Positions 1 through 64,000 of a stretch of 64,000 bases of DNA are shown piece after piece. The notes under the pieces were generated by a model that worked only from the letters and a program-made list of their open reading frames with translations, searched no databases and was not told the DNA's origin. The stretch comes from Bugula neritina (Eukaryota; Bryozoa; Gymnolaemata; Cheilostomatida; Bugulidae), in contig OZ037769.1 of the NCBI GenBank assembly GCA_964035545.1, positions 8,676,429-8,740,428 of the forward strand, written 5' to 3'. A program made the position numbers and the translations under genes. Numbering within the stretch: position 1 is the first letter of the stretch; every line of letters begins with the position of its first letter.

Positions 1-230
1 ATATAAAATATAAGTTTATATAGTGCCGTTCTCGAGATGTGTTTAAACGAAAGCCCATGCATCTGTGACTTTCTCATTATCATTTATAACTGTTATACAG
101 TATTTTGTTCATTAAATAATTCAACAGTCTGCACTTGGTTGGATTTTTACAAAATACAATCCTTAAAATAAGGTTATGAACTTACAAATGGTATAGTGCG
201 AGAATGTAAATCATTATTATTAGTACTTAC

Positions 231-1508
231 CTCATTTGTTTCTAGGGTAGCTCGGGTGCTATTGGTTTCAATTCTATCTGCTACAGAAGTATCACTGGTT
301 TCCATGGCAACTTCAGAGACAGTATCAACTTTTTCACTTTCACTCTCAAGACTGTCATTCTTGTCAACAGTCTGATGATCATTATTTATATCAAGCAGTT
401 CCTACAGGCAGAAGCAAATGTGTTTAAAATAAATTCTGTACCAGCCAGTGGTAGAATATTCAACCAGAAATATTTTAATGCATATATTTCTAAACGATAT
501 TTACACAATTAGAAAATTGGTGAAATACTCTCCACCTGAATGAAACCTATTCTAATCACTATTTCCTTTGTGGTACTGAGGACTGCAAGTTAATGAATCA
601 GCAATCAGGTCGAGTTAAACTGATTAAATCATCCCAGGATTTATTGCCTACTCATCATTTGCAATGGGTAGACCATTTAATAAAAATTTCTTTGGAAATA
701 GTCTATTAGAAATTCCTCAGTTATGGGTTTTAAGTAATTTATGCTTTACCTGATTTTGAATCACAATTATTAGCCTTCATTTTTATTAAAAATTAATGAA
801 ATTTTACTCAATTAAACATCTGCATGAAGGATGTGCCAGTACTGAGTTCACCATAATTTCAGTCAAGTCTACTGGTTAGGAAAGACTGCACCCTGATTGG
901 CTACTGCATGATACAATTCTCCAACATCGATAATTCCTGATAATTAGATCTTAGTGTGAAAATATCTATTGGTTTATCCTATCTTCCATATTCACACACC
1001 ATCTAGTTGATTTGATAGTACTTGTACATACTACATTCACAACAGTGCAGATTCAGTTCTAGCAGAGATGATGAAATGAATGCATTTTGAAGGAAGGGCA
1101 AAGTTTAAAGACCAACATACATACAGTTTCTGTAATTTTTATTGTAGTATGAATGAAGCATACCATTTATCAATAATAGTATTAGTTTACATGTAGTCAT
1201 CATTTTTATCAGACATTGCAAAATATGTGAACAGTTCTAATATGCAAAGTGCAAACAATGTGGAGCAAAATATGTTTACTTTCTTTGGGCGTCTTCACAG
1301 TTTCAGCTGGGCACAATTTACACATTTTTTCGTTTTCTTGTTTTAATTTTGTTGTTTGTATTTCCTCTAGTTAATATTAAGAGGTTGATCAATCAACTTG
1401 CAGTATCTACTTACTAGTTTCTATAGAATAACTTACCCCAAGTTTGGTGTTACTCAGCACATTTCTAGCAGCCTGTTTCAGCCAGCTTATAGGACCACTT
1501 GTAGCCAT
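231..1508 (-). CDS. Unrecognised protein, first two coding exons (partial)
   Basis: Minus-strand gene that runs off the left edge. Exon 1 is 1508-1437 (24 codons from ATG, beginning MATSGPISWLKQAARNVL) and ends at a GTAAGT donor in phase 0. The next exon, 401-231 (57 codons), starts after a TAG acceptor in phase 0 and ends at another GTAAGT donor. The matching phases and two consensus donors are the evidence for a real gene. The second exon is acidic and rich in Ser, Thr, Glu and Asp with no domain I recognise, so it is probably disordered. The first exon could form a short amphipathic helix. I do not recognise the family. The start is the only ATG near the exon 1 border; the 5' UTR probably lies within about 1510-1740, next to the palindrome. 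Confidence 0.5.
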
Positions 1509-1738
1509 CTTATCACAAACTGTTGCTCTTCCCACTTTCAATTAACAGTCATTTTCTAAAAATAAGTTTACGAAACTGATGAATAGGAAACTCTACTCAT
1601 GTAAAACTGATTAAATGGTGTTGGGAAATTTAATATTACAGCCTTAAGGTAATGCAACTCTATCTGTTTCCTTAATTACTAACCAAAGTACTAGCTGTCT
1701 GTTGACGTAATAGTAGCTGTGGCCTGTGCGCAGTTGAA

Positions 1739-2307
1739 GTTTAAAGAATCCCTGACACACTTCACCTATGCAATACTGAAATATTCTTATATATGTCAGT
1801 TTTCATTTGCATACTGCTTTAAGGTTGGACGCCTAAACAATTTTGTTTTATAATAAATTTTGTTCGAGTATGGCCTGAAATGATTTGGGATTTCTGATCG
1901 CTTGGAAATGAATTTTTCAGTCTGCTAAAAACTTTACTAATTATAGCTAACTTTCATTGCATGTTATTGTTGGCTGCTGCACTGCACAGTCTAATTACTG
2001 ATATGGCTTGAAAGTTTAAACTTTAAACTTTCAAGCCATCTCAGTGATTAGACTGTGCAGTGTAGCAGCTAACAATAGCATGCAATGAAAGTTAGCTATA
2101 ATTAGTAAAGTTTTTAGCAGACTGAAAAATTCATTTCCAAGCGATCAGAAATCCCAAATCATTTCAGGCCATACTCGAACAAAATTTATTATAAAACAAA
2201 ATTGTTTAGGCGTCCAACCTTAAAGCAGTATGCAAATGAAAACTGACATATAGGTATAAGAATATTTTAGTACTGCATAAGTGAAGTGGGTCAGGGATTC
2301 TTTAAAC
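1739..2307. repeat. Long near-perfect palindrome (inverted repeat, ~284-bp arms)
   Basis: The left arm (1739-about 2022) and right arm (about 2024-2307) are reverse complements with only scattered mismatches. They meet at a TTTAAACTTTAAA centre around 2023 with essentially no loop. The outer ends are GTTTAAAGAATCCCTGAC and its complement. No target duplication, TIR hallmark or gene was seen. It could be a foldback/MITE-like element, a head-to-head duplication or an assembly artefact. Confidence 0.9.
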
Positions 2308-5300
2308 AATATGAAAGTTATAGACACAAGTAAAGCTAACTGGAATACTTGCTGACTCAAGCACTTGAAATTCCTTGACTCAATTTGATCTACGTAGTTT
2401 AGCAAGTGACAAACACTCCACTGTTCTTTTTGCATAAATAAAATGGTGCAAGCAAGAAATTATTTCTGCTAAAAATATCACTTTCAATTTGTTTTTATTA
2501 CTTTTATTTTGATGTGGTAGTCAGCTTTAATAACACTTATGCATATTGTTTACAGAAACATCCAAATGTATAGAGAGGCTTTATTTAAATTTAAATTGAC
2601 AAGAGTCCACTCAGCTAAGTCATTGACTTACTGCATCACTTGGATAACTTTGCACTTTTTAGATTTTTGCTAGAAATAGTAGATACTTATTTAATCAAAT
2701 CATGAACAACTAATCACTACTCAGGTGGGGGGGGGGGCATAGGCAGCAGATGGTGGAAAGGAAGACAACTCCATAGCTATTAAAGAAGCCAATTTGAACT
2801 GATAATTTGAAACTGTCAAACTAAAAAAAAAATTCTGATTAGAACTTTCAAATGCAAGAAAGACACCATATTCCCTCATTACAATGTTACATGTTTTAAG
2901 TTTAGCTATACAGCCTTATCCAGTCAGTGGCATTGCATGTTAGCAATATTATTATGGTGATGAGATGGAAATCAGTCTTGGCATGTCTGCTATATTTAAT
3001 AGAATATCAATATAGTACATTATGCCTTAGGTCTTTGCTAATAGTGAATGAACCAATCAATAAACTCTTAAATTAGTGACTAGTGATAGTGTTATCACTA
3101 TTCACTAGTGACTAGTCTATAAACATAATCTGCACATCTGGCCTCTAAGCCTATGATCCCTGAACAGATATATTAACAAAAGGAGAAGCCCTAATCCTGC
3201 ATACATTTGCATACTGTTTTTTAAAATATGATATATGTTTGTGCTTTTTAATCAGCAACTAAAAGAACTATATAAGTATCTTTGTTTTTATTAAATAATT
3301 TTCTTAGTATTTTCTCGTTTCACTTATAGTATTTGCAGACAAATAATAATAAAGTCAGCGTAGAAATGTAATGGCGTAGTAACAATATTCTCCTGTCCTG
3401 TTAGTAGCAGTGCAGAGTTGCCAATTTTCGTCCATCCGTTACACCCACACATTATATATTTGCATAATTGCTTGCTGGCGCATGTGTTCAGTGTTATGTT
3501 TTTGTAAGAATTATTTCAACCAACCCTTTCCTAAGCTTTACCAATATTTTTCCCACTAAGACTGATTTCTTAAAAGTTTACTTTTCAATTTACTACTCTA
3601 CAATATAGTCCACTGCGTTACTGTTGTCAAATTAGGATGACTTACTGAAAGAGTTTGTAACTAGCTATAAGGGTAACACCCTTCTGAAATATACTAGTAC
3701 ACACTATAACACTCCTTGATCTTTATGTGTATGGCTAGTGGAATATGTGTATGCATGTTACACTAGCCAAACCTTCACCTATCAGTATGAAAACTATTAT
3801 GGTGGTAACAACACAAGAGATGTACAAAGCAAAGTGACGTCCTGCTGTGACATCAATAGATACTGTAACAGACAACCCAACTCGCAAACTTACACTTGAA
3901 GAGCCCAGTCTATTTATCGAATGATCTCACCACAGCTGCGTATAACATTGACAAGAAGTGAATAATCTACTGGTAGATGGTGATACACTGCAGTGTACTC
4001 ACGACAGTAGAAAGTGTCAAAATAGTAAGGCTGTAGTGCTGTTGCTGCTGATCACTGTTTCTCCAGTGTGTATTGCAATTATTGATTGAGTTTAGGAGTG
4101 AGATATACCCTTGTGGATATTCATTATGCTCATTAGATTACAGCCTCCCACAAATAATCTTTAAAATGTAACTAAATTAATCAATTCAGCAACACCTGTA
4201 CACTAGTGGCCTCACACCTGCATCACATACCTGTGCATCACAACACAGCCATAGCTGCTCAATCTAATCACTAGGATACCATCAGCTGACAAGATAGCAG
4301 TGCTATGCTATATGTCTATAGCTTGTAGCATCATAAAACCTGTGTGCTCTTAGAAAAGTCAGCTATTGTATAACAGATATTCTAGATTCTCTTAGCCTAC
4401 AGTGCAACACTTTATGTTTGATTTGACTTTTTATTTGTTTGGCTTTCTGGACCTCAGACAATTTTACAAAAATAGAACTGCACCCAATTGAGGTCAGTGC
4501 AGGGTCTCTAATTTTTAGTATAGCCAAAGTTTAGCAATAATTTGTACCACAAGAAGTTGTCTATTTAGAACTAAGAAAATTATACTTCTATAATTCCAAA
4601 CTTCAAACCAAACATAAAAATCTAAAGATAAAAACAAAAATCTACACACACTCTAGCCAAAAGTTGCATATGAGCAGCATTGCTGTTGATTGTGCCACAC
4701 TCTTGGATGCCACATTTAGACTAGGAACTTAACCTTTGATAGGGACAACCACCCAGTACTACTTTGAAAGGTCAACGTTAAACAGCGAATTTCCTAGATG
4801 TATAGTTTTCAGGTTGAATTTACAAGCCCTTCTATAATCTGTCTTAACATAACAAATCCTGGACATTTAATGGCAGATATGGAGAGTGGTCTAGGGGTTA
4901 CAGCGTGAACCCTTTTCATCAGGGGTTTTCTTACAGGAATGGTGACTATAAACTTGCATGACTTTTATGGAGAGTGAATACTTGCAAGACTTTAGACTAA
5001 GTCATTTTAGTTTTAAACATATTTTATGGGAGAGATGTTTCAGACAATAAAAAACCTAGTGACAACCAAAAAATTGGAGTACCATGAGTTTAGTTGTATC
5101 TTGAATAAGAAACAGCTGACTTTGTTTGATATCAAGATGTGAATTTGAGCTTAGCCTATATTTCTAATTTTTAGTTTAGTTTTTGAGGCTGCTTTAGTTC
5201 TCATACTGCTAATTGCATGGCAAGGCTATAATAAAATCCAAAAACTTGACAACAATATACCTAGCTCATTCATATTGAAAGTTTGGCTTTGACTATTTGG

Positions 5301-8300
5301 TGTAGAGTTGTAAGTCTTTATTAAAACTGCACGACTGTAATCGGTGCCTCAGTCTCAGTAGGGTATCGCCACTTAGAATCTCGGCACTGAATGGTAACAC
5401 AAAGTTTGCACAGAATAATCCTAGTCTCACAGTTGTTGCAACAGTCAATATGGCTTTACCTATTTTTAATTAGTGTTTCATTTATAAATTCTAATTTGGA
5501 GTTTGACCTTATTTTATTTTACAGACAGGTAACTTCTCATGCTACAAATGTCAATTAGGAGCAGTGGTGGAGAAGTTGAGATAGTTCAAGTTTTTCAAAT
5601 TTCTTTATAAACTTTGGTTTGGGGCACGGGATGAACTTCTTGCAAGAACATAAATTTTTTGCCACATCTTTAATCTAGAACACAGGCTTTTACCAATTTC
5701 TCCGTTACTGCACCTACTTCTAACATTATAAAACCTGTTATTTTGAGCCTGTTTAATATAGGTTGGAAAAATTAGCTTGTCTTGGCATTATAGTTCAAGA
5801 TTTTTAAGGATGTGTTGATCAGAGAACGTTACCTGCGCACTACATAATGAAGTTGAACTTAAAACCAAACTGCTCATCACAGCATTAGAACTGTAGTTCA
5901 ACAAATCCTTGACTGTAAGTAAAGCTCCTTTTTAGAACTTATCATCAGTCATAGATTAATCAACATAATATTTTGAGTGCAAATGGCAAGTCCCATTGAT
6001 GCATTCAGCTATCAATTGAACTTTGAGATTTTGTAGTGTTCTGTAAAATCTTTATAACAAGAATTTCAAGAGGTACTTGAGCTAGTTTGATTTCACACTA
6101 GAGCCATGCATCAAAGAATTAGGGTATGTACAGGTTGTAGAATGTAGGCTACAAGAGTGCTTCTAGTGTAGATTACAGCATTATACACTGCAGCTTGTTC
6201 CATGAAGTTAAACCACCAAGGTACTAACAGAATCAATGCAAATGAAAGTTAGATTTCTCGGAGCATTTAGTTGCCGTAGTGGAGAAGCTTTTATAGCCCA
6301 AGTTTGAGAAGTCAGATTGTAAATCTGTTCTAGCATAAATTCGTGGTCAAATATATTCTAGTGAACTGATTTTGAATACGTAGCAAATGATCTTGACTTT
6401 GTAACTTAGTGTAAGTTTTGGTGCTATAATTAATTAATATAATTAATTATGGTCAAGTTATGATGTAATTCGGAGTGCTATCTTCCAGCAATAACTAGTA
6501 GTACACCAATATACCAGTGAAATCTATATTATCATTATGTCAATCACTAATGTAAGACTCAGTTCGATATCCCTAGACTAATCGATAATAGTTAATACGT
6601 TTAACCTACTATAGCTACAGTAATAGTTCAGCTAATTTCAAATGCAAATTATCTTTTCAATTTGAAATAACTGGAAAATGAATATCAAAATTATAATTAT
6701 GAGTTTACAACTAATTACAAGATTAAATTCTAACAGAATTAAATAAACTCACCAGTAAACCAGTGCATCTATGTACTAACTACACATCAGGCATCAGCAT
6801 TCTAAGCCACGCATTAGCAAAGAAGATGTAGTTACTACAATATTGTACTAACAATGTTTGTGTAGCTGTCCAAGTTTGAAAATATCCTTGTGAAAGATTC
6901 ACTGCAGCATATTCCACTCACACAGCTCAGTTACTCTCCTAACTATTGAGTATATTGTAGGTATACTAGCAGCTGGTACTTGGCCGAGAGTAGAGCTATA
7001 CTGATTGGCTGGTGACGCAGATTATACTAGCATAATGTGACATACTACATAATTAATATAGTAATAAATATTATACTGTCTAAACTGACAACATATATTA
7101 TATATTGATGCCCTTGAGCTGTACTTACAGTTTTAAGCAGTGATAGAAGTCGGTGCATCAAATATATCTGCAGTTTGACACTTTCCTGTACTTTCCTTGT
7201 GTGATGCTGGTGTCCCACAGATCATATCAAAGTATTAATCATGAAGACTTTCAATACAAGGAAAAAGCAAGTATACTATCACATTAACTAATCACATCTA
7301 TCTACTAGAAATTAATTAGCTGCGTACATTGACATTTACGGAAAAAAACTTGATTAAGGAGCCTTGCTTAATCTCTAATGAGAACGTTGAAGAGACCTGC
7401 CATCTAATTGGCTTATATCTGAGGTTCAGGCCAATAGAGGACAAACTATAATCCATGCAGTTGAGTTTCATTTATAGTTCAGTGTGTATAAGTCTATAGT
7501 TTAACATAGCAGATACGTTCCTTTATGCTCTTTAGTATAGTGGGTGGTAAGCCTTCAGGGGTGGAGTAACTGGATTATATGCAACTGTTTCAACTGTGTA
7601 TATTTTACTATAATGGTTGTGTGTCAATTCACGTGTCCAACAATGATGATGGTACAGGCGTATTTCTGAGTGGAGGAGCCATTTATAGATGTTGACCCTC
7701 TTCCATGGCACAAAACAACAGATGGATGTTTGTGAATAGAAAATAATTATGAGTAATCAGTTAGCAAAAATGTGTTATTTAGATCCGCTTCTAGAAGGAA
7801 GTTGCTGTTCATAAATAAAGTAAGTCTATAAAAAGTCTTGATCAATCTTTGCACTCAAATAAATTAAATTTCATTTTGATGTCACCATTTTAGTATGTAA
7901 ATCTGAGATTACAAATTCACTGTTCCAGATTAGAATTTCCTGTTTTTAAGCTTTATAGATACATGTAGCGTATACTTATTGTAGTTGTTTTATAATCCGT
8001 TTTAAAAGTCGCATATAGCTTACCCAATGTAAATAATGTTTGTACGGTATTGTTGCTGAGTCATTTATTAATTTAGACTAATGATTTTAGATAATTATTA
8101 TTTTACTTTTGATTGTGTCAATCAACAATCATGCTAATGCTGCACCAGATATAATTTAGTATTGATGCTTTAGTCAATTGTATAGTAGCAGCAATTTAGG
8201 TGCGACAGCTATATCTACATTAAAAATTTCGGTTGCAATTTCTATGATTCCAATTAGTTTTATTCATTTCATAACTTCTGCATTAATGGCTCACACAGGC

Positions 8301-9920
8301 CTGAGGTCTCCTGTTCACAGTGTTTCTGCTTTGTCTGTTGTAAAGGTTATTCGTCAGTATATTTATTTTCATTTGGCATTTAAACCTACTAGCAGCATTT
8401 GAGTTTCCTTGGATAAGTTTGCTTGTTGTTGTATGCATATTTCTTTTAAGATTTTTTAAGCTAATTTGAATTTTTTTCTCAACTACACAAAAAACTTCTG
8501 TTCCAATATGCCAAGATTTGTGAGTTGACACTTCCACTGTTGCACTCTTTCTAACTACTTGTACGTCTCTTAGAAACTCTTTGCATTATAGTGAACCAAT
8601 GACCATTTGTACCTTCCTCTTCACCACTCTAGACATCAAAACGGCAGCAGTGGCAGCAGCACTCATATCTACCAGCTACCTGTAACTATAAATAGTTCAC
8701 CTGTAAGTGACGGACATAAATAGGTAGATCATAGATAAAGGATGAAATAGGCTCTGTATTGAGTTGTGTGACAATCAGCTGTACACAAACTGCTTAACTT
8801 AACATTCCTTATGGTCATTCTTAGCATTTTAAGCTATAGTGAATAAAGTGCCATTACATGATGTAGCTATATCTTTTCTGCTTGGTAATAAAATGGCCTA
8901 CCTTTATCTGTTGCTATAAGTTTTACGGTTTAAAGCTGTTCTATCAGATATGAATGAGGTGATTTGTTAAAGGATCTGTAATAATCTTGCGAAATTGCAC
9001 ACTTTTAAGTTAAATTGAAAAACAACAGATTACTGTCAAATGGTTGCATTGTATTGTGTTTGACTGCTTTTGTACAATTTATAAAGCTGTATATTTAAGC
9101 ATTAAACTTTCTAGCCAGTATTGCAACTTTTTATGGTATATAGAATATAGATGATTTATTTTTAGTATAAATATAAATTATAGGAAATATAAAATAACTA
9201 CAAAAACTTAATTGATAGTAAAATAATTGTAATAATAGCTAAAAATGTTATCCTAAAGATATGCATCACATAAAACATAAATACATGGTTATAGTATATG
9301 TATATAAAACTATTTTAGATTATAATTATACAAAATGTTGCACTTTGCAGTATGTACATGATTTATTTTCTTTATTGATTAAAGATATACGTAATAATTC
9401 CTATAATAGGAAATGCGCATTTGCAAAGAATATTCCCAATTATATACAACTGATATTTACAATAACTTAGAGCATATTCACGTGTAGGTCAGGAGTTGTG
9501 TTTTCTCAAGATTTTGCATGTGTAATTAAGAGTTGTCCTCTTTCAAAACATCTGCAGAGTAGCTGATTTATAGTTTACACACATCATAGCTGACACACAA
9601 AGTTGAAAAATAGCACATATCCAGTGACTCACACTGTTCCGTGACTTGCATCATTTGAAACTTTGTTTGAAGTAGTTTAGAAATGCTTGATATATAGTCA
9701 ATAATGTAATGTTTGAAAATATTGATGCTGAGATACAATGGTGAATGGTCTGGTAGAGTATCTTATTTGCTGATGGTGACATTAACACGTGGAATTACCA
9801 ATAATAACATTTTCTAATCAAATTTTATTGTAGTTTCTACTTTATCATATATACACACTATGCTCTGTCCCTATAAATTAAGAGCTCTTTTAAGTGGTAA
9901 ACTATAATACTCAGATATAA
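2308..9920. other. Gene-poor stretch
   Basis: No convincing coding exon was found on either strand. The short ORFs here have no recognisable domain, no splice-site support and AT-driven composition. The stretch holds a SINE remnant (4877-4975), a G run near 2726-2737 and many short A/T runs. It could be intergenic or intronic DNA. Confidence 0.6.
4877..4975 (+). mobile_element. tRNA-derived SINE, internally deleted copy
   Basis: It starts with a box-A-like tRNA head (GTGGTCTAGGGGTTACAGCG) matching the SINEs at 10870 and 63447. It then jumps to the tail block (TTACAGGAATGGTGACTATAAACTT) shared with 11046-11080. The box B and body of the fuller copies are missing. Confidence 0.65.
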
Positions 9921-10313
<393 letters not shown>

Positions 10314-10869
10314 GAATGTTGCTGTAGACTTTTGAGTAGGTTTGACAGCAAGACTCAATTGCTGTGGCTATGAAATTGCTTATAAAAGTCTACCTTTTAT
10401 CAGGTTTTGTGGTATTACATCTTTATTAATGAATTTGAGCAAATTACATCCTTCAAAACACGTATTAGCACATGCAAACTGTTATAGCAGGTTTGTAGTA
10501 TACTCAATATAATAAAATTTTATGTGCCCGATGGCCATAGCAGAGAAGATAACTCTGTAATGATATTAGTTTTTGCCCGCCAGCCATAATTTTCGAGGGT
10601 TCATTAGCCTAAAACAGTATCATTATTAGCTATATCATTTCTATTACAAGATGAACAACATAATATAATACATCATAGAACAATGTTACAATGCATCATA
10701 TTTAGATAATGTTCATGTATTATATTCTTATTGTAATGTATAAATTAAACCAATGCAGGTGTATATAATAGACATGCCTCCAGGCTCCAACTACATATTC
10801 ATTTAGAGTTCAGACTACATGTACATTTTATAGCTTAAATATATTTATTGTTCTATCATCTTATACAAG

Positions 10870-11085
10870 GGAGCAGCCGTGCTCTAGGAGAACTAGAGTG
10901 TTGCCTTATTAAACACCAAGTCATGGGTTCAAACACCAGTGAAGGCTTTTGCTGATGTTTGGAAGAGCATCCAGTCATAACTGCTCCTGTGCTACATATG
11001 AATTAGGTTTTAGCCTGCTTTAAAAACTCTTTGCCATTAGGGGTTCTTACAGGGATAGTGACTATAAACTTGTGTGAGTTTTTTA
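10870..11085 (+). mobile_element. tRNA-derived SINE, fullest copy
   Basis: The tRNA-like head (about 10870-10942) has a box-A-like GTGCTCTAGGAGAACTAGAG and a box-B-like GGGTTCAAACACC. A body follows (GAGCATCCAGTCATAACTGC and beyond), then a tail block at about 11040-11085 shared with the 4877 copy. The head and body are shared with the copy at 63447. Three copies sharing different segments define a dispersed SINE family. This one runs to about 215 bp. Confidence 0.75.
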
Positions 11086-12024
11086 TTGTTCTATTCACTG
11101 CCAGTCCTCTATGAAAATATTTTGCCCCTGTGATTCATTTTAAGTCATCTATAAGCCTTTCTGTTTATCAACACATTTGCTTGCAACACTTTGCATGCAG
11201 CATCGCATACTCAAAGTTATAGAAAATAATTATGCGATGCATGCAAGAGAAAATATGTTCATGCACGTTTCCACGTAACGTAGGATTACTCATAGAACAT
11301 AACTACATTTCAACTTTAAACTGCAAAAATGTTTCTAATCTTTACTAGTTGAAAAGTATTTCAATGCCATCCCTACTTAGAATATATCAACTGGTATTCT
11401 TTGAAAATGCTAACCATTAATAATTAACAATGTTTTATTTGTGCCAATAGCAGGGCCTGGAATTTATTTGAAGCTTGAAGCCACAAATACATTTAAAAAC
11501 CACTAAAACTTAATGCTAGATAATGAAGCAATGAAAAAATTAGACAACCCTGTGTTCTGAACTAAAAGCCTAGCAAAAGAAGTTGTGCTCATTTTAGAGT
11601 TTTAGCCCCCACCCCATGCTAGTCAAAATTCATAAAGATAATCAAAGAACTTAAACTATTGAAATTTCCTTGTTATTGCATCAAGAAGCCTTGGCATGTT
11701 TCAATGTTTTGTTATACCTATACCTGTTCATTTGATTTCAGGCCAAACAGCTCAAAGTTTTTAAATACAAAATCATATTATGGTAAACATTTTAAATGAT
11801 AAATTAAAGCTCAGATATTATAAATCATTATAGTATAGTTTTTACTGTATGAGTCTATATGTGCATGCTTGTGCCAAGGATGTTATGTAAGCATTTGTAG
11901 GAAGAGTATGTATAATATTTAGAAGCTTATATTGTAGGTACTGCAGCTAATAATAATTATATTTAGGACCTCACCTTTTGAAATTATTTACTCGGTCTTC
12001 CTGCTAATTATAAGTGTTGTGCCT
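11086..12024. other. No gene seen
   Basis: AT-rich sequence downstream of the minus-strand ITPRID-like gene, presumably containing its 3' UTR and polyadenylation region. No other feature was recognised. Confidence 0.5.
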
Positions 12025-15000
12025 TCAATGTTGAGTAATTGTCTGACTTTCACTCACAGAATGTGAATTCTGGCGAGAACATCTGCATTGCACATCTGCA
12101 GTTGAAGATTCTTTTGCAATTACCGATGAACTACTTGAGGATCTAGACCTTTGGGTATTGGCAGCTGAGCAAACTCTATATCTTCTCTTTCTTACTAATT
12201 CAGTTTCGTTGTGCACTTTGACACCATTTATTTGATTTTCAGCAGTACCATTCAATTTGAAGTCTATGGTTGTTTTCTTTGCCTTAACCATGGTTAAGTC
12301 AGCACCAACTGAGTGTTGATGCAACAGTGAATCAGCACTGCATAATTTTTGTTGATGGCAAATTTCTAACTGTGTTCCAGTTATAGCTGTTAAAGATTCT
12401 ACAGAATCTACCAAGGAGCTGTTGATGGGATGGTCTTTGAGCGTATGTTGTGTACTCAACCAGTCAGACTTTACATGGTTTAAACTTATTCCATTTTCTT
12501 TGCTTGTTTTTTCTTTACACATGTCAGCATCAGTGATATTTATACCAGTGTCAAAGTTACATTTAGAATCAATGAGCTTCGAACTGGCAGAGTTCATCAA
12601 CTTTATATCTGTAATCTGGGAAAAGGAGCCTTCTGTTCCATAGTCAGTGTTGCCGACATTTGTTTCTTGACTTGTCTCTTCACTCTCCACAGAAACATCT
12701 TTGGCTTCTGTAAAGACCTCTTCTGGACAATCACTTGCACTACATTGAGGATTAGGAAATGTAAACTGTGGTACACGGCAGTTGAGTCTAATCGGTGAAA
12801 TTTCCCCCTCGGAAGAGTCATCAGTGATGTCACGGGACGCGAGTGACTCAGCGGACAGCTGCGGGGTGAACCTCCTCTCTGAACCTGCAAACAGCATGAT
12901 ACTAGCAAGTTGAACCGTGATTTAATACAAACACTGACAAACTGTGTGATATTCTGGGTCTTTTTCCAGAAAATGTTGGCGGATGTTTCATGTACCTCAG
13001 ACTAATAAACTGCCTATAGTTGTAAAGTTGTTAAATGGACTACAGAGATTTTACTTTTAGCTATATTTTATGCATGGTTTATTTATGGGAATTAACAGGA
13101 TGTGTTTAACAATATCTATATTGCTAATGATCATTGAATCTATTTTAAAAAAAAGTTTACTATATTGGTGACTTTGTTCAAAGTTGGTTATATTTACTCC
13201 TTTACAATAAAAATATAGATTTGCTCCAACATTTTTAATAGATTTCACTTCGTGCAAACATTTAAGTTTTCAGTTTATCTGTTCGAATTTATTGAAAATC
13301 TATTAAGGCAACTAGAATTTGTTTTTTTTCTCTCGTGTGAAATCAGCACAACTAAATCTATAATTACTAAAAACTAAATTTATTGAATCAATATACGCTT
13401 ATAGTAAACGTCCTGATATATAACAATTTGGCCGATCACCATAGAAACCATAACACTATTAATATCCAATTTATTATAAACATAAATCACTGTTATAAAG
13501 GCAATTTTTTAACAAAGTAAAACATGAAGACTAGAGCAAAATGCAGAAGGTGTGAAGCTCATATTGGTATCTCAGCCAAGCCCACCATCCAGATTAGTTC
13601 CTTGACTTAGCAATGGCATTACAATTACTCTGCTAATTTGTAACAAGTTTTTCCGCTCTAACTTACTATCAGCCATTACTTCACAAAACTTAGCGTGTGA
13701 GAAGCATTATTTATTATAATGTATAGATAACATATATCAAATACAAGGTAAAAGTTAAACTTGCTTAGCTCATTGGTCTTTGTAAGCAGTTTTCAAAACA
13801 GCTTCTTTAATAGGAGTTATCACTCCACGTTGTAGCATATACTAGAGTAGGTACTGCAAGAGTTGAACAAATAGTAAATACTTACTAGCCTCTGTTTCTT
13901 CAATAGCTGATAACGTGTGTGCCCAGAGGCTAGATATAGGTTTACTTGTAGCTGGACTCGGCGGAGGTGTATAAGCTAGAGATGACATCCAGGCTTCTAG
14001 GAGAGTGTTTGATGAGACTTTCTTAGAAGACAGAATAGCTGCAAGCTCTCTGTGTAAAGAGGTGCAATGTGCAGACACACCGTTGTCATGGTAACAGCTT
14101 GGAAGACGATGTAACATCCTGTTTACTGCTAAGTTGAAAATATTATGACAAAGCATAATGTAAATTAAATTTGCAAGGGTGTAACTTTTAATTAGGTTGT
14201 GTGTAAAAGTATAAATAGAGGTGATGTATTACAAAAACCTGTGTAAAAAGCTGATAGCAAAATCTATAATAGATATATCATATCTTGATACAAGATTACA
14301 TAGCCATGTGTAGCAATTAATAAGTAGAGTCAAATGACTGTAAGCTTAAGTAGATCACTCATCAGTTACTGTATAGCTCTCTTATATTGTTCAACTTATT
14401 GGCATGTTGACTACAAACTTAGCTTATCATATCTGGAAGACTCCACGACAAACTGCTGAAAATATCTTGAAACTTTCACAAATGAATACTCCACTACTCA
14501 AACTCAAAAAATTAATGTTCATCACTAGCTATTTCACCTGAATAACTCTATTCCAATTATACAAGGATGTCACTATCCCAGGATATTCGTTTTGGTGACA
14601 TCATTAGACTAATTAAGATACTATTTGTCTTTTATTGCTTATACTAAGTGTTTAATTATTTTATTTTATTTTACCAATTATCAACTTGATAATAGTTTTA
14701 GTTATTATTTGTTAGCATTTTCAGGGAAACATTCAATTATGCATTGTTCAATATCTCAATTTTAAGTTTACCTGGTTTTGCCTGCACCTATAAGCTGACA
14801 TAATCACTAGTTTAAAAGCAGAACAACTTCTTTCTAAGGTTTCAGATATCAGATCTCAGAGAATAGTTGTGCTGTTTATTTATAAGTCACTGACAGCCTC
14901 AGTACTGGAGAGTCACTTGAACCAATTTAATTAGCATTTAAATTATTTTGTACTAGTAAACATATTTACTGTTAGTATTTGTTTAGCCAACTGGCAGGCT

Positions 15001-16655
15001 GCCACTCCAATATACTATGATTGTTTTATTGCTGATTACTACACTTTACATAGCAATAACATAGTGGCCTAAATGATACAATGTGCATCAGAACGTAGCT
15101 AGTGTTTGAGGGCCTTAATAATGCAATGTATACCAGAAAGGTAGTGTTAAGCAAAGTAGACCCTATGAGGTGTGCAAGTTAGCTACAACTAGTAAGAATG
15201 AATCATATGTTGGCTATTGCTCATCAGCAGAGAATGTATCATTGTTTAAAAAAGCATTATTACGGATTCCTGATCCAACAAGTCTTAAATGGGATGACAG
15301 CTTCATAGCACAGTCACATCCCACAATGCTTTGCAGTTTTGTATGACCCACTTTATCCATGTTAGGCAAAGTCTTTCTCATGAGTTAGAACGAAAAATAA
15401 AAACGAAAAACAGATATTTTATTTTCAATTGTTTTTAAGCCAGTATTTCACTAAATTGGTACAATTTCAAAAGTTATCCTGCAGTTGATTTTCACAGCAG
15501 TACAAATGCACGCATCTTATTACATACAAACATTGTTAACATGTCACAGGCTCTTAAGCACTGTACGAAGTGCCAAATAGGTAGAAATTCACCCATTATT
15601 ATGTATGAGGCACGAAAATACATGATGAGGATGTGAGACTGAATAATGAGCATAAAATAATGAGGGAAAAGTATAGTAGGATATGAATTAATAACAGTAT
15701 AAGACCGAATAGTAAATTTAGGAGCATGAATAACTGCAAATTGTGGTATGAAAGCTTTCTATAAATATATATGAGATTAAGTAAAGAGTAAATTTTGGAC
15801 CATTTAGAGCTCCATTTAACTGGGAAACACTATCCCTTTCGAAAATGTCATTGTGAAAATCTACACTTTAAAAATGGACTACTAAATGTTATGCAGTTTC
15901 AGATTATTAATGTAACTACACTGAAAGCTATATGACTGATTGCATGTGTTGTTTGTTGCAGTCTGCAAGTCTATATACTATATTATGAATTTATACACTT
16001 TCTTACAGGCTGCTGAGAAGCTAACATCAAACGCTTGTTTCCCTACCAGCATAATACGATTTTATGTATCTTTTGGTGTGTAGTCAATGTAGTTAAATGG
16101 CGTGTAACTATATGTACACACAGATATTTGTGTAAGCAGATGAAGATACAGCAAGATAGCAAACACTAACTTTCACAGCTCTAAAACTTTAGACATTAAA
16201 GCTTTTAGTGGTCTGAAATCACCAGAGTGAAAGGAATGAGTTGGCCAAAACCGCATTCTTTCTGAGACATTATAAAGCATTGCCAATCTTCTAACTTGCA
16301 AAAGAAAACTATTCCAAACACAAATATTGCTTTATGGGTTTGCTATCAAGTAACTCTAAGTTGATATAAACATAGCCTCTTAAGCCTAAGACTTACCAGC
16401 TGCAGGTTCAGTTTCTCCATTGCTTCTGAGTTCAGGGTATAGAGAAAAGAATTGTTCGAACAGCTGTTTATCTTGTAGCTGGGAGGAAAGAAACCGAGGT
16501 GGTAATTTATGAAGAAGAGAGTTATCAGTGCCCTTAAAGCCCAGATCTGTTAGAAGTTCTTCAGGATCAACCTTCTGGCTGTTTAGAATAGCAGCTACAC
16601 AGACTCTATAGAAGTGAAGACTATCAACTAGTTCATGCTCAGTACTGCATGACAT
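12025..16655 (-). CDS. ITPRID/TESPA1-like protein (IP3-receptor-binding KRAP-type domain)
   Basis: Three minus-strand exons join with matching phases: 16655-16397, 14128-13886 and 12884-12025, the last ending in TAA; all introns are phase 1. Together they encode about 453 residues. Exon 1 contains DPEELLTDLGFKG followed about 12 residues later by LPPRFLSSQ. This resembles the D-x-E-x-L-x-x-LGF ... P-x-RF signature of the KRAP/IP3R-binding domain of vertebrate TESPA1 and ITPRID1/2, which tether IP3 receptors and modulate calcium release. Exon 2 is partly helical with a Pro-rich stretch. Exon 3 is long, Ser/Thr-rich and probably disordered, with a poly-Ser run near its end. The ATG at 16655 gives the longest frame, but an acceptor-like AG lies just upstream, so more 5' exons may exist. 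The introns 12885-13885 and 14129-16396 show nothing else. Family assignment rests on one short motif region. Confidence 0.6.
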
Positions 16656-17963
16656 AACTTGCTATTGGCAGAGATAAGCTGCAACTGATGATGGTTTATG
16701 AGCTATGACCTGTAGGCTTCAATAAAACCATCCATCCATCAATTGTGTGCTCTTATCAGTATTCTAAACTTGAGTGTGAGTAGTATAGATTAGAATATTC
16801 ACAAAATAAAAGTTGAACACTATTGGTTTATATTCTATTAGGAACTTCAGCAATGATAATATTACATATGAATTTCGGTCTTGATCTATATATTACTTCA
16901 AGCTGTAAAAATTCAGTCATCAATTTGTAAGATAATTGGTAAGTTATAACTGCAAAACAAAGAACTTTTTCATATTATATTTCATTTACTAAAATAAAAG
17001 ATAGCTGATTAAAGTTCATTATAAAAGGAACACAATCTGAATTAGCAAATTCATATATAATTATGCAATTGTGAAATGCTTCTTTTCAATATATTAATTA
17101 TATTATAATTATATTATGCACATGTACCTTGGCATAATAAGCAAACTATTGAAATTAAATACTTTTTTTAAATTAGAAAACAAGTTTTTATATTATATTC
17201 GCAAATTGCAGAAGTATATTTCATTTAACTTAGTAGAAGCTTATATAAGCTGGCAAAAGAATTCATGTATATAAACAGCAATATATTATAGGATAATAAG
17301 ATATCGTCTTGCAGCTGCTTACTATTAGTTTTATATACTTTAATTCACTTCTAAATGTTAGTTCGGCTGCAACTTTCAGTAGCAGACCAATATGTCATAC
17401 CACTGCCACACAGTATAACTGTCAGTCTTATAAGAGAGCACAATGATTGGTTGGGGGATGGAGGCATTATAGCTCTCAAACTGCATGAATCAACTATATT
17501 ATAGTAATTACCTACAGTAGGGTACAAAATTTAAATGCTATTATCTAGCTAGCAAATTTTCATAATACTTCATTTTCTATTTCCAAGATGCTTTACTCCC
17601 TGTCATTTACTCTTGTACTTGACTGAAATTGCAGATGAGCAATTGCACATATACTTTCTCTTTAATCAACATTTGCATTGACACCATGCGTTCTCATGCA
17701 AACCAAACCCTGCTACTTATAGGAGCATGGTCTAAATTCTATAAGTATGCATCAGGAACCACTGTGTTAGACTTTTTATAGTTTACAGTATAACTGTAAA
17801 TTAAGTGAAATGAAATTGGAAATATTTGATCACATCAGGGCTTACATATATGTGGCAGCAAAACATGCTACCAACGGATATTTTTTACAACAATCAAACT
17901 TAAATTAAAAAAGCCTCTGTTTGAAATGTATACAACATCTTGAAATGTATGTTATGTGATCAG
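16656..17963. other. No gene seen
   Basis: AT-rich spacer between the 5' end of the ITPRID-like gene and the first recognisable exon of the plus-strand TRIM-like locus. I looked for a B-box or RING exon for that locus here and found none. Confidence 0.5.
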
Positions 17964-20287
17964 CAAAAGAAGCTGCAGGAACAGCTGACTCTGACATTAA
18001 GAGAATGTCAGAAGCTACTCCAGAGCAACTTGCCTCACCTGAGATTACCAAGATCTCTGCTGACTTAGCAAGAAAGCAGAAGCTGTTTCAGGACATCAGC
18101 AAGCAGCTGAATGAAGCTAAAGCTTTTCAGTCTGTTGATATAAAGTCTATGAGCCAGCAGGAGTTCATAACGGTGTTTGAGAAACTTGATTTTGGTAAGT
18201 GGCTGCAGTTAATGGAATCTATAATACAACTGTATTATATTATATATTTATAATATATTATGTTATATGCTACAAATATGTATATTATAATATGCAGCTA
18301 TTTTATATTATATATATAATCTATTATGCAATTATATTATATCATATTACACATCTATAATCTATAATACAACTATATTATATATTTTTAATATATCATA
18401 TGCTATAAATACGTTATAATATACAACTATTTTATGTTATATATATGCGTAATATATTATGCAACTATATTGTATTATATTACACTTTTGTACTCTAAAA
18501 TACAAATATATTATATATTTATAATAGATTATGTGTTATAAATATACTATAACATGCGACTATAGTATATTATATATCTGTAATATATGATATTAGATGA
18601 TATAACTACACTATATTATATTATATGTTTGTGATATATTATAAAACTACATTATATTTTATATCTGTAATATATTATATGCATGTAATATGTGATACAT
18701 TTATATTATATATGTGCATATAATATGTTTTATATTTGCAATATACTAGACTATGCATATACAATACCTTACTGCATATATCTTATTATAAAATGCTTAC
18801 ATAATATAATATAGTTAATTATTACAGTTATTTTATTGTGAAAGCATGACTGAGTAAATAAATAAAAAGTTAATATTTACTATTTCTTACAAAAAATCTT
18901 ACATTTGACAAAACTGTAAACCATTATTTTGTTGACTATATAATCTGCTGTTCACTCCACATCTCTGTTGCTTTAACGTGACTGGGAGACGCTCAAAGCC
19001 TGTTTTCTGTAAAACAAAATTGACTTAAACAATGAAATAAGACACTAGAGGCATTCTTGCTATAATGAAACTTTCACTTACAATATATTTTGTGTGTGAT
19101 GGCGGTAGAGATAATCCAAAGCCACACACAACAAATTTTGTTCTTTTAATTATTGAGCAGCTCAGACAGGTTTTCAATAGCTATTGCATTTTATTTGTTA
19201 TAATGCAGATGGGTATGTGTTTGCTGTAACTGACTTGGACCGAATCACACTTGGTGAGAAATGTGAGGTTATCTCAGACAAGCTATGCTATGATTTAGAT
19301 GTCACTCCATCCGCCCAGATACTTATTGGGAAAGTAGAAGGATTTGACATTTGTGAAAAGAATGGAAAAATTTTAAGATCAGTAAAAGTTAACGGATTTT
19401 CTATTATCAGCGTTCAATATTATAAAAAGCAAAATCTATATATTGGCCATTGACTGTTTGAAAGATAGAAAAAAGCGGAAAGTCATAGTTTTTGATATGC
19501 CTAACTACACCGAGTCGGCTTCTTGGAGTGTGCCAGACTTTGAATACATCAGCATGCTTGCGGTTAACAATGACAAGGTTTACGTTGCTGACCCCTATGC
19601 TAAAAAGGTGAAGATCTATTCACTGACCGGGAAACCAATAAGCGATTTTTTTCACTCTAGCTTCATTACACCATGTAACATGAGCAGATGCCCACCAGAT
19701 GGTGTCCTGGTAACGGACAATGGTGCCGGCCTAGTTTATAAAATTAACTGCATGAACGACCAGTTGGCCTGAGAGTTCAAAGTAAACAACCCACGCGGAG
19801 TCTTCTGTGACAAACTCGGCAACATATGGGTGTGGGCAAAAAACTCCAAGGAACTGGTGCTTCGATCTTCTGATGGTAAGAGATGACCAAATGTCAGGAT
19901 TTGGCTGACATTATACTGCATGTATTTACATGTACATGCATGCAGTATACTACCAGTAATTACACAAACATGCATGCAATATTCTGTTAAGAGTTAATGG
20001 TTATTGTATGTAATGTACTCCTACATTGCTAACTGTAGCCTAGAGCACCTAGCTATAACTGTAATAATTAAAGTTGAACTTAGATATAGAAAGATGATTG
20101 AAATTTCCTATATTTATAGAGTTGTCTTACTTTAGGTAAACAGACAAAAAGCTTCTCACACCCAGAGCTGCTGAAAACAGGAGTGGATTTCATAACGGGG
20201 CTCTCTATGTCAGAAGGAGAGTTGTGGTTGGCAGCAAACAAAACAGGGGTTATGAGAATAAAAATGAATGTGGCTCCTGCAAAATGA
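17964..20287 (+). pseudogene. TRIM-like protein, coiled-coil exon plus NHL repeats, broken
   Basis: Three exons join in phase 1: 17964-18194, 19209-19875 and 20136-20287 (TGA). Exon 1 encodes a helical segment (SEATPEQLASPEITKISADL and on), homologous to the minus-strand exon at 22109-21882. Exons 2-3 encode NHL/beta-propeller-like blades (for example VYVADPYAKKVKIYSLTGKP and GELWLAANKTGVMRIKMN), the substrate-binding end of TRIM2/3/32/71-type proteins. Exon 2 needs a frame change near 19440-19450. It also has an in-frame TGA at 19770-19772, after which blade-like sequence continues (NNPRGVFCDKLGNIWVW). No RING or B-box exon lies upstream. With two disabling changes and a missing N-terminus it looks like a pseudogene; base errors are the alternative. 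An AATAAA signal follows at 20321-20326. Confidence 0.75.
18200..18800. repeat. AT-rich minisatellite in an intron
   Basis: Diverged copies of a roughly 140-150 bp unit, dominated by TATATTATA-type motifs and recurring CAACTATATTATAT and ATATTATGCAACTAT segments. It fills the intron between the coiled-coil and NHL exons of the broken TRIM-like gene. The period was estimated by eye. Confidence 0.7.
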
Positions 20288-21042
20288 AGAATATTCAGGA
20301 ACGAAGCTACCGCAGCATTTAATAAAACAAGTATAATTTAATCCTGTATTTTAAAATGGAGCCTGTCGGAATTTCCTAACCTGCGATTTATGATGTCCTA
20401 GACTTTGTTTCTTTGATATTTTCAACAGTTTTTACCCTTGTTTGAGAAAATACAGTGTGTCGAATTTTCATCAGTGTTGTATGTAGTATTGATCGTAGTG
20501 TGTAATTATAATGCCTAGTACAAGATTAAGCCAGAAAAATATACAAGCATAATGTAATGACTACAGAAAATTTAGTAGTTTGACTAAAAATGCTTACTTT
20601 TAAAAAAGGTTTTGATGCTGGTGTGCACTCTTTTTTACCTTATCAAGTTTTAAAATGTTACATTGGGTGATGTAAATGTTCCTGTCTTTTTCAAGGTTTT
20701 TGCATTCTTATACAGCATATTGCACCAATCATTGTAAACTATTATATTATCTTTACTTTTTTGGCTGATGTGTTTTATAGGACATAATCTTTGCTTATTT
20801 TTAATGTAAGTATTTATTTATGAGTGCTATGAATTATGTTCATGCAGCACCGAATTCAAATTACATGAAAAGTACAGTTGAAATTATTGTTCCTATTTGA
20901 ATTATCCTGCAGTACTAGAAAACATGATTGCTATATTTTCTAATTGAGTGTAAACCCTCAATTTATCTAGTTGGCTCATGCACACACTTATACTATTGAG
21001 TTGTAATTGCTCGAGATCAAAATTTGATGAATAAATAAATAA

Positions 21043-21094
<52 letters not shown>

Positions 21095-21881
21095 CTGTGT
21101 GCAGCAAGTGTTTTATTGTCTGTCTCCTTGACAGCACAAAACAGAGTGCCATGGCTAACACCTTCCTGATGAAAGAAACTAACGTTTCCATTAAAACATA
21201 TTCAATAAGTGTGTGACTTAAAGCCACCTGACAGCTCAAATAGGAGTTATGATAATACATCAGCTGAGGTAAAATGAGCTGAAATTATACATGAAAAATA
21301 TTGCATAAAATGTAGACTTTACATAAAACTATTGATTATGACATTACCTAGTTAATGAAATCATAATATTCTCTAATGGATTTGTTTTTAGAAGTTAAAG
21401 TTTTTTATATTTAAACTTGGAATCAGTTTTACCCTAGACATACCAGCATATCTATATTGTATAAATCTAGCTTGTAGAAAACCAATTTATTCTAGCAATT
21501 ATAATCATGAAAATACTCAACATCTTAAAAAATGTAAATAGATACAATGCACATATGAATTATTGGGAGCACAAGAATTGAAAACGTATTATTGTCATTT
21601 TGGTAAGTATGCTATTCTCCGATACACTAACAAAATATTTTTAATAATTACAATTAAACTAAATCAATTTATGGTATTTAAATTGAAAGCAACAAATTTG
21701 TTTGTATGGGTCGTCAAATTTATTTAGCATGCAACTCCCATAACTGAGTTAACCATCCTTTGCGATTATCATGTCAACTCGTACAACCCCCTTGTCACAG
21801 GCTGCTCCCCATAAGTGATCCATGGATCGATCTCGCTGAGATCGGTACATGGAAAGCCGGTGATTATATCATACAACATAC
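20288..21881. other. Spacer between convergent TRIM-like loci
   Basis: It contains the polyadenylation signal of the plus-strand locus (20321) and a pure (GT)n array at 21044-21092. No NHL exon for the minus-strand locus is visible, although that is where it should lie. Confidence 0.6.
21044..21092. repeat. (GT)n microsatellite, ~49 bp
   Basis: Pure GT dinucleotide run preceded by (AAAT)n-like sequence. Confidence 0.95.
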
Positions 21882-22836
21882 TGAGCTCTCCGAACACTTG
21901 AATAAACTCTTGGTGATTGAGAGAATCAACATCAATTGATTGGAGCGAGCAACCTGCTTCAATTATCTGTGATGTCACATCTTTTAAAAGCTTTTGCTTT
22001 TCTGGTAACTCGGTGACTATTTTCGTCAGGTCCGGAGACACCAGTTGTTCTGGCGATGCGTTAGCCATCTTTTGGATTTCCAAGGTAATTTCTTCTTGCA
22101 ACTCTTTTTCTATAAGAAAATCAGAAGAGTTGAAGAGCCATCTTTTGAGTTTCATTTTACTAATTTATTCTTATTCATCGAAGTTATTTGAGACTATGAT
22201 TTATAGAAAACAGGTTACCTGCGCACTCTAATATTGCTATGAAATATACTATTGATAACTATAAGAGAGATATATATGGCAACTAAAAAAAAAGTGAAAT
22301 TATTCAATAGTTGAGATTCTAGACTGCAGGCTTTGAAAAGAATTGTTTTTTATTACCTGCTTGGAAAGAGTGCCCATTGCCAATTCTTTATTCGATGTAT
22401 TTCTCTTTACAGACTTCATACATTTCTTCAAAGTTTGTACATTATGCTTTTCCGTTCTCACATGGTTTCTTGGAGCAGCTGCGTGGTATGACAACATTCA
22501 TTCAATTCATATCGCTTTCATAGATATAACACTATATTTGGAAAGAATTATTTTGCATATACATATATCATAAATTTAAAATTACTTATAAATGCTACTT
22601 TATGGTATAACTTATTGCCATTGATTTAATGTATAAGTAAACTTGATGATTAAAAAGCACCTCAAATCTACAATATCATGTTTAACAAAATGTTTATGAG
22701 CATTTATTCTAACAAGGAAGATGTAAAACCAGCCAGAGACAATCACCAGACACCAACCTTGTACAGATGAATAGTTTGCAGTACCTGCAGTACCAATCAA
22801 TGGGCCGCCCACAATCTTCTGACTGACAATCGGCTT
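21882..22836 (-). pseudogene. TRIM-like fragment: B-box and coiled-coil exons, no NHL
   Basis: Minus-strand exons: 22836-22758 has a B-box-type zinc finger (DWYCRYCKLFIC, the C-x2-C-x4-C core). 22468-22357 supplies the rest of the box and a Lys-rich helix (HVRTEKHNVQTLKKC). 22109-21882 is the coiled-coil exon (NASPEQLVSPDLTKIVTELP). The last exon is 76 codons, equals the plus-strand exon 17964-18194 in layout, and shares its phase-1 borders (donor A|GTATGT). The phase of exon 2 (0) does not fit the best acceptor of exon 3 (phase 1), so that junction is uncertain or broken. No RING is seen upstream and no NHL exon downstream. Whether it is expressed as a short B-box protein cannot be told from sequence. 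Confidence 0.6.
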
Positions 22837-22969
22837 CTGTGAACAGATAGAAAGTATGTAAATCTATTCTAATGACAGAGTGAACTGCGCCACATTCTGA
22901 CATACAGCTCTCTTAGGATAATGTACAACATAGATTTTATGTAATACTAACAGCTTTCTAACTTATAAT

Positions 22970-23240
22970 ATGTACTATGTTGTATTGCTTACCAGAGAGA
23001 GTAACAATACCATGTACCAACAGTTCTATAGCACAGTATACCATATACCTTATCCCATATACAGCATAGGTACACCACAGTAAGGTATACTATATATAAC
23101 TTAGATATTACAGCATACTGCATAGGTCTACTACAGTGAGGTATACCATAAAATTTAGATATTGTAGTATAGGTACATCACAGTAAAGGTTACTGCTATG
23201 TTACGATTATGGTATACCATATATACCTTAAATATTTATT
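22970..23240. repeat. Degenerate ~75-bp tandem repeat
   Basis: About three diverged copies of a unit containing GGTATACCATATA, TTAGATATT, and CATAGGTACACCACAGTAA blocks, in order. The region lies upstream of the minus-strand B-box exon. Confidence 0.6.
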
Positions 23241-25009
23241 TATTTACAGCTGTGTAAGTACATTATCTAGTTGCCAAAGTCAAACCAAACCAATATCTAC
23301 AAGGAGTTATCATTTCTTTTGATTATTATTCTGAACTCTGCCGATTAAGTTATCACAGGACCAAAAATTTGACGGTGGCTTTTACAATGCAACTCGGTGA
23401 AATTTGAATGAAAATCGTAAAGGTATAAACACAACTTTAGAGTATTTTATATTGTAGGACATTTGAGATAGTATGCTAACCTTGTGCCAGAGAGACAAAT
23501 GAAAAACAACATTGGGCATTAAAAAGTGTAAAAAAAGAGTCCATAGTTTTACCTGATTGAATAAAATGGTGCAATGCATCAGTTAGATCGGGCTAAAGCA
23601 AGGCTGTAATTTGTGTTAAAACTCCAGTATATCTAAAATGAGAAACACTGTTACTTAGCAACATTGTTGCCTAGAAATATACTTAATCGCAAATGAAACA
23701 CCTCAAACTTTCAACAGAGATCAAAACTTATACAATAATATTGAATATTATACCAAACAGTGTCCAGTGTCAGAATTATTATATAGTTTTATGGTAAAAT
23801 AACCATGAATTATTACCACATTTTATTAGACATGTATGACATCGTCATGCTATTACTTATTCTAATGACTAAAGCTCAGTTAGAGTAATGTTGATTTGTT
23901 ACTTGACTGCTTACTTTTCAAGTCAACTAATGGTAATACCAATAGTAATTGACTCAAATGACATAATTTTTATTCCTAAATCAATTTTAAGCTGATTCAA
24001 GTTTAAGTTGATCAAAGCTATTGATAGGTTACACTTCAAATACCCAAACTCAATTTTTTTCTAAACTAGACAATCCCCAGCATAGATCTGAGGTTAACAT
24101 AACTTGACTTGCCTAGACCACCAATACCCATAGATTATACTTAGGGGCTCTGCTGGGTGGGGGGGGGGTGAGGGTGGGGGTGAGCATGCAGTGCTCTCAA
24201 AATTAGTTCTAGGGTCTCCTAAACTTAACAGTGCTCCACTATAATAACTTATTGCATTAAACAATACTATATGTGAAATTAGTGGTTAAATTCTTGGTTT
24301 TTGAATAGCTGATGATAGAACTCTATGAATGTCTAAAAATTAAAGCAGACCAGTCATTATATAGCCATTGTCATTATTTGCTTCAATAGATTTATAATGA
24401 GCATATCCTCGAATTCCCTGTTTAATTTTTTATATATGCTAGTAACTTTATTTTCTGAACTGCATAGTTAATATAAATCATATTTAATTAATTAGTATAT
24501 CTGTGTAAAACCTCAACAATAGCCAGAGTCATGCTTGTGCAGATACAACACACAAAGTACTATATTCACGTTTTGCTTTTGAAATTAAAAGTGAGTTTAA
24601 TTTAATACTCTGTTTCTTTTTCTAGTGTAATTTGTCCTGAAAATAATTGAAATTGCAGTTTAAAATCAAAGAAAAGATAAAAAATTCAATTACTACAAGA
24701 CTGAGAAACACAAGGGCCCATGACTTATGAATTATTGGGTGTTAACATCAATGTTATTTTAGGTACCCCACCATTTTCAAACCGCACTAACAGTAATGCT
24801 AACTGCCCCTGCTGAGTAATTATTTAATGCAATTACTATTATCATTAGTAAATCTGTATAAGTATTACAGTAACTCATAATATTAAATTTAATAGGCTAC
24901 ACTAATATGTCTACTAGACCTACTCCGGCTCCTACTCCTGCCACTACCACTATTACTACTACCTAGTGGCTATTAGTAGTACTAGCATTGGCGCTGATTT
25001 TAGGTAAAA
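23241..25009. other. No gene seen
   Basis: AT-rich sequence with short direct motifs and a G-rich tract at 24158-24183 (GGGTGGGGGGGGGGTGAGGG) that could form a G-quadruplex. A short CTACTACC-type low-complexity patch lies near 24915-24985. Confidence 0.5.
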
Positions 25010-25273
25010 ATACCACAGTAAAAATGACAGAGGTAATAATTAATAATGGCACATGTGATAATGGCAGTATGGAAAAGTAGGTAAAATGCCCCATTGATGT
25101 TAAATTTTCCAAAGCCCAAACTAAAACCTCCAAACTCAAACCCTTAAGCCCCCATCCTAAAAGTAAATATCCAATCCACCACCCTAAACCCTAATATTTA
25201 AAATGTGCCATTTTAATCTACTGTTCCATTTGCGCCATTATTACCTGTGCTGTTTTTACATGTGCCATTTTTA
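25010..25273. repeat. Imperfect inverted repeat beside the KDZ element
   Basis: The segment around 25047-25105 (GGCACATGTGATAATGGCAG and on) is partly complementary to 25195-25272 (ending CATGTGCCATTTTTA). It could be a small decayed MITE into which the large transposon later inserted. Similarity is patchy and no target duplication was found. Confidence 0.35.
25266..25273. repeat. Left 8-bp target duplication of the large DNA transposon
   Basis: CATTTTTA immediately left of the TIR; the same 8 bp are found at 44405-44412. Confidence 0.65.
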
Positions 25274-25373
25274 GAGGTAGGTGCAGTAATGGAGATATTG
25301 GAAATCACATATAAGAATTTACTATACAACATTTTCATTTTCTCCACATTATGTTATATATCAACACTTTTGG

Positions 25374-25690
25374 AGATTTGTTGAAAGTGTTAGACGGACC
25401 CTATCTGATTATTTTGTTAGATTGTTGAAAATTCAATGCTTTTATATATAAAAAAGTGTTGGAGATTTGTTGAAAGTGTTAGACAGAGCCCTATCTGATT
25501 ATTTTGTTAGATTGTTGAAAATTCAATGCTTTTATATATAAAAAAGTGTTGGAGATTTGTTGAAAGTGTTGGAGATTTGTTGAAAGTGTTAGACAGAGCC
25601 CTATCTGATTATTTTGTTAGACTGTTGGATTGTTGAAAATTCAATGCTTTTATATATCTACACTTTTGGAGATTTGTTGAAAGTGTTTGT
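25374..25690 (+). repeat. Left subterminal repeats, 90-bp unit
   Basis: Copies of a unit containing CTATCTGATTATTTTGTTAG, ATTGTTGAAAATTCAATGC, and GGAGATTTGTTGAAAGTGTT. The CTATCTGATT block recurs at 25401, 25491 and 25601. The spacing is 90, then 110 because of a 20-bp internal duplication. The same unit occurs inverted near the right end. Confidence 0.9.
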
Positions 25691-25880
25691 ACATTGTTTT
25701 TTCCTGCAATGTATTTGTTGAATGCTTCTATGCTGTGAAGCCGATCATTTCATGCTTCCATTCAATTAAAAATAGTAATAACACTAATTTTTTTTGACAT
25801 TTTGAGCATTTAATAATTTAATTGCTAAAATATAAAAAATACATTACTCTAAATAGCATCAATGTAAAACAACTCATTCT

Positions 25881-28683
25881 CTATTTCTTCATAAAATACA
25901 TGGAGTTTTTTCTTGCTCCTTGTGTTATAGTTCCAAGTCCTATTTTTTCTGCCGCCATCAAAAAATCCTTGCATTCACTCACAGTTTTGATTATTTTGTT
26001 CTGCTGCAGCGTCCTTGCTGTTATCACCTTCTCTTTTAGAGTATGCAACCTCTTTGTCGCATTGAGCTCCAAAAATTGTTCTTCGGTCATTGCCCCATAG
26101 TAACTGCTATTCTGCAAATTCATAACATATATTTCCTGAACAGTCTTTGGAAGGTTCCAAAGATGATTTGCTCCACATTTTCAATTGTTTTATATTTTAA
26201 CAGCAGCTTCGCAACATATATCGTAATTGCTTTGTTCATTATTGCAATTTTTTTTTGAAACACTAACCTCTTTAGCCTGTTCACCCTTTCTTTGAGGCAT
26301 CCCAATGATATTTAATTTCCAACCATCAAGATGCCGCATAACTGCAATTGCCTGTGTCATGCTGCTTGCTTGTACAATTCTAGTCCCTGGCACTCCTTCC
26401 TCAAGCGCATTGCTTGCCGCTTCCAGCACCATGGCCAATCGTAGGACATAACCCTGCATAATTACAATCAAGCAACTATAAGTTTACACAATAAGGTGTT
26501 TACAAACATGTATGGGTTGAGCTGCATCTATGATACTGAATTTCATTAGAAAACAAATCTGGGTGAAAGAGATTCTCACACTTCATATTTTTAAAGCTTG
26601 TGACTTTGAGTTATTGTAACATAGTAATATTTGCAAATATCTGTAGCGTTTTTTGTTACATAGGCATTGAAATTTGTAAAAGCTAGCTTATAAAGTTTGT
26701 AAATTGCCGAAATTTTACTTACAGAAGATTTATTTACCAGTCCCAAAGACGGATCAGCTGCTGGGAGGTCAGACGTTTTTGCCTCCATCTCATCAAAATA
26801 ATGTTCGAACAATGTTCCCGCTTCTGAATTTAGTTTATAGAAGTTCTTCTGAAAAAGTGGCCTCACAAATATTAAATACTAAATAATGCAATACATACAA
26901 TACATTTCAAGTCTCTTAACCAATTAAAATTTATAAAGATCCAAATACATAATTTTAATGAAAATAAACTTTTTTACACACGATTCACTTGCATACAACT
27001 TATAACTTATCCAGTTTTAAAATCCAGCTACATGCCAAACCAGTTACTAGCTATCTTGGCAGATTCAAATACATATAGACTTATACTATTCAGCATATAT
27101 GCATTACTTGAAATTTTACCTCTGAACAATGGTGATTTTGAAACACCTTCAAAAAAAGATTGAACAGATCTTTCCCACTCTCCACTCGCTTTCCTATCTC
27201 TTGAAACTTTACATGGCGCTTTGTGGTGAAGCATATCAAATGGCGGTCCAAAAACCCGTCTATATTGCCTCTCTTCATGAGCTGGTTGAGCAGCCGAGGT
27301 TGAAGAAAGCCTAGAAGTTATATGAAAGATTTTGTATAAAGTTTCAACAGGTAAAATATATTATATACCATTGTACGACACTTCTTTTAATAAATAATAG
27401 AACAGTAGCCAATAAACTGCAAACTACAAGAAAAGGAAATGAAGAAATTTTACATGTACACACTGAACTTTTGTGTACCTGTGTAATTTAATCTTGTTTC
27501 TTCTATTTCTTGTAGGCCTTGCTTGCTGTTTCGGGCCCAGCTCCCACCACCAGATAGTGTTAGCCAAACTCGTCTATCTAGGGAATCTGGTCTTCCCTTA
27601 TTGTCTAGACATTCGAACAAGCCTTCAATCTCATCCAGTATATTAAGATAAGTTCCGTTATTGGTGGATAATTGCTCATGCAATTTTGCCATAGGGATTG
27701 TTTCATTTGAGCAGAAAAGGCGAGAGAGACATGGCTCATTATCTATATATAAAGAAGTTCTATAGTAAATAGCAACAGAAAATTTTTTATCAGTAAAGTG
27801 AAAAAACAATGCTTATCTGAAAGAGCAGTTATTTTTTCCAGCAAAAGTTTAAACTGCAAATATTATGAAACATTGCATAACTACCTTGCGTTGAAAGTCC
27901 ACTAAAACTTGTTTCAGCTTGTTCATTACACACAGTATCTTTCACTCGCTTGAGGGCTGCCAACAGACACTTCAATGCCACTGTTTTTCGAGACCCTTTA
28001 GGTAACAGTAAATAAAAAATACTAATAATTTATCCTAACATACAAGCGGGGGGGGGGTTTGGGTAAAAAAAGCTCTAATCATGCTAAGCAAAAGACTGAT
28101 AAATGGTTTTGAATGAAATTATGTTCTCTTCATAATTTAGGCATTTTAATAGTCATTAGTTAATAAACATCAACATTCATGATCTGTGATTATGATGTCT
28201 AACCTGGAGGAGCAGCCACTGCAGACCAAATTATATTTGGTTCAGTAAAGTTGATCTCATCCCTATGAGTTGAGACAGTAGAAATCCCCATCAATCCAGA
28301 CACAATTGTGAGAACCGGTAGCAACAGCATCGAGATGTTGACAGAGGCTTCTTTTGAAATATCATCTAATAGCTTTACCAGCGGCGTGTTGGGGAGAACT
28401 TCCCATAACGGATCAGGATTTACCTGAAGTAAGTAAAATATGGTTTAAATGATAAATTATTAAATAAAAATACAATTGATCACTTATAATTTCCTAGAAA
28501 TGTTATTCCTTACCAAGATATAGAAGAATAGTTGTATAAATATAATAATGCAAATCCGTAGCTACTAATAACAATTCAAATACTTACATGTTCAGAAGTA
28601 TCTGTAATAGTAATTTCAGTGCATTCTACTGACATAGCTTCACAGTTGAGATTGGTTATATCAGTATCTGCGTTAGTGTCCAT
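25881..28683 (-). CDS. DUF3987 (YfjI-like) P-loop protein carried by the transposon
   Basis: Eight minus-strand exons join with every phase matching: 28683-28588, 28423-28204, 27995-27885, 27742-27479, 27310-27120, 26848-26723, 26453-26268, 26111-25881 (TAA). They encode 474 residues with no internal stop. Recognisable DUF3987 features in order are: an N-terminal helical region (PLWEVLPNTPLVKLLDDIS), a Walker-A-like loop split by an intron (AAPPG then SRKT), a Walker-B-like NILDEIEGLFECLD, a WLTLSGGGSW turn, and GFLQPRLLNQLMKRGNIDGF then FLDRHLI. The P-loop is unusual (A-P-P-G-S-R-K-T), lacking the usual second Gly. DUF3987 proteins are mostly bacterial, phage and plasmid helicase/primase-like ATPases. 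Here the gene is divergent from the transposase and ends about 190 bp inside the left repeats. A role in transposition or element replication is inference. ATG 28683 is used; another ATG sits one codon upstream. Confidence 0.75.
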
Positions 28684-28751
28684 CATATTATAATTCTAAG
28701 TATAAATACCAAGATGGTGTAGTCTGGATCAGGCGAGCTTTACTGCTTTAC

Positions 28752-29135
28752 TGTCTAAACTGACAGCATGACTCTAACAATATTGCAACTACTAAAAATG
28801 GTTTTGTCTTATATACTAATCCATTTGATAAACATCATATTGTGTTGCAAGAAGTATGATTTCACATTTTAGCTATTTTGGGATAGGATCTCACTATTTC
28901 AAAGAGGTGGGCTGAAGTAAACAAACACCTGTGACATCACAGCTGATGCAAGCATAACTGCTGACTATGAATCATTCTACATGCGTAGCTACTGTTTTGG
29001 GGTAGTAATTAAAGAAGCATTAGGTCGACTACTGGCAGCTAGTGGTTATATAGGCTAATTGAAGGTTGATGACATTGTGATTGTGCGTGATGGTACTTCG
29101 AGTTATAATTCCTGTAAACATCCTATTTCATAACA
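28752..29135 (-). repeat. BEL/Pao LTR, left (minus orientation)
   Basis: Reads TGTTATGAAATAGG ... GTTTAGACA on the minus strand. A purine-rich AAAGGGTCGAGTGTAA precedes it, as expected of the 3' LTR of the minus-strand pol fragments. Confidence 0.75.
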
Positions 29136-29381
29136 TTACACTCGACCCTTTAATTTCTATCTATTCACTTAGAGGGAATTAACAATTATATTATTATGCA
29201 TTTAAGATACTAAGCTAAAATACTAATATAGGTATGCATGCAAAGGTTATGGGGTAAATAGGTAAATTAATTTGTGGATAGGCCTATCTAAATATTTGGG
29301 TGGAGCTAGTCTCACACCTTTACTGTTCAACTCTGTAATTGCTAGCTGCACTTTTACCTTACGAATTAAGTCATCTCAGTT

Positions 29382-30030
29382 TTATGTGTTTCTATCTTTA
29401 CTTACACATTTGTCTTTACTTAGCCTGTTATATTCATCTGAAAATGACCCTTTTTGTACCCACTGCATTATAAGATGTTTAGCATCTGTCAAGTCAATAA
29501 TTGTGAGTCTGGGAGTTATGCTACCTTTATGCTTTACCAATCTTTTTCTTTTTGGGGTGATACACGCCAAAGTGGGGAATGTACCACTAATGTTTGCTTG
29601 CCTCACAATTTGTAGGTACCAATTCTGCATCGCCATTGTTTATTATGTCTGCCATAAATGCCACGTAATCTGTTTCATATTTCTGGTCTTTAAGCATTTT
29701 AGTTTTGAGGATATCAAGTCTGTGCACAGCTATTTGTCTATTGTCTGGTAATTGTGGCTTAGCATTTTTAAATGACAGTGGCATGCTGTAATAATTGTCT
29801 TTTCTTTGTTTAATATTGTTGCGCGTGTTATCTAAAAACTTGGCATCTCCCTGTGATATTTTATGAGTAGCAATGCACTTTGTGTCAGTATAATCTTGCT
29901 GTAGGACATTCAAGATATCTGAGCTCAAGTTCTGCTCGTGAGCCATAGCCCTATTGCATGTGGGAAATGAGTTTGTTTCATGCTTACCACGTTTGCCTAC
30001 AATACACCATCCTAGAGGTGTTCTCAGAGC
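29382..30030 (-). pseudogene. BEL/Pao pol remnant: RT start joined to integrase N-terminus
   Basis: The minus-strand frame begins at the Gypsy insertion point with FALRTPLGWCIVGKRGK, the protease/RT linker typical of Pao elements. It continues through LSFKNAKPQLPDNRQIAVHR and GDAELVP. After stops, a second frame gives WYIPHFGVYHPKKK, then jumps to DAKHLIMQWVQKGSFSDEYN, like the region before the Pao integrase. The catalytic RT (including YxDD) and RNase H are absent. It is inactive, with stops and frame changes. Confidence 0.75.
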
Positions 30031-30035
30031 AAAGG
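30031..30035. repeat. 5-bp target duplication of Gypsy A (left)
   Basis: AAAGG directly before the 5' LTR; the same AAAGG follows the 3' LTR at 34768-34772. Confidence 0.95.
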
Positions 30036-30343
30036 TGCTATGTATTGAACTAGCCTTGTCAATACACCACATAGATGCATATTATGACATACCACATTTT
30101 ATGTGCTCGGTTACTTTTTATTCTAATGTCTATTTGTTTAAACTCATTATATACAGTTTTTGCCATATCAATATACAAGCCAGTTGTTATTCTGTCACTG
30201 TTTATCTACATGTATTTTTTATGTCAGTTACTTGTTAGCTTCAATACAATACAGTCATACATTCTACTCTACAGCCAATCTTACTTATACGTGCTTAATC
30301 TTACTGTTTACTCTTGTTTAACATAAATAACAAGAACACAACA
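30036..30343 (+). repeat. 5' LTR of Gypsy A
   Basis: TGCTATGTATTGAAC ... AAGAACACAACA, 308 bp. I see no difference from the 3' LTR. Confidence 0.97.
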
Positions 30344-30363
30344 ACTGGTGTCAGAAGTGGGAT
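30344..30363 (+). promoter_or_regulatory. Primer-binding site of Gypsy A
   Basis: ACTGGTGTCAGAAGTGGGAT directly after the 5' LTR. TGGTGTCAGAAGTGGG-type sequences are common tRNA-primed sites in Gypsy elements; the exact tRNA was not determined. Confidence 0.85.
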
Positions 30364-30386
30364 AAACACAACCATATCATTTTGAA

Positions 30387-33300
30387 ATGGAGGAAGTTAT
30401 AAAACAACTTATAACAACAATGCAGCAACAACAGCAGCAGCAGATGGAGCAATTCGCTCAAATACTGGGACAATTTACTACAGCTGTAAAGCCTGGTGAA
30501 CCTGCACAAAATAAATCTGTAACTGTGCCTAGATTCGACTCTTATGACAGAGACAAGGAATCATGGACTCAGTATTTACAGCGGCTCAATCAACACTTTA
30601 CCGTTTACAACGTAAGTGACGGTGAACAAAAACGAGCTTGCTTACTTTCATGGATTGGCTCAGAATGTTATGAATTGCTGACAAAACTGTATGGCTCAGA
30701 GGACATAACTACCATGTCGTTCGATAATCTAGCAGGTAAGCTTAGCACACATTTTATTGAAACAAAACATGTGCAAGCAGCTAGATATATGTTTTATAAC
30801 TGTAAAATGAAACCTAACCAGTCATACTCAGATTGGGCAGCTGATTTACGGGGTTTAGCTCGTAACTGCAATTTTACCTGTAAAAAGGAAGACTGTGGTG
30901 AAAGTTATGTTGATGATCAAATTCGTGACATAATTATTAAAGAAACTCCACATGCTGATGTACGTAGACAATGCTTATTGGATCCAGATCCTACACTGGA
31001 AAATGTGTTAAAGAAGGCAGCTACATACATTCAAACAGCAGAAACTGATAAAGTTTTGAAGGGTGAGACCTCTACACCTGTTACCACAAATCAAATGTCC
31101 TCAACATACAAACGTCAAAACAAAGGTAGTCAGGGCAAGAGACCACAATTTCACAAGTCTGAAAACCAGACTGCTATGCCAACACAGCCTTCAAAGTTGA
31201 AATCATGTCCACAATGCTACATTAGCCACGATCGTAAACAATGTCCTCATCGTAACAAACAATGTAAGCTGTGCAACAAAACAGGACATATTTCTAGCGT
31301 CTGCAAAACTTCATCAAAATCAAGTGGGAACAACTCTCACTTCGTAGAAGAATCTTCAAGTAGTGTTTACAATATATATGAACGCAAGGGGAAACAAATA
31401 TGGATTAACACTACTGTGAACAACAAACAAACACAATTTCAGTGGGACACAGGCGCTACTTGTTCTATGGTAGGGAACAAAGGCTACGAAGCCCTAGGCT
31501 CTCCACCATATCAACAGACAGACACGGCCCTTCATTCATATGGAAATACCGCTATGCAGGTACGTGGTGAATGCTATGTAACAGTAACCATTGGTCAGAC
31601 TACAAAAAACAATCTTCGATTATTAATAGTAGACTCAGATGAAGGTGTCAACTTACTGGGCGTAGACTGGAGTGACAGTTTTGGACTATCACAACAGGGT
31701 CTATCTGCTGTAGACAGTGACACCGAGGTTACTAACGCAGTACACAATGTTGATACCAAGGTCAAAGTTCTCACAACAAAATATCCCGATGTTTTCAAAC
31801 CTGGAATAGGACATTGTAAAACATTCAAAGTACCAATTTACCTCAAATCAGAACATAAACCTTGTTTTTCTAAACCTAGAGAAATTCCCTATTCTCAACA
31901 TGAGGCCACTAGGGCTGAATTAAACAGGCTTGAAGCTGAAGGTGTCATACAACGTATTAACTTCAGTAACTGGGCCGCTCCTATAGTAGTGGTTACCAAA
32001 CCATCTGGCAAAGTTCGCATCTGTGGAGATTTCAAGCGACTCAATCAGTGCATCTCCATAGATCAGCATCCACTACCAAAACTGGATGATTTAATGAACA
32101 GGCTTAGAGGAGGTAAATTCTTCACCAAACTTGACTTGGCTGATGCTTACCTACAACTTGAGCTAGAAGATGATGCCAAACAGCTGTGTGTGATAAACAC
32201 TCCATTCGGATTATACCAATATAATAGAATGTGCTTTGGAATTGCCCCTGGTCCAGCTCAGTTTCAACGGTGTATGGATACCTTGACTCAAAAATTACCA
32301 GGAGTTGCTGCATACCTTGATGATTTAATCATTACTGGTAAAACGGAGGAAGAACACTGGACTAATCTGACAAACCTGCTTTCAACACTTCAAGAGCATG
32401 GTTTTCGAATACGATTAGACAAGTGTGAATTCTTCAAGCACTCTGTTGAGTATCTGGGTCACACCATCGACAAGGATGGCAAACGACCAACAGCTGCTTC
32501 CATGGCAGCTCTCTCTCAATTACCTCGACCACAGGACTTGCACCAACTGCAAGCATTTCTAGGAAAGGTTAACTACTATGGGCGCTTCATCTCTAATCTT
32601 GCGGATAAAGCAGCTCCACTGTACAAGCTCCTCAAGAATGATGCCACATTCACATGGTCAAATGAATGTGAACAAGCCTTTACCCAGCTGAAGAATAGCA
32701 TTATCAATGCTACTAGCCTGACACACTATGATGAGACAAAACCCCTAATTCTTGCAGCCGATGCGTCATCCTATGGATTAGGAGTTGTTCTCTCGCAGGA
32801 TACTGATCAGGGAGAAGTTCCAGTGGCTTACGCTTCAAAAACATTGACTGACACTCAAAAGAACTACTCTCAGATTGAACGTGAAGCTCTCTCTATTATA
32901 TATGGTGTGACCAAGTTCAGACAATTCCTATATGGACGACATTTTACGCTGGTCACAGACCATGAGCCTCTCACTACTATTTTTGCACCAGGCAAAAATA
33001 TTCCAACGTTAACAGCACAGCGTTTACAACGCTGAGCTCTCATTCTGATGGGTTTCCAGTTTACTATCAGGTACAGGAAGACCTCCCAACATGGGAATGC
33101 TGATTGTCTTTCGAGGTTACCATTTGGTCCTGATAGCAATTTTGACCGGATCGAGCAGCAGGACAACAAGGAGATATCCCATGCAATACAAGAGCAAATA
33201 TTTACATCATCTGTTGCTGGATACAATGAGGTCAGACAGGAAACTGTCAAAGATCAACACCTTCAACGTGTCGTAACATGGATTCAGCAAGGTTGGCCAG

Positions 33301-34430
33301 TCACAAAACCAGATGACAAAGAACTGGGCACTTTCTGGATTCACCGTGACTCCCTGCAACTTGAACAAGGTGTATTGTTGTTGATACGCGAACAAACAAG
33401 TCGTGTAGTTCTACCTCGTTCACTTCAATGCAGAATACTAGACACACTTCATTCTTCACACTGGGGTGTAGTCAAGGTAAAGCAACTAGCTCGCCGCTAT
33501 GTGTGGTGGAGCACCATCAACACGGATATTGAGCTAGCCATAAAATCTTGTGAAGTATGCCAGGAGTCAGCAGCTGCTCCAGACCAGAAGTTTCAAAGCT
33601 GGCCCAAGACAGACAAGCCATGGGAACGCATACATCTAGATTTTGCTGGACCTTTTAGAGGAAAAATGTGGCTTATCTGCATTGATGCTTGTTCAAAATT
33701 TCCATATATTGGACGCATGGAAATAGGGCAGACAACTTCTCGCCAAACATTACAAGTATTAAAGGATATCTTTGCTATAGAAGGTGTACCTGCTACTATA
33801 GTTACAGATAATGGCCCACAGTTTTCCAGCCAGGAATTTACTAATTTCTGCAACAGTTTCCACATCAACCATGTCTTGTCACCTCCATACCACCCACCTT
33901 CAAATGGTGAAGCTGAACGATTTGTCAGAACTTTTAAAAGCTCTGTGGACAAGAATTGTGAGGGAGGAGCATCTCTAGACGAGAGTATCAGACTTACATT
34001 AGCATCATACAGAACCATTCCACATCCTGCTTTGGAATGGAAAACACCTGCAAAAGTCCTGCATGGCCGCCAGCCCAGAGGCTTACTATCCCTTCTCCAA
34101 CCTACTAATCACAAATACCCTAAACATGACAAGCCACAGACAACACAGTTCACTATTGACTCACTAGTGTACGCTCGTAACTACAGTACTGGTCCAAAGT
34201 GGATCCCAGGAACTATCATATCAAAACAAGGAAATGCTATCTACATAGTACAAACAGACAGTGGCAACTGGAAGAGGCATGCTAATCAGCTTCAAATTCG
34301 CCTTCCATCTACAAATATGAACAAATCAGTGGTACCCAACACACCCCAAGCTGATAATAATATTGTCCATCCTCATGAGAGGCGCTATCCAACCAGAGAG
34401 CGCAGACAGCCAGATTGGTACAAGCCATAA
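30387..34430 (+). pseudogene. Gypsy A gag-pol polyprotein, one in-frame stop
   Basis: A single 1347-codon frame from ATG 30387 to TAA 34428-34430, interrupted only by TGA at 33033-33035 within pol. Order: Gag with a poly-Gln stretch near residue 15; a zinc knuckle (CKLCNKTGHISSVC, about residue 295); aspartic protease with WDTGATCSMVG; reverse transcriptase with KLDLADAYLQ and the YLDD catalytic motif; RNase H with AADASSYGLG and TDHEPL; then, after the stop, the integrase HHCC finger (HSSHW ... CEVCQ) and DDE core (HLDFAGP, TDNGPQF, NGEAERF). This is the standard Gypsy order. The stop falls at the RNase H/integrase connection, so it would yield a polyprotein without integrase. It could be a recent lesion, a base error, or read through in life. 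Confidence 0.95.
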
Positions 34431-34449
34431 CTCTTAAGTCTAAATTTGT

Positions 34450-34459
34450 GAGGGAGGAG
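34450..34459 (+). promoter_or_regulatory. Polypurine tract of Gypsy A
   Basis: Purine run GAGGGAGGAG directly before the 3' LTR, the plus-strand priming site. Confidence 0.9.
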
Positions 34460-34767
34460 TGCTATGTATTGAACTAGCCTTGTCAATACACCACATAGAT
34501 GCATATTATGACATACCACATTTTATGTGCTCGGTTACTTTTTATTCTAATGTCTATTTGTTTAAACTCATTATATACAGTTTTTGCCATATCAATATAC
34601 AAGCCAGTTGTTATTCTGTCACTGTTTATCTACATGTATTTTTTATGTCAGTTACTTGTTAGCTTCAATACAATACAGTCATACATTCTACTCTACAGCC
34701 AATCTTACTTATACGTGCTTAATCTTACTGTTTACTCTTGTTTAACATAAATAACAAGAACACAACA
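34460..34767 (+). repeat. 3' LTR of Gypsy A
   Basis: 308 bp, the same sequence as 30036-30343, followed by the AAAGG target duplication (34768-34772). Confidence 0.97.
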
Positions 34768-34772
34768 AAAGG

Positions 34773-35178
34773 GATCATTGATTGCAAGGCCTATTTTAGT
34801 TTCAAGTGGCACTAAAGCTCTGGAGCTGTCATACCCTATAAAAATTCATATCTCTATATCTAAACCTTGTGGTATTTTACCTGCAATGCATTTAAGGTGT
34901 GGCCATCTATTGGCAATTTCTCGTGTGGGTATGTGCTGCTTGTTAATTAGAATGCTGTCCGTACTGTAAGTCTTTCCTACTTGTATCTGCTCATGCATGT
35001 TCAGTCCTCTAATAGTCAAGTTATTGTACACCTTACACTTCATTTCCAAGTTGTCAGCTGTCATTGTTGTTAGTTTAAGAGAAACTGGTTTGCTTGTAGC
35101 TGTTTGTAGCTTACTAACAACTTGGTTGGTTACAAATGCGGTATCTGACATGCTATCTAAAAGTGCATAAGTTAGCAT
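34773..35178 (-). pseudogene. BEL/Pao protease remnant
   Basis: The minus frame has YALLDSMSDTAFVTNQVV, the D-S-x-S-D aspartic protease motif typical of Pao retroelements (peptidase A17 type), then HLKCIAGKIPQGLDIEI. One in-frame stop follows. Beyond it FIGYDSSRALVPLE runs to the Gypsy A insertion point. Its continuation is the fragment at 30030-29382. Upstream gag is missing. Confidence 0.75.
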
Positions 35179-35246
35179 TTCCTCAAGATTTACAGCACAA
35201 CTATACCAACACTTTATTATCTCTATCTCTTACAAGGAGGGTGTAA

Positions 35247-35626
35247 TGTTACGAAATGAGATGTTTACAGGAATTATAACTCGTAGTACCATCACGCACA
35301 ATCACAATGTCATCAACCTTCAATTAGCCTATATAACCACTACCTGCCAGTAGTCAACCTAATGCTTCTTTAATTACTACCCCAAAACAGTAGCTACGCA
35401 TGTAGAATGATTCATAGTCAGCAGTTATGCTTGCATCAGCTGTGATGTCACAGGTGTTTGTTTACTTCAGCCCACTTCTTTGAAACAGTAAGATCATACC
35501 CCAAAATAGCTAAAATGTGAAACCATACCTCTTACAACGCAATAATGTTTATCAAATGGATTAGTATATAAGACAAAACCATTTTTAGTAGTTGCAATAT
35601 TGTTGGTCATGCTGTCAGTTTAGACA
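35247..35626 (+). repeat. BEL/Pao LTR, right (plus orientation)
   Basis: TGTTACGAAATGAG ... GTTTAGACA, preceded by ACAAGGAGGGTGTAA (polypurine-like). It is inverted relative to the left LTR. Confidence 0.75.
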
Positions 35627-35745
35627 TATTTTTTAAGTTTATGTAAGACTACCAAAGAGTAGCATTATTTGAAAGACTGTGCAAAGCCACAGCATCAACA
35701 TAACAGTAGATTAGGAGAGAGAGAAAAGGTAACAAACTTCTATTT

Positions 35746-35804
<59 letters not shown>

Positions 35805-36849
35805 GATTACATTTTTATACTATAAAGTTTCAATAATATGGACTGTAGTTACATGCTATGTTGAATTGTTATTTCATGCTGCTATCTACAATTTATGATA
35901 TACATTGCTAGTGCCTTTACATACATACTTATTATACTACATACATTTTGTTTGCGTTAATATCATTATGCCTTATGTTGTATTATTATTATTTTAGTTT
36001 TTACAGTCAGTATTTGATCAGCATTGGTGATTCAAATAAACTCTGATCACGGCTAAAACCCTCCCTATTCCTAGTCAGGCTGTATAAGCTAGAGTGTCAC
36101 TCTAAAGCAAGAATCATAGCAAAGAGTGTCATTCTATAGAGGGAGATCTCTGCCTGATTACATCACATTACGTAGAGGTAGGTTAAGTAAAGGGCAAAAT
36201 TAGAAACTTACCATAAGAAGTCGTTTTCTTAAACCGAATTAGTGAACTTAGGCTATCTCAATTTTTCCACTGATCGTAATGCTCTAAAAGTACATGTGAG
36301 TATTTGTCTGTATATATATGTATATACAACAATATTTTTAAAATTAGTATTCACACAAATGTATATTATTTCAAGTTTTTGCATAATATTTTTTTACTCT
36401 AAATGAACTTCACACCCAAATTTAGTATGAGTTAAAAATACTTAAGCTACCTATCTCAATTATTTTACTGTTGCTCAGCAATATTGCTATATTTTGCTTT
36501 CAATCTTAGAATTAGGACATGTACATTAAAAGTTTTTACTTGATATTTCAATTGTGCAATTCATTCAATATACCTTTAAAGTTATATATAATTTGCTGGA
36601 TGTACATCTATATTTTTTTATAAGACAAGTTGTTGTATTTCTAGTATAATTAATTGAAATGCATTTGACAAATATATAGTTGTAGTTGAAGTTTAAAAAA
36701 AAATTTGTGATCTAATGAAAAAGTTTGTAGTGGTAATGGTTTTCTTTGCCACATATATAAATAGTTCTACAGTATAATCATACGTTACATAACTACTTTC
36801 AAAAAGACACTTCAACATATTTCTAACTATATGAGTATCATTTTATAGA
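35627..36849. other. Transposon spacer and (TA)n run, no exon recognised
   Basis: It holds a pure (TA)n tract at 35750-35801 and otherwise AT-rich sequence. The 5' end of the transposase gene should lie here, but no exon with a start codon and matching phase could be identified. Confidence 0.5.
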
Positions 36850-37632
36850 TACTACAAACATTGACATGCCTCAGTTTACCCTGATAGCTGGAATAATGCC
36901 ATTGTTTGCTTATGCATACTTTGCTGTCCCAGAGGGAACTCCTTTCAGATGGAAGAAAATTACCAGTTACATTAAAGACCATTTGGCCAAGATTCAAAGC
37001 TATGAAGAGCTTACAAAAATAACTGTGAGTGTTTCTGTTGATTTAGAAACTAGCTTACGGCAATATAATTGATTCACTAGAAATTTAATAATTTTGTATT
37101 TGAAGTTTTTCTAAATATATTTTTGAGAGATGTAATGAAAAAAAAGGAAATGTTGTAAATTAACTGAATATCATACACCGTTGTTAGTAAAATATCATCG
37201 CACAACAGTAAATACGATAACTTTGGTTAAATGCTTAGTTTAAAGTAATGAGATATTGGCAGAAACTCTAGGTAATCGCATGGCTTCCTGTAGAAAGCTA
37301 GTCACATATGGAAATTTTTGAAAACACCCTTTTAATGTTTATGAATTGGATAAGAGGCAATGTGTATTACAAAATAAAATGTTTTAAATTAAAACTAGGT
37401 TGGAGCTAAAAAGCATAAAGAGAGTAACTATGAGTGCAGCAGTTTTTACAAAGAAGTGTTCCGGATCATTGGGGAAGATAATTTGATGGTGTACAACCTT
37501 CCTTTAAAATCTCATATGGTGTTTTTACCAAAAAAGAAGCTATGTTGTGACCAGGTCGGTTAATATTTAAATCATTAAAAGTATTTCATTAGTGTATATG
37601 CGTATCTGGTATTATATATTATGAATAGCTAG

Positions 37633-37930
37633 CAGAGTTGGGGTAGTTGTAATTGGTTGTAATTAATTACATTTACTAAAGTAATTGAATGTAATTTGTA
37701 ATTGATGTATAAGAATTTGATTGTAATTGTAATTAATAAAGAATTGCTAATGTTTTTGAATTTAATGTCATATTTATCAACATATTTTTTACTGTTAAGA
37801 ACAAAGAAGGTTTTCAGTTGTCAAAATTGCCCCAGAAATGAGATTAAATAACATTTAGTACTCTCTTGTTAGGACAAATAATCTTGTAATTGTAATTAAT
37901 TACATTACCATGTAATTGACTCCAACCTTG
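37633..37930. mobile_element. hAT-type MITE in a transposase intron (298 bp)
   Basis: Terminal inverted repeats CAGAGTTGGGGTAGTTGTAA and (reverse complement) CAAGGTTGGAGTCAATTACA, flanked by an exact 8-bp duplication ATAGCTAG (37625-37632 and 37931-37938). The interior is rich in TGTAATTAATTAC. An 8-bp TSD and CA-G start fit non-autonomous hAT elements. Confidence 0.85.
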
Positions 37931-39255
37931 ATAGCTAGAGTAGTAAAAAACCTTTGTACCAGTGTATGTTATCAACTTTTCACTAATGTAGATTATGAAG
38001 ATAGACAAAGATCGGCCATCGGAAGTTGTAGTGTATACACGAGATGGTATGTCAACAGCACAAGTGTATCACACTATGTGCAGCAAATGTAAAACTGCAT
38101 ATTTTCCAACTTATGAAGAAACCAACACCAGCAGAACATTCTACACAACATCAAAGGACGATAAAATTATGATGACAAGCCGGTCAACAGCCTTTACATT
38201 GGATTGCCTTAAAGAAGTGCTAGTTGATATTCAACTAGGTCGCAGCTTTGGGGAGCTCTGTGAGCGATACAGTAAGCTGTATGGCTCAGATGAGTACAGA
38301 GGAGAAGTTTTTAAAACCAGACTAGAAGATGTTTATTTTATAGCCCAGCTATTAAAATACTTCAATAACAATGTCAGCTTCTCAAAAGATAATATAGCTA
38401 ACCGGCTTGCCATAGATGACGTGTGTGATGAAGCAGCTGAAATAATATTCGCACAGAACAGTAAATGGGCTGCTCACAATTGTAAAATAAAAGGTTGCTC
38501 AGAGGGATTTGTTATGTGTGATGGCAATGAAAAAATAAACAGAAGAATTTGTGCTGCTCCTAAACAACATTTTAAGCTAGGGAAGGGAATGCCCAACACT
38601 ATAGGTTGCTGCCCAAACACACCAACTTTAGGAGGAAAAAACAAATCCTCGTCGGTATATTGCAAAGATCATCAATTTTTAGATTCAGACATTGTTGACA
38701 AACACATCATAGTGACAATTAATGTGCCAGATCAAGCTGTATCATCTAGGATTGTTGATGTGAGTAAAGATGTGGTAAAGATGCAAGAAGAAGATGAAAA
38801 TATTGGCTGCAAAAAAAACAAAGAATATAACTAGATTTCATCAAAAAACAGCTGGGATTATGGCCATTGTCAAGCCCTGTGGGATAATCATAGATCATCG
38901 GGAGATGTACACTTGTGAATCGGCAAGCCAACTCTTTGTCCAGTTGTTGAAGTTAATAGATGATCATGGAGACAAGTTGAAATATGTGGGCTATGACAGG
39001 GCATGTGAATTTCAGCCATTTGTGGAGCGACTGCATAAGAACGGAAATGCTGGTGCAGCTGAGCTCAGCAAATTGAAATATCTGGTAGACAGATTTCACA
39101 TCAGAGGTCATACAAAAGCAGAGTGTGACATTTCCCAAGCCTCATGCAAATACCATCCAGATTTGCCGATCTTCACGGAAATAAGTGCAGCAAACACAGA
39201 ATGTGCAGAGCAAACATTCTCCTGGCTAAAGAAGTATAAGCATACCGTTAAATAC

Positions 39256-39260
39256 ATGAC
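39256..39260. repeat. 5-bp target duplication of Gypsy B (left)
   Basis: ATGAC before the 5' LTR; repeated at 43551-43555 after the 3' LTR. Confidence 0.95.
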
Positions 39261-39781
39261 TGTCACAAATTCTGAGTGTACATATACCTATGGACTTACC
39301 GGGTTTTTCCTAATGATTATATACGAATGTTCATAAATATTCTAGACTGATCAAAGAGATGGGTCATTGTTCATTGTTATTGTTTTCATTAGTCATGTTA
39401 ACTACTGCCCAGCAATGTAAACAAGGTGTTGCGCAATAATTGCGAAATAACCATGGAAATTCCAATGTTTTGTTTTGTTTTGATTTTCTATAAATAGTAT
39501 TGGCATGTGAGGAATGTTTTCTACTAGAATCTTCTATACTGGAATGCTTGAGAATGTCCTAGAGTGTTTTGTTTACTATAAATACTGAAGCAGTTGTGTT
39601 TACGAATCAGTTCATTTTTATAAGTTCGTCTGCGCATATCTTACTCGAGAAATAAAGTCTACTCATATTCACAACTCTATTTACTCTTAACTGGATTAGC
39701 AAGCTGTATGCTACTTGTCTATACACTTCTGACTACCAGACTTTTCGAACTCGTCACACTGCTACCAACAGTTTTGTGACA
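39261..39781 (+). repeat. 5' LTR of Gypsy B
   Basis: 521 bp with an inverted TGTCAC/GTGACA end. A TATA-like TATAAATA at about 39577 and AATAAA at 39651 could be the promoter and polyadenylation signal. Confidence 0.95.
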
Positions 39782-39801
39782 ATTGGGGGCTGCTCCGGGA
39801 A
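39782..39801 (+). promoter_or_regulatory. Primer-binding site of Gypsy B
   Basis: ATTGGGGGCTGCTCCGGGAA right after the LTR. It resembles the tRNA-Pro-type site TGGGGGCTCGTCCGGGA with a swapped CG/GC. Confidence 0.75.
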
Positions 39802-39877
39802 GTCTCAGTCGCACACAGGGAAGTTATTAGTTACAACGTGAGTATACACAGGATTAATTAACAGTTGTTGAGACATT

Positions 39878-42800
39878 ATGGCGTTGTTGGAGAGAGTGAC
39901 ACAGATGGGTAAAGATCTTGGACTGGTGGATGACAAGCTCGTAGCTTTTGTTGAAAAGAACCTACCCATTGTTGCTGCACAAGAAGAAAAAGAAAAGGAC
40001 CGAGAGGAAAAAGAAAAGGACCGAGAGGAGCGGAGATTAGAGCGTGAGGCGGAAAGGATCAGGCAAGAAAATGAGAAAGCCATAATGGAGATGAAGATAA
40101 AAGCTGACCAGGAGGCAGAAGAGAGAAGACAACAACATGAATTAGATATGGAAAAGCTGAAAGCTAACACAAGTTTGGAGCACTCAAGACATGAGAGCAC
40201 CAGGTTAGAAATAGCTAACAAACCAAAACCAAAAATACCATTCTTTGATGAGAAGGTGGACGAAATGGATAGCTATTTAGAGCGGTTCGAGTGGGTTGCC
40301 GAAGGATGTAACTGGGACAAGGGAGATTGGCCCTACCATCTCAGTCAGTACCTAAGGGGTACAGCAACAGAAGCTTACATCCGGTTGTCACCTACCGATC
40401 GTAGAGATTATAAAAAAGTCAAAGAAGCCTTATTGGAGCGCTTTAACTTGACTCAAGAGGGCTACAGAAAAAAGCTCAGAGAGGCAGAAGCTTACGAGGA
40501 TGAAACTCCTGCCCAACTGTTCACTAGGATAGAAAGTTATGTGCCCAAGTGGGTGGAGCTTTCAGGGGGCATGGACATAGCCAAACTAGTGGCGACTGAA
40601 CAATTTATATCATCATGCCCAGACGACCTAGCTATGCATTTAAAGCAAAGTTCCTACAACAGCAGTGAAGATATGTGTGATGCAGCATCACTGTTTTTGC
40701 ACGCCCGTGGAAGAAAACTAGCAAAGACTAAGAAAACTAATACAAAAAGGATGGAAAACACACCCACCGGTAGCATGAATGCTGAACAAGGAAGTAAAAG
40801 CGATGGGGCATGCTTTATTTGCAAAGATAAGTCACACATTGCTCGTAACTGCCTACGGCGGGGGAAGAAGTACTGTTCACATTGCAAGATGAACAATCAC
40901 AATACTTCAGACTGCAGAAAGTATGGTGGAAGGTCGGTGCATGCTGCTGCTGCAATAGCGACTACTCAGAATAAGACTGTGGTCACAGATCCAGGAATCT
41001 CATTTAAAGTGGAAGAACCTACGGAAATCACAGTTAATGGTAAAAAGTTTGTCAACGCTGCTGTCTGCAAGAATGGACCTAAATTCAAAGATGGGGGCAC
41101 AGCAATATTTGATGCGGAAGTTAATGGCCAACGAGCTACTGTAATGTGCGACACCGGCTGTGGTTGCATTGTAGTCAATGCAAAGTATGTGCAACTTCAA
41201 CACTTAACTGGAGAATCAGTTTATCTGAATATGGCTGTTGCAAGTGTTAGGGAGGCTCAGTGGGCACTTATCTCAGTGCGCTCACCGTTTTACAATGGTG
41301 TCGTCAAAGCTGCAGTAATGGACAAGACGATTTGTGACCTGCTTATTGGGAATGTGGATGGAGCAAGATCAGCTGACCAGCCGCTGGAAAACTGGAAGGA
41401 TTGCGCCGTAACCACAAGAGCTCAAGCTGTCAAGGAAAAGTCAGGAGACAAACCACTGATGATAGATTCAAATGCTAACCCATTAAGTATAGGGAAAGAT
41501 GAGATAGCCAGACTGCAGAGGGATGACCCCACATTGGAGCGTTTCTTCGATGCAAAAGAAGTGAAGGAGAAAAAGGGATGCACCACTAGGTTTGTGGTGA
41601 GGAATAAGATTCTGTACCGTGAGTACACCGACTCGAAGTCTGTCAGTGTAAAACCTGTTAAACAACTCATGGTACCCAGTTCACTGAGGAAGGAAGTTCT
41701 ACAGAAAGCTCATGACTGCATAATGAGCGGACACCTAGGAGTAAAGAAAACCACTGATAGAGTGCTTTCCAACTTCTTCTGGCCAGGACTAAACGGAGAT
41801 GTCGTACGTTTCTGTCAATCATGTGACATTTGCCAGAAGACGGTGAAAAAAGGCTCAGTCATGAAAGTTCCAGTACAGGAAACTCCACTAATTGACACCC
41901 CATTCAAGAGATGTGCAATAGACCTAGTCGGACCAATTAACCCTCCAAGTGAGAAAGGACACCGCTACATCCTAACTTTAGTTGACTATGCTACAAGATA
42001 TCCTGAAGCTACACCATTGAAGAACATTGACTCAGCTACGGTAGCTGAAGCGCTGCTTGACATGTACAGCCGTGTTGGGATACCAGAGGAGGTGATAAGC
42101 GACCAAGGAACTCAATTCATCTCGGACTACATGAAAGAGTTTACCAGATTACTTGACATGCGACAACTTCCTACTTCACCGTACCATGCAATGGCCAATG
42201 GACTTGTGGAAAAGTTCAACGGAACCCTCAAGAGTATGTTAAAAAAGTTGTGTGCCAAAGAGCCAAGACAGTGGCATCGGTTCATCAATGCGGCTCTATT
42301 TGCATATAGAGAAGTCCCACAGGAATCAACAGGCTTCGCCCCATTTGAGTTACTCTATGGAAGAACTGTGCGTGGACCAATGTACATCCTGCGACAACTT
42401 TGGACAAAAGAAGACACTGCCGATGAAGTCAAGACCTGCTATCAACATGTTTTTGAATTGAGAGAGCGTTTAGATGACATGGTGGAAATGGCGCTAGCTT
42501 CGCTAAAAGACAGTCAAAAAAGATACAAACACTATTTTGACAAGAAAGCTAAGCAGAGAGACTTCAGACCTGGTGACAAAGTGCTCATTCTTCTACCTAC
42601 GGATGGAAATAAATTGCTGATGCATTGGCAAGGACCATTCAATATTGAGGAGAAAGTCAGACTGAATGACTACATTATCAACATTAGAGGCAAGAGGAGA
42701 ACATACCATGCCAACATGCTGAAGAAATATTTTGAGCGGGAGACGCCTACCGACCCTATGACTGTTGGAGCTGTGATGACTCTAGATGCTGCTGGTGCTG

Positions 42801-42952
42801 GAATTATTGATCACGATAAGGAAAGAGAAGAATGCCAAGATGTGTTGGACCTGTACAGTAAGAAACAGCAGAGTGATGAGATGGGCTATGTATTTACAGA
42901 ACTTCAGAATCAAGGCGGAGTCAATCAAAGGAAAGGACAATGTTGGAGCTGA
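39878..42952 (+). CDS. Gypsy B Gag-protease-integrase polyprotein (no RT)
   Basis: Uninterrupted 1024-residue frame. Residues ~25-100 form a charged Glu/Lys/Arg coiled coil. Residues ~115-240 are a retrotransposon Gag domain (PFFDEKVDEMDSYLERFEWV). Two zinc knuckles follow (CFICKDKSHIARNC and CSHCKMNNHNTSDC). The aspartic protease motif is VMCDTGCGCIVVN, ending LLIGNVDGA. Integrase comes directly next: HHCC finger (HDCIMSGHLG ... CQSCDICQ), then DDE core (CAIDLVGP, SDQGTQF, NGLVEKFNGTLK) and a C-terminal RPGDKVLILLP ... HANMLKKY region. The frame then runs into the deletion junction near 42865-42885 and ends out of phase with the RNase H remnant. The frame is intact, so Gag and integrase could still be made. 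Confidence 0.93.
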   Translation: MALLERVTQMGKDLGLVDDKLVAFVEKNLPIVAAQEEKEKDREEKEKDREERRLEREAERIRQENEKAIMEMKIKADQEAEERRQQHELDMEKLKANTSLEHSRHESTRLEIANKPKPKIPFFDEKVDEMDSYLERFEWVAEGCNWDKGDWPYHLSQYLRGTATEAYIRLSPTDRRDYKKVKEALLERFNLTQEGYRKKLREAEAYEDETPAQLFTRIESYVPKWVELSGGMDIAKLVATEQFISSCPDDLAMHLKQSSYNSSEDMCDAASLFLHARGRKLAKTKKTNTKRMENTPTGSMNAEQGSKSDGACFICKDKSHIARNCLRRGKKYCSHCKMNNHNTSDCRKYGGRSVHAAAAIATTQNKTVVTDPGISFKVEEPTEITVNGKKFVNAAVCKNGPKFKDGGTAIFDAEVNGQRATVMCDTGCGCIVVNAKYVQLQHLTGESVYLNMAVASVREAQWALISVRSPFYNGVVKAAVMDKTICDLLIGNVDGARSADQPLENWKDCAVTTRAQAVKEKSGDKPLMIDSNANPLSIGKDEIARLQRDDPTLERFFDAKEVKEKKGCTTRFVVRNKILYREYTDSKSVSVKPVKQLMVPSSLRKEVLQKAHDCIMSGHLGVKKTTDRVLSNFFWPGLNGDVVRFCQSCDICQKTVKKGSVMKVPVQETPLIDTPFKRCAIDLVGPINPPSEKGHRYILTLVDYATRYPEATPLKNIDSATVAEALLDMYSRVGIPEEVISDQGTQFISDYMKEFTRLLDMRQLPTSPYHAMANGLVEKFNGTLKSMLKKLCAKEPRQWHRFINAALFAYREVPQESTGFAPFELLYGRTVRGPMYILRQLWTKEDTADEVKTCYQHVFELRERLDDMVEMALASLKDSQKRYKHYFDKKAKQRDFRPGDKVLILLPTDGNKLLMHWQGPFNIEEKVRLNDYIINIRGKRRTYHANMLKKYFERETPTDPMTVGAVMTLDAAGAGIIDHDKEREECQDVLDLYSKKQQSDEMGYVFTELQNQGGVNQRKGQCWS

Positions 42953-42983
42953 TTATCCAAGCCGAATTGACTCAGAATTTTAA
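42874..42983 (+). pseudogene. RNase H tail left by the RT deletion in Gypsy B
   Basis: A second frame overlapping the end of the polyprotein reads RWAMYLQNFRIKAESIKG, then KDNVGADYPSRI. This is the conserved end of the Gypsy RNase H domain (W-x-L-x-L-Q-x-F ... GxxN-x-x-AD-x-L-S-R). Its position shows that RT and RNase H once followed integrase and were lost by an out-of-frame internal deletion. Confidence 0.85.
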
Positions 42984-43018
42984 GTAGTAAGGAGAAATTA
43001 TTAAGATAATTTCTCTTA

Positions 43019-43029
43019 GAATGGGGGGT
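43019..43029 (+). promoter_or_regulatory. Polypurine tract of Gypsy B
   Basis: GAATGGGGGGT immediately before the 3' LTR. Confidence 0.8.
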
Positions 43030-43550
43030 TGTCACAAATTCTGAGTGTACATATACCTATGGACTTACCGGGTTTTTCCTAATGATTATATACGAATGTT
43101 CATAAATATTCTAGACTGATCAAAGAGATGGGTCATTGTTCATTGTTATTGTTTTCATTAGTCATGTTAACTACTGCCCAGCAATGTAAACAAGGTGTTG
43201 CGCAATAATTGCGAAATAACCATGGAAATTCCAATGTTTTGTTTTGTTTTGATTTTCTATAAATAGTATTGGCATGTGAGGAATGTTTTCTACTAGAATC
43301 TTCTATACTGGAATGCTTGAGAATGTCCTAGAGTGTTTTGTTTACTATAAATACTGAAGCAGTTGTGTTTACGAATCAGTTCATTTTTATAAGTTCATCT
43401 GCGCATATCTTACTCGAGAAATAAAGTCTACTCATATTCACAACTCTATTTACTCTTAACTGGATTAGCAAGCTGTATGCTACTTGTCTATACACTTCTG
43501 ACTACCAGACTTTTCGAACTCGTCACACTGCTACCAACAGTTTTGTGACA
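43030..43550 (+). repeat. 3' LTR of Gypsy B
   Basis: 521 bp, one visible difference from the 5' LTR, followed by ATGAC (43551-43555) and the rest of the transposase exon. Confidence 0.95.
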
Positions 43551-43839
43551 ATGACTGCGGCAAAATTTCGTTTTTTCCTATACTCAATAATAGAGGACCG
43601 GAATACAGAAATCCACCAACAGCAAAAAGGAAAATTTCTTTGAAATAACACTTATTTTTATTTCTATATAGTTTTAATTTTTTTACTTTACCATAATTTT
43701 ACTTATTATTATTTGAATTCCTTGTAAAAATAACATAAATGTTAACAATTCTGACAGCTCAACATGTAAAATATATTTAAAACATTGTCTTAACATTTCC
43801 AACAAGCAAGTCAACATAATTGAAAATAGCTTTGTCTAA

Positions 43840-44250
43840 CACTTTCAACAAATATCTGAAAGTGTTGATATATAAAAGCATTGAATTTCCACCAATCTAA
43901 CATTCCAACAAAATAATCAGATAGGGCTCTGTCTAACACTTTCAACAAATGTCCAACACTTTTTTATATATAAAAGCATTGAATTTTCAACAATCTAACA
44001 AAATAATCAGATAGGGCTCTGTCTAACACTTTCAACAAATCTCCAAAAGTGTAGATATATAAAAGCATTGAATTTCCAACAATCTAACAAAATAATCAGA
44101 TAGGGCTTTGTCTAACACTTTCAACAAATCTCCAACACTTTTTTATATATAAAAGCATTGAATTTTCAACAATCTAACAATCTAACAAAATGATCAGATA
44201 GGGCTCTGTCTAACACTTTCAACAAATCTCCAACAATCTAACAAATATGA
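43840..44250 (-). repeat. Right subterminal repeats, 90-bp unit, inverted
   Basis: Four or more copies of the reverse complement of the left repeat unit. The ATCAGATAGGGCT block recurs about every 90 bp (near 43917, 44006, 44096, and 44193). Copies alternate between TTTTTTATATATAAAAGC and GTAGATATATAAAAGC variants. Confidence 0.9.
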
Positions 44251-44404
44251 TACACTAGTCAGCCCTTGTCTAACAGTTGTATCCATAGCTTCCTACAATT
44301 CCAAATATGTTGGTAGGACTCATCTAACACAAGTCAAAAGCTTTCAACAAAATGCTATTCAGTGAGGAATTTTTGGTCAAAATCTCCATTTCTGCACCTA
44401 ACTG

Positions 44405-44412
44405 CATTTTTA
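44405..44412. repeat. Right 8-bp target duplication of the large DNA transposon
   Basis: CATTTTTA immediately right of the TIR. Confidence 0.65.
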
Positions 44413-44419
44413 CAGGACA

Positions 44420-46020
44420 CTATTACTATTATAATTAGTGCCACTAGATTATTACTAGTGTATATTCTATTACCATTACTATTAGTATTACTAGTACTAC
44501 ACTACTACTACTACTAGCAAAACTAAAAGCAATCACTGTAAGTGTAACGGTATTGATAATGACTAAGAGAAAGTCTAATGGTTATAAATAAAAAATTACC
44601 AGTAACACAATTCTACAAGAATTTAGACTTATAAGTTGTATGGTATATCATTATCATAATGATAATCATAATCATAATGATAATGATTACCATTATGATA
44701 ATTTTAATTAATATTATATCATTATGATTATCACTCATCAATTATTATCAGTAATGAGAAATATCAAACAACATATAATATAAAAAAACAATTGCAATTC
44801 AATTCTACAGTAATCATAATGCTAGTAGTAAAAGTTAAATACTAATAGTAATACTTTAATAGACATAGTCGGTATCAAATTCAATATCATACTCAAACAA
44901 TCACAATCAAAATGAATAATTATAATAATTATAATATGATTTAAACTATGAAACATACTTTGACTTTCCCACAAGTTCTTTGTGTGAAGAACTAGAGCTT
45001 GGAACTGCGACCAGTTTATCTACTTCATCAAGTAACTTCTTAGAAGCCATCTATTAGGAAAAAACTGTTGTTTCTAGTTATAAAATTACACTAAAGACAA
45101 GATGAATGGCAATTAGACTTTCATTTTGTTTCAATCATTTGCAAGATCTCCTATTGTCGGGTAATGGTAGCGACTTAGTTTATGAAGCAGAGGTACAGTA
45201 GACAGAAAGCAACGAGTTTGTGTCTGGTTTTCCTGACTTGGTTCCACGGAAGTCCTCAAAGCCTATAGTTATAGTATTGGAAAACCTCACAACACTACCT
45301 ATAAATAATATATAGCTGCACCGAAGGCTACAAATACATGTAGCGGTAATTTGAAGCTGGCACTTTGCAAAGTTGTTTTACAACAGGATAAGGAAATTTT
45401 GGAAAACAGTTAAAATTCATGATGATAAATGATAATTATGATTACGATTACACTTTTACATTCAGTTTCAATATCACTATCAGTATGAGTATGAACATCA
45501 CTGTGGCTATTAGTATTAATATGATCATCAGTCTCACCATCACATTCACTTTCAGTTTCACTATTAGTATTACAGTATGAGTATGAGTATCAGTATGACT
45601 TATAGTTATAGTTAATAAGTTATAGACAACGAGTAATACTATTACTAATAGTAATAGTAATACTAATACTAATAGTAATACTAATAGTATGAGTGTTACC
45701 AGTAATACCAATACTAATAGTAATAGTTATTTTAATGAATTTAATAACAATGGGTATGACTATGCAAACAGTAACACTAACAGTAACAATAACTCAGTCT
45801 AACAAATATAATAATTATAATCATAACTAATAGTAATGTTATTACTTACAGTTAATGTTATAGTTAATGTTATACTTATAGTTAGAGTGTTATAGTTGTA
45901 CTAATAGTAATACACTTACAGTAGGAGTTTCAATATGACTATGAGTATAACTATTAGTAATACTTACATTTACCAAGCCTAGCCATTACTACCACTACAA
46001 GTATAGTAGTATGGATACTA
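44420..46020. repeat. Degenerate short-motif repeat field
   Basis: Long runs of quasi-hexameric motifs such as ACTAATAGTAAT, GAGTATGAGTAT, and ATAATGATAATC, interrupted by ordinary sequence near 44940-45420. It adjoins the 3' side of the minus-strand LINE fragment. A short stretch near 44960-45055 may be unrelated single-copy DNA. Confidence 0.75.
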
Positions 46021-46029
46021 GTTGATTAC

Positions 46030-47250
46030 TATACCTTTAAAGCTATTGAACACTCAGGAGTTATGGTTATGGAAGTGCCTCAGTTGGTTTACAGTGTAAA
46101 ATGTATTTGACTACAGGTAAAATGGGTGTCTTTGATCAAAGTTGGATCCTCAACAGGGTCTGCTTATTCTAGTATAAGCCGTCTTTGGGACCTTATGTAG
46201 AGTGTGTTTAATTGCTTCAAGATTTTTCTTAGTTCAATATGCTGGTCAAGTATTTTGCTGTGGTCACCTAATCTATCTTATACAGAGGTTTGTGCTTTTG
46301 ATCAGCATTTGCATTCAATTTTGTTGAAAAGCATTTTCCAGCTACCCATTTGGGTATAGCATTGATGTTTTCCTGAAACCTCATAGCATCTTCTTTCGTA
46401 TCAACAGCCTGATAAAACAGCGCATCATTGTCACGTTGAACTAAATAAATATTAAAAATAGTTTTAGGGCTAGGACTGAATCTTGTGGTACTCCTAAAGT
46501 TGCTTCTCGTTCTGAGGAAGATTGACCTTTGAAAATTCTACGTTTTGCTCTTTTATATCCACATTTGTGTAATGGGGTGACATGTGCAAGCTTCCACTGG
46601 GTAGGTAACCTTCTGGAATCAATTGGAGCTTGGAATATGTGTTTTAGGTACATGGCTGACATCATAACATCAACAACTAGCCTAAATCTTGTTGTGGATT
46701 TCATCAGGTCTTGCTAATCTTCACAGAATTGATTTTAAAAGTGCTTGTTAAGAATTTATGCACACCGTGTTGCTTCTTCAGTGATATTCTCTTGTGAGCT
46801 GGATAATCTTATATGAGAATCAACATTTGACCTAATATATCTGAGATACTTGTAAAAGGTTTTAAGTTGCCTTTTTGAAGTGGTTTGCATAATTTTTTTA
46901 CTAGATGTTCTCTTTTCTATTTTAGCATTCAGTTTTACTAGTGTGTTTTTCTTCTCCATATTCTTGCAGAGAGCATTTTGCCGCTAGTCTCTTTATACTT
47001 TTTCCACTTCCTTCTGCATCTTTGCATTAGCTTGCATGTTTTCCTATCCATCCATTCTAATTAACTGTTGTTTTTTGCTACGTAATTTGTTGGATATTGT
47101 CATTTCGGGCTCTGACTAGTCCTTGAATATCGTGATTTCACATAGCATCAGTGTTTTCCATTTCAGTCAGTTGGCTAGCTACTTCTTGCATAGATTCATG
47201 ATATTTGTCAGCCTTGCCCTGTTGGTAAAGTTTGATTCCTTTTGGTTTTG
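46030..47250 (-). pseudogene. Non-LTR retrotransposon (CR1/Jockey-type LINE) fragment
   Basis: Minus-strand reading fragments in order: a linker with NAKIEKRTSSKKIMQTTSKR and FYKYLRYIRSNVDSHIRL; an RT N-terminus with LPTQWKLAHVTPLHK; then, after an internal deletion, GVPQDSVLALKLFLIFI, a decayed form of the GVPQGSVLGPLLF RT motif. Shifted downstream frames contain RT-thumb-like sequence to about 46280. Stops and frame changes make it inactive. Confidence 0.8.
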
Positions 47251-48196
47251 CGTTCAATTTTAAGATCAGTTTTATGATATAGGTGTGAGACTCAAGCTAA
47301 GAGTAAGAGAATCTCACTCTGTTAGTCTTGATGCATCACATTCATATTCAACAATGATATTTTACTCAGAAGTTGTAGAATTTATCAATTTAAACTTATT
47401 ATAGCGTATATCAGGTATAATGGTAGTAAAGTATCACTCCACTTTTCAAGATAACGGAAATGTTGTTAACTCACTTCATTATTTGATCATGTAACTGTTA
47501 ATGATATGTAACCATTTCTTAGAGTTAGTTTACTGGAAAAGTAAAATAATACAATGCAGTATGAGTATGGAGATTAATTATTTTTGGTTAACTGGATAAT
47601 ACGTTGATTTAATGTTTTTATAGAGGATTTTGTTCAAGGAAAATGACTGTAGACACTCATCTTTTTAAATTAATACGATTATTAGAAATTTTATTATTTT
47701 TCTTTTTCTCCAGCTTCATAGTTATTAATCAATTGTAATTTAACTACTATGTGTTGATTTGTAATGATTTCACTCGCCTTCTTGGTTCATACCTTCTTCC
47801 CTTCTTAGTTCATAGTTTCTTACTAAAGTATTATTATAATTATAGTCTAGGACCTAGGTAATAGTAAATAGCTTCTGCTTCTCAACTTGCTTTATTGGTT
47901 AGGTGATTTTGCTTGGTAGCTAGCTCAAATCTCGAAATGATGTTATTGCTTTATCAAATATATAAGCAATATTAAAGTTTTTGTTCAAATTTATCATAAA
48001 CATGCCTAGAATGTATGTTGTGATCTTTTAAATACTACTATATGGTTATTTTGATCATAAACATTGTATTTGACTATGCTGATAGTATAAAAATTTTATA
48101 CATTGCATGGAACCGCTATTTCATTGTGTTTCTCTCATTGAGTCCACTGATGTATTATGCTTTCAGACTTAATTTAGTAAGTAGTTTTGCATTCAG
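47251..48196. other. Upstream region of LIN54, no gene seen
   Basis: AT-rich single-copy-looking DNA. A 5' UTR exon of LIN54 probably begins after the CAG acceptor just before 48198; its upstream partner exon was not identified. Confidence 0.5.
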
Positions 48197-48253
48197 GTGT
48201 CCCACCATGCTTCAGTAGAACTGATGTAAAGACAGATAAATCTGTTCTAGAAC

Positions 48254-51084
48254 ATGGCATCCAACTTTCAGCTAAATCTTCCTGAACAGAAAACACCTAC
48301 AAAACTGAGGGAATTATGTAATGAGCTCTTATCTTCACCCCTATCGCTGAAACCAGACAATGAGTCTATGGTATCTATGGTCAATACTGGAGGGGTACAT
48401 ATAGCGTCCCTGAGAACTCCTACTAAAGGATTTCCTCCAAAGAATATTGCACCCAAGCATTTAGTTAGTTTGCCTTCTAAAATATATATCAAGGTAAGGC
48501 TTGATTAGTAGGAGTACCAACAAAAATACTTCCAACCAATTTTGTTTCTCTGGGAGTTATCTTCTCTGTAGCAGAAGCTTTTTATGTAAACATATACAGC
48601 TTGCACTACATGTTCTGAAATGCTAAAAATAGCACCCTTTCAGCCATAATTGAGCCTTTATTACACTTACTCACTTGAAAATTTGCACTTCTCTGGTATA
48701 TAAATTGCTCTGTTGCAAAACTTATTCAAGCTGTGGTAGTTTCTAAATTGCCAATAGATGACATTGGCAAAGGTCTGCTGAATAATATGAACATGAAGTT
48801 AGACTCATTCCATCCTGTAAACTGTATACCTATGCGCTGTAAGCATTCAAATCCTATTGGCAGGATATTATTCTCTATGTGAGGCAACTTTTACAATTAA
48901 TTCTCAAAATATTTTATATGTAACTCATAGGAGAAAACGTTCAAACTTATAGACTAAAGTTATAACTACATTAATTTATATTGTAATGTTTTAAAATGTA
49001 GCAGGATGTCGGTTTTTTTCTAGAAGCCTAATATAAATGAGAATTAGAAGCTGCTTTGTTGGAGTCATGGAAAAATAGAATATATAGATATATTTTTTAA
49101 TATAATAGTTTTATATTAAAATTAGCTAATTGATATTTAGTTTTCAACATAATAAATTATTATTGTTTTAAAAATTTCTTTTTTAACTTTCATGCCCCCT
49201 AAAATACATTTTACAGTAACTTTAGGAGTGTTTTATGCAAGTTGTTGGAGTTTTCACCACCACATCATGAGCTGAGATGAAAGTAATAAGAGTTAAATGA
49301 GAAAATAATATATTTTTAGAGCTTTCTGTTGAAAGTCAACTACAACTAAATGTTTAAGTCCAGGGAACTCTGAATTTTAACTGAAGTTGGAGTTTTGTAG
49401 TGACTTCAAGGACTTTACACTAGAGTTTGGAATTGATTATTTCATGTAATTTCATGAGCTATGTCATACAAAGGTGTGACTGTAAGAAAGACCACTAAGT
49501 ATATATCACCATTGAGTTGTCAAATAACTGGCAGATAGCAATTCATCAATGAGTTTTTAATTAAGATGTATGCAGAGTAACTTTAGTAAGCTTTAGTGGA
49601 ACTTGCATGCTTGGCATATACAGTATCTATTGTATTAAAGTAGCATTAAGAGTTTCCAACACTAGAGAAACTATATTCACACTATTTATTTAAAAATGCA
49701 CCTATTTTGGCTTTCAACTGGTTACAAACACACAGTTTCACAGTTTGTTGTCTGCAGTATTGAATACAAAGTAAATAACTTGACCTGTGAAAATAAGTCT
49801 TTCAAACCTAAAGTTTTTAGATTATGGATATTTTCCTTGCTACAACTTGTTATTTTGATGTTGCATACAACTAATTTTAAAAACTGATATGTTATTAAAT
49901 AGGGGTAGTGCATAAATATTATTTATCTTTTAAATGATATAAACTTTTTATTGTCCCAGAAAAAAGCTACCGGTGTTATTCGGGCTATGTAAGTCTATAT
50001 AATTATGTAGGCGTGTTATGTTTCTATCATAGACTTCACCAAGTAAAAGCAAGCCACCTATGGCCTGCGCTAGCCATATGAGAGATCGGGCTGAGACCGC
50101 ACGTTTTAACTATCAATCTGGGGATAGCAACATTAATGGCAGAATACAATATATACGTGTTGTTAATAGCCAAGGTTAGTAATATTACTTATATACATAC
50201 ACAATGAAGTTTTTACTAACACTTTTTTTGAAAATATTCACTATGTATGCAATATTCATATTATATTCAATAATGATATATTACTATGTTTAAATTTAAA
50301 CCATTGCACTGTGATAAACTTAATTAGAGCATATCACCTTCTCGCATGTACTTTAATGCATCTGATTTCTTTGCTATATCCAACAGAAACATGCTGATGC
50401 GTGTCTTTTCTTGCTACATAATTTGTGTGTCAAGCTAAGACAATTAAATTTTGTAGTACAAACTACTCAAAAAAAATTTAAAATCATCACAATGTAGTAA
50501 TGAGCTCGCATTTCACTTGCATCTCAGTATACACAATATATATTTATAATGATAGCGAAAATAAAACCGCTAATATCATTACCATAACTTTTTTCATATT
50601 TATTAATGTTGTTATTGTTAAATAATATCCTATTAATACCATTACTAACAGACTTCAGTACCTTTAGTACCAACTGTGCTGTTCAAGTACTACTGAAGGT
50701 AACTCGCCATGGCTACTGAGCAGTTCTCTATATACAGGAGAGGGTCAGGTGGTGCCAGCCACACAGCATGTCATTCCACCTGCAGGACAATCTGCTCAGA
50801 CAATTCCCAACGGCATTTATAAACATCAGCAACCTTCACAACCCAACTCTCTACACCAAGCTCAACCTCAATATCAGCAGCATGTGATACACTCTCAGGG
50901 GCCACAGGCTTCTCACACAGGAAGTAACAGACAATCTCATGGTAGGTTATTGGCAGTTCTGATAATACTGATAGTAGTAATAGTGGTAGTGGTAATAGTA
51001 GTGGTGGTAGTAGTGGTGGTAGTAGTAGTAGTGGTAGTAGTAGTGGTGGTAGTGGTAGTAGTAGTAATGGTAGTAGTGATGGTG

Positions 51085-51118
<34 letters not shown>

Positions 51119-53791
51119 AAGTTTTCTAGTACTAGTGCAATTGATTATAATTGGTTACCACTAGTAACAGTTGTATTTACAGTAGATAGGCTAACAGGTT
51201 CTATAACCATAATATTTAAGTAGAAATTATACTACTACAGTGTTTTCTAGCATACCCACTGCTTCTAATGGTAATTTATACATTACAGATCTGATTATGC
51301 TAAGTATACATGCTTTAATCTACCTCTTTATACATCTTGCTCTTGAAGCTTTAAGCATGTGTTTAGTTTGGCTAAGTCACCATATTATGGTAAATGGTTA
51401 TTGTCTATGTAACAGCAAAACTCAATCTTAAGGAATCTTGTTGACAAATTTACCATAACCTTATATTCTGAACCACAAAATTCTTGGTTTTACTCTGCTG
51501 ACACATGAAATCATACTTTCACTTCATGCATCATGTTTGCATTGATGTCTAGGAAACACAGCTCAAAGAGTGCTACTACCTGCAGGCAAACCTCAGACTA
51601 TTAGAATATCTGCATCACAGTTGCTGCCAAACACCACTATACTGTCTAATAACAACTCCAATGGACAGATGCTGACTCTGCTACCTTCAAACCAAACGGT
51701 GATGCAAAGGGTATAACCATTTTACTAATATGTACATTTTTAACATAAATTTATTCAACATCAACTATACTCAATATCGTAGACATTATTTGTAATTTTC
51801 AAAAAAAAAGATCTCACTTGAGTTCTATAGACATCGTTTCGGAAATGCAGAATGCTGTCTTTGCCTTCCTTCTCGGTCTATTTCTATCACTTCCGTTACA
51901 ACGCTACTCACATTCGATTGAACTATGAGTACATAATTACGTTACTGAAGGCACCTGTAGTCAAGCAAGTTTACCCTGGAATAGCACAACAGCAGCAGCA
52001 TGTATTGCACACCACAGATGCAGGTCATCATGAGTCTGCTATACTAGAGCCAGCACTGAGCAACTTCCCACCCGCAGGTCACATTGCCACAGCTACACCG
52101 GCAGCACCAGACACCAGCAAACTCAAGAAACCCTGCAATTGCACAAAGTCGCAGTGTCTCAAGCTGTAAGTCGCTGCAGTGTTTTCTATTCATTATTTCT
52201 GTAATTGAAAGAAGTTTGCTTATAGATGGACATAAAATCATTTCAGGTTGCGAATTTAAATTTCTCTTTGGTTTGATTAAAGGATAGCTCAACTTCCTGA
52301 CACTTTATATTAAAAGTAATACCTCCTAAAATTCCTAAAAGTTTCAGCTATCTATGTAATATCATGCAGAAAGCTTTACAAAGACAGAGGTCGTTTAGTT
52401 TACTAAATGAAACACCTCGTCCTGCTAGATTGGAATTTTCCCATGGAGTTAGTGGATATATTTATACATACAGGTACTGTGACTGCTTTGCGAATGGTGA
52501 ATTCTGTTCGAACTGTAATTGTCAAAACTGCTTCAATAACTTGGAGCATGAGGACGAAAGACAGAAGGCCGTCAAGCAGTGTCTGGAAAGGAATCCCCAA
52601 GCTTTTCACCCCAAAATAGGTGCACATCTTTCGGTTGCTTGCTTTAATGTTATTATGTGATTTGTTGTCCAAACCTTGTTTTTCACTTATTCGTCATATT
52701 CAAGAACTAGTATGTACAATATGCACTCAACAATACATTGAATATGTTTATTGCATACAAGCATTAGTGATTCATTAAATCTTACTGCATAAACGGTATA
52801 TGCAAATACTTCTTTTAACTTGTAAAATGAGCTACATTAGCTTTCTCCTCTTTTTATCACAAAAAGGGGCTCGAAGCTGTTTGCTAAACTTATAGGCCTT
52901 TTATTAAGAGTAGCATTAATAGCTTGACGGTTTTTGTCCAAATTATATAACAATATATATATGTTATATGAATTCTTACACGTTGAAGGTAAAGGAGCCA
53001 AAGCTGATGCGCGGCGACATCAGAAAGGATGCAACTGTAAGAGATCTGGGTGCCTGAAAAATTACTGCGAGTGCTACGAGGTTGGTATGCTATGCCATCA
53101 AGGAGAGTGTGTGTAACTTGTGTGTGCGTGTTTTTGTGTTTGTAAATTGTAATTGGTCAATTCTAGTGATGTTGAACTTGTTTAAAACGTAAAATTGTCT
53201 GTAAAACAACCAGTGTTGCAATACAGTACTACACAATACAGTACAGATAATTTTTTCTTCTATCTAGTTTTACCAATAAAAATTATTAGGAGAAATATGC
53301 ATTGTATATTTTGTGTCTTTAGGCCAAAATCCCTTGTGGTAGTATTTGCAAGTGTGTTGGATGTAAAAATAGTGAAGGGATAGATGGACACCGGAGCCTG
53401 ATGAGCTTAGCTGATGCCGCTGACTTGAGACATTCTCAATTGAACACAGCTAGCAACAAGTATCTGTATGAACAGAAGTCGAGGACCCCATTGTCATTGT
53501 ATGTTCTTACTTACCTTTTGACTTGCATGCTGCACACATTCCTTTGCTGGTATAACATTTATAAATCTTGTTGAAATGTTTTGAATGAGATGAGAAAATT
53601 TTTCTCGCCGTAGATCACCCCACCACTTTCTCAAGAAATGCACCATTGAAGCCATAGCAAATTGCCTCATATTGCAATGTAAAGAAGCTGAGACTGCTAA
53701 ATGCAATGATAGTACTACAGAGAAAGTGATACTGGAGGAGTTTGGAAGGTGCCTCAGTGAACTTATACATGTCAGCAGCTCCATGAAATGA
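48254..53791 (+). CDS. LIN54: LIN54, DREAM/MuvB complex DNA-binding subunit (CXC domain)
   Basis: Nine coding exons, all phase-matched: 48254-48493, 50033-50174, 50738-50941, 51553-51710, 51951-52165, 52474-52619, 52989-53080, 53323-53498, 53614-53791 (TGA); 516 residues. ATG 48254 is fixed by an in-frame TAG two codons upstream. The N-terminal half is low-complexity and Gln/Pro/Thr-rich with a conserved [11 protein letters not shown] patch. The DNA-binding part is a tandem CXC (tesmin/TSO1) domain: first [14 protein letters not shown] then [19 protein letters not shown]; the linker [11 protein letters not shown]; second [19 protein letters not shown] then [16 protein letters not shown]-terminal helical region ([14 protein letters not shown]) follows. 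LIN54 binds CHR promoter elements for the DREAM and MYB-MuvB complexes that switch cell-cycle genes. Vertebrate LIN54 is about 750 residues; this one is shorter in the N-terminal region. A candidate AATAAA lies at 54613. Confidence 0.96.
50960..51120 (+). repeat. (GTA/GTG)n imperfect trinucleotide repeat in a LIN54 intron
   Basis: About 160 bp of interspersed GTA and GTG triplets with a few ATG interruptions. It starts shortly after the donor of LIN54 exon 3 (50941). The long poly-Val reading frame here is intronic. Confidence 0.9.
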
Positions 53792-54920
53792 TCCACCAAA
53801 GAGATTTGCTTATTGCAGTTGCATACTCATTGAAGCTATTCATGACCCGACTGTTTAATGGTTTCCCTCCCCAAATGATCTCCATGTGCACAATTTACCC
53901 GACAACCTCTATTTACACACATAAAAGACAATCCCAACAGGTTTTCACCTTTGTATTTAATGGTTGTATATAGTTTCCACTAATTTTTAAAGTAAATTAT
54001 TTATTAGCACACATGTAGAGTGTATTTTAAATTCCACCCCAGATTATATTGTGATTGTAGTTAATACTAGTACACATGTTATGCATATGATATACGGCGT
54101 GTCCCATTCTCTGTGATATTTAGACTTTTACATGAGTTGTTTTAGAATTTGTGATATTTTGTTTGCAATGTATGTTATAAACAGAGTAGTCCTATTATAG
54201 TGTTTGTAGATGTTATAAAATCTCATGTCATGCACAAATGGCATCTGGTGGCATTTGTTGCATGTTCAGCTGTGAAAATATATGTGTAATATCTAATCAG
54301 GTTTCTTTTCTTTTGCTATATGCCAAATTACTGCACTGATCTTGAACTACTGTAGATATTATTATAGCAGATTTTTACATATGCATTCTCGTTGCTCTGC
54401 TTGCTAATTGAAATTGAATGCCATATCATGCTATAATTGCTACTTCGCCACAATAGAAACAAATTCTTAGCACAATCAAAAAACCGGTCCATAGGATGAA
54501 GCTGATAAACATATTCAAGAGTTAACCATGGTTGCAATGAAGATGTGCTAATATTTAATTTATTGGGAGCTATTTTAGACTGCTGTGTAGTGGTCAGTTA
54601 AGTTTGAGAACTAATAAAATGGTTTTCAACTCGTAACACTGTTTTTCAAAATAATTTGTACATGATGTTGCTATGTCTCAATTTATTGTGGTAAAATAAA
54701 TTTATAATGTAGAAAGCTATGAAAATAGTGAGTATATTTACAAGTAATGGAATATGTTTATGAACACCATATTGGTGGTTATTATAAGCCAATTTAGTTA
54801 GATTATAATGAAACAAACAAACATATGCTTGAATAAAATCCATATTCTCCATATAAAAATAACCTTATGTGAGCCTTCAAATAAGAAAACTTAAACCATA
54901 TCATTGCTATAGCAAGAATC
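53792..54920. other. LIN54 3' UTR and convergent spacer
   Basis: No other gene seen. AATAAA at 54613-54618 is a candidate polyadenylation signal for LIN54. TTTATT near 54679 could serve the minus-strand Maf gene. Confidence 0.5.
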
Positions 54921-55280
54921 CTAGCCTAATCTCTCATCAGACTTTGAAAGCCTTTCCAGCTGTTTCGACTTGAATCTAAGCAAGGCAGCATACTTCCGGT
55001 TCATTTCTCCAACATCCTTTTGCATTTGACTTGATTCTTTCTGAAGGAGTGCAATATCTTTTTCAAGAGCTTTCTTTTCATTTTCCAAAATGTCTTTTTG
55101 AGATAATCGTTTTTCTCGACAATTGGCAGCATAACCACGGTTCTTCAACGTTCTTCTTCGTTGCTTTAGATTTAAGACCTGCTCCTTGTTCTTCCCTTTC
55201 AGCAGCTTATTTAGATCTTTCACAGATAATCCAATCAACTCCTCATCAGAAATAAACATGTTGGACATCACATCAACATC
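54921..55280 (-). CDS. Small Maf-type bZIP transcription factor, last exon
   Basis: The minus-strand exon starts after a TAG acceptor (55280) and ends at a stop codon at 54921-54923, about 119 codons. It contains the Maf extended homology region ([20 protein letters not shown]), the basic region ([21 protein letters not shown]) with the Maf-specific Tyr in NRGYAANC, and a leucine zipper ([20 protein letters not shown] and on). Ending soon after the zipper, without a large activation domain, it matches small Mafs (MafF/G/K) rather than large ones. Small Mafs bind MARE/ARE sites as homodimers or with CNC/Bach partners. The first coding exon should lie upstream (above 55281) but was not identified. 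Confidence 0.93.
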
Positions 55281-55799
55281 CTACAATGTAATGCTTATAA
55301 TATATCATATATGAGACACACTGATCCAGGTTCAACTAGTAACTGGTAACAAAAAGCATAACTGCTAATCTGAAAATTTAAAAGGAATTTCGCAACTCAA
55401 CATGTCTTCTGCCAGCATAATATTAACTAACTTATCAATGATTATTACATCCATACTGGGTACATGAGCTTATTATGTATTTCTAACAGGCTTTGACATT
55501 AAGTAACTAAGTGAGTGATTTCATGAGTGTTTTATTCGACTTACAATATAAATGTTGTGACAATATGAAATTGAAGCTTAAAAGCATCAATATAGGAAGC
55601 ACAGAGCCAATAACATATAAGTCAGACTTTTAATATTGTACATGAATAATTATAAATGTTAAACAACAGTTGCAAAATTAAGCTGCTTAGTTTGAAAATT
55701 TTCATTAGCCTAAATGCTTTCGATAACCATGTAGAATTTGGTAGAAGATTCAATTTTTATTTTCTAAGTCCAAAAACAAAAATACCACTATTCTAGCTG
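55281..55799. other. Intron or upstream region of the small Maf gene
   Basis: AT-rich; no exon with a start codon and a matching donor could be singled out. Confidence 0.4.
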
Positions 55800-56850
55800 T
55801 AGAACTAGTATTCTATATCTATATAATAATAACAATATCGATAATGAGTATGACAGAATGAGATATTCTTATTAGTAATGATAATGTCTCCTACAAGACC
55901 TGGACTAGTATAGGCCTGACTTCCTAATCTTATCAATAGTAGAGTAATACTCATACCACAAGGCACGATGTCAAGGCCAAATATATCCATAAACTACAAA
56001 GTATATCACTATAGCCACATATATGCAAGAACAGGTTATGAGAATAGCCATAGGTACAACCCTAAGAATGAATTAAACTTACTAACTTTCCCTACTAGTA
56101 TGACTATGACTATGAGTATGACCACCATAATGACTTTGACCGAACTAGAACTTTTATTTTTATACTTTTATTTTAGTTATACAACTTATAAGTTATTGAG
56201 TAATAGTTATGGTGAGGTGTAAAAATAAAAGTGCTTTGAGTTTAAATTCAACTGATAATCATAATGAAAACAATATAGGCCAGTTTAACCTTATTTCATG
56301 CACTTTTACTTACAGTCAATGTTGTTGTTAGAAACTGAGTATTACACTTACAGTTAACCACTAGTTACTTTTAGTGCTACTGTTGGTCACTTAATGAGTA
56401 CTGACTACTTTACTCCACCAGTAGCATCAGCAACTAAATAATTTAGTTACTTACAAGTGTTGCTAATTGCTGTTACTGTTAGTGTTACTATTGGTGTAAT
56501 ACTTACTCAATGTCATTGATTAGGAAACTATTATTACTGTGACAGGTTACGAGAATTGATATTATCAGTTTGAGTCAAGTTTAAACGTAATGGTGATGTT
56601 AGTGTTACAGTTAATGTTATGAGTAAATCAACAATACTAAAAGTAAATCTAATATTAATAGTAATACTAATGCCTAAAGTAAAAGTTGATAATAGTATAT
56701 CACCATAGGTATATACTATATACAAATACTTATAGTGATAATGATATACTATGGTTTTAGTATAATAATAATTAATATATCAAATATTAATACAGTTATA
56801 CTTACAGTTATAATACTTACACAAACTTACTCGAAGTGATCATCACACTA
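55800..56850. repeat. Degenerate short-motif repeat field
   Basis: Quasi-hexameric motifs (TATGACTATGAGTATGACC, TTAGTGTTACTATTGG, AATATTAATAGTAATACT) spread over 1 kb. It abuts the 3' end of the minus-strand LINE at 56900. Confidence 0.7.
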
Positions 56851-56899
56851 GACCACCCTAGAGGGAGGAAGGGGTGTGCCGCATATGGGTAATATGTTC

Positions 56900-58200
56900 G
56901 ACAGTCATTGGTCAATAGTCACACGGTTAATACTGGTTGGGCTGTATTGACTGAACAGGAACTCAACCCTGTCTATGTGGAGATCTTTGAATTATTTCTT
57001 TAATTGTGACCAATTTTCAGATTTCCAATAGTCCTTGGGAGAAAACTGTTCAGATATTTGGTACTGCTAGCCCCCACTAATCAGGGCTGGGAGCGAGTGT
57101 GTATAGTGCCGTTTATTGGTTTGTTCAGCAGGTTATTATAGGTAAAGATGAGAGCCAGATGTTGTTTTTTGTCAGAATCTTTATATATAAGGAAAAACAA
57201 TACGTCTGGTTTTCCTTCTTTGTTCAAGGGGCTGTAGGCAGAGTTTCTCCATGGCACTTTTGACATCTTCTCGGCCTTTAATATTGGCTATGAATCAGAC
57301 TGCATTTATTTGTATCTTTTTTAAGCCAGAAATATCCTTCTTGCAGGTTGGGTCCCAAGATGCGCTGGCATACTCAAGGTGTGGTAGACACAATGTTTTG
57401 TATGCAATCAACCGTGCTTGTTCAGGGGCCCAGTAGAGAGCTCTTTTAATCATACCCAATTGTCTTCTAGCATTTAGTATTTTATTTGATATGTTTGTTG
57501 AACCTGCCATCTGATTCAGGGTGAAACCCAAGTATTTTGTAGTCTACATAATGTAACACTGATCCATTCAATGTGTAATTGGGAATATCTCCTACAGAGT
57601 TAAAACTTATTAATTTGCTTTTAATGGTGTTAAATGACATACTCCCCTTATCTAACCACGAACCAAAAAAAATCTAGATTTCTCTGGAACCTGCTGCAGT
57701 CACTATCTATCCTAGTAGACAAAGGTGTCATCAGCAAACAAGGCACATGTGCAATCATAACAGCCAGGTAAGTAGGTCATTAATAAAAATAAGGAATAGT
57801 ACTGGCCCTAAATCCAATCCTTGTGGCACACCTAAGGTAACTGGTAATGGATCCGAGGTGTGATCTTGCAAAACCACTCTCTGTGTACGATTGGTTAAGA
57901 AAGTATTTTTCCAGTGTAGGATGTATTCATTCAAATGCACAATTTCTGAAAGCTTTTTTATTAGAAAGGAAGGAGGCACTCCATCAAATGCTTTAGTGAA
58001 GTCCAAAACAGTTGCATGGACAATTTGGTGTATATCTGTAGAATGAAGTATATCGTGCATGGTTGCACAGATTTGTGTTTCACAAGAGAGGCTTTTTCTA
58101 AACCCATGCTACCTACTGTTTAGCTTAGTGTCAAGTTTTTCCATCAGCAAGTTTCTCAATACCAAATGCCTCAACATCTTACAACTACAAGGAATAGTTG
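56900..58200 (-). pseudogene. Non-LTR retrotransposon (CR1/Jockey-type LINE), RT domain, decayed
   Basis: Minus-strand RT motifs in order from about 58180: HGFRKSLSCETQIC after one stop, VLDFTKAFDGVPPSFLIKKL, GVPQGLDLGPVLFLIFINDL, and the catalytic FADDTFVY (near 57735). The thumb region then reads RRQLGMIKRALYWAPEQARL and KTLCLPHLEYASASWDPT, followed by a C-terminal piece (LIFTYNNLLNKPINGTIHTR). Several stops and frame changes interrupt it. Its 3' side merges into the short-motif repeat at 55800-56850. It is the same general type as the fragment at 46030-47250. Confidence 0.88.
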
Positions 58201-58219
58201 TCCGTGAAATGGGTTGATA

Positions 58220-58570
58220 GTTGTACTTGTTGTTGTAGTACTAGTAATACTAATAGACTAATGCTAACACTAAGTCTAATAGTTATAGACAATATGAATA
58301 TGAATATCAATATGAATAATAAAACTAAAACTACACGTAATACTTTACTGAGTCTGATAGTAATAATAACATTAACTCAGAAATCAGAATGATTTGAATA
58401 ATAATTGAATAATACCAATGGCAATAGACATAGTGACAGTAATAGACTAATACTAATACTAATAGTAATATAATTGATTCAGTTTGAGACTTAAGTTAGA
58501 CTTAGAGTTAGTGTTACTCATACTGATACTGTTACTGTTAGTGTTAGTAACTGTAAGTCTGTTACTGTTA
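58220..58570. repeat. Degenerate short-motif repeat field
   Basis: AGTAATACTAATAGACTAAT, AATATGAATATCAATATG and GTTACTGTTAGTGTTAG type motifs on the 5' side of the LINE fragment. Confidence 0.7.
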
Positions 58571-60455
58571 CCCACCATTTCAGCTTTTATTCTCTTCTTA
58601 TTTTTTGCTGCCATTAATTAAAATTGAGAACAGGAAAAGCCGTAAATCATAAATGTTAAAACTACAAGCAATTGATTGTGATAGTTATTGCCTACAGTTT
58701 TCAGAATGAAGCATGAGACCCTAGTGATATTATTATCAATATGAATATGATTGTACTTCTACGTTACGTTCTACAAGTTTATTGCTGTAGTCGTAAATTC
58801 AATACGCAATCAACAACTTGTCTAGTAATTTAGACCTAGTTTTGAATGAGGTATTTCCTCGTGATTATTCTTATTCACTACTAACAAAAAATTATACAGA
58901 AGAACTAAATTCGAGGAAGACAGGCTTTAGTAGCTTAGCAGTGTCACGTTTATTTATATCTTCTATGGTACGAGTTAGAAAATTCCGATTGATGATGAAA
59001 GAATTTAATCGACTGCAGTTACACAACTACGATTACAGTGATCTGAAAGCTACATACTTTACAATTTACATTAGTAACTAGGAGAAGCAATGAGCATTGG
59101 AGTTGCCTTTTCCAGGACATCGTTGCACTGGCTTTTGTTAGGAGTATTCCCCTCAATCTGAGTGTAATAATATAAAAAATGAGTTCACAGATTGTCTACG
59201 ACTTGTTTTACAGATAGAATCTTTGAAATACGACAGTAGATAGAACAAAGAATACGTATAGGCTATGAGCCTGAAATGTTTCTGAGAGCATTGGTTGCAA
59301 GTTTTTGTTTTGGCAGAGCTGATAGAGATGCATGACGTTACTCAACCGTCAACACCACAAACTGGGAATTTATGATATACATAGGCTCTAGAACTTTTTT
59401 ATATTTCTGTAAACTCAGTATTCTTACTAAAAAAGCTTATATAGGTCTAGGATGCTTGTTAGAATGTCTAAAAGGGTTGGCCAAGGTGAGGGTTAGTTTA
59501 AAAGTTTTTTCAGCTAACTTTACAATTTAAAACCCGCATCATTTGCATTATGGACGACTCAAAAGTTGTTGGACATACACACAGGTTCTGCTATGACTCA
59601 ATGCATAAAAGATCTTCATATCTGTAATGATCATATATATGGCTCTATCTGGGATCTGATTAACAGAATGAACAATCTTGAGTTGTTGCTTCTTGCTCAG
59701 CTTATATTATTATTTCAAAGTGCTTAAATTACATAAATCTAATTATATTCTCTATATATAATTATTTTTAATCTCATGAATGATTATATAACAGCCTATG
59801 CATACATTTGTAAAGGTTTTACCATTTTCATACGTTAATTGTGCTTAAATATATGTGCAGTGTTGAGTTTTTTTCATTAAAAATAATATGTTATACAATG
59901 TTTTTGGAAGTACATACTTGAGTTATAATTCAACCTTTCACGCTGATCTGCAAAAGTGCTACCTCTGCACCCCTCCTTACAGATAAAGAAACTCTGACAA
60001 AAAAACTGTAAATACTGTAATTGTATGATCTCTATTGTTACATAAATTTTCTACTGCAAACTTCTTCTGCATAAACATTACTTACAAAAGATGATATGTA
60101 GGAGACTACAACAAATGGGGCATCCATAGAAATCACTTTACTGATTTGATTGAGTTTAGAGGATTGCAATAAAAAGCAAAAAACAACGCTAATTTTTATG
60201 TAATGCAAAAAAATATTCATAATTTATAACGTAATTATTGATTATTATAAATGCAGAAAATAATGTTCTACGTAAATTCCTGGTGGTAATAAAAGCTTGC
60301 ACTATTCCAACTGTTCTTAGGAAAACAACCAATCACATGTGTCAATAACATTAGCCAATCAGATCTGGAATAAATGGGCCGTACATCAACGATTATAGTA
60401 TTTGATTTTATAAAATTTCCAAATCCGCTCGAAAAAGATAGTTTACACTGCGGCT
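58571..60455. other. No recognised gene
   Basis: An 87-codon frame at 58818-59081 with a non-ATG start has no domain I know and no splice support. The rest is AT-rich with nothing recognisable. Confidence 0.5.
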
Positions 60456-61210
60456 ATGGTCTATCACAATGACAATGACAATGAGTGTGACTATCACTAT
60501 AAGTTACTAATGATAATCATTGCAGTAAATAGCAAACTCTGAAGTTGTTATTGCTCATACTGATTAAATAAAATAAATTTTGAAATAGTGAAATGGTCAA
60601 GCCCAAGGTATAATCACTCTCAATCTCATTCTCAAAGTTTTAGTTTGTTGACTGATGACTCATCTATTGTCTTATAGTTATACTTATACTAATAACTTAC
60701 ACTTATAGTTATAGTTATAGGCTTATTGGCTATTGCTAAAACTCAACTATTCTAAAAGTAAAAGTAAAACTTTTAGTTTTAGCTTAGGTTTTTTACTTTT
60801 ACTTTACAGATCTTAGATTTAAACAAGTTGAAGTTTAGGTTTTAGCTTTAAGTTTAAGTTTACCTAAAACTTAAGCTAGCACAAGTTTATGTTTTGCCTA
60901 AAAGTAAAAGTTTAACTAATACAGTAGTTGTAAATTAGTAATATTAATTCTAAAAATAAAACTAAAAGTTAAAGTAAAACTGTAAGTGTAGCTTCAACTT
61001 GTAGTTGTGAAACTAAGACTAAGAGTAAATCGAAATGTAAGTTCAACACTTTAAGTTCACTGTTGTACTTGTAGCACTATGTCTATAACTATAGTAGTGA
61101 TTATAAGTATAAGTATACCTATCACTTAGAGTTACTGTTAGCAACTATGATTATAACTTATATAAGTAATAGACAATCACTATATATATAGTAATAGTAC
61201 TACTCAAATA
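60456..61210. repeat. Degenerate short-motif repeat field, TTTTAG/AAAGTA type
   Basis: First CAATGACAATGACAATGAG, then many AAAAGTAAAAGTAAAAC, TTTTAGTTTTAGCTTAGG and TATAAGTATAAGTATACC motifs in both orientations, so locally self-complementary. It directly adjoins the mariner fragment. Confidence 0.7.
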
Positions 61211-61224
61211 GTAAAATATTTCAG

Positions 61225-61765
61225 TTTTCAATTGTACGAAGGCGATTCGAAAAGTGAAGGTGATTTTTTTTACCGTAAGTCGAGCTGTAATCGATTTAGA
61301 AACACATATCTGTCACCTCGGTACTATCTTCTTGATTTCTTTAGGATTAACATACAATTCAGTAGATTGACTGAGTAAAAAGTCACTCACAGTAGTTTTG
61401 ATTGTGTCATGAGTCTCCATGTAAATAGATATTTCTAGTGTTGAAATTTAAAGCACTAGAAGGTGCAAGAACAAAGCTGTAAAGTGAAAGTGGATGCTTT
61501 AATAGTCTCCAACCTAGTTTGTTTATGGTCTCAATGGTCTGAGTAGCAGAGCGTAACCTTGCAGTGTCTTGTTGTATAGCTACACCACGAGATTGCATGC
61601 TTATTCTCTTCTTAATATATTTCTAAACTTAGATGGGATGCACTGTTCCAATGGAAATGTCCATTAATTTAGCAATTTTCTTCCATGCTGTTACTCTCCT
61701 GACTGCCCTGACAAAAGTTTCTACAGTCTCCTAATTGACTTTTGGCCTCTCTAGATTGTTCCTTC
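61225..61765 (-). pseudogene. Mariner-like transposase fragment
   Basis: Minus-strand reading from about 61760: a helix-turn-helix piece (ERPKVN, stop, ETVETFVRAVRR ... WKKIAKLMDISIGTVHPI). Then, without the first catalytic block, IQQDTARLRSATQTIETINK and LGWRLLKHPLSLYSFVLAPS, corresponding to the QQDNARPH ... LGW-x-LL-x-HP-x-YSPDLAPSD motif of mariner/Tc1 transposases. A GAAAAGTGAAGGTGATTTTT end-like sequence lies at 61252-61271. It is internally deleted and inactive. Confidence 0.7.
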
Positions 61766-61974
61766 CTTAAAACTGTTAGCTCATTTGAAAACTCTGTTTT
61801 GGTTTAAACAACTGTCACCATACTGAGCTTTCATTCTCTTATAAATTTCACTTTGGTCTGATTCCCTCACTTAACAAAAAGTTTATCACAGATCTCTGTT
61901 CAACATGTTAGCCAATTCCTAAAAGAGCTGCCATATTGATACATTTCAAAAATAAGTATTGCCTCAAAACTAAG

Positions 61975-62165
61975 TTAGTATAAAGCTAAGTAATACTGTT
62001 GCTATTAGTGTAAGTATTAGTAATACTTTTAGTGATTTGCTGTCAGTATTAGTGTAATTATAATGTTAATGCTACTGTCACTATAACTATAAATATATCT
62101 CATTTATAACTATAGCTTATAAGTACTAGTATAATTATTTGTATAACCATAACTATTTGTGTTTA
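61975..62165. repeat. Degenerate short-motif repeat field
   Basis: TATTAGTAATACTTTTAGTG and ATAACTATAAATATATC type motifs just upstream of the R2/NeSL-like LINE fragment. Confidence 0.6.
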
Positions 62166-62188
62166 GACTTAATAGTACTAATTAAATA

Positions 62189-62760
62189 GTGGCAGCAGTG
62201 CGTTACACAGCAGGAATACTTCACTGTACTGCTGATAAGCTAAAGCAGATTGACGGAAAGACGATGAAACTTATGACAATAAATCGTGTACTCCATCCAA
62301 AAGCAGGCAAGTTGTATGTTAGCAGGAAGGAGGGCGACAGGGAAATGATGTCAATTGAAGAATGTGTAAGAATTGTAGACTGCAGATGCTCAGATTACAT
62401 AAAGATCATATGCATGGATGGAGACACCATACTGAATACCTTCCTAAAAGATAACACAGCAGCAGAACCAACTAAGGAAAAAGTATAGAGAGAACTGAAG
62501 AATCGAAAAAGGCTTTACATAGTAAATGCATCAACATGATGTAAAAAATGAAAGCATACTTATTAAACTAATTAAAATCTGTTTGATTGAAAAAGGAAAC
62601 AGAAGTACTATAGTGGTTGCTTAAGATCTAGCACTTCCTACTAGAATTTGCAAGTTGGCCATAATGAAGGAACGAGGCAGTAAGAAGTATCGAATGTGTA
62701 CTGCGAGGGATGAAGCTGTGATGCATATATTTAGTGAATGTGAGAAGGTAGCATAAAAAG
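62189..62760 (+). pseudogene. R2/NeSL-like LINE fragment (post-RT region and CCHC finger)
   Basis: The frame 62189-62488 reads VRYTAGILHCTADKLKQIDG then KTMKLMTINRVLHPKAGKLY, typical of the region after RT in LINEs with a restriction-enzyme-like endonuclease. About 180 bp further is KYRMCTARDEAVMHIFSECE, a C-x-x-[CA]-x7-H-x4-C-like finger found before that endonuclease. Stops follow and the endonuclease itself is not recognisable. Confidence 0.7.
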
Positions 62761-63246
62761 AATATAAAAAGACAGGACTCTTACTCTGATGATTTCCGGA
62801 AGTTGTGTGTAGCAGGGAGCTGATGGATATAATATTATGATAAAAGAACCATTAAATTTCTTTTTCTACTTGAAGAAGCAGAAGTGAATGTAACAATCGT
62901 ATCATGAATCTATTTACATTGAACTTATACCAATGAAAATTTGTATAACTTTATTGTTAATTTAAATTTTTAGAATGTTGCCAAATGAAATATATTATTA
63001 TATATTATTTTCAGAGATATATATCTGACACATTCATACCAATGTAATGGTTAAATACTGTGCAATACTAGGATTAACCATTTAGCTACCCCATTTTTTT
63101 AAAAAAAAATTTAAGGAAGTAGTAAAAACCTATCATTTCATTGTATGTATTTATATATTTTAGAGGGCGAATGCATAAGCATCTGCTGAATTCTACGTCA
63201 TATAAAATTCAGATGTGCCTCGTGATTACCTGATGTAATTTTAGTG
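62761..63246. other. TAF3 upstream region
   Basis: No gene seen. AT-rich with an A/T homopolymer stretch near 63097-63109. The TAF3 promoter or 5' UTR probably lies here. Confidence 0.4.
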
Positions 63247-64000
63247 ATGAGTGAGGATTATGGCAAGAGTATCCTACGGGTGGTCATAGCACAGATCTGC
63301 AAGAATGTTGGCTGGGATTCAATCCACAGCTCAGCTCTGGAGGTACTTGTTGACTTTGCTGAGCGGCACATCAGTCAAATCGGGAGAAAGTCCAGAAGAT
63401 ACTCTGAACAATGTGAGTTTAAACTAAATATTTAAATTTCAGAAAAGGAGCAGCCGTAGTCTAGGGGCTAGAGCGTTTGGCTTAGTGAACTCGAAGTCAT
63501 AGGTTCGAAGCCCAGTAAAGGTCATTGGTGATGCAAAGGAGAGCATTAAGTCATAATTGCTCCTGTGTCCCATCTCACTAAGTCCTAAGTTTTATTTAAC
63601 AAAAAGAAGGTACACACTTCTAAGTTGCATAATAATAAGTTTGAATTTACAACTGTAGTTTACTTATGTGCCTCCGAGTTAATTCAAGCAGCATACATTG
63701 CATTACTCCTGGGAAGTTCCCCATTCAACTACTGTTTGTTTTATCTGCATATTTGTTCAAAACTAGTTAAAGTTCCTGACTGGAATTTTGTTTGCTAGTT
63801 GGCAGGATTGACCCGTCTGTTCACGAACTTGAGATGGTGTTCAAAGAAGTTGGTATTAATCCGAAAGAAATGCTAGACTACACCAAAAGCATTGATCCCA
63901 TTGCCATTAGTCAGCCAGTCTCAAGGTTTCCAGCTGAGTCTACTGACAAAGTTGAACTATTGATTCCAGTGTTGGATGATGAAGGAAAATTATCTGCACC
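63247..64000 (+). CDS. TAF3: TAF3, TFIID subunit 3, N-terminal exons (partial)
   Basis: Exon 1 is 63247-63412 (ATG, donor T|GTGAGT, phase 1). Exon 2 starts at 63799 after a CTAG acceptor and runs off the window. The joined N-terminus carries the histone-fold domain of TAF3: SILRVVIAQICKNVGWDSIH, SALEVLVDFAERHISQIGRK and SRRYSEQ continuing FGRIDPSVHELEMVFKEVGI. The pattern V-A-Q-I-C-x-x-x-G-W-D-S-x-x-x-S-A matches animal TAF3. This fold pairs with TAF10 inside TFIID; the C-terminal PHD finger that reads H3K4me3 would lie beyond the window. The later part of exon 2 (SIDPIAISQPVSRFPAEST) begins the disordered middle of the protein. Confidence 0.9.
63447..63606 (+). mobile_element. tRNA-derived SINE in TAF3 intron 1
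   Basis: The head has the best-preserved promoter boxes of the family: GTAGTCTAGGGGCTAGAGCG (box A) and GGTTCGAAGCC (box B). It is followed by body sequence shared with 10943-11000 (GAGCATTAAGTCATAATTGC, TCCTGTG). The tail block of the 10870 copy is absent. Confidence 0.8.

Follow-up and report, generated by a model that had tools for sequence, protein, structure and literature searches.

Positions 25274-44404 of the window, the 64,000-nucleotide stretch of Bugula neritina DNA analysed here, constitute a single insertion of 19,131 bases with an exact 8-bp duplication at its flanks, and this insertion is almost certainly a two-gene KDZ transposon. A KDZ transposase gene on the plus strand and a DUF3987 gene on the minus strand lie head to head between inverted ends (Table 1). 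We assign a probability of about 0.72 to the reading that this is a KDZ-class element, likely moving by cut-and-paste, whose DUF3987 protein is a predicted accessory ATPase/helicase.

Ends, copies and nested insertions

The inverted ends are imperfect, with 20 matches over their first 24 bases. The pattern taken from them matched three times in the window, where shuffled sequences would give 0.11, two of the three matches being the ends that supplied it; genome-wide, with up to two mismatches, it matched 1212 sites, whereas its backward reading matched 5. Subterminal repeats of at least 59 bases, in units of 89-98 bp, are inverted between both ends at 90-98%. The inverted ends, 8-bp target-site duplication (TSD) and inverted subterminal repeats of the preliminary description were thus all borne out. 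Its size of 19 kb holds as to the boundaries, but includes two nested LTR retrotransposons. Sister copies lacking these two are still 15.4-17.1 kb long owing to much more extensive subterminal arrays: a 98-bp unit is repeated 48-60 times in three of them, as against two to three units of about 90 bp in the left array of the window copy. One of the retrotransposons lies between the two genes and appears Ty3/gypsy-like from its domain order; the other interrupts the transposase gene. An insert bounded by inverted arms of about 365 bp is common to all other three full-length copies.

Table 1. Features of the element and its flanks (window coordinates)
Feature	Position	Strand	Basis or remarks
Left target-site duplication CATTTTTA	25266..25273		same letters as 44405-44412
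Left terminal inverted repeat GAGGTAGGTGCAGTAATGGAGATA	25274..25297	+	20/24 bases pair with reverse complement of right end
Left subterminal repeat array	25370..25690	+	repeat comparison; ~90-bp unit, 2-3 copies
DUF3987 exon 8 (C-terminal, stop)	25881..26111	-	spliced model
DUF3987 exon 7 (PF13148 profile 317-353)	26268..26453	-	spliced model, profile match
DUF3987 exon 6	26660..26848	-	spliced model
DUF3987 exon 5	27120..27310	-	spliced model
DUF3987 exon 4, with Walker-B-like NILDE	27479..27742	-	spliced model, profile match; nine relatives P0017-P0025
DUF3987 exon 3	27885..27995	-	spliced model; Walker-A-like PPGSRKT straddles exon 2/3 junction
DUF3987 exon 2	28204..28423	-	spliced model, profile match
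DUF3987 exon 1 (start)	28588..28686	-	spliced model
Inverted-repeat arm, ~365 bp	28776..29141	+	partner 35241-35604
LTR retrotransposon between the two genes	30036..34763	+	reverse transcriptase, RNase H, integrase; TSD AAAGG; not in copy C8
Inverted-repeat arm, second	35241..35604	-	partner 28776-29141
KDZ transposase exon 1, as modelled	36866..37024	+	donor GTGAGT; N-terminus resembles P0012 and P0013
KDZ transposase exon 2	37399..37554	+	AG and GT at borders
KDZ transposase exon 3, 5' part (CxC5, KDZ core)	37992..39260	+	profile matches; frameshift near 38,810
LTR retrotransposon inside transposase gene	39261..43550	+	integrase core and H2C2 found; TSD ATGAC; not in copy C8
KDZ transposase exon 3, 3' part with stop	43556..43643	+	downstream of nested LTR retrotransposon
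Right subterminal repeat array, in opposite orientation to left	43829..44236	-	repeat comparison; ~4 copies
Right terminal inverted repeat CAGTTAGGTGCAGAAATGGAGATT (on - strand)	44381..44404	-	end comparison, TIR pattern search
Right target-site duplication CATTTTTA	44405..44412		same letters as 25266-25273

The preliminary description had asked whether other copies carry both genes between such ends with 8-bp TSDs. Six of the seven long pairs of facing ends are flanked by an exact 8-bp TSD, and the left end is common to all six of these copies. Four of them, the window copy and three elsewhere, are full-length and hold both genes, at four sites each with its own distinct exact TSD; the two others are shorter and retain DUF3987 alone. 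The seventh pair, 12.4 kb long on C9, was rejected as an element: it has neither a TSD nor a common interior, and its likeness is limited to the first 125-127 bases and short repeat-unit matches. The other full-length copies are 98.5-99.1% identical to the window copy, an identity which, together with the open frames in sister copies, indicates that the two-gene element has been recently active. C4 also holds a decayed, old transposase/DUF3987 pair in the same divergent layout.

It had further been proposed that copies lacking DUF3987, or a DUF3987 gene that was a single-copy host gene, would speak against the pairing. The former was encountered once: a transposase copy on C7, lacking defined element ends, has no DUF3987 among the search matches within 11.8 kb upstream or elsewhere on the contig. 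The pairing is therefore not strict, given this transposase without DUF3987 and the two TSD-flanked copies with DUF3987 and no KDZ. No separate single-copy host DUF3987 gene was found genome-wide, where match counts are lower bounds; the DUF3987 matches lie in these elements, in the decayed C4 pair, or are fragments.

The transposase and DUF3987 genes

In the open frames of the window, the KDZ profile PF18758 scored 38.4 bits against a cut-off of 26.6, and the CxC5 profile 40.5 bits (cut-off 26.9). Sister copies C4, C5b and C8 gave 37.7-38.8 bits with the KDZ profile, and the spliced C8 protein 42.3 bits with CxC5. Thus, of the KDZ-type core with CxC5/CxC6-like clusters originally noted, the core and CxC5 stand, but CxC6 had no match at E<=1 in a profile scan of the window's open frames and the spliced proteins. 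The main exon comprises 451 codons and the protein, as modelled, 556 amino acids. The D, D and E residues are invariant in the transposase and, with a match to an RNase H-like fold, are of the DDE catalytic type; it should be noted that the structure model is that of a relative at 51% identity and not of the window protein, and that Foldseek alone gave no match to this model at E<=0.001 (best 0.028). The window gene is broken by a frameshift near 38,810 and by the LTR retrotransposon at 39261, and the same frame is open in three sister copies. Because of these two lesions the window copy, having no intact transposase, cannot be autonomous and would rely on a sister copy. Searches of viral contigs and of prokaryote genome contigs with the KDZ query found no relative. 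Five weaker KDZ matches on C2, C5, C7 and C8, none with a DUF3987 match nearby, were set aside as they look like a different KDZ family, an assessment made from two of the five loci.

The DUF3987 gene reported opposite the transposase was confirmed as a spliced model of eight exons. With these joined, PF13148 scored 83.3 bits (cut-off 27) in three stretches, the best spanning profile positions 117-300 of 364; the protein scored was the spliced product of sister copy C8, modelled on the window exons. Single open frames in the window each fall below the cut-off, with weak matches to profile positions 4-46 and 317-353. The profile alone gave no match genome-wide at E 1e-3, since the coding sequence is divided among eight exons and the spliced protein is needed for its detection. 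The Walker A motif, PPGSRKT, is irregular, with K and T retained and the preceding G replaced; three relatives have GSRKT or GSKKS here, and the consensus of four phage DUF3987 members is PPSTGKS. The product is predicted to be a P-loop ATPase/helicase, a putative DNA-unwinding motor. Purifying selection acts on both genes. The dN/dS of DUF3987 is 0.18, in a comparison that includes a C4b gene with frame-breaking indels of its own; the ratio between the window copy and C8 is 0.51, from few changes.

A search with the exon-4 frame alone yielded nine relatives among 12 candidates. The spliced DUF3987 protein found none at E<=0.01 among 7989 candidates scored in the protein database, DUF3987 found no relative in the viral contigs scanned, and tblastn against phage records gave no match. 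Compared by profile with the four phage DUF3987 proteins, the protein gave a weak match at 3.4% probability, and BLASTP against one of them aligned just 20 residues (E 0.02) at the wrong place. NCBIfam gave no DUF3987 match, and the single match in the PDB sequence search was triosephosphate isomerase, at E 0.66. The predicted structure of DUF3987 fragment P0018 (pLDDT 46) was left unused. The KDZ relatives and the DUF3987 relatives listed from other genomes had no contig in common. Our literature search found no paper joining DUF3987 with Zisupton, Kyakuja or KDZ. The DUF3987 papers found, which by title are bacterial, archaeal or phage (including PMC5862659, PMC5313236, PMC8004638 and PMC10803314), treat it as a predicted helicase from mobile elements of bacteria and phages, not a proven one.

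Proposed movement and alternative readings

The RNase H-like fold match, together with the invariant D, D and E residues, suggests that the transposase cuts both ends and joins these to the target across a stagger of 8 bp. The inverted subterminal arrays, of about 2 to 60 units, are putative transposase binding sites. Judging from its family, the DUF3987 protein may bind ATP and, with the transposase, open or remodel DNA at the ends, the donor gap or the target. Movement would likely be by cut-and-paste, which is usual for a DDE transposase with an 8-bp stagger. That DUF3987 is a working partner in transposition is a prediction we somewhat favor. Since the pair has been recently active, the need of a KDZ transposase for an ATPase partner is directly testable.

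Nested insertions are common here, the window copy containing two LTR retrotransposons and the inverted-arm insert, and the two genes might accordingly be unrelated neighbors caught between the same ends by accident. This is scarcely credible, being already contradicted by the sister copies: both genes occur at four sites with distinct TSDs, and the C4 pair shows the same layout. Replicative movement, by copy-out or peel-and-paste with DUF3987 as the replicative helicase, is improbable; the frames scanned have no primase or polymerase match except the reverse transcriptase of the nested LTR element, and the 8-bp stagger points to cut-and-paste. What favors replication is that DUF3987 is predicted to substitute for replicative helicases beside primases (PMC5862659), and that deletion of a phage satellite primase gene lowers copy number, in a paper whose search model defines primase by DUF3987 plus DUF5906 (PMC10803314).

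A captured passenger is a stronger competitor, if still rather unlikely: DUF3987 would spread with the element and have no role in transposition, for example aiding escape from host control. In fungi, KDZ elements contain TET/JBP genes whose supposed role is to oppose silencing (PMC12730594), and both the C7 transposase and the two copies without a transposase are consistent with such a gene. However, purifying selection on DUF3987, the repeated layout of the decayed C4 pair, and the link of the family to mobile-element replication (PMC5862659, PMC10803314) all fit a passenger less well than a role in movement or copying.

Comparison with known systems

The element resembles the KDZ transposons (Kyakuja, Dileera and Zisupton; PF18758) in its KDZ core and CxC5 matches over cut-off, its DDE-type residues and its inverted ends. 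Its 8-bp TSD is as reported for Zisupton and one Dileera element (PMC12730594). It differs in its DUF3987 gene, its large inverted subterminal arrays, and its short transposase, which compares with up to 1400 amino acids in Pristionchus and similar sizes in fish (PMC9297572). Fungal TET/JBP-carrying KDZ transposons likewise hold a gene for another enzyme besides the transposase (PMC12730594), but that enzyme is a dioxygenase and here it is a P-loop protein; a scan of 14 open frames and 2 spliced proteins gave no Pfam match to a TET/JBP dioxygenase. Kolobok lineages with a RecQ helicase (KolobokH and Kolobok-1_CCri) also join a DDE transposon to an accessory helicase, which in Kolobok-1_CCri is on the complementary strand (PMC9587614); the transposase superfamily differs, however, and the helicase families are unrelated.

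The protein belongs to the same Pfam family, DUF3987 (PF13148), as proteins found in phages, plasmids and satellites, and like them it is a predicted helicase that resides in mobile elements. Its gene, however, is spliced in the eukaryotic manner and partners a DDE transposase, its Walker A is irregular, and no match to a primase domain was found. Bacterial transposases also pair with P-loop proteins (Tn7 TnsC, Mu MuB and IS21 IstB), which differ in being AAA+ target selectors. It is a tentative reading, and on balance a doubtful one, that a eukaryotic DDE transposon lineage recruited the replication helicase of mobile elements in bacteria to form an obligate transposase-plus-helicase system in several host species, which might then be the eukaryotic counterpart of these bacterial pairs.

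The preliminary description had suggested a new two-gene transposon type. The two-gene transposon is upheld by the four TSD-flanked copies; its novelty is partial, and we count it as a variant of a known arrangement because TET/JBP-KDZ and RecQ-Kolobok are precedents. What is new is a DUF3987 P-loop gene in a KDZ element. DUF3987 thereby gains a second, separate mobile setting, beside a DDE transposase and under purifying selection in an intron-bearing genome, and the short list of accessory enzymes known from DDE transposons of eukaryotes gains a predicted P-loop motor.

Ends and copies of the element

The element in the window is flanked by an exact 8-bp direct duplication, CATTTTTA. Its inverted ends agree at 20 of the 24 outermost bases and enclose subterminal arrays, themselves inverted, whose repeat unit measures 89-98 bp, as the preliminary description had proposed. 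The arrays of this copy hold ~2-3 units on the left and ~4 on the right; in the full-length sister copies C4, C5b and C8 the left array is expanded to 48-60 repeats of a 98-bp unit and the right array to 12-19 (90-98% match).

The TIR pattern first proposed matched three times within the window against 0.11 expected, two of the three being the ends used to derive it. Genome-wide, with up to two mismatches, it matched 1212 sites against 5 for the reversed pattern. Among the one-mismatch sites listed, the majority have ends of the form GAGAA, and other, smaller elements may be their source. The third window site (TAGGTGCAGTAACGGAGAA) has the same type of end and is possibly a small non-autonomous relative. 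Two longer, end-specific patterns gave 29 left-type and 26 right-type sites in the genome and none with backward controls.

From the end-specific sites and the first TIR listing, facing-end pairs 4-23 kb apart were picked by eye. Seven were found, four containing both genes and two DUF3987 alone. Exact 8-bp TSDs flank all six gene-bearing elements: CATTTTTA in the window copy and TAAAAGAT, CTATGTCT, TAAATATT, GCTCAATC and TGATTGAG in the other five, the outer end being taken for C4 (chance of a match at the given base composition, ~3e-5 each). C4 carries a 6,767-bp tandem duplication of its transposase end, so that the transposase gene and right end are doubled; the TSD matches at the outer right end and not at the inner one. 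Across its DUF3987 half (2.9 kb) and its transposase half (4.5 kb), the window copy shares 98.5-99.1% identity with each of the remaining full-length copies. The expectation that both genes lie between TIRs with 8-bp TSDs elsewhere holds for C4, C5b and C8; the C3 and C4b copies have DUF3987 alone. The seventh pair, on contig C9, was rejected as an element, its TSD being absent and its interior unlike the other copies. Three short facing-end pairs span 297-350 bp. In the C3 copy exon 4 is present twice, and the gene is oriented opposite to the two end types, like a flipped interior.

Features of the element, its relatives and the window (window positions unless a contig is named)
Feature	Position	Strand	Remarks
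Window copy, both genes	25274-44404		19,131 bp
DUF3987 gene	28686 down to 25881	-	spliced model, eight exons, GT-AG introns
Transposase exons	36866-37024; 37399-37554; 37992 onward	+	three-exon model
LTR retrotransposon in transposase gene	39261-43550		TSD ATGAC
Second LTR retrotransposon	30036-34763		TSD AAAGG
Inverted arms	28776-29141; 35241-35604		~365 bp
Open frame in arm-flanked insert	29590-30081
Third TIR-like site	5698-5716	-
TG-repeat run	9922-10312		~390 bp
C4, both genes	C4:11708273-11731106
C5b, both genes	C5:10983288-11000354
C8, both genes	C8:6195058-6210418
C3 copy, DUF3987 only	C3:3889854-3894180		4,327 bp; gene in opposite orientation to the ends, contains stops
C4b, DUF3987 only	C4:16747097-16752113		5,017 bp; frame-breaking indels
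C4 transposase locus	C4:13369713-13371958	-	39-85% identical by piece, contains stops
C4 DUF3987 remnant	C4:13384846-13387479	+	39-74% identical
C7 transposase locus	C7:11301795-11304189

The two genes and their association

The transposase of the window copy exceeds the curated Pfam cut-offs for CxC5 (40.5 bits) and KDZ (38.4 bits). A profile scan of open frames and spliced proteins gave no match to CxC6, so that of the KDZ core and CxC5/CxC6-like clusters originally described the CxC6 part did not stand. Two lesions disrupt the frame, a frameshift near 38,810 and the insertion of an LTR retrotransposon; in C4, C5b and C8 the main exon is open for 451 codons, and in C8 both LTR retrotransposon sites are unoccupied. 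An insert between the two genes, enclosed by inverted arms, is common to all four full-length copies and therefore predates their spread. The open frame within it has no Pfam match. Elsewhere in the window, a TG-repeat run is open in all six frames.

The DUF3987 gene of the window copy is uninterrupted from start to stop and encodes 496 residues. Each single open frame fell under the PF13148 cut-off of 27 bits, but the spliced C8 protein (495 residues as typed) scored 83.3 bits (E 2.6e-23), bearing out the earlier reading of a complete gene. PHROG 2373, annotated as a DNA helicase, matched with a whole-protein E of 4.4e-8 and no individual stretch under 0.01. The protein contains PPGSRKT, in which the residue preceding K is not G, and NILDE, which we take to be Walker-A-like and Walker-B-like, respectively.

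The spliced DUF3987 protein had at least 63 matches genome-wide (55 candidates scored). None of these was a separate host gene. Matches were located in the six elements, in the C4 remnant and in C3 fragments at 6.23 Mb and 19.73 Mb, with one ~2 kb beyond the C3 element. The transposase search gave 27 matches at six loci, namely the four elements and one further locus each on C7 and C4. The latter lies 12.9 kb from the DUF3987 remnant in divergent order, as in the window copy, and the two seem to be the decayed remains of an older pair; two pieces scanned there (13368000-13380000) contained no TIR. The C7 transposase has no DUF3987 within the fetched 11.8 kb upstream, nor did the genome-wide search place a DUF3987 match anywhere on C7, which counts against strict pairing. 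An apparent second KDZ family in this genome (five weaker matches, L025-L029, on C2, C5, C7 and C8) has a split gene with HIDGNMKLYK; the sequences of L025 and L028, the two that were read, are nearly identical.

Both genes are kept by selection, and their divergence is comparable. For DUF3987, the window copy and C4b, which has frame-breaking indels, gave dS 0.36 and dN 0.066 over 494 codons (ratio 0.18); the window copy and C8 differ by 5 synonymous and 9 non-synonymous changes (ratio 0.51, small counts). For KDZ, C8 and the C7 locus gave dS 0.256 and dN 0.057 over 438 codons (ratio 0.22), and C8 and C5b 5 and 3 changes (ratio 0.15).

Proposed mechanism and comparison with known transposons

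Beyond these observed ends, duplications, gene order, copies and selection, the transposase would cut both ends and join them to a target site opened by an 8-bp stagger, with the inverted arrays (~2 to 60 units) as its putative binding sites. The DUF3987 product is predicted to be an ATP-driven DNA motor working with the transposase, because DUF3987 domains have been proposed to stand in for known helicases beside primases within mobile elements (PMC5862659), phage members are annotated as putative helicases (PMC8004638), and deletion of a primase gene, DUF3987 plus DUF5906 in that paper's model, gave fewer satellite copies (PMC10803314). Two observations argue against this prediction: the Walker A motif is irregular, and phage proteins match poorly when compared directly.

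In the literature searched, with most subscription journals outside it, no paper was found that mentions both DUF3987 and any of Zisupton, Kyakuja and KDZ, and we class the element as a new variant within the KDZ class. Its 8-bp TSD resembles those made by Zisupton and one Dileera element (PMC12730594). Some fungal KDZ elements carry a TET/JBP gene (PMC12730594), where the window copy has DUF3987. Some Kolobok elements likewise join a DDE transposon to a helicase, RecQ, on the opposite strand in one case (PMC9587614); here DUF3987 is on the minus strand and the transposase on the plus strand. Given these TET/JBP and RecQ precedents, the combination of a DDE transposon and a helicase-like partner belongs to a known type of arrangement.
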